NCBI GenBank assembly: GCA_001692895.1 | Contig: KV748214.1 | Location: 744,001-808,000 of the forward strand | Reading direction: 5' to 3' | DNA: 64,000 bases | From: Cenococcum geophilum 1.58 | Lineage: Eukaryota > Ascomycota > Dothideomycetes > Gloniales > Gloniaceae | Part shown: positions 1 to 64,000 of the stretch, one piece after another | Layout: each line of letters begins with the position of its first letter | How positions within the stretch are numbered: the first letter of the stretch is position 1 | The notes under the pieces: generated by a model | Database searches by the model: none | The model's input: only the letters and a program-made list of their open reading frames with translations | Told to the model about the DNA's origin: nothing | Position numbers and translations under genes: made by a program

Positions 1-1813
1 TATTGCTATCTACTTACAGGACGATAATACTGCAGATATAGCTAATACTACTATTTATTTATAGAACAATAGTAACACCTAGTTTAGCGCTTTACGGCAA
101 AAAGAGGTCATAGGCCTACTTAAGAAAGGCGTCTTTAAGATCATTAAGCTATACGATATACTAAAGGGGGTCAAACTCTTTAATTTATGGTTTGTTAATA
201 AGACTAAGAATAAGGGAACTAACAAAGCCTTTAAGAAATTATAACTTATTATATAGGCCTATAATAATTTAGAGAAAAAGCTAGTCCTTATTTAGTTACT
301 AATAATTTAACGAGTACGCTAGCGGCTAATTCTCTATATTGCTGCTATGCTACTATAGATATAACTTTACCTCTAAGATATCTTATAAGCCTATATCCAG
401 TCTACTATAAACCTAAACCGCGAGTTTTATATATAACTACTACACAAACTAAATAAACAATTGGGAATTAATAAAGACTCTATTCTAAAGGTTATAAAGC
501 CACTTTATAAAGTGCCTAAAGCTAAAAACCACTAGTTTAAGACCTACTATTTATACTACGTTAATTAGCTATAAATAGACCAGTCTATATATAACCCTTA
601 CTTACTTTATAGTAATAAACCTTTTAAAATCGTCGGCCTATAGACTAATAATATACTATTTCTTATAGATAATACCTTTGCAGAGGCTAAATAAAGCGAA
701 CTATATAAGGCTAAATTTATAGCTAAAAAGCAAGAGTAACTAACCACTAATATACCAATTAAGTTTAATAGAGGACTTATTTAATTAGTATAAGATAGGA
801 ATATTACGCTAACGCAAAAGCGCCAGTATAAGAACCTTAGTGTGGTTAATACTATGCTAGTAGATAGCACTAGCTCTAGAGAAGTTACGCGTGGCCTACT
901 TACGCTAAAGGACTAGTATATTGCTTAACGCGCTAAAGGAGCCTATATCGCCTTAGTCTGTTAGCTAAAGGCTTTATTTAACTTATCTATTACTACCTAG
1001 GTAATTAATCCTAAGGAGGCAGACATGAAAAAGTTAAATAAGCGCCTAAGCTGGCAGATTTAGAACTTATATAGAGATCTTAAGTTTATTAAATTGGAGG
1101 CTAAGACTTTATAGCTCTTAGTCTTTATAAACGCTTCCTTTACTAATAATAAGGACCTCTCTTTATAAATTGGCTATATTATTATACTAGCTAACGCAAC
1201 TAAAAAGGCCAATATCGTCTATTAAAGCTTAATTAAGTATAAAAGAGTTACTAGAAGCATCCTGGCTTTTAAACTCTACGGAATAGCTTATAGCTTTAAT
1301 ATTGCCGTCACTATTAAGTCTATGGTAGACAAGGTCCTATAGATTAACCTCCCGCTTATACTTTATACCGATTCTAAGTCGCTATATAACTGTTTTATAC
1401 AACTTAGAACCACATAAGAGAAGCGATTAATAATTAATATAATGTGCCTATAATAAGCTTACGAACGCTAGTAGATTATAGAGGTTAAATAGATTAATGG
1501 TAAAGCTAACCCTACGGACGCGATGACTAAGGGGAAGCCTTGTGTCGCTTTATAGCGACTTATTAATACGAACCAAGTTAATATATAGGCTGTAGGTTAG
1601 GTGGAGCGTAAGGAATAATATAAGGTGGTTTGCGGGTTATAACGGTACTAGGGCAGCTACCTGCTATATTCTATAGACCCTAAATTTAATTAGCCAATTA
1701 GGATTTTCTATCCCCAGGATAAAAAATCGCTATTGGCTCGCTTACCACTAGCGCCTTAGCGGCCCTCGCGATATATTAACCTTCTACCCCTAACAATTCT
1801 TCTTTTTCTTTTC
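1..1813 (+). mobile_element. Copia-C: 5'-truncated Copia (Ty1-type) retrotransposon fossil
   Basis: A decayed plus-strand Copia fragment that enters from the left edge of the window. Reverse-transcriptase-like sequence is recognisable at about 150-700, and RNase H-like sequence at about 1090-1540. The RNase H part resembles the same domain of the two complete Copia elements at 37719 and 53429, and the spacing from RNase H to the end of the internal region (about 280 bp) also matches. It is clearly a different, more diverged lineage. It is heavily broken and RIP-mutated and cannot be active. Gag, protease, integrase and the 5' LTR lie outside the window. Its own 3' LTR is not identified with certainty; it could start in the unassigned stretch near 2199. 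Confidence 0.75.
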
Positions 1814-1818
1814 CTTAG

Positions 1819-2125
1819 TGTTATAGGACACCTCCGCAACACCTTATATACGTTTACCTGTTTTTACTAACTTAGCAAGTAGAGACTAACCGTAAAATAG
1901 TAATCTAACGGCAATCTAATAGCAATCTAACGGTAATCTACGGCATTCTGCTATATTCTGCCAAGTCTACTAAATCCTACTAAGTTCTGCTAGGACTATA
2001 ACCTAAATCCTATTCTGCTTTATACACGTATTGGTTAAGCAACTAAGCTAATAATATATACCCTTTCTTTCTATTTTCTTACCTTCTTTCCTTATATAAC
2101 GTCCTAATTTTATTATATAGTTTAT
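1819..2125 (+). repeat. Shortened solo LTR of family Gypsy-A
   Basis: About 307 bp collinear with the 5' part of the Gypsy-A LTRs at 20153, 25567, 30497 and 36065. It starts with the TGTTA terminus and carries the internal block of repeated 'aatctaa(t/c)ggc' motifs. It lacks the last 60-70 bp of the family LTR. The pentamer cttag precedes it (1814-1818) and follows it (2126-2130), which looks like a target duplication, but the missing LTR end makes that uncertain. No internal Gypsy-A sequence is attached, so it is a solo LTR or a remnant. Confidence 0.65.
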
Positions 2126-2130
2126 CTTAG

Positions 2131-2509
2131 TACCTTTATAATACAGCATTCTACAGGCTTCGGTTTAGAGGTATTTGTATAAGCTGTAACACAGGTTATA
2201 TAATTACGGACCTATAAAAGGAGCGTAGAAGCTATTGCGTATTAATTGGATCTCTAGCTATTATATATATACTATAAATAGTCTAGAAGTAGACTTAACT
2301 TTAGAGTGTAGATTAGCCTTCTTTTTAGAGTTGCTTTAGTGTCGGAACGTTAGTTATATAACGTGGTTACGAGACCATAAAGCGAGACTAGCCAATCTGA
2401 CCTTGGAGCAATCCCTTACTTCTAGACAATAATAACTACCAACTTCAACACCGCATACGTACCACTACAAGTAATATTCGTGCACGTTAATAATGCGAGT
2501 ATACCAACA
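2131..2509. other. Unassigned stretch, less RIP-mutated
   Basis: No gene or element family recognised. It retains more CpA and TpG than its neighbours, especially about 2380-2505, so it may be low-copy DNA. The beginning (about 2180-2215) resembles the sequence just upstream of the Copia-A 3' LTR (a 'gctgta...acaggt' stretch followed by 'tatataatta'), so part of it may be the LTR of Copia-C. The right boundary at about 2510 is where Gypsy-B1 homology begins abruptly. Confidence 0.35.
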
Positions 2510-3712
2510 CTTATAGAATTAGTGAAAAGGGTATAAAAGAGAATAAAAAAGTACTATAACGCTAAGAGATTTAAGGGACTAGATCTTAAGGAGGGAAATA
2601 AAGTATAGCTACTATATAAAAATTTTAAGAGTTAATAACTAAGTAAGAAATTAGACTATATTAGGCTAGAACCTTTTAAAATTATATAAAGAATTTTACT
2701 AGTTATATTTAAGTTAAACCTACTAGCTAAAATTAAGATCTACTCTATATAGTATATTATAATACTAGAGCTAGTATANNGNAATATTAANCTACTANTT
2801 TATAAAGTAGANACGTATANAGNATAANANGAAGATAAATAGTAAGTTTTAAAGATTATTAGTTATAAGGATATTAATAATAAAATATAGTATAAGGTTA
2901 AGTAGATAGGCTATAATAAAACTACTTAGAAACTATTATACAATTTAAAAAATACTATAGAAAAGGTATAGAAGTATTAAAAGAGAATAGGTTAGATAAT
3001 ATTAAGAAGGAGCTAAAGATAAAGGGATTAGTTAAGGGTAGTAGATAAGCCGGATTATTTAAGAGATCTACTACTAGTATATTAGTTATTTCCGCCTTAT
3101 TCTAATTAGAATCTTTTTTAGCCTCTTTAGCCTTAAGCTTAAATAGACCTTACTCTACTAAATATAACTCCTTTAACTATATCTTTTCGTAAACTTTTAC
3201 TAGACGGCTTAGGCGAGTATAAGTATTTAGTTAAGCTTTTAGAGCCTAAGACGCCTTATTAAAATAATATTAAACTTTAATAAGGGCCTTAGCTAGCTTA
3301 TTCTTTAGTTTTTTAGCCGCTACTAATATATAAGACCCTAAGATAAATTAGATAAGGAACTAGATAATTATAAAGAATAATAAAACGTATATATTTAGCG
3401 TTAAAGACAGATTAAATATTATAGGACGATTATATATTTGCTCGCGTATACTTAGTATATAAAGAAGGTTAGTAACTAAACAGAGCTATAATTATAATAT
3501 ATACTAACTTCTTCTCTGTATAATAAGAATAGGATAGTATAACTTTACTAAGTAAAAGAATAAATATTACTAGCTAATTATAATAATTAAACGTAGAGGA
3601 TTTAATAGGAGGTATTAAAAATAATAAAGGTTATTAAATTAAAGAAAAGAATGCTATACCTCTAATAGATAACTTAGAGATAGGGAATATCTTTAAGGAT
3701 AAAAATAAAGAG
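2510..3712 (+). mobile_element. Gypsy-B1: 3' fragment of a chromovirus (interrupted by B2)
   Basis: Collinear with 17770-18975 of Gypsy-B2: the end of the integrase region, a chromodomain-like segment (about 2835-3000), and about 700 bp of 3' noncoding DNA. The fragment stops at 3712, where the 5' LTR of B2 starts, and resumes at 19399 with the same short purine-rich lead-in to an LTR. B1 is therefore the older element into which B2 jumped. Its 5' two thirds are absent and the left edge at 2510 is abrupt. It is broken and RIP-mutated, and several N characters fall in the integrase/chromodomain part. Confidence 0.8.
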
Positions 3713-4130
3713 TGTTACGGACCTTATATCGGCAGTAGTAGCACTACTAAGAAGGGATATAAACGGGTTAGTTAAAATAGTATAGGAGGCACTAGAACCG
3801 ATTAAGCTATAAAATAAGGGGTAGCTAAGTTACGTAGCCAGTTATATTATAAGTTTAGAATATAGGAACGTAGGAACGTAGGAATATAATGTACTAACGT
3901 ACTAATATATTAATATACTAAACCTTTACTATAGGGAGGAGTTATATATTTAAGGATATATAGTCTCTATAGATAGTTTCTCTTCTTTATAGTAAATCTT
4001 AGAATATAATTAGAGTTAATCTGTTAGGTAACCACTCTACTAGTTATATTTATATTATTAACTATTCTATACCTATATACCTAGCCTATTAATAAGTCTA
4101 CTATAGTATTTCCTATAAGGCTTTATTATA
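3713..4130 (+). repeat. 5' LTR of Gypsy-B2
   Basis: A 418-bp LTR starting TGTTACGG and ending in a RIP-altered form of the CGTTACA terminus. It equals the 3' LTR at 18976-19393 in length. Gag-like sequence begins within about 40 bp of its end, and the same gag start follows the B4 LTR at 63714. Confidence 0.9.
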
Positions 4131-6101
4131 TATTTACTATAACCTTAGGTTATAACGTTAACGGCAACAACTATATTAGGATTAGGTAATAATACTAGTA
4201 TAGCAAATACTAACTCTTAGCTAGTTACGGTTGGATAATTGTAAGCTATAGTTAATTAATTAATAGACAATAATAGGATACTTAAAGAAAGGATTAATAG
4301 GATAGGAGTAGTAAAGATTAAGCTACTATCTATTAAGAGATTCTTAGGTAAGAAGTTAAAACTTAAAGGATTTCTTATATAGATATACTTTAAGGTTATA
4401 TAAAAGGGAGCAAAGCTAGCAATACCTATAGATTAAATAGCCTATATAGGACTATTCCTATTAGGAAGAGTACTTAAGTAGTTTAAACCTTACCTTATAG
4501 AGGTATAAGAAAGCGGTATAGCAACTACTAACTAAAAAGTATAATATATTTACTAGTTAGAACGGGTTTGTAAAACGCCTAATATAAATATTTAAAGACC
4601 TAGAAGTAACTACTATAGTAAAAAAAAGCTTTAAAACGTAACGTAATAAACCTTAGTAATTAAGTATATAATATAGTTTTAGATATTAGCTACGTAAGTT
4701 AAATAGAATAATAAGGCGCTTATAGTATAATATAAATAAGGACTTAAAGCAAAAGTCTAGGACGTAATTATTTTAATAAAAGATATGGATACTTTTAGGG
4801 AATTAATTAATTAAGTAATTAAGATTAATAATAGGATTTACTAAAGAGAGTAGACTAAAAAGGGCTAGGATAGAGTTTTATAGTTATATAAGGCGTAGGG
4901 TATATAATAATAAAGTTAAAACCTAAAACTATAGTATAGTGTAGAGCTAATAGACCTAAGTAGTACTAAAAAAAATATAAAATAAAATAAGAAACTATAG
5001 AAACCTAAAAAATAAGGATTAAGTAATTAAAGATTTAAGAAGTAGAGGCCGAACTAGGGATCTTAATAGTAGAAGATATTTAGGCGGACTCTATAGTAAG
5101 AAAAATGGTTTAAAAAAGGAGCTTATATAAATTATAGAAAATAAGGTTATTTTATTAGAGACTATAGAAGTAATTAGGGTTATTATATGGTAAAAAAATA
5201 AGACTAGTAGACGATATATATATATATAAAGGGATAATAATATACTATAAGGAATAAAAGAATGTTTAATTAAGAGTTTTACGTTTTATTATAATAACGC
5301 ATACTAAATTTATAAGGATGCTAAGTATAGCGTAAGCTACTAGTTATAAGAGCTAAAGTTAATAGAGTTTAAAGAAACTAATAAACTATCTTATAGATTA
5401 GATATTAAAAATAATAAGTTTAATATAGGCAAAACCTTTAATAATAATAAGGAAATAAAGGTAGCTTACTAGAAGCGTATAAACCTTAAAGATATTATAA
5501 TAAAGGTAGAGGATAATTCTATTATAAAATAGGGAATATTAGTAGGGATTAAGACCCCACTAGATATAATATCTATTACTTTATAAAACATAAGAGAAGT
5601 AAAATAATAAACCACTTTAGTACTTAATAAAAGTAAAAGGCCACAGGCTTAAGATTCTTAAGAAGAGATAAAAGACGCTTAAAATTCTTAAGAAGAGATA
5701 AGATAAGCTTAAAAACCTATAATAGACGATAACTAATAAAGCAGAGCAACGGCTTAGTTTAGTAATATATAAATAAGATAAAAATACTATAGAAGCCTAG
5801 TTAGACTAAGGCTAGAGCTAAACTTAAAAAAGAAGTAAGCTTAGGATTAAGAGTTTTATAGGACTAAGACTTTAATATATAAATAAGGACTATTAAGAAA
5901 ATTAATACTAAGATTAAGAAGTAAAAAGACTTTAAAAATTTACTTATAAGGCGAAAAATAAAAGAAACTATAGAGAAGTTTAGATAAAGAATCCTTATAT
6001 AGTAAGAATAGAAACTAGACTAGAGATTTAGTATATTAGGTTATACTAAGGATAGAGTACCTATATAAAGAATAACTAATAGGCCTAAGGTAGGCACGCT
6101 A

Positions 6102-6630
6102 TGTTACGGAGTAAGTATAAGCGATAATAATATAGAGTAAGGTAGATATTATTAAGCTATATATATAAACTGTATAAGGAAGTCAAGACGTTGCGTAAGA
6201 AAAGAAGGTAGGAAAATGGGGAGAAAGGGTATATATTGTGGACTTAGTTACTTAGTCAACACATATATAGAGCAGGATAGGATTTAGGTAGCAGTCCTAG
6301 TAGAACTTAGTAGGATTTAGTAGAACTTAGTAGGATTTAGTAGAACTTAGTAGGATTTAGTAGAACTTAGTAGGATTTAGTAGAACTTAGTAGGATTTAG
6401 TAGAACTTAGTAGGATTTAGTAGAACTTAGTAGGATTTAGTAGAACTTAGTAGGATTTAGTAGAACTTAGTAGGATTTAGTAGAACTTAGTAAAATATAG
6501 CAGAATGCGGCAGATTGCCGTTAGATTGCTATAGATTGCGGCAAATTACGGTCTTATAGTCGGTCTTTAGTTGCTAAGTTAGTAGAAACAGGTAGACGTG
6601 TATAAGGTATTATAGGGGTATTCCGTAATA
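6102..6630 (-). repeat. 3' LTR of Gypsy-A1 (expanded to 529 bp)
   Basis: The left LTR of the minus-strand element. It begins TGTTACGGAG and ends CCGTAATA on the plus strand. It is 160 bp longer than its partner (369 bp), and the excess is accounted for by eight extra 20-bp units at 6301-6480. Confidence 0.9.
6298..6492. repeat. 20-bp minisatellite inside an LTR
   Basis: Nine consecutive perfect copies of tagaacttagtaggatttag (6301-6480) plus a partial unit. The partner LTR has only one full unit plus a diverged partial at the same place (about 12022-12055), and the other Gypsy-A LTRs have one to two diverged copies. Confidence 0.95.
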
Positions 6631-9600
6631 GTACCCCCCCTTTAAACTTAAGCTTCTGCGAGATGGGGCTATAATAGTTCTACGTAAAGTTTATAAAAGT
6701 TTTCTGCAGCTTATATAAGTCCTATAGAGTTAACGGGTTCCTATAAGGGCTTAGTAAAGCCTCTCTATTTTGTAAGGTATATATATTAGCGTTTCCGCTT
6801 ATTATACTTAATGTCGTCAATTCTTTTAACAAAGTACTCGTTCTTGCTATCCACTTTAACTAGTAGGGGAGGGTCTTATATCTATCTAGGTAGGGCGTCT
6901 AATACGGGGGCAGTAGGGTAGAGGACTAATATATGGAATACGGGATAGATTTTAACCGTATTAGGGAGCTTTAGTTGGTAGATGTAAGAGGAAACAACCT
7001 TCTTAATCTTATAAGGGCTAGCGTTCTTCTAATTAAGTTTTTTAGCAGGTTGTTTTATATTTAGGTTTCTTATATCTAGCCAAATAAAGTTACTAATTTA
7101 GTAGGCTAGTACTAGGGTTCGTTTCTTATTCGCTACGGCTTCATAAACAGATTAGGCCTATGTTATTTTATTAGTAAGAAACCGTTATAGTTCCTCCATC
7201 TTCTCTATAAATTTATTTGCTTCTATAACTTATAAGGCGTAATAAGTAGGGCGAGGAACATTACTAAAAGGTTTAAAACCCATTTATAGATACTAGCTGT
7301 AATTAGCCAGGAATAGGGAGACCTTTATAGTTTCTAAGACGAAATTATTTATAGTAAGCTCGGTAAATATAAGCTAGTTAATCTAGTTATTTTATAAATA
7401 TAACGTGTATATCTAGATATACTATTCTATTATAGCGTTTACACATTATATTTAACCGTCTGTTTCCGGGTAATATATAGTAAATAGTAGTACTTTAATA
7501 CGGAGTTAGGTAGTTAGTTCTTTCTAGAATATAGAGATAAACTAGCTACCTTTATCGGAGATAATTGTTTTGGGGAGTCCGTAGAGTTTCTATACGTAAT
7601 CTAGAAACAGTTAGGCAATAGTAGGCGTTAATATATTAGGGCAGGCGATTAAGTATCTTATCTTAGATAGTTAGTCTATAACTACTATAATATTTATACA
7701 GCTCTTACTTATAGGGAGGTTAATAACAAAGTCGATTAAGATATCCTTCTATCTTTAGTCCGGAACAGGCAGTAGCTTTAGGAGGCCATTATACGTCTTA
7801 TATAAAGCTTTGGCTTATTAGTAGATATAGTAGCTAGAGATATACCTTTATATTATATATTCTTATTAGAGCAGTTTTAGGGTTTTTCCTTAGCCTACGT
7901 GGCCGGCTACTAGTAAATTGTGTGCATATTTAAGGAGCTTAAGCTTAAGTTTGTTATAGTTAGGTATAACTAGGCAGTTCTAGTAATATAAGTGGTTTCC
8001 GCGAGCTTTATATTTACTTAAAGAAATCTTTTTAGAGTGTCTAATGCTATCTTATATTAGCTTAAGCGTCTTTTAAATAAACTCGTTATTTGGGTATTCG
8101 TTAACTATAATCTATTTAATTAATTAATCAGTTATTTTAAGGACGTATACTATAAGATCTTTAGTAGGAAGGTTAAATAGTTTAGGGCGAAGTAGGGTCT
8201 AATTTTAATAAGAGCGCGCTTTTTCTAGAGCTGGCGTATCTTATAAGCATTAGGTTAAGGTATTAGGCTTTTAACCTTAAACGCCTAGGCAATATATAAT
8301 TAAGAATTAGAAACGAGATAGATATTCTAACTAATAGGTCTAATAATAACTTAGCTATTTTATAGTTATAAAGTACTATAGGTTCTTATAGTCGCTTAAA
8401 ACCTTAATTAGAAATCCAGCGCCTTTTAGTTTAGGTCGCCATTACTTAAAGCATCTAATAATGGCTAATAATTCTTTATTATAGATCTTGTAATTATATT
8501 TAGTAGGGCTTAGTTACTTTAAGAAGTATACTACGGGGTATAATACTCCTTTTTTATTATATTAAGACAGAATGCCTTTAGTAATATAATTAGATAAGTT
8601 AGCTTCTATAATACTTATTTGTTCTAGGTTAAAGTGTTAAAGTATAAGTATAGTAGTAAATATAACCTTTAGGTAAGTAAAGGCCTTCTTATATTCCTTA
8701 TTAAAGATAAAGGCTTTATCCTTTTAGGTTAGAGCTATAAGGGGTAAAACTAGGGCGGAGAAGTTATCGATAAACCGTTAATAAAAATTAGCAAATCCTA
8801 TAAAGGCTTTTATATCCTTAACGTTCTTAGGCTCTTACTAGTTTATAATTACTTTAACTTTCTTTGGGTCTATTTATATACTATTTATATAAATAAGGAG
8901 TCTAAGGTATAGGACTTCCGTTTTATAAAATTTGTATTTATCTATATCTAATTATAGACTAGCTCCGTACAGGGCTTATAAAATAAAGTTAACATATTTC
9001 TAATATTTAGTTAGGTTATTACTATATATTAAAATATTGTTAATATAAATAGTATAGAAGATATCCAGGTAAGGATATAGGGTGTTATTTACATAATATT
9101 AAAACAAGCTTAAAGCATTTATGAGGCCGAATAGCGTTACTAAGTATTTAAATAATATATACTAAGTACGAAATATAGTAAGCTATTTATCTCCTTTTAC
9201 TATACGGAGGCGGTTAAATACAGAGATAATATTAAGCTTTGTATAGTAGCGAGCCTTACTTAGTTAGTTTAGTATCTCCTATATTAATAGGATTGGATAT
9301 TAGTTCTTAACAGTAACGGCGTTAAAAGCTTAGTAGTTTATATAGAAGTATAGACCGCCGCCGGGTTTCTTAATAAAGATTACTAGTACGGCTATAGGCG
9401 ATAAGTTTACTTTAATAAATCCTTTACTTAGGTTCTTATCTAAATACTTTTATAGCACTTAGAGTTCGTTTTAGGATATCCTATATAGGGGTCTAAATCT
9501 AGGCTGTTTTCCTTCTTTAAGTACAATCTTATAGTTGTATAATTGGTATTCCGGTAGCTTATCAGCTTCCTTTTATAAAAATACCTCTAAGCGGTTATAG

Positions 9601-11825
9601 TACTCTACTAGTACCTTTATAGTAGGGTTAGTGTGCTTCTTTAGTACTAAGGCCTTCTTAATATCAGCTATAGTAATAGCGAAGATTATATATTCGGGTT
9701 TCTTAGTAAGTCGCGCTAGCGGGGTAGCTCTAATTATGCGGATATTTAGGGTGCCAAGCTCGCTTGGATTATCTATAGTTTTTTATTTAGGTTTAGGTTT
9801 AGTATCGGGTATAGAGTTAGTATTAGATTTAGGTTTAGGTTCTTTAAGAATCCTTTTTATAGTAGAATACCAGTCCTTCTGGTATTTTTATATATTAAGC
9901 TTAAGCTTTTACTTAGCTTAGGGCGGTATAGTGCTTAGTAATAACTTATAGAATTTAGTAGAGTTTTTAAATCCTTAGTAGATATTGGTAAAATTCTTAT
10001 ATTAGTAGAATTTAGTGGAATTCCTAGGTTAGTAGAATCTGGTAGATTCCTCGGGTATAGAGTAGACAGTTATAGAAATTTTAGACTGGTAGATCTTGGT
10101 AAATTTTTTAGATTTTAGTTTTAGGTTTAAGTAGTAAGTTATAAGGCACTTCTACTTATAATAGGAGGCGGTAAATAAAAGCTTAAGGTTATCCTAATTA
10201 ATAGTTATCTTATATAGCTTTATCTAGGGTTATCTAAGGATTACTAAGTAACCTAGGGTGGTAACGAAAAGTTTAATTAATTCTTTATAGTTTAGGTATC
10301 GGAGTCTTAGAAATACTATATAGGTAATATAGCCTAAGATGGTGCGTTTACTATTAAATCTAAATACATTAATATGCCGGTTAAGGGGGGTTAGGGTAAA
10401 ACTATTATCTTACGTAAAGATCTTATTAATAAATCCTATGCCGCTAGCTCCTATATTGATTAGGATTTAAATATTAGCCTATTAACTATTCTACTAAAAA
10501 CGGTAGTTAATAGTTATATTATGGTCCTAAGAGTCGGAGTTTATAATATTAAATGTATTTAATAAGATCCTATAGCAGAGCCGTTTTAGAAAGTAACTTA
10601 GCTCCAGGATTTTCCTTTTAAAGGCGACTAGGGTAAAGTTCTTATAGGACGTTAGTTAGAGCTTTATACTTATAAACGGTGCTTACTAATTATTAAGCTA
10701 GAGCTAGATAAAAATCGGGGATGGTAGCTAGAGGATTAGGGCGGTAAGCTACTAGTGTTAACTATTTATAGATCTTTTAAAAAAGGGCCGGAGCAGTAGT
10801 TAAAGAGGTAGGAGTTACTTCTATATTTAAAGCAAAGGCCTAGCTTAATGCGTCGTTCTTATTTAAAGGACCCTAGTAGGGCATATCCTAGGGTTCTAGT
10901 ATTAATATCTATAGCGTTAGGGTGCTTAGGCTAAGATAACTTAGTAGACGTTTACAGGGCTATTATATTATATTAAGGAGCGTGTTTTGGTATTAGGTGT
11001 AGTATATTATTATACTGTTTATTAATAATATTTACGTAGGCATTAAGGGCTTCTAATAAGTCTACGCCTATTAGGGAGGTTTTTAGTTTAAAGCTTAAAG
11101 ATTTAATAAGGCTATTAATTAGTGCGGAGTTGTTCCAGCCTATTTCCCTTGCATAATAGTTAAATTTGGAGAAGTATACTAGGAAACTTTTCGTTCCTTA
11201 AGCTATATAGTTTATCTTTCTCTAAACAGTAGCTTAGCGGTTTAGGTTACCGTATAAGGCTTTAAGAAGTACAACTAGGCTTTATACTAAGTTTGGCTAA
11301 AGAGGTTTAATAAGGTTAGCTACCTCTCTTCCTAGTTAACTTAAGGCGTAATAGAGTCGGTTAGCTTTAGTTAGGTAACAGTTAGCGTTACTAGTTAACT
11401 TATTTTTAAGCTGGCTTAGGAATAATTAGTGTTCTTATTATTTATTAGTAAATACCGGGGGATCTAGTAGTTGTTTAAATCGTTTTAATATAGTAGTTGG
11501 TTTAGGGTGGATAACTACTATAGGTTTAGGACTCTCATTCTACGTATTTATCTCTAAAAATAGCGTTCGGTCTTAGGGCCCTAGCGTAGGCATCTTAAGG
11601 GTGCGGACTTCTTCTTAGAGGTCCTTAATTAATTATTAGTGTCGTGGTTCTTATTCAGCTTATTATTAATTTAAAGTGGCTTAGTTTTATATCAGGGCGT
11701 CTATAAAAGACTTCTATATCTCTGCTAATTATTCTTAGAGTGTAAATATAATACCGGCGGCCGTTATAGGAGCTTTAAGTTCGTTCTGTATATTAATAGT
11801 AATATAGGTAGTTAACGTAACGTAG

Positions 11826-12194
11826 TGTTACGGAGTAAGTATAAGCGATAATAATATATAGCAAGGTAGATATTATTAAGCTATGTACATAAACTATATA
11901 AGGAAGTTAAGATATTATATAAGGAAAGAAGGTAGAAAAATGGGGAGAAAGGGTATATATTATGGACTTAGTTGCTTAGTTAATATATATACGGAGCAGG
12001 ATAGGATTTAAGTAGCGGTCCTAGCAGAACTTGGTGGGATTTAGTAGAACTTAGTAGAATATGGCAGAATGCGGCAGATTGCCATTAAATTGCCATAGAT
12101 TGCGGCAAATTGCGGTCTCGTAGTCGGTCTTTAGTTACTAAGTTGGTGGAAATAGGTGGACGTATATAAGGTGTCACGGGGGTGTTCCGTAACA
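11826..12194 (-). repeat. 5' LTR of Gypsy-A1
   Basis: A 369-bp LTR, equal in size to the A2 and A3 LTRs (370-373 bp), with the inverted TGTTACGG / CCGTAACA termini. It is followed directly by the target duplication cgcta at 12195-12199. Confidence 0.9.
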
Positions 12195-12639
12195 CGCTAA
12201 GAGTAAAGTAGCTTACTAAACTAGAATAAGAAGAGGATCTAGGGATCCTTACTAGGTTTAAAAAACGATATATAAAGGGCTATTATAATATAGTAATAAA
12301 AAGATACTTCCTTATAGATAAGCTATATATACTCTAGCAGCTATACTAAAAGTAGTATAGGCAACAATATAATAATAAGTAAGAAGATTTCTATATATAG
12401 TTAGATAAATAAGTTATCTAGGACTACCCTATTATAGAAAAGGCTATAAGTTATATTAAAGGAGCCTTAATTATAATATTAAAGGATCTAAAGGAACAGT
12501 TAGAAAACTAAAAAAGTAAAAGGTAAATCTTAGTACCTATAAATAAAGTTGTAATATTTAGATTAATATAATAAAGGTTTAAACTTAAAAATAAAGATAA
12601 GTTAAGAGTTAACCTAAACATCAGCATTTTGTTGGGGTG

Positions 12640-12900
12640 CCAAGATCCTGGAGGCCTCCTGACAGGATTTTGATTGTCCTGGAGGTCCTGGAGGTCCTGA
12701 CAGGCTCCTGACAGGCTCCTGGCAGGCTCCTGGCAGGCTCCTGGCAGGATTTTGATTTTCCTGATCGTCCTGATTGTCCTGACAGGCTCCTGGCAGGATC
12801 TTTGATTTTCCTAATCGTTCCTGTCAGGGTCCTGTCAGGGTCCTGACAGGAAACTAGTATTTCCTGATCGTCCTGTCAGGTTCCTGGCAGGATACCCCTA
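12640..12900. repeat. Tandem repeat of CCTGACAGG / CCTGGCAGG motifs
   Basis: Degenerate 9-11 bp units (gtcctggag, ctcctgacagg, ctcctggcagg). The motif CCTGACAGG is an almost perfect palindrome, and both CCTGACAGG and CCTGTCAGG occur. A matching block lies at the other end of the insert (14296-14490), so these look like subterminal repeats. Confidence 0.8.
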
Positions 12901-12904
12901 AGCG

Positions 12905-13030
12905 ACACCCCTCCCCCCCCCCCCCTAAAGCGACACCTATGCACACAACCCCCTACCTTAGGTGCGCGCGCGCGACACATAGTGCTATCGGGCGCGACGC
13001 ACAGTGCTATCGGGTCCCCGCTATATTCCC
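12905..13030. repeat. Poly-C tract with flanking direct repeats, and GC-dinucleotide run
   Basis: A run of about 14 C residues near 12911-12925 is bracketed by direct copies of cctaagcgacacc and cctaaagcgacacc. A (GC)n run at about 12963-12972 follows, then a short direct duplication ending gtgctatcggg (near 12981-12991 and 13003-13013). Confidence 0.75.
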
Positions 13031-13129
13031 GATAGCCTACACGTGCCTCTGCCAAGTTACCTTTGTAGCCACCTTATTTCTTACCCTTCCTTACATCCTC
13101 CCTACCTTAGGAGGCACTAGAACAGCAGC

Positions 13130-13945
13130 CAGCAGAGGACCGTCGCTAGAACCAGACAACTATCGCTAGAACCAGACGACCGTCGCCAGAACCAGACGAC
13201 CGTTGCCAGAACCAGATTACCGTCCTAGAGCCAGACAACCGATACTAGAACTAGACGACGACCACTCGAACAACCAGCCAGCGAATACCACGAACAATTC
13301 AATTGATCGACCGATCGAATCAAACCAGAGCTTCGATATTGGCCCATCACCGAATCGAATCAAGGCCTCCTAGGGAGGCACCCTAGACGACCACCGTTCG
13401 AATGTATAGCTAGCGAACGGCCATAGAGAACGATCTGAATCAATTAGAGCCTTCAATCGGGCCGAACCCTCCCCCGAATTGAATTAGATACTGACATAGG
13501 CAGGCAGGAGGCAGGTAGGAGAGGACCGTCGCCAGAACCAGAGACCGTCGCCAGAACCAGACGACCGTCGCCAGAGCCAGATGACCGTCGCCAGAGCTAG
13601 ACGGCCGTCGTCGGAGCTAGACGACCGTCGCCAGAGCCAGACGATAATCGTTCGAACGACCAGCCAGCGAACACCACAATAGATTCAATCGATCGATCGA
13701 ATCGAACTAGAGCCTCAATATCAGCCCGTTACCGAATCAAATCGAATCAAGGCCCCCTAAGGAGGCACCCCAGACGACCACCGTTCAAACGTACAGCCAG
13801 CGAACGCCCATAGAGAACGATTCGAATCAATACAATCAATCGCAACCGAACCAATATGATCAGTCGAATCAAGCAGAACCTTCGATCGGGCCGACCTCTC
13901 CCCCGAATTACAGATACAGACAGATAGGCACAGACAGGTAGGCAC
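13130..13945. repeat. Direct duplication of about 390 bp, each half starting with a 20-bp minisatellite
   Basis: Two diverged direct copies, about 13136-13510 and 13526-13940. Each starts with several 19-20 bp units of the form gaccgtcgccagaaccaga and continues through shared blocks rich in gatcgaatc motifs, a ggaggcaccc block (13374 and 13762), and a gaacgccc/gaacggcc...atagagaacga block (about 13412 and 13803). The copies differ by small indels. Confidence 0.8.
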
Positions 13946-14032
13946 GAACAGGTAGGACGGTAAGACAGGTAGGACAGGCAGGACAGGCAGGACAGGCAGG
14001 ACAGGCAGGACAGGCAGACAGGCAGGCACTAA
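13940..14032. repeat. 10-bp minisatellite (aggacaggca)
   Basis: About eight units of aggacaggca or close variants. They encode repetitive Cys-Pro-Ala peptides on the minus strand, which I treat as an artefact of the repeat. Confidence 0.85.
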
Positions 14033-14295
14033 ACCTAGTTAGGAAATCAGCACACGGCCGGCGGATCATCGGGAACACCGCCAATCGACGATTTGGGGCC
14101 TCCGCGAGAGGCTCCTCAGTCAATCGCCCGACGCCCGAGCGATCGTAGAGCTCCTATGACAGACGCAGGCGGTAGGCAGGAAAGATTGATTTGGATTATT
14201 TAGATTATATAATTAAATTAATTATATATTTTTTGACTAGCTGTAAATACTAGAGTGTTAATATACCNTATTTTTAAATCTAGAATTTTTATTNT

Positions 14296-14490
14296 TGTCC
14301 TGATGGTCCTGATGGTCCTGATGGTCCTGGAGGTCCTGGAGGTCCTGGAGGTCCTGGAGGTCCTGGAGGTCCTGGTAGTCCTAGTGGTCCGGGCGACCTC
14401 CTGACAGGTTCCTGACAGGATGCCGAGTGTGAGTGTCTCCTGGAGCTCCTGANAGCCCTGACAGGAGCTGTCAGGAGCTGTCAGGAGGCA
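14296..14490. repeat. 9-bp minisatellite gtcctggag / gtcctgatg plus CCTGACAGG motifs
   Basis: About a dozen 9-bp units followed by CCTGACAGG and gagctgtcag motifs. It mirrors the block at 12640-12900 at the opposite end of the GC-rich insert. N characters at about 14268, 14294 and 14452 suggest collapsed or ambiguous assembly. Confidence 0.8.
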
Positions 14491-17400
14491 CAAACATTTT
14501 GCTGATGAAGCACCTAGCACACTATATACTATTATGGATTATATATATAGACGATATATACAATATGCATAAAAACCTAAAAAAAAAGAATTAGAAGTAC
14601 CCTATAAGGATATATTAGGCGCTAGATAAGCAATAATATAAAAATACTAAGTATATGCACATATAGTATCTAGTAGAAGTTTAGAAGTTAGGGGACTTAA
14701 TACTTTAACTAGGAAGATTCCTTATAGAAGAATGCTTAGATAAATAATAGTAGTAGAAATACCTAAAGAATACGTATTTATAGGATATAGAGGATAAAAA
14801 GTAAACTAGGTATTAGCTAAAGAATAAGTTAAGTATAACTAGATTAAGCAGCTAATAGTTAGGAAAAGTAGAGGTTTATAAAACTAAAGGGAGCTAGTAA
14901 TAGAGCCTTAAACCCTTAAAGAAATTTAAGGATAATACCTAAATTTATAAATTAATTAGTAAAATTAATAGTTTAAAGTATTAATAGATAGTAAAGTAAC
15001 GCGGAACTATATTTTACTAATAGTAATAAAAAAAATAGGATTATCTTATAGATAGAAGGAACAATATTACTTATTAGTTATAATTTTAGGAGATCTAATA
15101 ACCTATAAAAAAGGGATTATTAACCGTAAAATAGGACCTATTTAGATAACTATTAAAGGGAGATAAATTAAAATATTTTTTAATATCCTACCATTAGGAC
15201 GGGATAAGGCAGTGTTAAAAATGCCTTAGTTATAGAAATATAATCTAAAAATTAATTGAGTTATAGGTTAAGTCGATATTAAAAATACTTAATGCTATAA
15301 AATATAATAATAAACTAAGTTAGTATAGTACTAAGTTGGAGCGATATATAAGGAGACTAAGTAAGGCTTAAGTTATATACTAAAGAAATACTATAAGTAT
15401 GGCAAGAAGCTATAGAGCCTAAAAAGTAAAAAGCTAGTAAATTATATAGTATAGGACTATAAAATAGAGTTAGAACTAGAAATAAGTTTAAGATTCTTTC
15501 TAACCTATAAGCTTACTTAAGAGGAGTTAAAAGTACTTAAAGAGTTTATCTAGGAAAACTTATAAAAGGAATATATTAAACTATTATAGTTATTAGTAGG
15601 ATATCTAGTACTATTTGTACAAAAGAAGAATAGAAAACTTAGGCTATATATTAACTATAAATAGTTAAATAGTATTACTTAGAAGGATAGGTATCCTTTA
15701 CCCTTAATTAGTAAAATCTAAGATAGGATAAGTAATGCGTAAATCTTTATAAAGATAGATCTAAGATAGGCGTACTATTAGATTAAAATTAAGGAAGGCA
15801 ATAAATAAAAGGCAGCCTTTAGGTTAAAGGAAGGACTATATAAGCTATTAATAATGCAATTTAGATTAATAAATATATTAGCAATATTTTAGAAATAAAT
15901 TAATAGCGTATTAGAAGAACACCTTAATAAGTTTATTATAGTATACCTTAACAATATTATTATCTACTTAATAACTAAGGAAGAATATAGGGAATATATT
16001 AAATAGGTTTTAAAGAGACTATAAAAAGAACAGATACTAGTAGTAATTAAAAAATATAAGTTCTTTACTAGGAAGACTAATTTTATTAAATTTATTATTA
16101 AACTAGGTTATATTAATATAGACCTAAAGAAAATAAAAGCTATAGTAAGTTAGTAAGAACTAGAAAACGTAACGCAGTTAAGGTTATTTCTAGGGGTTTA
16201 TAACTACTGTAAAAGGTTTATAGTATAGTAGTTAAAGAATATTAAACCGTTTACTAGGCTTATAAAGAAAGAGGAACTATAGGTATAGGGAGATAAATAA
16301 AGGAAGTTATTTAAGGAACTTAAAGAGTTGTTTACCTAGGAGCTAATTCTTAAAATTTATTAACTAGGACTAAATATAGTTATAGAAATAGATATATTAG
16401 ACTTTATACTAGGAGCATATTTGCTATAAAAGTAAGAGAACATATAGTACTTAGTAGCGTACTATAGTTAGAAAATAACACCACTAGAATTAAACTATAA
16501 TATCTATAATAAAAAGTTATTAAGTATAGTTATAGTACTAAAAAAATAGAGAGCATTCTTATAAGGCGTAGAAAAACTATTTATAGTTAAGACGGATTAT
16601 AAGAACCTAATAGGGTTCCTAATAATAAAAGAACTTAATTAAAGATAGGTTAAATAGGTAGAAATACTTATAGAATACTATTTTAGGATTTAGTATACTA
16701 AAGGAACTAAGAATATAAGGGTGGACGCGCTTAGTAGAAAGACTAAACTATAGAATAATAGGAAACTATTAGGAGTAATACTACGCAGAGATAATAACAG
16801 ATTAATTAGATATAATTACCCTAAGCTAATAGTAACCTAAGAGGATAAAAAACTAGAAAGAGTCTATAAGATACTAAAAAGCTTTTAGGTATAAAGAATT
16901 CTAAAAGTATAGCTAAAAGACCTATAGATAGATATATATAAAAACTAAGAAGTAAAGTATATCCTAAAGAGCATAGCAGAGCATTTTATAGAAGACTTTT
17001 ATAAGGGAATAACTTAAGGGCATAACAGAGTAATAGGCTTAGTGTTAAAACTTTAAGAAGAATATATTATTAATGGAATTTAGGGTATAGCTAGAAAAGT
17101 AATAAAGAAATATTTAGATTGCTAGAGAAATAAACTAATAAGGTATAAGCTATATAGAGGGCTATAACCTATTAAAATACTAGAGAGACTATAGGAGGTT
17201 ATATTATAGGACTTTATTATTAAGCTACTAAAGTTAAAAGATCCTATTACTAGATAAGAGTATAATATAATCTTAGTAATAGTAGATAAGTTAACTAAGT
17301 AGGGCTACTTTATAGCATATATAAAAGAAATCTTAATAGAAGATATTACTAGAATCTATATTAAGAAAGTATTTATAAGGTATAGAGTACTAAGTAAAAT

Positions 17401-18975
17401 TATATTAAATAAAGATCTAAGATTTATAGCAGTATTTTAGGAGGTATTCTTAGCGGAATAAGAAGTTAGAGTAATAACTTCTAATATATATTATATATAG
17501 ACGGACGGATAAATAGAAAGATTAAATTAGACACTAGAATAGTATTTAAGATATTATATTAACTACGTATAGAATAATTGGGTGTTATTATTACTAGTTA
17601 TATAGTTTATATATAATATAATATTATAGAAAGGGATAGGTATATTACTATTTAAGGCAAATTATAGATATAAGCTAAGAATATTATTATTACTATAATA
17701 AGTAAAGAAAATAGGTAGTATAGCTAAAGAAAAAATAAAGATATTAATAAATCTTTATATAGACTTTATAGAATTAGTAAAAAAGGTATAAGAGAGAATA
17801 AAAAGGTACTATAACGCTAAGAGATCTAAGGGACTAGATCTTAAGGAGGGGGACAAAGTATAGCTACTATATAAAATTTTTAAAAGTTAATAACTAAGTA
17901 AGAAATTAAACTACGTTAGGCTAGGACCTTTTAAAATTATATAAAGGATTTTACTAGTTATATTTAAGTTAAACCTACTAGCCAAAATTAAGATCTACCC
18001 TATATAGTATATTATAATACTAGAGCTAGTATATAGGAATATTAAGCTACTAATTTATAAAGTAGACATATATAGAGGATAAGAGGAGGATAAATAATAA
18101 GTTTTAAAGATTATTAGTTATAAGAATATTAACAATAAAATATAGTATAAGGTAAAGTAGATAGGCTATAATAAGACTACCTAGGAACTACTATAGAATT
18201 TTAAAAAAAATACTATAGAAAAGGTATAAGAGTATTAAAAAAATAGGTTAGGTAATATTAAGAAGGAGCTAAAGATAAAGGGATTAGTTAAAGGTAATAA
18301 ATAAGCTAAATTATCTAAGAGATCTACTACTAGCGTATAAGTTATTTTCGCCTCTTTTTAATTAGAATCCTTTTTAGCCTCCTTAACCTTAAGCTTAAAT
18401 AGACCTTACTCTACTAAACGTAACTCCTTTAAGCGTACCTTTTTATAAACCTTTACTAGACGGCTTAGATAAGTATAAATATCTAGTTAAGCTTTTAAAC
18501 CTAAGACGCCTTATTAAAATAATATTAAACTTTAATAAGGGCCTTAGCTAGCTTACTCTTTAATATTTTAGCTACTACTAATATATAAGACCCTAAGACA
18601 AATTAGATAAGAAACTAAATAGTTATAAAGAATAAAACGTATATATTTAGTATTAGAGACGGATTAAATATTATAAAACAACTATATATTTGCTGGCGTA
18701 TACTTAGTATATAAAGAAGGTTAGCAGCTAAACAGAGCTATAATTATAATATATATTAACTTTTTCTCTATATAATAAGAATAGGACGGTATAACTTTAC
18801 TAAGTAAAAGAATAAATGTTACTAGCTAATTATAATAATTAGATATAAAGGATCTAATAGGAGGTATTAGAAATAATAAAGGTTATTAAATTAAGAATAG
18901 GAATGCTATATCTTTAATAAACAACTTAAAGATAGGAGATATCTTTAAGGACGAAGATAAAGAGGAGGGGGATAG

Positions 18976-19393
18976 TATTACGGACCTTATATTAGCCGTA
19001 GTAGTACTACTAAAAAGGGATATAAATAGGTTAGTTAAGATAGTATAGGAGGCACTAAAACTAATTAAGCTATAAAATAAGGGGTAGTCAAGTTATATAG
19101 TTAGTTACGTTATAAGTTCGGAATATAAAAACGTAGGAACGTGGGAACGTAATATACTAATATACTAACGTACTAACGTACTAAACCTTTACTATAGGGA
19201 GGAGTTATATATTTAAGGACACACGGTCTCTATAGATAGTTTCTCTTCTTTATAGTAAATCTTAGAATATAATTAGAGTTAATCTATTAGGGAACCACTC
19301 CACTAGTTATATTTACGTTGTTAACTATTCTATACCTATATACCTAGCCCATTAATAAGTCTACCATAGTATTTCCTACAAGGCTTCATTATA
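18976..19393 (+). repeat. 3' LTR of Gypsy-B2
   Basis: A 418-bp LTR equal in length to its partner at 3713-4130. It is followed by the target duplication aagag (19394-19398) and, 16 bp after the LTR end, by the 3' LTR of the older element B1. Confidence 0.9.
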
Positions 19394-19398
19394 AAGAG

Positions 19399-19830
19399 GA
19401 GGAGGATAGTATTGCGGATCTTATATTAGTAGTAGTATTACTATTAAAAAGGGATATAAATAAGTTAATTAAGATAGTACAGGAGGCGCTAGAACTAATT
19501 AAGCTATAAAATAAGGGGTAGCTAAGTTATATGGCTAGTTATATTATAAGTTTAGAATATAGGAACGTAGGAATATAGGAACGCGATATACTAACGTACT
19601 AACGTACTAACGTACTAAACCTTTTACTATGGGGAGGAGTTATATATTTAAGGATATACGGTCTCTATAGATGGTTCTTCTTCTCTTTATAGTAAATCTT
19701 AGAATATAATTGGAGTTAATCTGTTAGGCAACTACTCTACTAGTTATATTTACGTTATTAACTATTCTATACCTATATACCCAGCCTATTAATAAGTCTA
19801 CCGTAGTATTTCCTATAAGGCTTCGTTACA
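19399..19830 (+). repeat. 3' end and 3' LTR of Gypsy-B1
   Basis: A short purine-rich lead (gaggaggatag) followed by a 421-bp LTR (19410-19830) ending CTTCGTTACA. It is the continuation of the fragment at 2510-3712. The tandem LTR-LTR arrangement results from B2 jumping to within about 12 bp of this LTR. Confidence 0.85.
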
Positions 19831-20152
19831 CATCTAGTTAATTCTAGTTTAATTATTATATACTTCTTAACGGAGCTAGTAGTAGTATATGTCTATATAT
19901 TAGAGCTTTGTAGATAGCTCTAGTCCATCTTTTATAAGTAGTTAAATTGTCTATAGATTATTATAGTAAATCGTTTGCTTCTTATTTAAAGATAATTTAA
20001 TTTCCTTAAGGAAGCGAGTTTACTAAATTAACTCTATTCCTGTATGGGATAGAGCCGTAAGCTCTACCTCTATACTTAACTTTATTACTAATATTTACTT
20101 AATAGAGCGCTAGTTAATTACCCCCCTAAATAAAGTAAATAAATATCCTTCC
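19831..20152 (-). mobile_element. Copia-II piece 1: end of RNase H region
   Basis: Minus-strand Copia sequence from the C-terminal part of RNase H (about 19900-20090). It ends at the Gypsy-A2 insertion, whose target duplication cttcc lies at 20148-20152, and the same element resumes at 25943. Its left side is cut by the Gypsy-B1 LTR at 19830. It is RIP-mutated and broken. Confidence 0.75.
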
Positions 20153-20525
20153 TGTTATGGGACACCCCCGTAACACCTTGTACACATCTACCTGTTTCTA
20201 CCGACTTAGCAATTAAAGACTAACTATAAAATGGCAATCTAATAGCAATCTAATAGCAATCTAACGGCAATCTACGGTATTCTGCTATATTCTGCTAAGT
20301 TCCACTAAATTTTACTAAGTTCTACTAGGACTATAACCTAAACCCTATTCTGCCCTATATATATATTAACTAAGTAACTAAGTTAATAATATATACCCTT
20401 TCTTCCCGTTTTCTTACCTTCTTTTTTTTTACATAATGTCTTAACCTCCTTATACAGTTTATATATATAGCTTAATAATATCTACCTTACTATATATTAT
20501 TGTCGCTTATACTTACTCCGTAATA
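20153..20525 (+). repeat. 5' LTR of Gypsy-A2
   Basis: A 373-bp LTR starting TGTTATGGG and ending CCGTAATA, homologous to the other Gypsy-A LTRs in the window. Confidence 0.9.
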
Positions 20526-23500
20526 CTATATTGCGTTAACTACCTATATTATTATTAATATACAGAACGAACCTAAAGCCCCTATAATGGCCGCCGGTAT
20601 TATATCCACACTCTAAAAACAATTAGTAGGGATACAGAAGTCTTTTATAGACGCCCTTAAACAGAACTAAGCTACTTTAAATTAATAATAAGCTAACTAG
20701 TAATGCTAACCGTTACCTAACTAAAGCTAATTAACTCTGTTACGCCCTAAGTTAACTAGGAGGAGATATAGCAGACCTTATTAAACCTCTTTAGCCAAAC
20801 TTAGTGCAAAGCCTAGTTATACTTCTTAAAGCTATATATAGTAACCTAAACCGCTAAGCTACTACTTAAAGAAAGATAAACTATATAACTTAAGGAACGA
20901 AAAGTTTTCTAATATACTTCTCTAAATTTAACCGTTATATAAAGGAAATAGGCTGGAACAACTCCGCACTAATTAATAGCCTTATTAAATCTCTAAGTCC
21001 TGAACTAAAAACCTCCTTAATAGGCGTAGACCTACTAGGAGCCCTTAATGCCTACGTAAACGTTATTAATAAATGGTATAATGATATACTACGCCTAATA
21101 CTAAAGCCCGCTCCTTAATACAATATAACAACCCTATAAACGTCTACTAAGTTATCGTCTCAGCCTAAGCACCCTAACGCTATAGATATTAACACTAGGA
21201 CCCTAGGGTATGCCCTACTAGGGTCCTTTAAATGAGAATAACGCATTAAGCTAGGCCTTTGCTTTAAATATAGAAGTAGCTCCTACCTCTCTAACTACTA
21301 CTCTATTCCTATACCTAAACACGATTTATAAACAACTAATACTAGTAGCCGTTTACCGTATTAATCTTCTGGTTACTATCCCTAATCTCTACCTAGTTTT
21401 AGCCCTATATCTAGTAAGCACCATTTATAAGGATAAAGCTATAACTAACGTTCTATAAGAACCCCACCCTAATTATCTCTAAAAGGAAGGTTCTAGAGCT
21501 AAGTCGCTCTCTAGGACAGCTCTACTATAGGATCTTGTTAAACGTATTTAACGTTACAAACTCTACCTCTTAGGACTATAGTATAACTATTAACTACTGT
21601 CTTTAGCAGAATAGTTAATAGGCTAACGCTTAAATCCTAATTAATATAGGAGCTAGCGGTATATGATTTATTAACAAGATCTTTGCGTAAGATAATAATT
21701 TTACCCTAACCTCCCTTAACCGGCATATTAATGTATTTAGATTTAATAGTAAACGCACCATCTTAGGTTATATTACCTACGTAGTATTTCTAAGACTCCG
21801 ATACCTAAACCACGAAGAATTAATTAAACTTTTTATTACCACCCTGGGTCACTTAGTAATCCTTAAATAACCCTAGATAAAGCTATATAAGGTAACTATT
21901 AATTAGGACAACCCTAAGCTTCTATTTACCGCCTCCTGTTATAAGTAGAAGTGCCTTATAACTTACTACTTAGACCTAAAATTAAAACCTAAAAAATCTA
22001 CTAGGATCCACTAGTCTAAAATTTCTATAACTATCTACCCTATACCTAAGAAATCCACCAGATTCCACTAACCTAGGAATTCTACTAAATTCCACTAATA
22101 TAAGATCTCCACTAATATCCACTCTACGCCTAAGGAATCCACTAGATTCCACTAGTATAAGAATTCCACTAAATTCCACTAATATAGGAATTCCACTAAC
22201 ACCCACTAAGGATCTAAAAACTCCACTAAATTCTATAAGTTATTACTAAGTACTATACCACCCTAAGTTAAGCAGAAGCTTAAGCTTAATACACGAAAAT
22301 ACTAGAAGGACTAGTATTTTACTATAAAAAGGATCCCTAAAGAACCCAAATCTAAATCTAATACTAACTCCGTACCTAATACTAAACCTAAACCTAAATA
22401 AGAAACTATAGACAATCTAAGCAAGCTCGGCACCCTAGATATCTATATAATTAGAGCTACCCTACTAGCGCAACTTGCTAAGAAACCTAAATATATAATC
22501 TTCGTTATCACTATAGCTAATATTAAAAAGGCCTTAGTACTAAAAAAGTACACTAACCCTGCTATAAAGGTACTAGTAGAGTACTATAACCGCCTAAAGG
22601 TATTCTTATAAAAGGAAGCTAATAAGCTACCAGAATACCAATTGTATAACTATAAAATTGCACTTAAAGAAGAAAAGCAGCTTAGATTTCGACCCTTATA
22701 TAGGATATCCTAAAATAAACTTTAAGTACTATAAAAGTATTTAGATAAGAACCTAATTAAAGGATTTATTAGAGCAAGTTTATCGCCTATAGCCGCACTG
22801 GTAATCTTTATTAAGAAACCCGGTGGCGGTTTACGCTTCTATATAAACTACTAAGCTCTTAATACTATTACCGTTAAGAACTAATATCCGATCCCGTTAA
22901 TATAGGAGACACTAAACTAATTAAATAAGGCTCGCTATTATACAAAGCTTAATATTATCTCTGCGTTTAACCGCCTCCGTATAGTAAAAGGAGATAAATA
23001 GCTTACTATATTCCGTACTCGGTATAGATTATTTAAATACTTAGTAATACTATTTGGCCTTATAAATGCTCTAAGCTTATTTTAATATTATATAAATAAT
23101 ACCCTACACCCCTACCTGGACATCTTCTATACTGCTTATATTAACGACATCTTAATATATAGTAATAACCTAACCAAATATTAGAAATACGTTAATTTTA
23201 TTTTATAAGCCCTATATAGAGCTAGTCTATAATTAGATATAGATAAATGTAAGTTTTATAAAACAGAAGTCCTATACCTTAGACTCCTTATTTCTATAAA
23301 TAATATATAAATGGACCTAAAGAAGGTTAAAGTAATTATAAACTAGTAAGAACCTAAGAGCGTTAAGGACGTAAGAGCCTTTATAGGATTTACTAACTTT
23401 TACTAACGGTTTATTAATAACTTCTCCGCCCTAGTTTTACCCCTTATAGCTCTAACCTAAAAAGATAAAGCTTTTATCTTTGGTAAGGAATATAAGAAGG

Positions 23501-25552
23501 CCTTTACTTATTTAAAGGTTATATTTACTACTATACCTATACTCTAATACTTTAACCTAGAACGAATAAGTGTTGTAAAAGCTAACTTATCTAATTACAT
23601 TACTAAAGGTATTCTGTCTCAATATAATAAAGAAGGAGTATTATGCCCTATAGTATACTTCTTAAAGTAACTAAGCCCTGCTAAATATAATTATAAGATC
23701 TATAATAAAGAATTGCTAGCTATTATTAGATACTTTAAGCAATAGTAACCTAAACTAGAAGGCGCCGGATTTCCAATTAAGGTCCTTAGCGACTATAAGA
23801 ACCTATAGTACTTTACAACCACGAAATAACTAAGTTATTATTAGGCCTACTGGTTAGAATATTTATCTCGTTTCCGATTCTTAATTATGTACTACCTAGG
23901 CGTTTAAGGTTAGAAGCCTAATACTCTAACCTAATGCTTATAAGATACGCCAGCCCTAAAAGAAGCGCGTTTTTACCGAAATTAAACCCTACTTTACCCT
24001 AAACTATTTAACCCTCCTACTAAAGATCTTATAGTATATGTCCTTAAAATAACTAATTAATTAAATTATATTTAATAAATACCTAAATAACAAGTTTATC
24101 TAAGAGATGCTTAAGCTAATATAAAATAGCATCAGACGCTCTAAAAAGATTTCTCTAAGTAAATGCAAAGCCTGCGGAAACCGCTTATATTACTAGAACT
24201 GCCTAGTTATACCTAACTATAACGAACTTAAGCTTAAGCTCCTTAAACATATATATAATCTACTAATAGCCGGCCACCTAGGCTAAGGAAAAACCCTAGA
24301 ATTGCTTTAACGAGAATACTATTAGCTAAATATATATAATATAATACAAAGGTATATCTCTAGCTGCTATATTTACCGACGAGCTAAAGCTTCGTATAAG
24401 ACGTATAACGGCCTTCTAAAGCCACTACCTGTTCCAGACCGAAGATAGAAGGATATTTTAATTAACTTTATTATTAACCTTCCCGTAAATAAGGGCTATA
24501 TAAATATTATAGTAGTTATAAACCGACTATCTAAGATAAGACACTTAATCGCCTATCCTAATATATTAACACCTACTATCGCCTAACTGTTCCTGGATTA
24601 TATATAGAAACTCTATAGATATTCTAAAACGATTATCTCCAATAAAGGCAGCTAGTTTATCTTTATATTCTAGAAAGAACTAACTACCTAACTCCGCATT
24701 AAAGCACTGTTATCTACGGTATACTACCTAGAAATAGATGGTTAAATAGAACGTATAAATGCTATAATAAAACAATATATTTAGATATATACGTTATACT
24801 TATAAGATAACTAGATCGACTAGCTTATATTTACTAAGTTTACTATAAATAATTCCATCTCAGAAACTATAAAGATCTCCCTATTCCTAGCTAACTACGG
24901 CTAGCATCTATAAATGGGTTTTGAACCCTTTAATAATATTCCTTACCCTACTCGTTACGCCTTATAAGTTATAAAAGTAAATGAATTTATAAAGAAGATA
25001 GAGGAACTATAATAGTTCCTTACTAATAAAATAATATAGGCTTAATCTATCTATAAAGCCGCAGCAAATAAGAAACGAACCCTAGCACTGGCCTACTAAA
25101 TTGGTAACTTTGTCTAGCTAGATATAAGAAATCTAAATATAAAACGACCTACTAAGAAGCTTAATTAGAAGAACGCTAGCCCTTATAAGGTTAAAAAGGT
25201 TGTCTTTTTCTATACCTACTAACTAAAGCTCCCTAATACGGTTAAAATCTACCCCGTATTCTATATGTCAGTCCTCCACCCTACTACTCCTATATTAGAC
25301 GCCCTGCCTAAATAGATATAAAACCCTCCCCCACTAGTTAAATTGGATAGTAAGAACGAGTACTTTATTAAAAGAATTAATAACATTAAGTATAATAAAC
25401 AGAAACGCTAATATATATATCTTATGAAATAAAGAGGCTTTACTAAGTCCTTATGGGAACCCGTTAACTCTATAGGACTTATATAAGCCATAGAAGACTT
25501 TTATAAACTCTACCTAGAACTACTACAGCTCTATCTCGCAGAAGCTCGAGTT

Positions 25553-25566
25553 TAAAGGGGGGGTAC
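25553..25566 (+). other. Polypurine tract of Gypsy-A2
   Basis: A purine-rich stretch (aaagggggggtac region) directly before the 3' LTR. It is conserved in A3 (about 36050-36064) and, inverted, in A1 (about 6631-6644), as expected for the plus-strand priming site of LTR retrotransposons. Confidence 0.75.
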
Positions 25567-25937
25567 TATTACGGGACACCCCCGTAATACCTTACACACA
25601 TCTACCTATTTCTACTAACTTAGCAATTAGAGACTAACTGCGAAATAGCAATTTAATAGCAATCTAATGGCAATCTAACGGCAATCTACGGCATTTTGCT
25701 ATATTCTGCTAAGTTCTACTAAATTCTGCTAAGTTCTGCTAGGACTATAACCTAAACCCTATTCTGCTCTATATATGTATTAACTAAGCAACTAAGTTAA
25801 CAATATATGCCCTTTTTTCCCGTTTTCCTACCTTCTTTCCTTACGCAACGTCTTAACCTCCTTACACAGTTTATATATATAGCTTAATAATATCTACCTT
25901 ACTATATATTATCGTCGCTTATACTCACTTCGTGACA
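25567..25937 (+). repeat. 3' LTR of Gypsy-A2
   Basis: A 371-bp LTR ending CGTGACA, followed immediately by the target duplication cttcc. Confidence 0.9.
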
Positions 25938-25942
25938 CTTCC

Positions 25943-27863
25943 GTACTACGTTTACTAATTAAGTTATCTCTAAATGCCGCGTTACTTGCCCCTATAAAGG
26001 CCTTACTCCCTATATTCTAACCTAAGTATTTAATTATAAGAGTCTAAGTTTAATATAAGTAGGCTATCGCTTAATAAGCTGCGGCGTTATATAGGGGTAA
26101 AGGATTTTATAGGAACTCTAATAGCTTACTTAAGGCTCTAGCTGTATTGGGCCTTATAATATAAGTCGCGTAAAATAGTAATCCTATTATTCTTTAGTAG
26201 ATGTAACCGACTACCGGACCTTACATATTACCCTATTTTACCTACGTTAGTACTACCCTTATATATCTCGGATGCGTTTAATATAAGTTATAGGCTTCGG
26301 AGTTAGGGGTCTACTTTCGTGTATTTATATTACTTGATTTCCATAGATTTACAATTAAGTCGCTTATTTAATACCCACATTGCAAAGCTTACAGTAGACG
26401 TTGGTGTTTTATTTTAAGGCTTCCTCTAGATTAGGTAGGAGCTTATTAGTGCCTATAGGCGTACTAGCTAGGCGCATGTTAGTTAGGTAAAAATTATTAG
26501 CAATCTTTTTAATATAGGAGTCTTAATAGAGCTAAAGCTTCCTTTAACTTCTATCTTTTATAACTTAAATTCTTAAAAACTAGGTAAGTTTACTAATGTC
26601 CTTTATCTTATACTTATTTATAATTACCTTTTTAAACCTTTAGAGCTTTAATTAATTTTCTATAATAAAGGCGGCGCAGATATTATCTATATAGAAGAAC
26701 ACGATTAGTAAGTTATTATAGTAGAGATACGGCTCCCTACTAATAGGCTTTAACCCTAATTTAATAAGTTCTTAACTAAAGTTATTATACTAAAGACGTA
26801 GTAATCGTCGAAGTCCATAGAGAGCTCTGCGTAGTAGTAGATATTTGCCCTTAATAGTAAACCTGTCCGGACACTTAATATAGACTATCTTATTAATTAA
26901 GCTATTTGCAAACGCGTTAATAACGTTACCTTACTAGATATCTAAATTAAATACTATAATAATTACTATAAGAGCTCTAAAGACTTTAGCTGCTAGAGTT
27001 ACTACATAGGTATCTTTATAGATTAACTCTTATAGATTACCTCTTACATAAAGTCGGGCTTTAAACTTTATTAGGTATCCGTTAGTATCTATCTTGTAGG
27101 TAAATACCTACTTAGTAGGCACTATTTTAATAGATAGAGTCTTATCTACAGCTTTAAACGTTCTATAATTGTTAAGGTCTATATACTCCTTTATAGCAGC
27201 TACTAAAAACTCTACCCTATATTAATAAGTTAAAAGCTCCTTTTAGTTCTTAGGAGGAGGTAAAAGCTTATTATAGTGTATTTTCCTTTAATATTTAAGG
27301 CCTGTATAAAAGGCTGCTTAAATTAGTTGGAAAGCATTTACCTCTTTAAGGTAAGTTAAATAAGCCCTATAGCGCTTAGGTAGCTTCTTTAATCTTCTTC
27401 CTTATATAATATTGTCCTTAGAGACTTTAGCTAAGTCTCCCTCCCTTAACTCCTTTAGGTTAATTTAAATGTACTTAAAACTGGGGCGTTAATAGGTAAA
27501 TAGAGCGGAGGATCTAGAGGTGCTTAAGGTGCTTAAGGATTCTATATTAGTAGGAAACGATTAAGGCTCTAGCGTTAATTCTAGTATAGGAAGGCTAGGT
27601 AGAGGATCGGTCTTAGAGGTGTTTACTATAATTATATTATTATCTTAGGTATCTAGCTCCTTATAGTTTTAATTTCTACTAAGTCTACATATTAAATTTT
27701 ATTAATTCTTACTTAAATTTTATCTAAAATCTTATTGTCCTTATTTATATCTTCTACTAGGTTTTCTTAGAGTATCCTATTAGGGTTAATTATATTAATT
27801 ACGTCTAGTATTTAATTAGCTTTCTCCTAAAGCAAATTTACTAAATTTAGCTAGCTATTATTA
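25943..27863 (-). mobile_element. Copia-II piece 2: RNase H, reverse transcriptase and linker region
   Basis: Minus-strand Copia sequence. Reading right to left, a serine-rich linker after integrase (about 27480-27860) is followed by reverse transcriptase (about 26560-27350) and the beginning of RNase H (about 25950-26500). Integrase lies upstream of reverse transcriptase, in other pieces of the same element, which is the Copia gene order. It is a different family from Copia-A and Copia-B. It continues across Gypsy-A2 to 19831 and across the MITE to 28187. Heavily RIP-mutated and broken. Confidence 0.85.
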
Positions 27864-28186
27864 TCCCTTAGCACGTTAGGATCCAACGAATAAGTGGTCC
27901 GTGCGGGAACACCGTTTTTAAAACAACACATATCTATATAGATTTTTGCAATTAAATACCTACCGTAATGCCTTCTAATCGTGCTAGAATTTCTGCAGAA
28001 AGGATAAGTGTTAGTACTCTCATATTAAGCGACTCAACTTCAAAGAATAAGCTTATATAATAAAATACTATGGAGTTTGGCCTCTATTAAAAGCTTCGTA
28101 TTCCTAAGTGCGGGCGTTAAATGCAGCTCAATTAATTGGCTGGATCTTATCGATAACAGTTGGACCCAAATTGACGTGCTAAGGGA
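27864..28186. mobile_element. MITE: 323-bp TA-flanked inverted-repeat element
   Basis: A short non-autonomous DNA element inside the Copia-II integrase region. It starts TCCCTTAGCACGT and ends with the exact inverse ACGTGCTAAGGGA, a perfect 13-bp terminal inverted repeat. Beyond that the similarity continues with a small gap (TTAGGATCCAA against TCAATTTGGGTCCAA). TA lies on both sides (27862-27863 and 28187-28188), the target duplication of Tc1/mariner-type elements. The interior has no coding frame and is less RIP-mutated than its host. Copia-II integrase-like sequence is resumed on both sides, which supports the limits. Family assignment beyond the Tc1/mariner type is not possible. Confidence 0.8.
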
Positions 28187-28549
28187 TAGACGAGTCGCTT
28201 ATTAAACGTAACATCTCTTATATAAATTACCTTCTTTTCACTTAGGATATATATTTAAAAGATATATATTAAATTATACCCTACTAGATAGATACCTAAT
28301 ATAGGCTCTAGGAGTAAGCTTTTAGGTATGGGGAATGTTATACTTAAGTAGGTAAGCTCTGCATCTATAGGCATATAGGTAAGTAATATTTAGCTTAGCT
28401 AGTAAGAGGCCCATTACTAATTAAAGCTTTTTAAAAGATGTTCTCTAGTTAAGGTGTCTACTTAGTATTCTATTTATTATATATACTACTACTTTAAAGA
28501 TTTCGGGCTAGAGTTCTTCTAGTAGTTGCGCTTTAATTTATATATATTA
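28187..28549 (-). mobile_element. Copia-II piece 3: C-terminal integrase region
   Basis: Minus-strand Copia integrase sequence just after the catalytic core. It ends at the hAT insertion, whose 8-bp target duplication atatatta is 28542-28549. The adjoining part of the integrase region lies at 53058-53428, beyond the hAT element. Broken and RIP-mutated. Confidence 0.85.
28542..28549. other. Left target duplication of the hAT element (atatatta)
   Basis: The 8 bp atatatta directly precede the left terminal inverted repeat at 28550 and recur directly after the right one at 53050-53057. An 8-bp duplication is the hallmark length for hAT transposons. Confidence 0.8.
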
Positions 28550-29020
28550 CAGTGTGGCCAACAGGCAGCGTCGTTATCTCGGTCCTAGACGATCAGCCAA
28601 TTATAAGCTGCTTACATAACAGATTAATCATCTTATGTTGTTGTCGTCTAGTACACGGTTCGGAAATTTGTTAGTCCCTTGCGCCAATTTATATATAATT
28701 CTTATACAAACTCGCGCGCCATACTAAATTTTTAGCCATTAATTAACAACGAACTAACGCCTTTATAGATAATCGGCCAACGTTATATTCTAGAGCTTTA
28801 TAAGGCGATTCTAACGCTGCCAAAATTATTGCAAATAGCCTGGTGGTTACCGCTACGTTTTACCTTAAATATTACCGCTAAAATAGCAAATATTCAGCCA
28901 GAGCCATTAACCATCACCAATCCTTAATATTTGACCTCCTATATTAATATTTATAGTAGATAAACACCTAAATAGCTAATATATTGTATCTAGATTAATT
29001 TTGTGCCTTATTACCTGCTT
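28550..29020. mobile_element. Left arm of the hAT element
   Basis: The terminal inverted repeat is followed by about 150 bp (to about 28720) that recurs in inverted orientation at about 52040-52200 in the right arm. Shared blocks include GACTAACAAA, CCGAACCGTGTAC and GCTGCTTA(T/C)(G/A)TAA. The remainder, to 29020, is AT-rich and non-coding, with moderate CpA retention (for example about 28900-28925). Confidence 0.7.
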
Positions 29021-29023
29021 TAT

Positions 29024-29218
29024 TGCTCCTCCGCTGCCTGCACAAACGCCTGCACAAAAGCCTGCACGAACGCCTGCACGAATGCCTATACAAAGCTCTA
29101 TATAAAGCTCTGCACGAGGCTCTGCTTAAAGGTCTAGTCGAAGCTCTAGTCGAAGCTCTGGTTGAGGGTCTGCTCGAAGCTCTGCTCAAAACCTTATATA
29201 GAGCTTTAAAGCTCTACT
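29024..29218. repeat. 12-bp minisatellite, left part
   Basis: About 16 degenerate 12-bp units of the form gcctgcacgaac / gctctgcacgag / gctctagtcgaa, same strand orientation as the array at 51280-51735. Many units are decayed to forms such as gctctatataaa. Both strands stay open because the unit length is a multiple of three; I do not read this as a gene. The array was probably split by the LINE insertions that follow. Confidence 0.85.
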
Positions 29219-30496
29219 AATACACAGCACTAATATACTAGGAAGGTTCTATAATTAGCTATATAACTACCTATATAATTATTATTATTAATTCTATTTA
29301 TTACCCAATTTGGTCCCTTTTTAAGTCTATATAGGAAAAAGCCCTATAAGGGGAAACCCTTAAGTATTTCCTTTTAGCTAGTTCTACTTATTCCATCTTC
29401 GCCTAGCTAGTATATCTTTATATCTTCTAGTCTACCTTATATACTATACTTCCTAAATATATTAGAAGATCTAAGGGGAGTAGTAAGAAGGTCTAGTAAT
29501 TTGCTAGTAAGCTATCTATAGCTAGCTGGGGGTATTTAATCCTTAAGGGGCTAAAATAGGGCGTATTATTTAGTGTCCTCCTATTAAATCTTATATACTA
29601 TTTAAAACTGCTAGAGAATTCCTTAGCCTATAAGCTATTTTACTACTACCTATAAGCCCCTACTTATAGAGAGTATCTAAGTAATATTATTTATGCCTAT
29701 GCTAGCAAGTAGCTAGTCTCTTATTAAGCGGTAGCTGCAGAATAGTAGTATATAGTATACTAACTAAATAGGCCACCCGTATATATATTAAGGTAAGATA
29801 TTTAAAATATAGATGCTAGCTATATATTTAGACCTAGGACCTTTATTTATAGTAGAAAGGCAGCTATAGATTTTACCTTTATTAGTCCTTTATATAGGAA
29901 GAGAGTTAGTATTAACTATAGGGTATTATATATAGCTGCGTTTTATATTTTTACTACCTCCTTCTATTATTGCTTCTATTTAAGATCTGCCTATCTTATA
30001 ATTAGTATAGTAAATCTCTATCTATATTAGTAGCTTCTTATCCTCTATTATTATTATAGCGCTCTATTAATATAGCGCTAGGTCTTTACCTAGTAAGCTA
30101 ATAATTCTTATATTTCCTTTTCTCTCTTTATTACTTATAGGTAGAGGGCTTCCTAGCTAATATATTTAGGCGTATTACCCCTTTAAGGGGCTATCGCTTT
30201 ATATATATATCTCGTTCCTTATATATATTTTAGTATTTATTATATATTTTCTTCTACTAGGTAGCCTTATACTATAACTGTTCTTTATATAATAGTTAAG
30301 TTAATATATAAGTCTACTAGTAGAACTACTACTTTGCGTTTTAGTATAGCGCGTAGTATTCTTCTATAGGCCCCTATATTAAAATAGTAATTTATAATAC
30401 TGCTAAAAATACTGCTGCTCCCCTATAAGTAGTCTATATAATATACTTATTTTAGTTTAATATAGAGTCTGCCTAAACCCCTAGGACCTTAAGGGT

Positions 30497-30866
30497 TGTT
30501 ATAGGACACCCCTATAATACCTTACACACATCTACCTGTTTCCACCAACTTAGCAATTAGAGACTAACCGCGAAATGGCAATCTAACGGCAATCTAATGG
30601 CAATCTAACGGCAATCTACGGCATTCTGCCATATTCTGCCTAGTTCTACTAAATTCTGCCAAGTTCTGCTAGGACCACAACCTAAACCCTATTCTGCCTA
30701 TGCACGTATTAACTAAGTAACTAAGTTAACAATATATGCCCTTTCTTCCCGTTTTCCTACCTTCTTTCCTTACGCAATATCTTAACCTCCTTATACAGTT
30801 TATATATATAGCTTAATAATATTTACCTTGCTATATATTATCGTCGCTTATACTTACTCTGTAACA
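30497..30866 (+). repeat. 5' LTR of Gypsy-A3
   Basis: A 370-bp LTR, TGTTATAGG...CTGTAACA, preceded by the target duplication agggt. Confidence 0.9.
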
Positions 30867-33800
30867 CTATGTTACGTTAACTACCTATACTACTATTAAT
30901 ATACAGAACGAACCTAAAGCCCCTATAACGGCCGCTAGTATTATATCCGCACTCTAAGAATAATTAATAGGGATATAGAAGTTTTTTATAAACGCCCTTA
31001 AATAAAACCAAGCCACTTTAAATTAATAACAAGCCGAATAAGAAGTATAATATTAGCAATTAATTAAGAACCTCCAAGAAGAAGTCCGCGCCCTTAAGGT
31101 GCCTACGCTAGGACCTTAAAACTAAACACTATCTCTAGAGATAAACACATAAAACGCGAGCCCTAAACCCGTAGTAACTACTTACCTTAAGCTAACTACT
31201 ATACTAAAACAATCCAAACAACTACTAGATCCCCCGGTATTTACTAGTAAATAATAAAAGCTCCAATTATTTCTAAGCTAGCTTAAAAATAAGCTAACTA
31301 GTAATACTAACCGTTACCTAACTAAAGCTAACCAACTCTGTTACGCCCTAAGTTGACTAGGAGGAGATATAGCTAACCTTATTAAACCGCTTTAGCCAAA
31401 CTTAGTATAAAGCCTAGTTGTACTTTTTAAAGCTATATATAGTAACCTAAACCGCTAAGCTATTACTTAAAGAAAGATAAACTACATAACTTAAGGAACG
31501 AAAAGTTTCCTAGTATACTTCTCTAAATTTAACCGTTATATAAAGGAAATAGGCTAGAATAACTCCGCACTAATTAACAGCCTTATTAAATCCCTAAGCC
31601 CTAAACTAAAAACCTCCCTAATAGGCGTAAACCTACCGGGAGCCCTTAATGCCTGCGCAAACGTTATTAATAAATAATACAATAATATACTACGCCTGAT
31701 ACCGAAGCCCGCTCCTTAATATAATACGGCAACCCTATAAATATTTACTAAGTTATTATCTTAGCCTAAGCACCCTAACGCTATAGATATTGACACTAAA
31801 ACCCTAGGGTATGCCCTACTAGGGTCCTTTAAATGAGAATAACGCATTAAGCTAGGCCTCTGCTTTAAATATGGAAGTAGCTCTTACCTCTTTAACTACT
31901 ACTTCGTCCCTATACCTAAACATAAATTACGAATAGCTAATACTAGCAGCCGTTCACCGCATTAATCTTTTAGTTACCGTCCCTAATCTCTACCTAGTTC
32001 TAGCCCTGTATCTAATAAGTACCATTTATAAGGATAAAGCTATAGCTAATGTCCTATAAGAACCCCACCCTAATCGCCTCTAAAAGGAAGGTTTTAGAGC
32101 TAAGTCGCTCTCCAGAATAGCTCTGCTATAGGATCTTATTAAACGCATTTAACGTTACAAACTCTAACTCTTAGGACTGTAGCATAACTATTAACTGCCG
32201 TCTTTGGTAGAATAGTTAATAGGCTAACACTTAAATCCTAATTAATATAGGAGCTAGCGGCATAGGATTTATTAATAAGATCTTTACGTAAGATAATGGT
32301 TTTACCTTAACCCCCCTTAACTAGCATATTAATATATTTGGATTTAATAGCAAATGCACCATCTTAAGCTGTATTACCTATATAGTATTCCTAAGACTCC
32401 AATACCTAAACTATAAAGAATTAATTAAACTTTTTATTACCACCCTAGGTTACTTAGTAATCCTTAGACAACCCTAGATAAAGCTATATAAGGTAACTAT
32501 TAATTAAAATAACCTTAAGCTTCTATTTACTGCCCCCTATTATAAGCAGAAGTGCCTTATAACTCGCTACTTAGACCTAGAACTAAAATCTAAAAAATCC
32601 ACTAGGATCTACCAGTCTAAAATTTCTATAACTATCTACCCCATACCTAAGGAATCCACCAGATTTTACCAACCTAGGAATTTCACTAAATTCCACCGAT
32701 AATCCAAAAACTCTACTAAATTCCATAAGTTATTACTAAGCACTACACCGCCCCAAGCTAAGTAAAAGCTTAAGCTCTATACACGAAAATACTAGAAGGA
32801 TTGGTATTCTACTATAAAAAGGATTCTTAAAGAACCTGAACCCAAATTTAATACTAACTCCGTACCTAATACCAAACCTAAATCTAAATAAGAAACTATA
32901 GATAATCTAAGCGAGCTCGGCACCCTAGATATCCGTATAATTAGAGCTACCCCGCTAGCGTAACTTGCTAAGAAACCCGAGTATACGATCTTCGCTATTA
33001 TAATAGCCGATATTAAGAAGGCCTTAGCACTAAAGAAGTACACTAACCCTGCTATAAAGGTACTAATAGAGTATTATTATCGCCTAGATGTATTTTTATA
33101 AAAGGAAGCCGATAAGCTACTAGAATACCAACTATACGACTATAAGATTATACTTAAAGAAGGAAAGCAGCCTAGATTTAGACCCTTATACGGGATATCC
33201 TAAAATAAACTCTAAGTGCTATAAAAGTATTTAGATAAGAACCTAAGTAAAGGATTTATTATAGTAAGCTTGTCGCCTATAGCCGTACTAGTAATCTTCG
33301 TTAAGAAACCTAGTAGCGGTCTACGCTTTTATATAGACTACTAAGCCCTTAATGCTATTACCGTTAAGAACTAATATCCGATCCCGCTAATATAAGAGAC
33401 GCTAAACCAACTAAGTAAGGCTCATTACTACATGAAGCTTAATATTATCTCTGCATTTAACTATCTCTGTATTACAAAAGGGGATAAATAGCTTACTACA
33501 TTTCGTACCCAATATAAACTATTTAAGTACTTAGTAATACTCTTCGGCCTTATAAACGCTCCGAGTTTGTTTTAACATTATATAAATAACACCCTACGCC
33601 CCTACCTAGACATCTTCTATACTACTTATATTAACAATATCCTAATATATAGTAATAACCTAACCAAATATCGGAAATATATTAACTTTGTCCTATAAGC
33701 CCTATATGGAGCTAGTCTATAATTGGATATAGATAAATATAAGTTCTATAAAATGGAAGTCCTATATCTTAGACTCCTTATTTCTATAAATAGTATATAA

Positions 33801-36064
33801 ATGGATCTAAAAAAAGTTAAAGTAATTATAAACTAGCAAGAACCCAAGAACGTTAAGGACGTAAGAGCCTTTATAGGATTTGCTAATTTCTACTAACGGT
33901 TTATTAATAACTTCTCCGCCCTAGTTTTACCCCTTATAGCTCCAACCTAAAAGGATAAAGTCTTTGTCTTTAATAAGGAATATAAGAAGGCCTTTACCTA
34001 TCTAAAGGTCATATTTACTACTGCGCCTGTGCTCTAATACTTCGACCTGAACCAAATGAGTATTATAAAAGCTGACTTATTTAACTACGTTACTAGAGGC
34101 ATTCTGTCTTAATATAATAAGGATAAAGTATTGCACCCTATAGTATACTTCTTAAAATAACTAAACCCTACCAAATGTAACTACGAGATCTATAATAAGG
34201 AATTGTTAGCTATTATTAGATATTTTAAATAATGGCGACCTAAACTAGAAGGCGCTAGATTTCTAATTAAGGTTTTTAGTAACTATAAGAACCTACAGTA
34301 CTTCACGACCACGAAACAGCTAAGTTATTATTAGGCCCGCTAGTTAGAATATCTATCTCGTTTCCGATTCTTAATTATATACTAACTAGGTGTCTAAGGT
34401 TAGAAGCCTAATGCCTTAACCCGACGCTCATAAGACGCGCCAGCCTTAGAGGAAGGGCGCTCTTACCAAAATCAGACCCTACTTCGCCCTAAACTATTTA
34501 ACCCTCCTACTAAAGATCTTATAGTACACGTTCTTAAAATAACTGATTAATCGATTAAACAGATTATAGTTAATAAATACCCAAATAATAAGTTTATCTA
34601 AGAGACGCTTAAGTTAATGCAAGATAGTATTAGACGCTCTAAAAAGATTTCTTTAAGTAAATGCAAAGCCCACGGAAACCGTTTGTATTATTAGAACCGT
34701 CTAGTTATCCCTAATTATAATAAGCTTAAGCTTAAACTCCTTAAACACGTATACAATCTACCTGTTACTAGCCACCCGGGCCAAAAAAAGACCTTAGAAC
34801 TACTCTAATGGGAGTATTATTAGCCGAACATGCATAACACGATATAAAGGTACATCTTTAGCTGCTATACCTACCGATAAGCTAAAGCCTCGCATAAGAC
34901 GTATAACGGTCTTTTAAAGCTACTACCTGTTCCGGACTGAAGATAGAAGGATATCTTAATTAACTTTATTATTAATCTTCCTAAGAGTAGAGGCTGTATA
35001 AATATTATAGTAGTTATAGACTAACTATCTAAAATAAGATACTTAATCGCCTGCCTTAATATATTAACGCCTGCCGTCGCCTAACTATTCCTAGATTACG
35101 TATAGAAACTCTACAGACTCCCCAAAACAATTATCTCCAATAAAGGTAGCTAGTTTATCTCGGCATTCTAAAAAGAACTAACTACTCAACTCCGTATTAA
35201 AGCACTATTATCTACTACATATTACCCAAAAACGGATGGCTAAACGGAACGTGTAAATACTATAATGGAATAGTATATTCGGATATACATGTCGTATTTA
35301 TAGGATGACTAGATTAACTGGCTCGTATTCGCCGAGTTTACTATAAATAATTCCATCTCAGAAACCACGAAAGTCTCTCCGTTCCTAGCCAATTACGGCT
35401 AGCACCCATAAATAGGTTTTGCACCCTTTAGTAATGTTTCTTTCCTTACTTATTACGCCTTATAAGTCGCAGAAGTAAATAAATTCGTAGAGAAGATGGA
35501 GGAACTATAACAGTTCCTTACTAATAAGATAATATAGGCTTAATCTGTCTATAAAGCCGCAGCGAATAAGAAATAAACCCTAGCACCAGCCTACCAAATT
35601 AGTAATTTTATCTGGCTAGATATAAGAAATCTAAATATAAAACAACCTACTAAGAAACTTAATTGGAAGAACGCTGGCCCTTATAAGGTTAAAAAGGTTA
35701 TCTCTCCTTATGCCTACTAACTAAAGCTCCCTAATACGGTTAAAATCCACCCCGTATTCTATACGTTAGTCCTCCGCCCTACTACCCCCGTATTAGACGC
35801 CCTGCCTAAATAGATATAAAACCCTTCCCTACTAGTTAAAGTAGATAGTGAGAACGAATACTTTATTAAAAGAATTAATAATATTAAGTATAATAAATGG
35901 AAACGCTAATATATGTACCTTATAAAATGGAGAGGCTTTACTAAGTTCTTATGGGAACCTATTAACTCTATAGGACTTATATAAGCCATAGAAGACTTTT
36001 ATAAACTCTACTTAAAACTACTATAGCCCTATCTCGCAGAAGCTTAAGTTTAAAGGGGGGGTAC

Positions 36065-36434
36065 TGTCATAGGATACCCCCGTAACACCTTACACACGTC
36101 CACCTATTTTTACTAACTTAGTAATTAAAGACTAACTGCGAAATAGCAATCTAACGGCAATTTAATGGCAATCTAACGGCAATCTACGGCATTTTGCCAT
36201 ATTCTGCCTAGTTCTACTAAATTCTGCCAAGTTCTGCTAGGACTACAACCTGAACTTTATTCTACCTATGTATATATTAACTAAGCAACTAAGTCAACGA
36301 TATATACCCTTTCTTCCCATTTTCCTACCTTCTTTCCTTACGTAACGTCTTAACCTCCTTATACAGTTTATATATATAGCTTAATAATATCTACCTTGCT
36401 ATATATTATCGTCGCTTATACTCACTTCGTAACA
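36065..36434 (+). repeat. 3' LTR of Gypsy-A3
   Basis: A 370-bp LTR ending TTCGTAACA, followed directly by agggt (36435-36439). Confidence 0.9.
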
Positions 36435-37250
36435 AGGGTAGCTTCTAGTTTTACTTTATAGCTCTAGATATTTACTATTAAGGCTAGGTTACTACTTACC
36501 CTCCTTTTCCTTATAAAGTAGATAAAGTAGTATTTATCTAATGCGAATTTAGCGCCGTATTGTTTTACCTATACGATATACCTATTATATGCTTAGTTTA
36601 GCCTAATATAGTTTCTATTACTATATTTTCCTATATAATTAGATTTATATTATCTATAAATCCTAGGGCTATTATATCCTAGCTATTATTATATATTTCT
36701 AGTAGTTTAAATATAAAGAATAGGAATAGAATTAGTAATAAGGGTAATCCCTATAGGATATCTAGAGGTATTAGTATTAATTCGCTTTTATAGCCCTTAA
36801 TTATAATTTTTATAGTACGCCCTATTAAAAAGGCTTAAATAAACCTAATTATCTAGTTTAGTAGGCCTTTATTCCTTAGAATCTATAAAAGTTTTTTATA
36901 TAATATATTATCTAATACTCCGCTTAGGTCAAGGCTTAGTATAAATATAGTATATCCTAAGTAAGCTTACTATACCGCTTAAATATAAGAGGTAATTAGG
37001 GAAAGAGCTAAGAGAGTTAATCTTTTCTTTCTTACGCCTATTTATGTCCATAGTAGCAGCGTCTATACTTCCGCCGCTTCTTATATACATTTTATAACTA
37101 TCTTTTCTAGGAGCTTTTTTTAGGGTGTTAGAAGTATATAGTAATAAGTATTATATTAATTTAAATCTCTATAAAGGTCTTTAAAACGTATATCTTAAAT
37201 ATACTTTTATATAATTACCTTATAATAGGCGCCCCCTAATAACTTTATAA

Positions 37251-37511
37251 TATTAAAGCAAAGTCCGTAATACTAGCGCGTCTATAGGCTTATTACGGCA
37301 GCAGTGGTTTCTAAAAAGGTTAAAAAGAAAGGTAGTAAAGTACTACAGGTAACTTATAGGCGCTAAGTAGGTAAGTCCTAAAAGGCGAGGAGATAAATTA
37401 CAGGGTTTTCTTAAATAGAGTTTTCTCCCTATATGTATATAAGGAGTAGTCCATATAGGCCTAATAGGGATCCAAATCAGAGGTTAAGCAATAAATAATT
37501 ATTATATAATT
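37251..37511 (+). mobile_element. SINE-like element, 5'-truncated copy
   Basis: About 260 bp homologous to 60695-60955. It is flanked by a 9-bp direct repeat, actttataa (37242-37250 and 37512-37520), consistent with target-primed insertion. The 3' end reads gcaataaataattatta..., a simple A/T-rich tail much like the LINE tails in this window (gcaataaatagaattaata). It lacks the first about 80 bp of the full copy. It has no coding capacity and is RIP-mutated. Confidence 0.7.
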
Positions 37512-37520
37512 ACTTTATAA

Positions 37521-37713
37521 GTATAATTAAAGCTATAATGGCCTATTATAGGATTTTTATAATTCCTTTAAAGGATCTTTTAATAAAGCAAAATATTTTT
37601 AGTATTAAACCTTTACTATTTTATTATATAAGATTGTTTTAATTAAAAAATAATCTTTTATACTAATAGGCATTTCTACCCTTTCTAACTTCTTATAAAT
37701 AGTATAAGAATTA
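37521..37713. other. Unassigned AT-rich stretch
   Basis: Very AT-rich sequence between the SINE copy and Copia-A. I recognise no element. It is continuous with 43970 onward across the Copia-A insertion. Confidence 0.4.
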
Positions 37714-37718
37714 GTAAC

Positions 37719-37989
37719 TGTATAATTATAGCACCTGTTATACCAACCGCGTGCTTACGCGTTCGGTACACCAAGTACGCGTTTACGCGTTCGGTGCACC
37801 AACCACCCGCTTACGCGTCTGGTGCACTCCTGAAGCACTGACTAATTAGGGGGGGAGGACGCATCAGTATATAGACCACGTAGTCTGCTTCAATATAAGA
37901 GACAGTCACCATCCAAACGAGCATACAATACTATACGTATTTCGTGCCCCTGGATACAACTTACTCGTGCTATTAAATTAGTACGAACA
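37719..37989 (+). repeat. 5' LTR of Copia-A with CpG-rich triplication
   Basis: A 271-bp LTR, TGTATAATT...GTACGAACA. Near its start are three tandem units of about 27 bp built on TTACGCGT(T/C)(C/T)GGT(A/G)CACCAA (about 37745-37830). The Copia-B LTR has only one such unit, which accounts for its shorter length. Confidence 0.9.
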
Positions 37990-40900
37990 CTAATTAGTGA
38001 GCGCGCACAGATCAGTAATTACTTGACAACTCCCCCCAAGCAATACACGACAGCGACCACCCGTTTAATCCCAGTACGACCTGCTGGAAGGTCGGAAGGT
38101 GAAGGATTATGGACTATCACCAACTCTGTATACTTATTTAAGTCTTAATACGGTTTACCGGAAGTTTATAGACGCGAATACAGACCTGTATAGAACCCCC
38201 TACCCTAAACCTACCTTTAAACCTCGAACCCCTATCCTCCGTCCTCTTTTTAGACCCCTTATAGAGACCCCTTACCCTTCTGCGAACTACTACGGACCTG
38301 TTAATTGCCCCTATGGACCGTTACAAGACCTTATAGAAACCCCCTACCCTTCTACAAACCGTTACGGACATCCACCGCCTTTACGGACTACTACAAGACC
38401 CTCCCCACCCGCTACGCACTACACTACACAGCATGGCAGACATAAGTAAGCAAATTAATAAAGGCTAAGAGAAGTGGAGTTAGGGAGTCGACCTTACGTC
38501 TATAAACGACGTTAATAACTATATTAAGTTTAAAGTCCTTAAATACGGACATTACAAGCTTATAAACGACGACCTATAGGAGCAATATAAGGAAGACTTT
38601 GCAGACTTTACAGAAGCTACTTTTAAGGCTTGCAGTATTATACCTGTCCGTAACCTACGAAACCTTTTACGTCACTAAGGTGTATGGGTTAAAAAGGACA
38701 AACGAGTCACTGTTGCACGGTCTCTATATAACACACTACGTAAGGAGGACCAAACGGAATGGACTAAAGAGCAGATCTTAGATCACATTAAAACCAGTAA
38801 CCTCTTTGCCTCCTTCAAACTTAATAGAATCTCTGGCCTTATAGCTGACCTATTTAACCAAATTCGTTCCACAAACCCAAGTAGTATTAGAATTAATCTT
38901 ACTGGCCAAAGTATACCCAATACTTAAGTTACAGACCACAATACCACCGTAACCCAAATTACGGACTATAATACCCCTATAAACCAAAATACGGACTAAA
39001 TCACCCCTATTATTTAAGTCACAGATCCGTAAACTACATATCCGCAAACTATATATCCGCAAGCCATATATCCGCAAGCCATAGATCCGCAAGTTACAGA
39101 TCCGCAACCCACCTAAGCGAAGACCTACGGCAAGGAGCTAGCTAACCTAGCTAAGCTCTATACCGACGAATCTAAATACAGCGGTAAAAACGACAATTTT
39201 GATTTTAAACTAACCATCTTTATGGACCTTTGTTAGAAGGCTAATATTCCCAAACAGGAGTTTAGCTAAGCCTACTCTACCATGCTGCGCGGCCTAGCCC
39301 TTAACCACTACTACACCAACCTTAAGAGCAACCCTCTCGGTGTTCCTTTTAATAAGCTATACAAAGCTACATGCAACTACTTTAAAGGACCGGAATATAA
39401 GCGCGATATTCTTACCCAATAGAATGCGACCAAGCTACGGACCGTAATTAACAAGAACACCAAAAAATCGACTACAGAGTGTCTGCAAATCCTTATTAAA
39501 GACCTCTAGCATCTACAGTACGGCCTTAACGCCAAGCTTTAAACAGACGACTTCCTGCATAACAAACTTATTACGGCTTGCCAGGAAGTAGAGCCTTATA
39601 AGTACGCCTATTACAAGCCCGCAGACACCTTAGCTGGCCTTATTAATAATTTACGCTCCTCTATTATAACGTATAAAGTCTTAAACCCACCAGGCAGCAC
39701 TTAAGCCTTTATTACGGATATTTAATATCCGCAAATAGACTTAGACGTCTACTTTACGGACCGCCGCTACCGCTAGCAGCACCCGTACCGACTAAGTCCT
39801 ACCTATAACCCCCGCAGTAACCCCCGTACGAAAACATACCCCCACAGACAAACTAGCCAAAAGTGCTTTATATGCGGTAAGGAAGGATATTAGTCTATAA
39901 GGTATACCTAGGAAGAACATAACAAGTCTAGGAAGAGACTTAATAGCCGCATTAACCAGTTTATTTTGGAATACGAAGGAGAGGAAGCAGAAGAGCCCCC
40001 TAATAAGTTAATAGAAGCCCTTATAATTAACTTTAACTTAAACACTTAGGAATAAGAGACCTTAGAGATATTCCTAACCACTTTCGGACCTTTTACGGAC
40101 AGCTAAGCCTTTAATACTATAACCGCATTAGCCGACCGCTCCTTTATACACTTAATTACGCCCAAAAACCATTCCGTAAGTACCCCTGTTATAGACGTTA
40201 TAGATTATAAGCAGGACCTATTTGCATATATTACCACAGAACGCTATACCCCTAAGAAATTCTACGGTGTTATAATCGATATAGGTACCTCTAAGAAGTC
40301 TACCGCAGGCTACGGACAATACCTCGCATATAGGACCACCACAAATGACAATACGGATATCGATATTACGTAAAATAGGGCCGTAAACGTCCAGTTCGGT
40401 ATCGGCTCAACCACATTAATTAGATTAGTTAAAGTTAAGACCCTAATTAGCCTAGTTAACTTCCACATAGTAAAAGCGGATACCCCTTTTCTACTCTATC
40501 TTGCGGACATAGATAGGTTATAGGTTTACTATAATAATATTACAGATACCGTAATTAGCCCCGCAACTGCCCTAGGAAGCAAGCATATTACCCTGCCAAT
40601 TATACAACGATTTAGACACCCGTTCCTTATATAGGGAGAGACTCTACGGACCTATATTTAGGAATCTTTTAACTATAACCCATGCTACCTTACCAGTACT
40701 GAAATCCACCGCCTGTACCGCCGTTTTAGCCACCTATTAGCCGAAAAGCTATATAGAGTCCTTAAACGCTCTAGACATAACAACGTTAATAGGAAGGCAA
40801 TCAACTACCTAACTAAATACTGCTCCTTTTGCCAGAAATACGGACGTTCCCTAGGCTAATTTAAGTTCACCCTTTATAAGGACCTTAATTTTAACCATTT

Positions 40901-43693
40901 AGTGTACGTAGACATTATATATATTAACGGCAGCCCAGTACTATATATAATCGATAAGGCAACCCACTACTAAGCCGCCCGTTAGTTACAAAATATATCC
41001 ATAAAGCATACTTGGGATATTTTACGGACCTGCTAGATCGATACATACGTCGGACCCCCGCAGTATATTACCCACAACGCTAGTAGGAACTTCATTAGCA
41101 AGGAATTCCAGCAGTATACTACGGCCATAGCTATATTAATAAAAGCCGTTCTAGTTAAGGCACATTAGTCCGTTAGGCTTATTAAGCGAGCTTACCTAGC
41201 CTTACGGAGAGCTTACTAGATTATTACAGACAAATATAAGGACATCTAAAAGGAACTGGCTCTACAGATGGCCGTAAAAGCCGTTAACGACACCGCTAGC
41301 CCTAACGAACTAGTACCCACCCTCTTGGTTTATGGAGCTTACCCAAGGATAAGTAACCTAGGCCCTCCTACCCCATCTATTATGGAACGAGCAGCTACAA
41401 TACGGAAAGCAATAGCTAAAATAGTTAAATTACGGGCCAAACAAGCTGTTAATAGCGCCCTATATTACCGTAACGGACCTAACACGACCTTAGTTTATAA
41501 CCTCCCGCTTAATTCTAAAGTCCTTATATAGCGTAAGAGCGGTAACTGGACCGGACCTTATTATCTACTAGCTGTAGAAAACGAGATATACTGCGTATAG
41601 CTTCCTAGTAGGCCAACTAGCTTCAGAAGCACGTCCGTAAAACCCTACTTTCGGCCCAAAAACACCTATAATGTCGAGCTAGACAAACTAGAAGCAACCA
41701 CCGAACTAGATAAACTAGAAGCGACTACCGAATTAGACAAACTAGAAGCACCCTTACCTACCCTAAAAGTCCCCTAGAAACCCACTAAACCTACTTAACC
41801 TACTATAAAGCATAGTTAAGGACGCCCCTAAAAGCACCCTATAACTAAGAACCCCGTAACAGAGAATTACCTAACCTCCGCAGGAATATCCGCAAGGCAA
41901 TCTCCACCTGCGGATATATCAGTTCTAGTATAGGAAACCCTATTTACGGACTTACGATATAAAGAGATTAACGGACTACTTAAGAAGGGTGTCTTTGCGG
42001 TCGTAACGGAGAGAGACGTTCCGCAAGGCGTCCGTATATTTAACTTACGCTTTATTAACGAGATTAAGCACCCTAGTACTAACAAAGCCTTTAAGAAATT
42101 AAGGCTTATTATATAAGCTTATAATAACCAGGGAAAGGACCTAGTCCTTACGCAATTGCCTACAATTTAACGAGTCAGTTAACGGATTATACTTACGCTT
42201 ACGCCTGGACTACAGCAAACTAAGCCCATAGCCCTCTACTTACGGGATATCTCATAAGCCTACGTGCAGTCTAATACCTACCTAAGTAGGGACATCTTTA
42301 TACGGCCACCCCTTAAGCTTAATTTGCAACTAAAAACAATTTTACGGGTTATAAAACCTCTTTATGGAGTACTAGAAGCCAGAAACCATTAATTTAAGAC
42401 GTACCACTAGTATTATATTAGTAACCTCAAAATGGAACAGTCGACCTACGACCCCTACCTCCTATATACCCTATTAAACGGCCTTAATATCGTTAGACTC
42501 TAAATAGATAATACCCTCTTCCTAGTAAACCAAACCTTTGCGGACGCTAAAGAAACTAAACTATAAAAGGTAAAGTTCTTGGCAAAGCCGCAAAAGCAGT
42601 TAACTAAGTAGACTCCAATTAAGTTTAATGGAGGCTTAATTACACAAAAGGGTAACTTAATTAAGCTAACTTAGGAACGCCAAGCTTAAAACCTAAAGCC
42701 TGTTATAGTAAAGCCTACAGACCTTACCAGTTCCCACGGAGAGACCCATAAGACCATAAATATAAAGGACTAATACGCTACACAGCGTGCAAGAGGCGCC
42801 TATATTGCTACAGTCTGTCAACCTAAATCTACCTATAATTTATCCTTTACGGCCCAGGTAATAGACCCGCAAGAGGAAAATATTAAACAGCTTAATAAGC
42901 GCATTTAGTGGCAAATTGACAATGCAGTAAGGGGACTTACTTTTGTACCACTAGACCTAAATTCCCTTAGCCTACTAGCATTTACGGACGCCTCCTTTGC
43001 CAATAACAAAGACCTGTCATCATAAATCGGCTTTGTAATTGTACTTACGGACCGCAATTAGGACGCAAATATACTATACTAGTCTTCAATTAAGTGCAAA
43101 CAAGTAACCCGCAGTATACTAGCTTCTAAACTATATGCACTAGCTCATGGATTTAATATAGCAGCCGCAATCAAATTAACAGTCCAGAAGATTCTACAAC
43201 TGGAGCAGTTACCCCTGGTTTTATACACCAACTTAAAGTCCCTTTACGACTGCCTAGTCAAACTAGGTACAATACAGGAGAAGAGGCTTATGGTCGACCT
43301 AATGTGCTTACGTTAGGCCTACAAACGACGTGAGATTACGGAGGTTAAATAGATTAACAGCGGAGACAACCCAGCGGACGTAATAACTAAGGCAAAGCCG
43401 TGTTAAGCTTTAAAAACCCTAATTGACACAAACAAGCTTAATCTAAAGGTTACAGAATGGGTGGAACGTAACTAACGGAGCACTTACGGTTCATTTACGG
43501 CCCGTTGGAAGGCCGTACAGCTTACTTTACGGACCGTAAGTAGGACTTACGGCCAGTTTGGAGCACCGTTTGGAAGGCAGCCTAGAAGGCACCTTAGGAG
43601 GGATTTCTTATGTATTTCTTTTGTGTTTTACGGCTCTATTAAAGCAATTACGGAGGCTGTACACAGGTGGTTTCATTTTTCAAGTACCGCTAG

Positions 43694-43964
43694 TATATAA
43701 TTACAGCACCTATTGTACCAACCGCGTGCTTACGCGTTCGGTACACCAAGTACGCGTTTACGCGTTCGGTGCACTAACCACCCGCTTACGCGTCTAGTGC
43801 ACTCCTGAAGCACTAACTAATTAGGGGGGGAGGACGCATCAGTATATAGACCACGTAGTCTGCTTTAATACAAGAGACAGTCACCATCTAAACGAGTATA
43901 CAATACTATACGTATTTCGTGCCCCTGGATACGACTCACTCGTGCTATTAAATTAGTACGAACA
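43694..43964 (+). repeat. 3' LTR of Copia-A
   Basis: A 271-bp LTR carrying the same three CpG-rich units as its partner. It differs from the 5' LTR at few visible sites, mostly C/T or G/A, and is followed by gtaac. Confidence 0.92.
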
Positions 43965-43969
43965 GTAAC

Positions 43970-44400
43970 CTTATCCTATACCATTTAAATATAGTTTAAA
44001 AGTAGTTTAGAAAGTTCTTCCTTAAAAGTTATTTTTAGTAAAAGCTATTACTATTACTTTTTATTATAGTATAAGACTCTATATAAAGTCTATACTAGTA
44101 AGTATATTATATAATATAGATACTATTTATAAAGTTATTATAATAGAGTACCTTAGCTTATTAGTACTATAGTTATAAAGGTCACTTATATACTTTTTAT
44201 ATACTTTTTATAGTATAGTTAATATAGTAGCACTAGATACCTCTTATAAGGCTTATTATCTATAACTTTTACTATATTATTAGTAGTATAGTATTAAAGA
44301 TTATCCTTTTACTGCCTTTTTATAACTCTTTTATATAGTCTAAGTACTATAATAGGCTATTTACCAGGTTTAACTTACTAGGTTTATATTTAATCTTATA
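43970..44400. other. Unassigned AT-rich stretch
   Basis: Extremely AT-rich, tata- and agtata-dominated sequence. I see no recognisable coding or terminal repeat. It may be the 5' untranslated part of LINE-2 or older intervening DNA. It continues 37521-37713 across Copia-A. Confidence 0.4.
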
Positions 44401-47400
44401 ATTAAACTTAGTAAAAAGCCGCTATAGTAGTAGAACACGTCTACTACCTACCTAATAAAGAAACAACTACTCCCAATTAAATCTACAGCATATTATATCC
44501 TAGAACTAATACATATAGTATAGCTGGAAAGCCTGCGCAATATAGGAGGGTTAACGTAGACTTAAAGGTAGGACGCTATATAGAAAATTGCAACACTATA
44601 ATAAACCTAATAGGGGGCGATATAACTATAATAACTAAAAAATAACGACTAGAAATGGTAGGAATTTATAAACATCCTAAAAGATATTAAGGAAGATTTA
44701 GGAAAGAGAGAAAATAAATACCTATGCGTAGGAGTAGCGCGTGCGGCTTAATAGTAGGATAAATTATTTAGGAGCTATAGATAAGATATAATAAAAACTA
44801 AAATGCCATAGAGGATAGGCTTAGGTATATTAAAGATGCTATAAAATTATAGGGAATACTAATAACATACTTAATAAAGCCCTTATAGGCTAATATTGCT
44901 ACTAGTACCTAATTAGTACCCCTCTAGCGTCTACCCAATATAGTACCTATAAGGTCTATAGTTAGGGTCTAAATATTAAAGTTAGTAAGGGTAAAGCTAA
45001 AATAGATCCTTATATTAATTAGAGTATATATACTAAAGGCAGTAGTAGTAGGGGTTCTATATAGTAATAATATAGAGGTTATACTCCTTAACTAATAGGT
45101 AAAGGACTAGGCTATTACTTAGGGAGATCCTCCGTTAAAACTACCCAGTTAAAGTAATTAGGGTACCCCTTAATATATAAGTAGAAAGCGGGTAAGGCGC
45201 TATAAACTTATAACTTATCTAAAAGATTATAGAGGTTACTAAAAACTAGTCTTAGGAATTATAATATTTAGGGTTATATTGCTTTATAGAGTACGTATAA
45301 TATATATATAGGGGTATTACTAGGGTTCTAAGGGGTTAAAATACATAATACCTTAATAATTAACCTATTAACTTAGAAGATATAGACGGTAGAAGCCTAT
45401 AAAGGAATAGTTATAAATAGCCTATAGTATAAAGTCCGGCTATACTACTACGTAGTCTAAATCCGCTAATACTTTAGATACTAGTAGTAAGGCTATACCT
45501 AGAGCGTATATAGGAGATAGGAAAGGTATAGGTGATACGCTAATATATATAAGATGAAGAACTACCCTAAGGATAAGGGAGCTAAATACGTAAACTATAG
45601 TAAAGAATATAAAGTATAGCAGAAGACGGCATATAAAACCTTTTAGGTATACCTAAAGTCTACTAGGTTATAACTACGCTACGGGAAAATATCTATAAGG
45701 AGAAAGAGCTAAGTAGGATAAGTAACGGCGATTAGATAGTTATATAAAGAAAGAGATCTAGAGTACTAACCCTAATAGGGGCACCCTTTACCTAGCTAGT
45801 AGTAAAGGGGAGCGTAGAACACCTATAAGGTAGTACTAACGCCACTAAAGGCCTACCCTAGTAAAGAATTCTAATTATAATAGTCCCTAATAAGACGCCT
45901 TAGAGGCGAATAGAAGATACCTATAAGTTACTAGACTAACTAATACTATAAAAATATTAATAATAGTATAATATAACTACGGACACTTAAACTATAAAGT
46001 AATACATCTCCTATTTAATAGCCTAAACCTAAAAAAGTATTAGATAATAGCCCTATAGGAATTGGTATATAATAAATAACTATGTAAAATATACTAAATA
46101 AAAGGATATTACCTTTTATTTAACTAAACCTAGCTACTTAGTTAATACATTAATATATAGGTATAGAGCTATTACACTATTAGCCCTAATATAGGTAAAC
46201 TATAAGTAGCTACTAATAGGAGCTAAATTAGTATAATTAACATTTATAACCTAAGGGATAATAAACCCTAAATTACTATATAGGAACTATTCTAATATAC
46301 TATTAATATAGTAAAAGGCAAGGTAATAGTCCTAGGGAATTTTAACGCATACTATATAGCGTAGTAAGGATAGTAGGTTATAGCTAAAGTATAGGCGACT
46401 TATCTACTAAATAAGCTTAAAACGTAGAGCCTTACTCTAACTACCCTAATAGGTAAACCTACCTAGAAAAGAGGAACCTAAAAGAGTCTAATCGACCTTA
46501 TATTTATATAAGAAATACTTATAAACTAACTAGCACTTTACGGCCTAGAAGGTATATAGGTAATTATCTTAGACTATATACCTATACGGATAACGCTTAA
46601 TATTGCCGCACTAGCGTAATAAACCCGCTAGAGATATGCTACTAAGAAATTTAACTTAAAAAAGTATGCCTATGAAGTTATTAATAGGCTAGTAGCTATA
46701 CCCTAGGTATTACTAGAGGATATCTAAAGGATTATAAGTAACTGCTTAGAAGAATACTACTTAAAGGCCTAGCTACTTATAGGCGTAAAAAAGGCAAGGC
46801 GATAGTATAATATAATAAATAAAGCCTACTAATAATAGAGCTATAAGGCCCTAAAGAATAGGCCTAAGAAGATAATATAAAAGGAGGGTAGAAATAACTA
46901 GCGCTAATTCCTAAAAGAAATTACCTTAACCTCTACTAAACTATATAATAAGGGCTCTAGTATATATTAAAGTAAAGTAGGTAAGCTACTAGAGAGACGC
47001 TAGGGGACTTTTACCTACTTATACTTTACTAAATAGAATAGGACTAGTATATAAATAATAATAAGGAATAAATTAAAATATTAGTAGAGAGGTTCTTTTT
47101 AGGCGCGGGCTAAGCAGACCTATAAAATATTAGTAGCTAATTTTACCCCTTACCTATTAAAATAAGTTATATAATATTAGTAAAAGAAATAAAAGACACT
47201 ATATTAAAGCTCCCTACTAGTAAAGCGTTAAGGCTAGATAAGACCCTAAATAAGGTAATTAAAGCCGTAGTAGAAGCGGTAGTAATACTACTTACTAGCG
47301 CCGTAACTGCCTACCTTTAGAGAGGCGAACTACTTAAATACTTTATAGCAATAACTATAATTGTCTTATAAAAGGTATTAAAAAAGACTACTCTATTTTA

Positions 47401-49470
47401 GAAAGCTACTAACCCTAAAAAGGCTTTTAGAAAAAATAGTTATAGAATGTATATAAGAAGCGGCGGAAGTATAGGAGCTACTACTGTAGATATAAATAGG
47501 CGTAAGAAAGAAAAGATTGACCCTTTTAGCTCTCTCCCCAATTACCTCTAGTATTTAAGCGGTATAGTAAGCTTACTAAGGATATATTATATTTATACTA
47601 AGCCTAGACCTAAGTAAAATATTTAATAATATATTATATAAGAGACTTTTATAAATCCTAAGAAATAAGGGTCTACTAAACTAGATAATTAAGTTTATCT
47701 AAGCCTTTCTAATATAGCGTACTATAAAAATTATAATTAAGGGCTATAAAAGCGAATTAATACTAATACCTATAGGTATTATATAGGGATTACCCCTATT
47801 ACTAATTCTAATTATTTTCTTTATATCTAAACTACTAGAGATATATAATAATAGCTAGTATATAATAGCCCTAAAATTTATAGATAATATAAATTTAATT
47901 ATATAGGAAAATATAGTAGTACAAAACTATACTAGGCTAAACTAGGGATATAATAGGTATATTATATAGGCAAAACAATATAGCGCTAAATTCGTACTAG
48001 ATAAATACTAGCCTATTTACTTTATAAGGGAAAAAAAGGTAAGTAGTAACCTAGCCTTAATAGTAAATATCTAGAGCTATAAAGTAAAACTAGAAGCTAT
48101 CCTTAAGGTCCTAGGGGTTTAAATAGACTTTAGGTTAAACTAGAACAAGTATATTATATAGGCAACTTATAAAGGAGTAGGAGTATTTTTAATAGTATTA
48201 TAAATTACTACCTTAATATAGGGACCCCCTTTTAAATATATACGCCTACTATATATAGCAGTAGTAAGGCTAATAATACTATACAGCTCCTAAATCTAGG
48301 GCCTAGGACTAGGTAGTAAGGTACTAATAAAAAGCTTTCTAGTGCTATTAGCTAAGCTATAAAACTAGTACTTATATAGAACTATAGAGGCCTATAGAAG
48401 AACACTATGCGCCATACTAGAACATAAAGGAGTAGTTCTACTAGTAGACTTATATATTAATATAACTACTATATAGAGAATAGTTATAGTATAAGGCTAC
48501 CTAGTAAAAGAAAATATATACTAAATACTAAAATATATATAAGGAACGAGATATATATAAAAAGTGATAGCCCCTTAAAGGGGTAATACGCCTAAATATA
48601 CTAGCTAGGAAGCCCACTACCTATAAATAGTAAAGAGAGAAAAGGAAATATAGAAACTACTAGCTTACTAGGCAAAGACCTAGCGCTATAATAATAATAG
48701 AGAATATAAGGTTACTAATATAGATAGAAATCTACTATACTAATTGCAAGATAGATATATTTTAAATAGAAGCGATAATAGAAGGAGGTAGCGAAAATAT
48801 AAGACTGAGCTATAAAGAACACCCTATAGTTAATACTAATAAAGGTAAAATCTATAGCCGCCTTTCCACTATAGATAAAGGTTTTAGGCCTAAATATATA
48901 GCTAGTAAATATCTATATTCTAAATGCCTTACCTTAATATATATACGGGTGGCCTATTTAGCTAGTATGCTATATACTATTATTTTATAGCTACCGCTTA
49001 GTAAGGGACTAGTTCCTTACTAGTATAGGCATAAATTATATTACTTAAATACTCTCTATAAGTAGAGGCCTATAAATAGTAGTAAAATAGCTTATAGGCT
49101 AAGGAATTCTTTAATAGTTCTAAATAGTATATAAGATCTAATAGGAGGATACTGGAAGATACGCCTTATTTTAGATCCTTAAGGACTAAATACCCCCGCC
49201 TAGTTATAGGCGGCTTATTAGCAAATCGCTAGGCCCTTCTACTACCTCCCCTTAGATCTTCTAATATACTTAAAAAGTATAGTATATAAGGCAGACTAAA
49301 AGATATAAAGATATACTAGCTAGGTAAAGGTGAAACGTATAGAATTAGCTAAAAGGAAATACTTAGGTTTTTCCCCTTATAGGGCTTTTTCCTATATATA
49401 AAGGTGGAAGCCTATATAGACCTAAAAAGGGACTAAACCAGGCAATAAATAGAATTAATAATAATAGTAT
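44400..49470 (+). mobile_element. LINE-2: near full-length Tad1-like LINE
   Basis: The most complete non-LTR element here. ORF1-like sequence with zinc-knuckle (CCHC-type) repeats is at about 45430-45660, where most cysteines now read as tyrosine. ORF2 has an apurinic-type endonuclease domain (about 45980-46680) with an L-G-N-F-N-A motif at 46331-46348 (active enzymes have GDFN), and reverse transcriptase (about 47150-48300). The catalytic box is F-I-D-N at about 47877-47890 rather than FxDD. A C-terminal extension runs to about 48850, followed by about 600 bp of 3' untranslated DNA and the tail gcaataaatagaattaataataata (ending about 49470). All the substitutions fit C-to-T at CpA. Stops are numerous. 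The 5' limit is approximate. Confidence 0.8.
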
Positions 49471-49950
49471 ACTATATACTACATTTCTATAGCTACAGCT
49501 TAGTAAGGGACTAGCTATTTACTAGCATAGGTATAAATTATATTACTTAAATACTCTCTATAAATAGAGGCCTATAAGTAGTAATAAATAGCTTATAGCT
49601 TAAGGAGTTCTTTAGTAGTTTTAAATAGTATATAAGATCTAATAGAAGAATACTAAAGGATACGCCCTTTTCTAGCCCCTTAAAGACTAAATACCCCTAC
49701 CTAGCTGTAGGTAGTACGCTAGCGAATTACTAAGTACTTCTACTAACCCCCTTTAGATCTTTTAATATACCTAAAGATATAAAAATATATTAGTTTAATA
49801 AAGGTAAAATATATAAAACTAGCTAAAAGGAAATACTTAGGTTTTCCCCCTTATAGGGCCTTTTCCTATATAAAAAGGTAGAAGTATATATAGCTCTAAA
49901 AAGGAACTAAATTGGGCAATAAATAGAATTAATATAATAATTATATACTT
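49471..49950 (+). mobile_element. LINE-3: 5'-truncated LINE 3' end, tandem to LINE-2
   Basis: A second copy of the LINE 3' region, collinear with 48965-49460. It starts immediately after the A/T tail of LINE-2 and ends with its own tail (gggcaataaatagaattaat). Severe 5' truncation is typical of LINE insertion. It may have inserted into the A/T tail of LINE-2. Confidence 0.75.
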
Positions 49951-49984
49951 AAGCTTAAAGCTTAATATAAAAATTTAAATCTCT

Positions 49985-51176
49985 TTATAAATATTTATTG
50001 CCTAATTTAGTCCCTATTTAGGTCTTTATAGGCTTTTACCTTTCTATATAGAAAAAGGCCCTATAAGGGGAAACCCCTAAGTATTTCCTTTTAGTTAGTT
50101 TTATACGTTTTACCTTTACTAAACTAATATATTTTTATATCTTTAGGTATATTAAAAGATCTAGGGGAAGGGGGGGTAGTAAAAGTATCTAGTAATTTAC
50201 TAGCGTACTACCTACGGCTAGGTAGCGGTATTTAGTCTTTAAGGGGCTAAAAGGGGGCATATCCTTTAGTGTCCTCCTATTAAATCTTATATACTATTTT
50301 AGAACTACTAAAGAACTCCTTAGGCTATAAGCTATTTTAATACTATTTATAGGCCCCTACTTATAGAGAGTATAAGTAATATAATTTATACCTATACTAG
50401 TAAATAGCTANTACCTTACTAAGNNGTAGCTATAGNAAAGTAGTATATAGTATACTAACTAAATAGGCTATCTATAAGTGTATTAAGGTATAGTATTTAG
50501 AATATAGATACTTACTAGCTATATATTTAGGCTTAAAATCTCCATCTATAGTAGGAAGGCGGCTATAGATTTTACCTTTATTAGTCCTTCATATAGGGAG
50601 AGTATTAGTATTAACTATAGGGTATTCTATATAGCTACGTCTTATATTTTCGCTACCTCCTTCTATTATCGCTTCTATTTAAGGTCTACCTATCTTNNAA
50701 TAAGTATAGTAGATCTNTATCTATACTAATAGCCTNTTATCCTCTATTACTATAGNANTACTCTANTAGTANAGCGCTAGGTCTCCGCCTAGTAAGCTAG
50801 TAGTTTCTATATTTTTTCTCTCTCTCTATTACCTATAGGTAGAGGGCTTCCTAGCTAGTATACTTAGGCGTATTACCTTTTTAAGGGGCCCTCGCTCCTT
50901 ATAATTATATATCTTATTCCTCATATATATTTTCTTTTACTAGGTAGCCTTATACTATAACTATTCTCTATATAATAGTTATATTAATATATAAGTCTAC
51001 TAATAGAACTACTACTTTATGTTCTAGTATGGCGCGTAGTGTTCTCTTATAGGCCCCTAAGTCCTATATAAGTACTAGTTTTTATAGCTTCGCTAGTAGC
51101 GCTAAGAGCTTTATTAATACCTTACTACTTAGTCCTAGGCCCTAGATCTAGGAGCGTATAGTATTATTAGTCTTAC
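49985..51176 (-). mobile_element. LINE-4: 5'-truncated LINE in opposite orientation
   Basis: Reverse complement of roughly 48263-49450 of LINE-2. The 3' tail faces the tail of LINE-3, so LINE-3 and LINE-4 form a tail-to-tail inverted pair. Truncation on the 5' side is at about 51176 (near cttaccat). Ambiguous bases cluster at 50411-50780, possibly from reads of the inverted copies being mixed. Confidence 0.78.
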
Positions 51177-51269
51177 CATAAATAAATTAATAAATATCTA
51201 TATAATTTTCCTATATAATTATTCTTAAATTCTATAATTAATTACTAGTATAAAATATATATCTATCCC

Positions 51270-51735
51270 TATATATTTATATAAAGCTCTATATAAAGTT
51301 CTATACAAGGCTCTGTATAAAGCTCTATACAAAGACTCTACCAAAGCTCCGCTTAAAGCTCTACTCAAAGCTCTGCTTAAAGCTCTGCTCAAAGCTCTGC
51401 ACAAGGCCCTGCTTGAAGCTCTGCGCAAGGCTCTGCACGAAGCTCTGCACGAGGCTCTACACGAAGCTCTGCGCGAGGCTCCGCACGAAGCTCTGCACGA
51501 GGCTCTGCACGAAGCTCTGCACGAAGCTCTGCACGAAGCTCTGCACGAAGCTCTGCACGAAGCTCTGCACGAAGCTCTGCACGAAGCTCTGCACGAAGCT
51601 CTGCACGAAGCTCTGCACGAAGCTCTGCACGAAGCTCTGCACGAAGCTCTGCACGAAGCTCTGCACGAAGCTCTGCACGAAGCTCTGCACGAAGCTCTGC
51701 ACGAAGCTCTACCAAAGCTCTACGTAAAGCTTACC
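51270..51735. repeat. 12-bp minisatellite, right part, with a clean 17-unit core
   Basis: About 38 units of 12 bp. The core 51502-51705 holds 17 identical copies of gctctgcacgaa. Units toward the left edge decay to forms such as gctctatataaa, the expected RIP product of gctctgcacaaa. All three frames on both strands stay open through the core, giving repetitive peptides (Leu-Cys-Thr-Lys, Ala-Glu-Leu-Arg, Gln-Ser-Phe-Val) that I regard as non-genic. Confidence 0.92.
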
Positions 51736-52072
51736 CCCTTCTGCAAGGCAAATCTATACCTACTAGCAGTCCTTAAGTATTATTTAAAGCTGGCATATTA
51801 ATTTAGGTACTCTAGCTGCGGTAAGAAGAGGGCGGCGGTAGTTGTGGGAGGGGTGCAGCCGCTACGACTCAGGGGCGTCGGGCGCGATAATAAGACAACA
51901 AATTGGAATCGGGCAAATCGGGCAACGTAGTCTTCTTCGCCAGGTTTGATTTGGTAATTCTAGCCATTAGGAATAGCTTGGGGAGCTATAGAAGTTGAGA
52001 TAATTTGGCTTAAAGTAGGTGTATATAGGCCCAAATACGCCGCGCGGGACTAACAAAAATCCGAACCGTGTA

Positions 52073-52145
52073 CCAGACCTTCTAACGAAGGTCTTGCCAA
52101 AAGCGGTTGGCGTCTTGGCAAGGTAAGCCTTGGCAAGAAGGTCTG
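52073..52145. repeat. Hairpin-forming inverted repeat
   Basis: Arms ccagaccttct (52073-52083) and agaaggtctgg (about 52135-52145) are perfectly inverted. A second inner pair uses cttggcaag / cttgccaa motifs. Subterminal hairpins are common in non-autonomous hAT elements. Confidence 0.75.
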
Positions 52146-52235
52146 GGAACGAGACAACAGCGTCGCTGGCAGCCAGCTGCTTATGTAAGCAGTCAGTCAG
52201 TGTATACAGCCATAACAGTCAGTCAGCGGTAAGAC

Positions 52236-52260
52236 TGCAGCGAGCTGTCAGCTCGCTGCA
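52236..52260. repeat. Perfect 12-bp-arm palindrome
   Basis: Arms TGCAGCGAGCTG and CAGCTCGCTGCA are separated by a single T. The same GCGAGC motif recurs near the right terminus (about 52963-53030). Confidence 0.9.
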
Positions 52261-52302
52261 TAGGTGGTAGGAAAGGATCAATTTGGTGGTGTTTTAAAGC
52301 TT

Positions 52303-52581
52303 TTAGTAGGGATTAAGGATCCAAGGATCTTCCGCTAAAATTCGGGCGGGAAACTCTGGGATATTTATATAAAATAGTATAGTTTTCTCCAAATTCCCCT
52401 TCGCGTCTACAGTCTTGCGCACGACCAGCTTCACCCCTTTCGCGCGAGATTTTAAATTCGGTACGCGCATCCAGTCTCGCTTAACTACCACCAACTATAC
52501 ATAGTAATAGTAGCGAAGCCATATGCTTGGCTGCGGCAATCGGCCTTCCTCCACAGTATCGTGATCTTCGTTAAATATCAT
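52303..52581 (-). pseudogene. Short unknown reading frame with one internal stop, carried by the hAT element
   Basis: A minus-strand frame of 93 codons from ATG at 52581 to TAA at 52303, starting M-I-F-N-E-D-H-D-T-V-E-E-G and ending D-P-W-I-L-N-P-Y. One in-frame TAG at codon 29 (52495-52497) fits a RIP-type CAG-to-TAG change, and the frame is otherwise open. It is also open for about 20 codons upstream of the ATG. The composition is protein-like, with mixed charged and aromatic residues and normal codon variety, unlike the repeat-derived frames. I recognise no domain. It could be a decayed remnant of the transposon's own gene or a captured host fragment. Confidence 0.4.
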
Positions 52582-53049
52582 GGTTTCCACCCGTATAATA
52601 TTGCTTATCGACCTCGTGTTTTGGCGGCTATAACGGAGGCGTAGTTAAGGGGGAGAAGAGGAAGCGTACGTCTTTAATTTAATTCTCCTAGCTAACTAAG
52701 GCGATTCTCTAGGGTAACTAAAAAGGTTTACCTAACCCCGCTACTACTAACTTTTTTAATGCCTGCGCGGTACGCCAACTAAATCTAACGATATCTAAAC
52801 ACTATATAGGGTTAGATTTAAGATCGGGCAACGTTAATATTTGTGTATATTAAAGATCTAAAATTTAGCTCTATAACTCTATTAGATCTATACAAATTAC
52901 CCGATTTAGATAAGCGCGCTAATAGCTGTGCAGTTAGCGTATACATATACCCAGCGAGCGGACAGCGAGCGATTTAATTAGTACAGTCAGTTAGCGGAGC
53001 TCGCTGAACGCTGACTGTTGGCTACACTGATATATTAAGACTTTATTAT

Positions 53050-53057
53050 AATTACCC
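53050..53057. other. Right target duplication of the hAT element (atatatta)
   Basis: Exact repeat of 28542-28549, flush with the right terminal inverted repeat. Confidence 0.8.
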
Positions 53058-53428
53058 CCCTAGAATATTTTACAGGACCGTTTTATTCTAGTATATTTAG
53101 AGCTAAGTACTCTACTATAATACCTTTATCAGCGACCTAGTTATTAAATTTACCTTTAAGCGATGTTTTGTTGTTAATATAGATTATAATAACTTTAAAG
53201 CCATAGCGTCGCTTAATTACATTATAATATTAAATAATTACTTAAGTGGTTAATAACTTTTTCGCGAGTGTCTTAACCTTATTTATTTAGGTTAAATCGT
53301 TAAGGAAATGGATAGTATATTAGTGTCCGTTATAAGCTTTAATTTCTTAAATTAAATATATATATATATATATATATATAGTAAAAAGGCCTTATCGCCT
53401 TATCTATAGGTGTCCTTCTTAATATTAC
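53058..53428 (-). mobile_element. Copia-II piece 4: integrase core region
   Basis: Minus-strand Copia integrase sequence. It adjoins piece 3 (28187-28549) in family order, so the hAT element interrupted this domain. The right end is the Copia-B insertion (target duplication attac, 53424-53428). It contains a simple (TA)n tract at about 53356-53381, which may have expanded after RIP. Broken. Confidence 0.8.
53356..53381. repeat. (TA)n microsatellite
   Basis: About 12-13 TA units inside the Copia-II integrase remnant. Confidence 0.95.
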
Positions 53429-53655
53429 TGTATAATTATAGCACCTGGTATACTAAACGCGTATTTACGCGTTTGGTGCACCAACTACTTATTTATAAAG
53501 CACTGACTAATTAGGGGGAGGGCGCGTCAGTATATAGACTATATAGTCTACCTTAATAGAATTGACAGTTACCACTATCTAAAAGAGCATATAATACTAT
53601 ACGTATTTCGTGCCTCTGGATATAACTTACTTATATTATTAAGTTAATACAAACA
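53429..53655 (+). repeat. 5' LTR of Copia-B
   Basis: A 227-bp LTR, TGTATAATT...ACAAACA. It has one CpG-rich TTACGCGTTTGGTGCACC unit where Copia-A has three. Confidence 0.9.
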
Positions 53656-56600
53656 CTAATTAGTAAGCGCGCACAGATTAGCAATTACTTAATACCTCCC
53701 CCCAAGCGATATATAACAGCGACTACCCGTTTATATCCTAGTACGACCTGCTAAAAGGTCGGAAGTTGGGGATTATAGACTATATCACTATCTCTATATA
53801 CTTATTTAAGTCTTAGTACGGTTTACTAGAAGTTTATAAATGCGAATATAGACCTTTATGGAACCCCCTACCCTCCTATAAACTATTATGGACCTATTAA
53901 TTGCCTTTACGGATATTATAAGACCTCTTAAACTATTACGGACCTGTTAATTGATTTTACGGACCGTTATAAGACCTCCTCCACCCGCTATAAGCCACTA
54001 CCACCCGCTATAAGCTCCTCTTAACCTATTATAGCTTATACAGACATACTACGCTATATAATATAGCAGATATAAGTAAGCAAATTAATAAAGGTTAAGA
54101 GAAGTGGAGTTAGGGAGTCGACCTTACGTCTATAAACGTCGTTAATAACTATATTAAGTTTAAAATCCTTAAATATGGATATTTTAAGTTTATAAACGAC
54201 GACCTATAGGAGCAATATAAGGAAGACTTTGCGGACTTTATAGAAGCTATTTTTAAGGCTTATAACCTTATAACTATCCGTAACCTATAAACCCTCCTAC
54301 GTAACTAAGGTGTATAGGTTAAAAAGGATAAGCGAGTTACTATTGCATGGTCTCTGTACGACATACTATATAAGGAGGACTAAACAGAATAGACTAAAGA
54401 GTAGATCCTAGATTATATTAAAACCAGCGGACTCTTTACTTTTTTTTAAACTTAATAGAATCTCTAGTCTTATAGACGACCTATTTAACTAAATTTATCC
54501 TATAGACTAAAGAGATCTTAAAATTAATCTTACGGGCTAAAGTATACCTAGTACTTAAGTTATGGACCATAATACCCCTGTAAACCAAAATACGGACTAA
54601 AACCCTTCCGTCGCTTAAGTTATAGATATATAAACTACCTAAATAAAGACCTATGGCAAGGAGCTAGCTAACCTAGCTAAGCTCTATACCGACGAATCTA
54701 AGTATAGCGGTGAAAACGACAACTTTAACTTTAAACTAACTATTTTTACAGACCTCTGTTAGAAGGCTAATATTCCTAAATAGGAGTTTAGCTAAGCCTA
54801 CTCTACTATACTGCGTGGCCTAGCCCTTAACCACTATTACACCAACCTTAAGAGTAACCCCCTTAGTATTCCCTTTAATAAGCTATATAAAGCTATACAT
54901 AACTACTTTAAAGGGCCAGAGTATAAGTGTAATATCCTTATATAATAGAATACGATTAAGTTACGGACTGTAATTAATAAGAATACCAAAAAATCGACTA
55001 TAGAGTGCTTGTAAATTCTTATTAAAGACCTTTAGTACCTATAGCACGGCCTTAATGCTAAGCTTTAAACAGACAACTTCCTATATAATAAACTTATTAT
55101 AGCTTGCTAGGAAGTAAAACCTTATAAATACGCCTGTTATAAGCCTATAGATACCTTAACTGGCCTTATTAACGATTTACAGTCCTCTATTATAATATAT
55201 GAAGTTTTAAACCTACTAGGTAGTACTTAAGCCTTTATTACGGACCTATAAAACCCGCAAACTAACTTAGATGCCTACTTTATGGACCGCCACTACCGCT
55301 AGCAGTACCTATACTAACTAAGTCCTACCTATAACCCCCGTAGTAACTCCTATATAAAAGTATACCCCCATAAACAAACCAGCGAGAAGTGCTTTATATG
55401 CGGTAAGGAAGGATATTGGTTTATAAGGCATACCTAAGAAGAACGTAATCAGTCTAAGAAGAGATTTAATAGTCGGATTAACTAGTTTATCTTAGACTAT
55501 AAAGGAAAGGAAGTGGAGGAGTCTCTTAACGAGTTAATGGAAGCCCTTATAATTAACTTTAACTTAGATACTTAGGAACAGGAGACCTTAAAGACGTTTC
55601 TAACTACTTTTAGACCTTTTATGGACGGCTAAGCCTTTAATATTACGACCGTATTAGCTGACCGCTCCTTTATATACTTAATCGCACCTAAAAACTAACC
55701 CGTAAGTATACCTGTTAAACCTATTATAGACGTTACGGACCATAAATAGGACCTATTTGCATATATCACCACAGAACGCTATACCCCTAAAGAATTCTAT
55801 AGCGTTATAATCGATATAGGTGCCTCTAAGAAGTCTACTATAGGTTATAGATAATACCTTATATATAAGACCACTATAAATAATAATACGGACATTAATA
55901 CTATATAAACTAGGGCTGTAAATGTCTAATTCGGCATTGGCTTAACCGTATTAATTAGATTAGTTGTAGTTAAGACTCTAATTGGCCTAGTTAACTTTCA
56001 TATAGTAAAAGCGGATACCCCTTTTCTACTCTGCCTTACGGATATAGATAGGTTATAGGTTTACTATAATAATGTTATAGACACCTTAATTGGCCCCGCA
56101 ACTGCCCTAGGAAGCAAGTATATTATCCTACCAATTATATAATAATTTGGACACCCGTTTTTAATATAGGGAGAGACTTTACAAACCTATATTTAGGAAT
56201 CTTTTAACTATAACCTATGCTACCTTACTAGTACTAAAATCCACCGCCTATACTGCCGTTTTAGCCACCTATTAGCCGAAAAGCTGTATAGAGTCCTTAA
56301 ACGCTTTAGATATAACGAAGTTAATAAGAAGGTAATTAACTACCTAACTAAATACTGTTCCTTTTGCTAGAAATATAAACGTTCCCTAGGCCGATTTAAG
56401 TTTACCCTTTATAAGGATCTTAATTTTAACCACTTAGTATATATAGACATTATGTATATTAACGGCAGCCCAGTATTATATATAATTAATAAGGCAACCT
56501 ACTATTAAGCCGCCCGTTAGTTATAAAATATATTTATAAAATATACTTAGGATATTTTACGGACCTACTAGATTAATATATACATTGGACCCCCTAAGTA

Positions 56601-59205
56601 TATTACCCACAACGCTAGTAGAAACTTTATTAGTAAGGAATTCCAATAGTATACTATAGCTATAGCTATTTTAATAAAAGCCGTTCTAGTTAAGGCGTAC
56701 TAGTCCGTTAGGCTTATTAAGCGAGCTTATCTAGCTCTATAGAGAGCTTACTAAATTATTATGGACGAGTGTAAGGATATTTAAAGGGAACTAGCTTTAC
56801 AGATGGCCGTAAAAGCCGTTAACGATACCGCTAGCCCTAATAGACTAGTACCCACCCTCTTGGTTTATAGAGCCTACCTAAGGATAGGTAAACTAGACCC
56901 TTCTGCCCCGTTTATTACAGATTAAGCAACCGCAATATAGAAGGCAATAGCTAAAATAGTTAAGTTACGGGCCAAATAAACTGTTAATAGCGCCCTATAC
57001 TACCGTAATAGACCTAATATAATATTAGTATACGACCTCCCGCTTAATTCTAAAGTCCTTATATAGCGTAAGAGCGGCAATTAGACTAGACCTTATTGTT
57101 TACTAGCTATAGAAGACGAAACGTACTACGTATAACTTCTTAGCGGACTAACTAGCTTTAGAAGCACGTCTATAAAACCCTATTTTTGGTCTAAAAATAC
57201 CTATAACGTTAAACTAGATAAACTGGAAGCACCCTTACCTACTCTAGAAGTCCCCTGTAAACTTACTAAACCTACTAAACCTGCTATAAAGCGTGGCCGA
57301 GGATGCCCCTAAAAGCACCCTATAACTAAGAACCCTATAATAAAGAATTACTTAACCTCCGCAGGCACATCCGCAAGGTAACCCCTACCTATAGATATAT
57401 TAGTTCTAGTATAGGAAACCCCTTTTATGGACTTATAATGTAAAGAGATTAATAGACTACTTAAAAAGGGCGTCTTTACGGTTATAATGGAAAAAGACGT
57501 TCCGCAAGGCGTCTGTATATTTAACTTACGCTTTATTAATGAGATTAAGCACCCTAGTACTAACAAAGCCTTTAAGAAATTAAGGCTTGTTATATAAGCT
57601 TATAATAACTAAGGAAAGGACTTAGTCCTTACGTAATCGCCTATAATTTAATAAGTTAGTTAACGGATTATACTTATACTTATGCCTAGACTACAGCAAA
57701 CTAAACCTATAGCCCTCTACTTACGGGATATCTTGTAAGCCTATATATAGTCTAATACCTACCTAAGCAGAGATATCTATATACAACTACCCCTTAAGCT
57801 TAATTTACAACTAGAAACAATTTTATAGGTTATAAAACCCCTTTATAGAGTGCCAGAAGCTAAAAACTACTGGTTTAAGATATATTACTAGTATTACGTC
57901 TATAAGCTTAAGATAGAGCAGTTAATATATAACCCCTACCTCCTATATACCCCATTAAACGGCCTTAGTATTATTAGACTCTAAATAGATAATACCCTCT
58001 TTTTAGCGGACCAGACTTTTGTGGATATAGAAGAGACTAAACTATAAAAGGCTAAGTTCCTAGTAAAACTGTAAGAGTAGTTAACTAAGCAGACCCTAAT
58101 TAAGTTTAATAGAGGTTTAATTAAATAAAAGGGCAACCTAATCTAGCTAACTTAGGAACGCCAAGCTTAAAAACCTAAGGCTTATTATAGTAAAGCCTAC
58201 GGACCTTACTAGCTCCCGCGGAGAGACCCGTAAGACTATAAATATAAAGGACTAATACGTTATATAGCGTGCAAGAGGCGTCTATATTACTATAGTCTAT
58301 TAACCCAAATCTGCCTATAATTTATCCTTTGCGGCCTAGGTAACAGATCTACAAGAGGAAAATATTAAGTAGCTTAATAAACGTATTTAGTGGCAAATTG
58401 ATAATACAATAAGAGGACTTACTTTTGTGCCGCTAGACCTAAATTCCCTTAGCTTACTGGTATTTATAGATGCCTCCTTTACTAATAATAGGGACCTATT
58501 ATTATAAATTGGCTTTGTAATTGTACTTATGGACTATAATTAGGATGCAAATATACTCTACTAGTCTTTAATTAAATGTAAACGAGTAACCCGTAGTATA
58601 CTAGCTTCTAAGCTATATGCACTAGCTTATGGCTTTAATATAGGAGCCGCAATTAAGTTAACAATCTAGAAGATCCTATAATTGGAGCAATTACCCCTGG
58701 TTCTATGCACCGATTTAAAGTCCCTTTACGACTGTATAGTTAAACTAGGTACAATACAAGAGAAGAGGCTTATAGTCGACCTAATGTGCTTACGTTAGGC
58801 TTACGAACGGCGTAAGATTATAGAGGTTAAATGGATTAGCAGCGGAGATAACCTAGCAGACGCTATGACTAAGGTAAAGCTGTGTTAAGCTCTTAAAACT
58901 CTAATTAACACAAATAAGCTTAATCTAAAGGTTATAAAGTGGGTGGAACGAGACTAACGGAGTACTTATGGTTCATTTACGGTCCGTTAGAAGGCCGTAT
59001 AGTTCATTTACGGCCCATCGGAAGGCTATACGATTCATTTTACGGACCATGAGTAGGACTTACAGCTAGACTAAAGCATTGTTTGGAAGGCAGCCTAGAA
59101 GGCACTTCGGGAGAAATTCCTTATGTATTTCTTTTGTATTTTATAGTTCTATTAAAGCAATTACGGAGGCTATATACAAGTGGGTCTATTTTTAAGTGCC
59201 GCTAG

Positions 59206-59432
59206 TATATAATTATAGCACCTGGTGTATCAAACGCGTATTTACGCGTTTGGTGCACCAACTACTTATTTACAAAGCACTGACTAATTAGGGGGAGGGC
59301 GCGTCAGTATATAGACTACGTAGTCTACCTTAATAGAATCGACAGTCACTACTATCTAAAAGAGCATACAATACTATACGTATTTCGTGCCCCTGGATAC
59401 GACTTACTTATATTATTAAGTTAATACAAACA
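59206..59432 (+). repeat. 3' LTR of Copia-B
   Basis: A 227-bp LTR equal in length to its partner, followed directly by attac. Confidence 0.9.
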
Positions 59433-59437
59433 ATTAC

Positions 59438-60612
59438 CTTATAAGCTTTACTAACTATATAGGTTTTATATTTAATTATTATAGGGCCTTATACAATCGC
59501 CCTAGTCACTTCCTTAAGCAATTACTTAATTATAACACTTTTTATATATCTAAGTTGACTATACCAAAGCCATCTGTCTACCTTTTAATTTAGTAGAGGT
59601 TCTGTTAATTAAGCCGCAAAGGATATATCCTCTATTATTCTTAGCTTTAATTTGTTATATTTAAGAGTTACCTAACTATAGTAATATCCGCAATATGCGA
59701 ACTTCTTACTACCGCGATAGTAGAGGTAGTTATACTTATTATACTAAAAGACTTCCTTTTTATTAAGTCTACGATTATAGACTAGATTTATATAAAATCC
59801 TAATATATACGCAGCCTTATTTAAATTTTTTTTTATACTTTCCTAATGAGGTAATAATTATAACTTTAGCTGTTCTAAAGCCTTTAATATTTTTTATATT
59901 AGATCTAGTATATACCTAATTACTAGCTAGTTAAATATTTCCTATAAACCTTACTTAGTCGTTAATAACGTATAGGGTTATTATAGGGGTAAGAATTATA
60001 CTATTATATAGAGCGTAATTAGATATAATATAAGCTCTAGCTTAATAAACTGCAAAGCTTCCTAATAGGTTACTAGGTAAGCTCTTCTGCTTTATATTAT
60101 TTAGCTTCTTATTAAATAATGCTTTATTTCTTAACTAATTAATTATAGCCTTAAATTTAGGTAAAGAATTAGCAAGCTTCTACTCTACTAACTATTTTTT
60201 AAATTATTTAATTTCTATCCTAATAGTTAAATTAATTTAATAAGATAGTAACAGTTCTTATATGGGAAAATTAGTCCGTATAGGAACGGCTTTATCTATT
60301 CCTTCTTATCTATCCTTTTTAAAGGCTTTACTTCCGATTTAGTATCTAATTTATCTTCCGATTTAAGCTTATTAATTAGCTCTTTTTTAAAGCTGGCTAT
60401 ATAGGATCTATGCTAGCTCCTTACCTTCTAAGCTAACTCTAAGCAACGGTAATTATAGTAGACTTCGATAATATTATAAAGGGTAAATAGATATTCCTTC
60501 TTCTACTTAAGCTTCTATAATTTACTTAATTAGTATTCTAACCAATTTAATAAGATAAATTTAACGGTATATATAAAGTCTTTAACTGGTTAATTACTAT
60601 CTACCTTAGGTA
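59438..60612 (-). mobile_element. Copia-II piece 5: integrase N-terminus and gag region
   Basis: Minus-strand sequence with the Copia pre-integrase (GAG-pre/zinc-binding) region at about 59440-59640, adjoining piece 4 across Copia-B, and gag-like sequence to 60612. The right end is a SINE insertion with target duplication ctaccttaggta (60601-60612). Broken and RIP-mutated. Confidence 0.75.
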
Positions 60613-60955
60613 ATATACTAGACCAGTTCCGGGTTGCAAAGGAAATGGTAATAGAAGGCAAAGGGGCGAGCAACAGGCGCCTCCTAATGACTCTACAGTA
60701 GTAGAGTAAAGTTTGCGATACTAGCGCGTCCGTAGGCTTGTTACAGCAGCAGTAGTTCCTAAGGAGGTTAAAAAGTAAGGTAGTAGAGCACCATAGGTAA
60801 CTTATAAGCGCTAAGTAGGCGAGTCCTAAAAGGCAGGGAGATAAATTACGGGGTTTTCTTAAATCGAGTTTTCTCCCTATATGTAAATAAGGAGTAGTCC
60901 GCGTAAGCATAATAGGGATCCGAATCGGACGTTAAGCAATGAATTATTATTATTA
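60613..60955 (+). mobile_element. SINE-like element, apparently full length (343 bp)
   Basis: A non-coding element between exact 12-bp direct repeats ctaccttaggta (60601-60612 and 60956-60967), ending in a gaattattattatta tail. The last about 260 bp recur at 37251-37511. CpA and TpG are well preserved at the 5' end (60640-60700), so it is lightly RIP-mutated. The tail segment gcaat(g/a)aat resembles the LINE tails of this window, suggesting mobilisation by a Tad1-like LINE. I could not place convincing RNA polymerase III A and B boxes, so the class of parent RNA is unknown. A 106-codon minus-strand frame covering it has no support as a gene. Confidence 0.7.
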
Positions 60956-60967
60956 CTACCTTAGGTA

Positions 60968-61117
60968 GATTAACCTTCCTATAATCCTTATATACCTTCT
61001 CCTATTTATAGAGCCACTTTTTAATATTCTAACTCTTTAGGGCCTTCTTTATTTTCTAGTATTAAGTAACTAGGTTAAGCTTCTAAGTATTATTAGTTGG
61101 AGTAATAGCCTACTTAA
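60968..61117 (-). mobile_element. Copia-II piece 6: gag region
   Basis: About 150 bp that continue the gag-like region after the SINE. It is cut at 61118 by the LTR of Gypsy-B3. The 5' LTR of Copia-II is not in the window or not recognisable. Confidence 0.6.
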
Positions 61118-61513
61118 TATAACGAAGCCTTGTAGGAAATACTACGATAGACTTATTAATAGGCTAGATATATAGGTAACTAATAAGTTAATAGCTATAA
61201 TATAACTAGTGGAGTGGTTACCTAATAGATTAACTTTAATTATATTCTAAGATTTACTATAAAGAAGAGAACTATTTAGGTAGGGACTGTAGTCCTTTAA
61301 ATATATAATACTGCGCCTAAGAAATATATTAGTACGTTAGTATGTTAGTACGTTACGTTCCTATATTCTAAACTTATAATATAACTATCTATATAACTTA
61401 GCTACCTTTTATCCTATAGCTTAATTAGTTCTAGCGCCTCCTATACTATCTTAACTAACTTATTTATATCTTTTTTTAGTAATTATACTACTACTAATAT
61501 AAGGTCCGTAATA
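61118..61513 (-). repeat. 3' LTR of Gypsy-B3
   Basis: Starts TATAACGAAGCC and ends GGTCCGTAATA on the plus strand, the inverse of the B2 LTR ends. It is about 22 bp shorter than the B2 LTR. Confidence 0.85.
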
Positions 61514-63292
61514 CTATCCCCTTTCTCTTTATCTTTATCCTTGAAGATATCTCCTATCTCTAAGTTGTTTATTAAAGGTATAGCATTCCCGTTCTTAATT
61601 TAATAACCTTTATTATTTCTAATACCTCCTATTAGATCCTTTATGTCTAATTATTATAACTAGCTAATAACGTTTATTCTTTTGCTTAGTAAAGTTATAC
61701 TATCCTATTCTTATTATATAGAGAAGAAGTTAGTATATATTATAATTACGGCTCCCTTTAGTTATCAACCTTTTTCTTATACTAAGTATACGCAAGCGAA
61801 TATACGGTCGTCCTATAATATTTAATCCGTCTTTAACGCTAAATATATACGTCTCGCAATTCTATATAATTATCTTATTCCTTATCTAATTTATCTTAGG
61901 GTTTTGCGTATTAGTAGTAGCTAAGAGACTAGAGAGTAAGCTAGCTAAGGCTCTTACTAAGGTTTAATAATGTTTTAATAAAGCATCTTAGGCCCTAAAG
62001 GCTTAACTAGATACTTATACTTAATTATTTTGTCTAGTAAAGGTTTATAAAAAGGTACGCTCTAAAGAGGTATATTTAGTTAAGTAAGGTCTCTCTAAGC
62101 TTAAGGCTAAGGAGGCTAAAAAAGATTCTAATTTAGAAGAGATAGAAATAACTTATACGTTAGCGGTAGATCCCTTAGATAATCCGGTTCGTCTATTACC
62201 TTTAACTAATCCCTTTATCTTTAGCTCCTTTTTAATATTACCTAACCTATTCTCTTTTAATACTCCTATACCTTTCCTATAGAGTTCTTTAAGTTCTATA
62301 GTAGCTCCTAGGTAGTCTTATTATAACCTATCCACTTTACTTTATACTATATTTTGTTATTAATGTCCTTATAATTAATAATCCTTAAAACCTACTATTT
62401 ATCTTCCTCTTGTCCTCTATACGTGTCTACTTTATAAACTAGTAGTTCTATATCTCTATACGCTAGCTCTAGTATCGCAATATACTATATAGGGTAGATT
62501 TTTATTTTCATAGGTAAGTTAAGTCTGTATATAACTTCTAAGATCTTAGCTATAATTTTAAATAGTCCTAGTCTAACGTAATCTAATTTCTTACTTAGTT
62601 ATTAACTTGTAAAATTTTTATATAATAGCTATACTTTATCCCCCTTCTTAAGATCTAGTTCCTTAGATCTCTTAGCGTTATAGTACTTTTTTATCTTTTT
62701 TTATACCAATTTCGCTATAATGTAGAGATCTTTATAGAGATTTATTAGAGTTTCTATTCTCTACTTTACTATTTTACTTATTTTCTTTACTTATTATAGT
62801 AATAATAATATTTTAGGCTTATACCCGTAATTCGCCTAAAATAGTAATATCTCTATACCTTTTTATAGTGTTATATTATATATAAACTATATAACTAGTA
62901 GTAATAATACCTAATTATTTTATACGTAATTAATATAATGCCTTAAATACTATTCTAGTATCTAATTTAGTCTTTTTATCTATCTATCCGTCTGCGGGTA
63001 ATATATAGTAGAAGTTACTACTTAAACTCCTTATTCCGCTAAAAATACTTCCTAAAATACTACTATAAATCTTAGATCTCTATCTAATATAATTTTACTT
63101 AGTGCCCTATATCTTATAAATACTTCTTTAATATAGATTCTAGCGATATCTTCTATTAAGATTTCTTCTATATATGCTATAAAGTAGCCCTATTTAGTTA
63201 ACTTATCTACTATTATAAGAATTATATCGTGCTCTTATTCGGTAATAGGATCTCTTAACTTTAGTAACTTTATAATAAAGTTCTATAATATT
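61118..63292 (-). mobile_element. Gypsy-B3: 3' part of a minus-strand chromovirus (cut by B4)
   Basis: A left-hand 3' LTR (61118-61513, about 396 bp), then, reading right to left, integrase (about 62640-63292), chromodomain (about 62290-62430) and 3' noncoding DNA (61514-62200). It is homologous in inverted orientation to 17700-19393 of B2. It is interrupted at 63293 by B4, and the rest lies beyond the window. Broken and RIP-mutated. Confidence 0.85.
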
Positions 63293-63714
63293 TGTTACGG
63301 ACGCTTTAAGTACTATATTACGACTACTTGGAGAAGAGTTAGAAGAAGCTAGTTGGTTAATAAAAGCACGGTCTAGGATAGATCTAGTTAAGCCATGTGA
63401 TAAGGAATGGTAACTAAGTCACGTAATATAATCTGTATAATCTATATAATCTATATAATCCGTAACAAAGTAAATAGAGCACGCGTATATTATATATAAG
63501 AAGGATTTTATAGGAGTAAGGTTGTGTATTTAAGGACCCTTAGTCCCTACCTAGATAGTTCCTTTCTTATAGTAATTCTTAGAATACAATTAGAGTTAAT
63601 CTATTAGGTAACCACTCTACTAGTTATTATTACGTTGTTAACTTCCTTATATTACCTACACACCTAGCCTATTAATAGGACCTACTGTAGTTCTTACTAT
63701 AAGGTTCCGTTATA
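63293..63714 (+). repeat. 5' LTR of Gypsy-B4 (variant type)
   Basis: Starts TGTTACGGAC and ends CCGTTATA. It contains a short tandem array of ataatctat units (about 63426-63462) not seen in the other B LTRs. Confidence 0.8.
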
Positions 63715-64000
63715 CAATTACTACCTAGTTACGGTATTAAGAAGTTAGATAATATGCCACTAAAAGCGGCCACCACAACGCCCTTAACGGCAGCAACTAC
63801 CTTAGAATTAGGTAATGATACTAGTATGGCAGATACTAACTTATAACAACCTGTAACAGTAGGGTAGTTATAATAGATAGTTAACCGGTTAACGGAAAAT
63901 AATGTAATACTCGAAAATAGGATTAATGGGATAGTAGTAGTAAAGGTTAAGTTACTATTAATTAAGAGATTCTTAGGAGAAAGATTAAAGCTTAAAGGAT
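63293..64000 (+). mobile_element. Gypsy-B4: 5' end of a chromovirus running off the window
   Basis: A 422-bp 5' LTR (63293-63714) followed by the same gag start as in B2 (4150 onward). The first half of the LTR differs strongly from B1-B3 and keeps CpA and TpG, while the last about 200 bp match the family. It therefore represents another subfamily or a younger insertion. Only the 5' end is visible, and the target duplication (atatt before 63293) cannot be confirmed. Confidence 0.8.

Follow-up and report, generated by a model that had tools for sequence, protein, structure and literature searches.

The hAT transposons have short inverted ends whose consensus starts with CAG, and hAT MITEs are common. 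Clusters of nested transposable elements have been described in Mycosphaerella graminicola, where nesting was verified by the target duplication of the base element and the clusters span 12-26 kb in the table rows drawn on here (PMC4522978). Two further systems offer comparisons for the largest element described below: Tetris, a Foldback element of Drosophila virilis, is an apparently non-autonomous DNA transposon with tandem repeats near its ends (PMC4079207), and the Tm1 Mutator/Foldback elements of root-knot nematodes have 9-bp duplications (PMC3169594).

The window, the whole stretch of 64,000 nucleotides from Cenococcum geophilum 1.58 analysed here, had been described in a first-pass annotation as containing a 2.4-kb hAT element stretched by nested insertions. 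We propose, with a probability of roughly 0.94, a four-level stack of independent transposon insertions. A Copia element forms the first level; an 888-bp non-autonomous hAT, inserted in the Copia with duplication of ATATATTA, the second; a large DNA transposon, element B (~11 kb without its own guests), inserted in the hAT 24 bp from its left end with duplication of CAGCGTCG, the third; and three separate guests of B, namely a putative Gypsy LTR element, LTR element X and a piece resembling a SINE, the fourth. An empty form was read for every insertion step – the hAT in Copia, B in the hAT, and the three guests in B. Most of the apparent 24.5-kb span of the hAT is B, which inserted there and itself received further elements. 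Nesting of this kind is ordinary; the large element B may be undescribed.

The host, a minus-strand Copia element, is broken some 50 codons ahead of its SH3-like domain. This identification follows from an RVT_2 match in the window (26453-27167, E 2.1e-22) and from two other loci, L056 and L061, where RVT_2 and the SH3-like domain are arranged as expected. In both of these loci the RT side of the host (26713-27863, minus strand) runs on directly into the following pieces of the element. In the window it is followed by a 323-bp element (27864-28186) that has the inverted ends TCCCTTAGCACGT, is flanked by a TA duplication, and is absent in copies that join 27864 to 28186; we label it, by structure only, a Tc1/mariner-like MITE inside the host Copia. 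The SH3-like domain region, to which SH3_retrovirus of L061 and L056 maps, then runs up to the hAT site (28187-28549, minus strand). Beyond the hAT the host continues, all on the minus strand, at 53038-53428 (by flank matches), 59438-60612 and 60956-61117 (both by similarity to other Copia loci). These pieces are separated by a second LTR element of the X type (53429-59432, plus strand, duplication ATTAC) and by a SINE-like insertion (60613-60955) with a 12-bp duplication CTACCTTAGGTA and a (TTA)n tail. That the Copia stops at the left hAT duplication and resumes at the right one had been noted at first pass and stands; the region had also been called integrase, a label that we refine: the domain closest to the site in profile searches is SH3-like, of the kind that comes after the integrase (placed by way of L061 at 28195-28397 on the minus strand), and an integrase-core profile match was not obtained for the host Copia.

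The genome was searched with 600 bases to the left and 401 bases to the right of the hAT site, using the best 40 of 478 and the best 40 of 167 candidates, respectively, and 38 flank loci other than the window's own were fetched. Thirty-three of these are uninterrupted at the site, supplying the undisrupted Copia that the first-pass annotation had proposed to look for (the count omits another partial match in L036, where the gap is 138). The flanks overlap by exactly 8 bases in all 33, so uninterrupted Copia carries one copy of the site. By coordinates the 33 loci represent 25 of 30 genome places, and their junctions have 25 different sequences. As for the remaining five, the match is confined to the neighbouring MITE in L051 and L052, the left and right flanks are not contiguous in L072, and L049 and L057 lie 28 kb apart on one contig, with L049 meeting a SINE-like repeat at the hAT site. 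Together with the duplication and the hAT domain in long relatives (see below), these loci prove the insertion of the hAT into Copia, as had been supposed.

The left end of the hAT, CAGTGTGGCCAACAGGCAGCG, lies at 28550-28570 and its inverted partner, CAGTGTAGCCAACAGTCAGCG, ends at 53029; the two match at 19 of 21 positions and are short inverted ends of the CAG type. The 8-bp sequence ATATATTA stands flush outside both (28542-28549 and 53030-53037) and is present as a single copy in the 33 contiguous Copia loci. The left end, the 19/21 match and the flush duplication had all been reported correctly, with the partner end placed at 53049; the actual end is 20 bases short of this, and the sequence of the last 21 bases up to 53049 is unrelated. 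The pattern of end and duplication exceeds chance, because, with as many as three mismatches allowed, the 177-Mb genome has 101 forward and 114 reverse occurrences of the 21-mer end against 0+0 for a reversed control, and equal 8-mers at the spacing of the hAT ends are found at 5 of 39,500 window positions.

Once B and one duplication copy are left out, the hAT is 888 bp long, and we take it from this size as non-autonomous. It consists of 24 bp to the left of B (28550-28573, plus strand), delimited by the recurrent 21-mer and by comparison with other hAT ends, and of a remainder that includes the right end (52166-53029, plus strand). The 888-bp form aligns without gaps at B's insertion place in 13/13 other hAT ends. 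Ten end pairs elsewhere in the genome were read whole; the 8-bp duplication is exact in six and has one mismatch in two, so that the search for further copies with the same ends and duplication, also suggested at first pass, succeeded in eight, and a convincing duplication is absent in the other two (L075 and L076). Longer relatives carry Dimer_Tnp_hAT, the hAT dimerisation domain (PF05699), as in L079 (3,240 bp, E 1.2e-8) and L080 (3,344 bp, E 9.5e-8). Genome matches to PF05699 fall inside five pairs of 21-mer ends when coordinates are compared by eye (C4:5386915-5390161, C15:1831656-1834866, C49:259904-263181, C1:2349127-2357724 and C2:1162701-1163855; C numbers denote contigs). The hAT copy in the window also contains a dispersed repeat of ~320 bp (52407-52727, edges approximate), recognized by its similarity genome-wide. 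Its 97 genome matches, from the best 40 of 317 candidates, show 66-91% identity besides itself; it is not matched in the 16 other hAT loci compared, and elsewhere it often has inverted neighbours.

After its first 24 bp the hAT is interrupted by B (28574-52157), which has its own ends, TTATCTCGGTCC... at the left and ...GGGAACGAGACAA at the right, and its own 8-bp duplication, CAGCGTCG (28566-28573 and 52158-52165, placed by the boundaries of B and by the hAT alignment). Taken alone this duplication is weaker evidence, because several hAT copies have, at the target of B, a tandem repeat of 12-bp units that include these 8 bp. The insertion is settled because B has the same boundaries elsewhere: these are identical at 12 further left ends and 13 further right ends, whose flanks otherwise differ. 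Close to each end, on its inner side, B has self-complementary arms. They measure 6-13 bp at 12 left ends and 9-11 bp at 12 right ones (the window's own counted in each set), and the left and right stems are not alike. The observed arm was reached in 0-5 of 500 shuffles at 12/12 right ends; at the left the corresponding figures are 0-23 at 8/12 ends (12 for the window's own), 46 at one, and 156-181 at three. The shuffle control therefore supports a hairpin at the right end and partly supports one at the left, the B copies compared being related and not independent tests.

Element B is a large, high-copy DNA transposon family carrying minisatellite arrays. A degenerate pattern of both ends has 205 exact genome matches (90 forward and 115 reverse), and its reversed control has 0+0. 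Fifteen facing pairs were assembled, comprising 13 within 35 kb among the 100 matches listed and two from searches with 28550-29035 and 51740-53029; they span 9,453-32,029 bp. Duplications accompany 14 of the 15, as exact 8-bp copies in nine, exact 9-bp copies in two (C1:3506612 and C9:1962253) and copies differing by 1-2 transitions in three; one pair (C6) has no convincing duplication. Two copies on contig C18 (L091-L094; 17354-31392 and 1544658-1561768) occupy an identical base position in the same flanking repeat, with duplication CTCGCGTA and in opposite orientations, as the result of either a target hot spot or an inversion; both are among the nine exact 8-bp cases and are not independent. 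The only copies read whole without a large gap are L102 (9,621 bp) and C1:3506612-3520331 (13,720 bp, 64 N), here called the C1 copy; the copy in L101 contains a run of N of ~5 kb. Two B copies, C3:5581344-5598453 (17,110 bp) and C18:1544658-1561768 (17,111 bp), are nearly the same length. In L011 (positions 1962-1971) two B elements stand in succession, exactly 8 bp separating the right end of the first from the left end of the second.

The most serious competing explanation sees B as a block of satellite-rich sequence, duplicated segmentally and dispersed when repeats recombined. The tandem arrays and internal inverted repeats of B would fit such a block, as would the contigs that end in B, the flank shared by the two C18 copies, and the scans of parts of B, in which a transposase domain was not found. 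Fixed ends in otherwise different flanks, duplications of 8-9 bp at 14 of 15 pairs (11 exact, the others differing by transitions only) and the clean insertion of B in a hAT copy of known empty form all argue against it, and we consider it very improbable. Seven of the 100 B ends listed (on C4, C5, C13, C15, C20, C21 and C29) lie within 0.8 kb of a contig end and point off it; the tandem arrays of B may break the assembly at such places.

Less credible again is the first-pass reading itself, in which one 2.4-kb hAT (28550-29250 plus 51200-53029) received LINEs, Gypsy, SINE and Copia elements directly. Its outer ends and duplication are correct, and the related 12-bp repeats on the two inner flanks do suggest a single element, which is, however, B. 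The second 8-bp duplication, 24 bp inside the left end, separates the inner flanks from the hAT, and both the size of the hAT and its role as a landing pad are revised for this reason: only 28550-28573 and 52166-53029 are hAT. Short copies aligning to 28550-29250 plus 51200-53049 had been predicted. In the 16 other hAT loci compared (10 whole end pairs and six single ends with 1.5 kb of flank), 52166-53029 is matched, at least in parts, by 16/16, and the B parts 28574-29250 and 51200-52157 by 0/16. Matches to 28550-29035 (best 40 of 190 candidates) include the hAT end in the window's own locus only; 42 of 43 begin after the 21-bp end, mostly at 28571-28574. Similarly, a search with 51740-53029 gave 41 matches among the best 40 of 733 candidates, a list outside which the hAT matches further right lie; the 40 that do not belong to the window itself stop at or before 52165, mostly at 52157. 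The mistake corrected here is a natural one, and illustrates that outer ends and a perfect duplication do not make all of the adjoining sequence one element. Following it up has revealed a large, high-copy DNA transposon family with minisatellite arrays, found at several contig ends.

In the four-level stack, the left part of B (28574-30496, plus strand) starts with TTATCTCGG..., at the boundary 28574 seen in other copies; it contains 12-bp repeats (29036-29190) and a module, Y1, and runs collinear to the C1 copy. Next comes a putative Gypsy LTR element (30497-36434, plus strand, duplication AGGGT), an insertion in B and probably the element previously named Gypsy-A3. The rest of Y1 follows (36440-37225, plus strand), then a SINE-like insertion (37226-37505, right edge approximate) and a further segment of B (37506-37718, plus strand), both of these B segments being identified from the C1 copy; 37224-37505 is similar to 60672-60953 and so is related to the SINE-like insertion at 60613-60955. 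LTR element X (37719-43964, plus strand, duplication GTAAC), possibly the former Copia-A, yielded no domain in six frames. The right part of B (43970-52157, plus strand), assigned from the C1 copy and L102, comprises a LINE-like stretch from ~44.4 kb, module Y2 (47412-49947, inverted), module Y3 (49992-51176), a 12-bp array (51278-51721) and the end ...CGAGACAA. The Gypsy, the SINE-like piece and X are identified as guests of B by the 5-bp duplications of the two LTR elements and by the absence of all three from the C1 copy, which is otherwise collinear with most of the window's B; without them B amounts arithmetically to ~11.1 kb. No counterpart in place was found for 49.7-51.55 kb of the window or for 10.1-13.1 kb of the C1 copy, which there has 3 kb of its own. 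L102 matches 50142-52157 in one piece and is rearranged elsewhere. The last 605 bp of B (51553-52157) are 95% identical to the C1 copy and the other collinear blocks 83-91%, as if the right end were less decayed.

The segments 29264-30496, 36440-37126, 47412-49947 and 49992-51176 are related modules, partly inverted with respect to one another. Because they recur in other B copies, we reject a reading of the Y modules as LINEs inserted separately in the hAT; the repeats previously taken as LINEs are mostly B itself, and the other supposed arrivals in the hAT (Gypsy, SINE-like piece and X) landed in B. The LINE-like stretch is present in some B copies and, in a more diverged form, at places for which inspection by eye made no connection to a B end. 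An artefact of assembly or scaffolding joining unrelated repeats, for which the repeat-rich genome and scattered Ns at 50411-50772 might speak, can hardly be entertained when the junctions fall where elements end and targets are duplicated, and when most of the window's B has a collinear counterpart in the C1 copy.

As to how the stack arose, the hAT would have been cut and pasted by the transposase of its longer relatives with the hAT domain, and B would have been moved by a transposase acting on its matching ends, presumably in trans unless its gene has decayed beyond recognition. Mutation of the RIP type may afterwards have decayed the layers. B has a RIP-like dinucleotide bias (TA/AT 1.76, (CA+TG)/(AC+GT) 0.45), and the same indices are 1.45 and 0.81 in the right part of the hAT; we assume here that these indices can be read as RIP marks. 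Dating by LTR divergence was dropped, since the differences are mostly transitions (41 of 46 in one LTR pair, flanks included), as RIP would yield. The LTR element in B at 30497-36434 belongs with 6102-12194, 20152-25939 and an LTR-sized piece at 1812-2143 to one LTR family within 36 kb. Elsewhere in the window, 12200-14600 is GC-rich (0.47 in 12001-14000) with many short tandem repeats, in AT-rich, decayed surroundings, and holds 5 of the window's 17 open stretches of at least 90 codons. No Rfam family scored above threshold in the window.

A transposase was not found in B in Pfam scans of translated frames (with X at stops), which covered all six frames of window positions 36435-52157 and of L102 and, for the C1 copy, all six frames of L110 and two of the six frames of L109. 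The LINE-like stretch gave a weak endonuclease-type match (46227-46514, E 0.01, below the cut-off), and DUF445 and similar weak matches, which in the window and L110 lie on the 12-bp arrays, were taken there as repeat artefacts. Genome-wide there are 79 MULE transposase matches and 150 hAT transposase matches (best of 585 candidates), none of either within the 15 B pairs as compared by eye. The ends of B, TTATCTCG and TTGTCTCG, are not of the CAG type. The KDZ transposase (PF18758, KDZ/Zisupton) has no match in the genome, and none in 14 control genomes either. Mutator-like elements have duplications of 8-11 bp; those of B, mostly 8 bp and 9 bp in 2 of 15 pairs, fall within this range, which is not specific to that superfamily. 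B does not have the long inverted repeats of tandem units of the Foldback type: the arrays at 29036-29190 and 51278-51721 are directly oriented, and matching the C1 copy end to end in inverted orientation yielded a short tip and a 38-bp block. It is conceivable, and we suggest it tentatively, that B represents a family of DNA transposons as yet undescribed, of giant size (~10-17 kb), which duplicates 8-9 bp of its target, combines self-complementary arms (clear at the right end, weaker at the left) with direct 12-bp arrays and inverted modules, and is moved by a transposase outside the families tested. This suggestion is set against the literature, where a limited, weak search gave no description in which we recognized B. 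If it were true, the spread of arrays by B would seed minisatellites and break assemblies genome-wide.

The hAT of the window resembles non-autonomous, MITE-like hAT copies in its CAG-type inverted ends, its 8-bp duplications and its relatives with Dimer_Tnp_hAT, and differs from them in holding an extra 320-bp repeat and element B. B resembles Tetris in being apparently non-autonomous with tandem repeats near its ends, whereas its arrays are direct, not inverted, and its inverted ends are short (PMC4079207). Its likeness to Tm1 is by duplication length (8 bp, and 9 bp in 2 of 15 pairs), and unlike Tm1 it has 0 MULE matches inside its 15 pairs (PMC3169594). The locus as a whole resembles the M. 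graminicola clusters in that the base element is shown by its target duplication; the base elements in that table are LTR elements, whereas the middle layers of this locus are a hAT and, within it, a large DNA transposon (PMC4522978).
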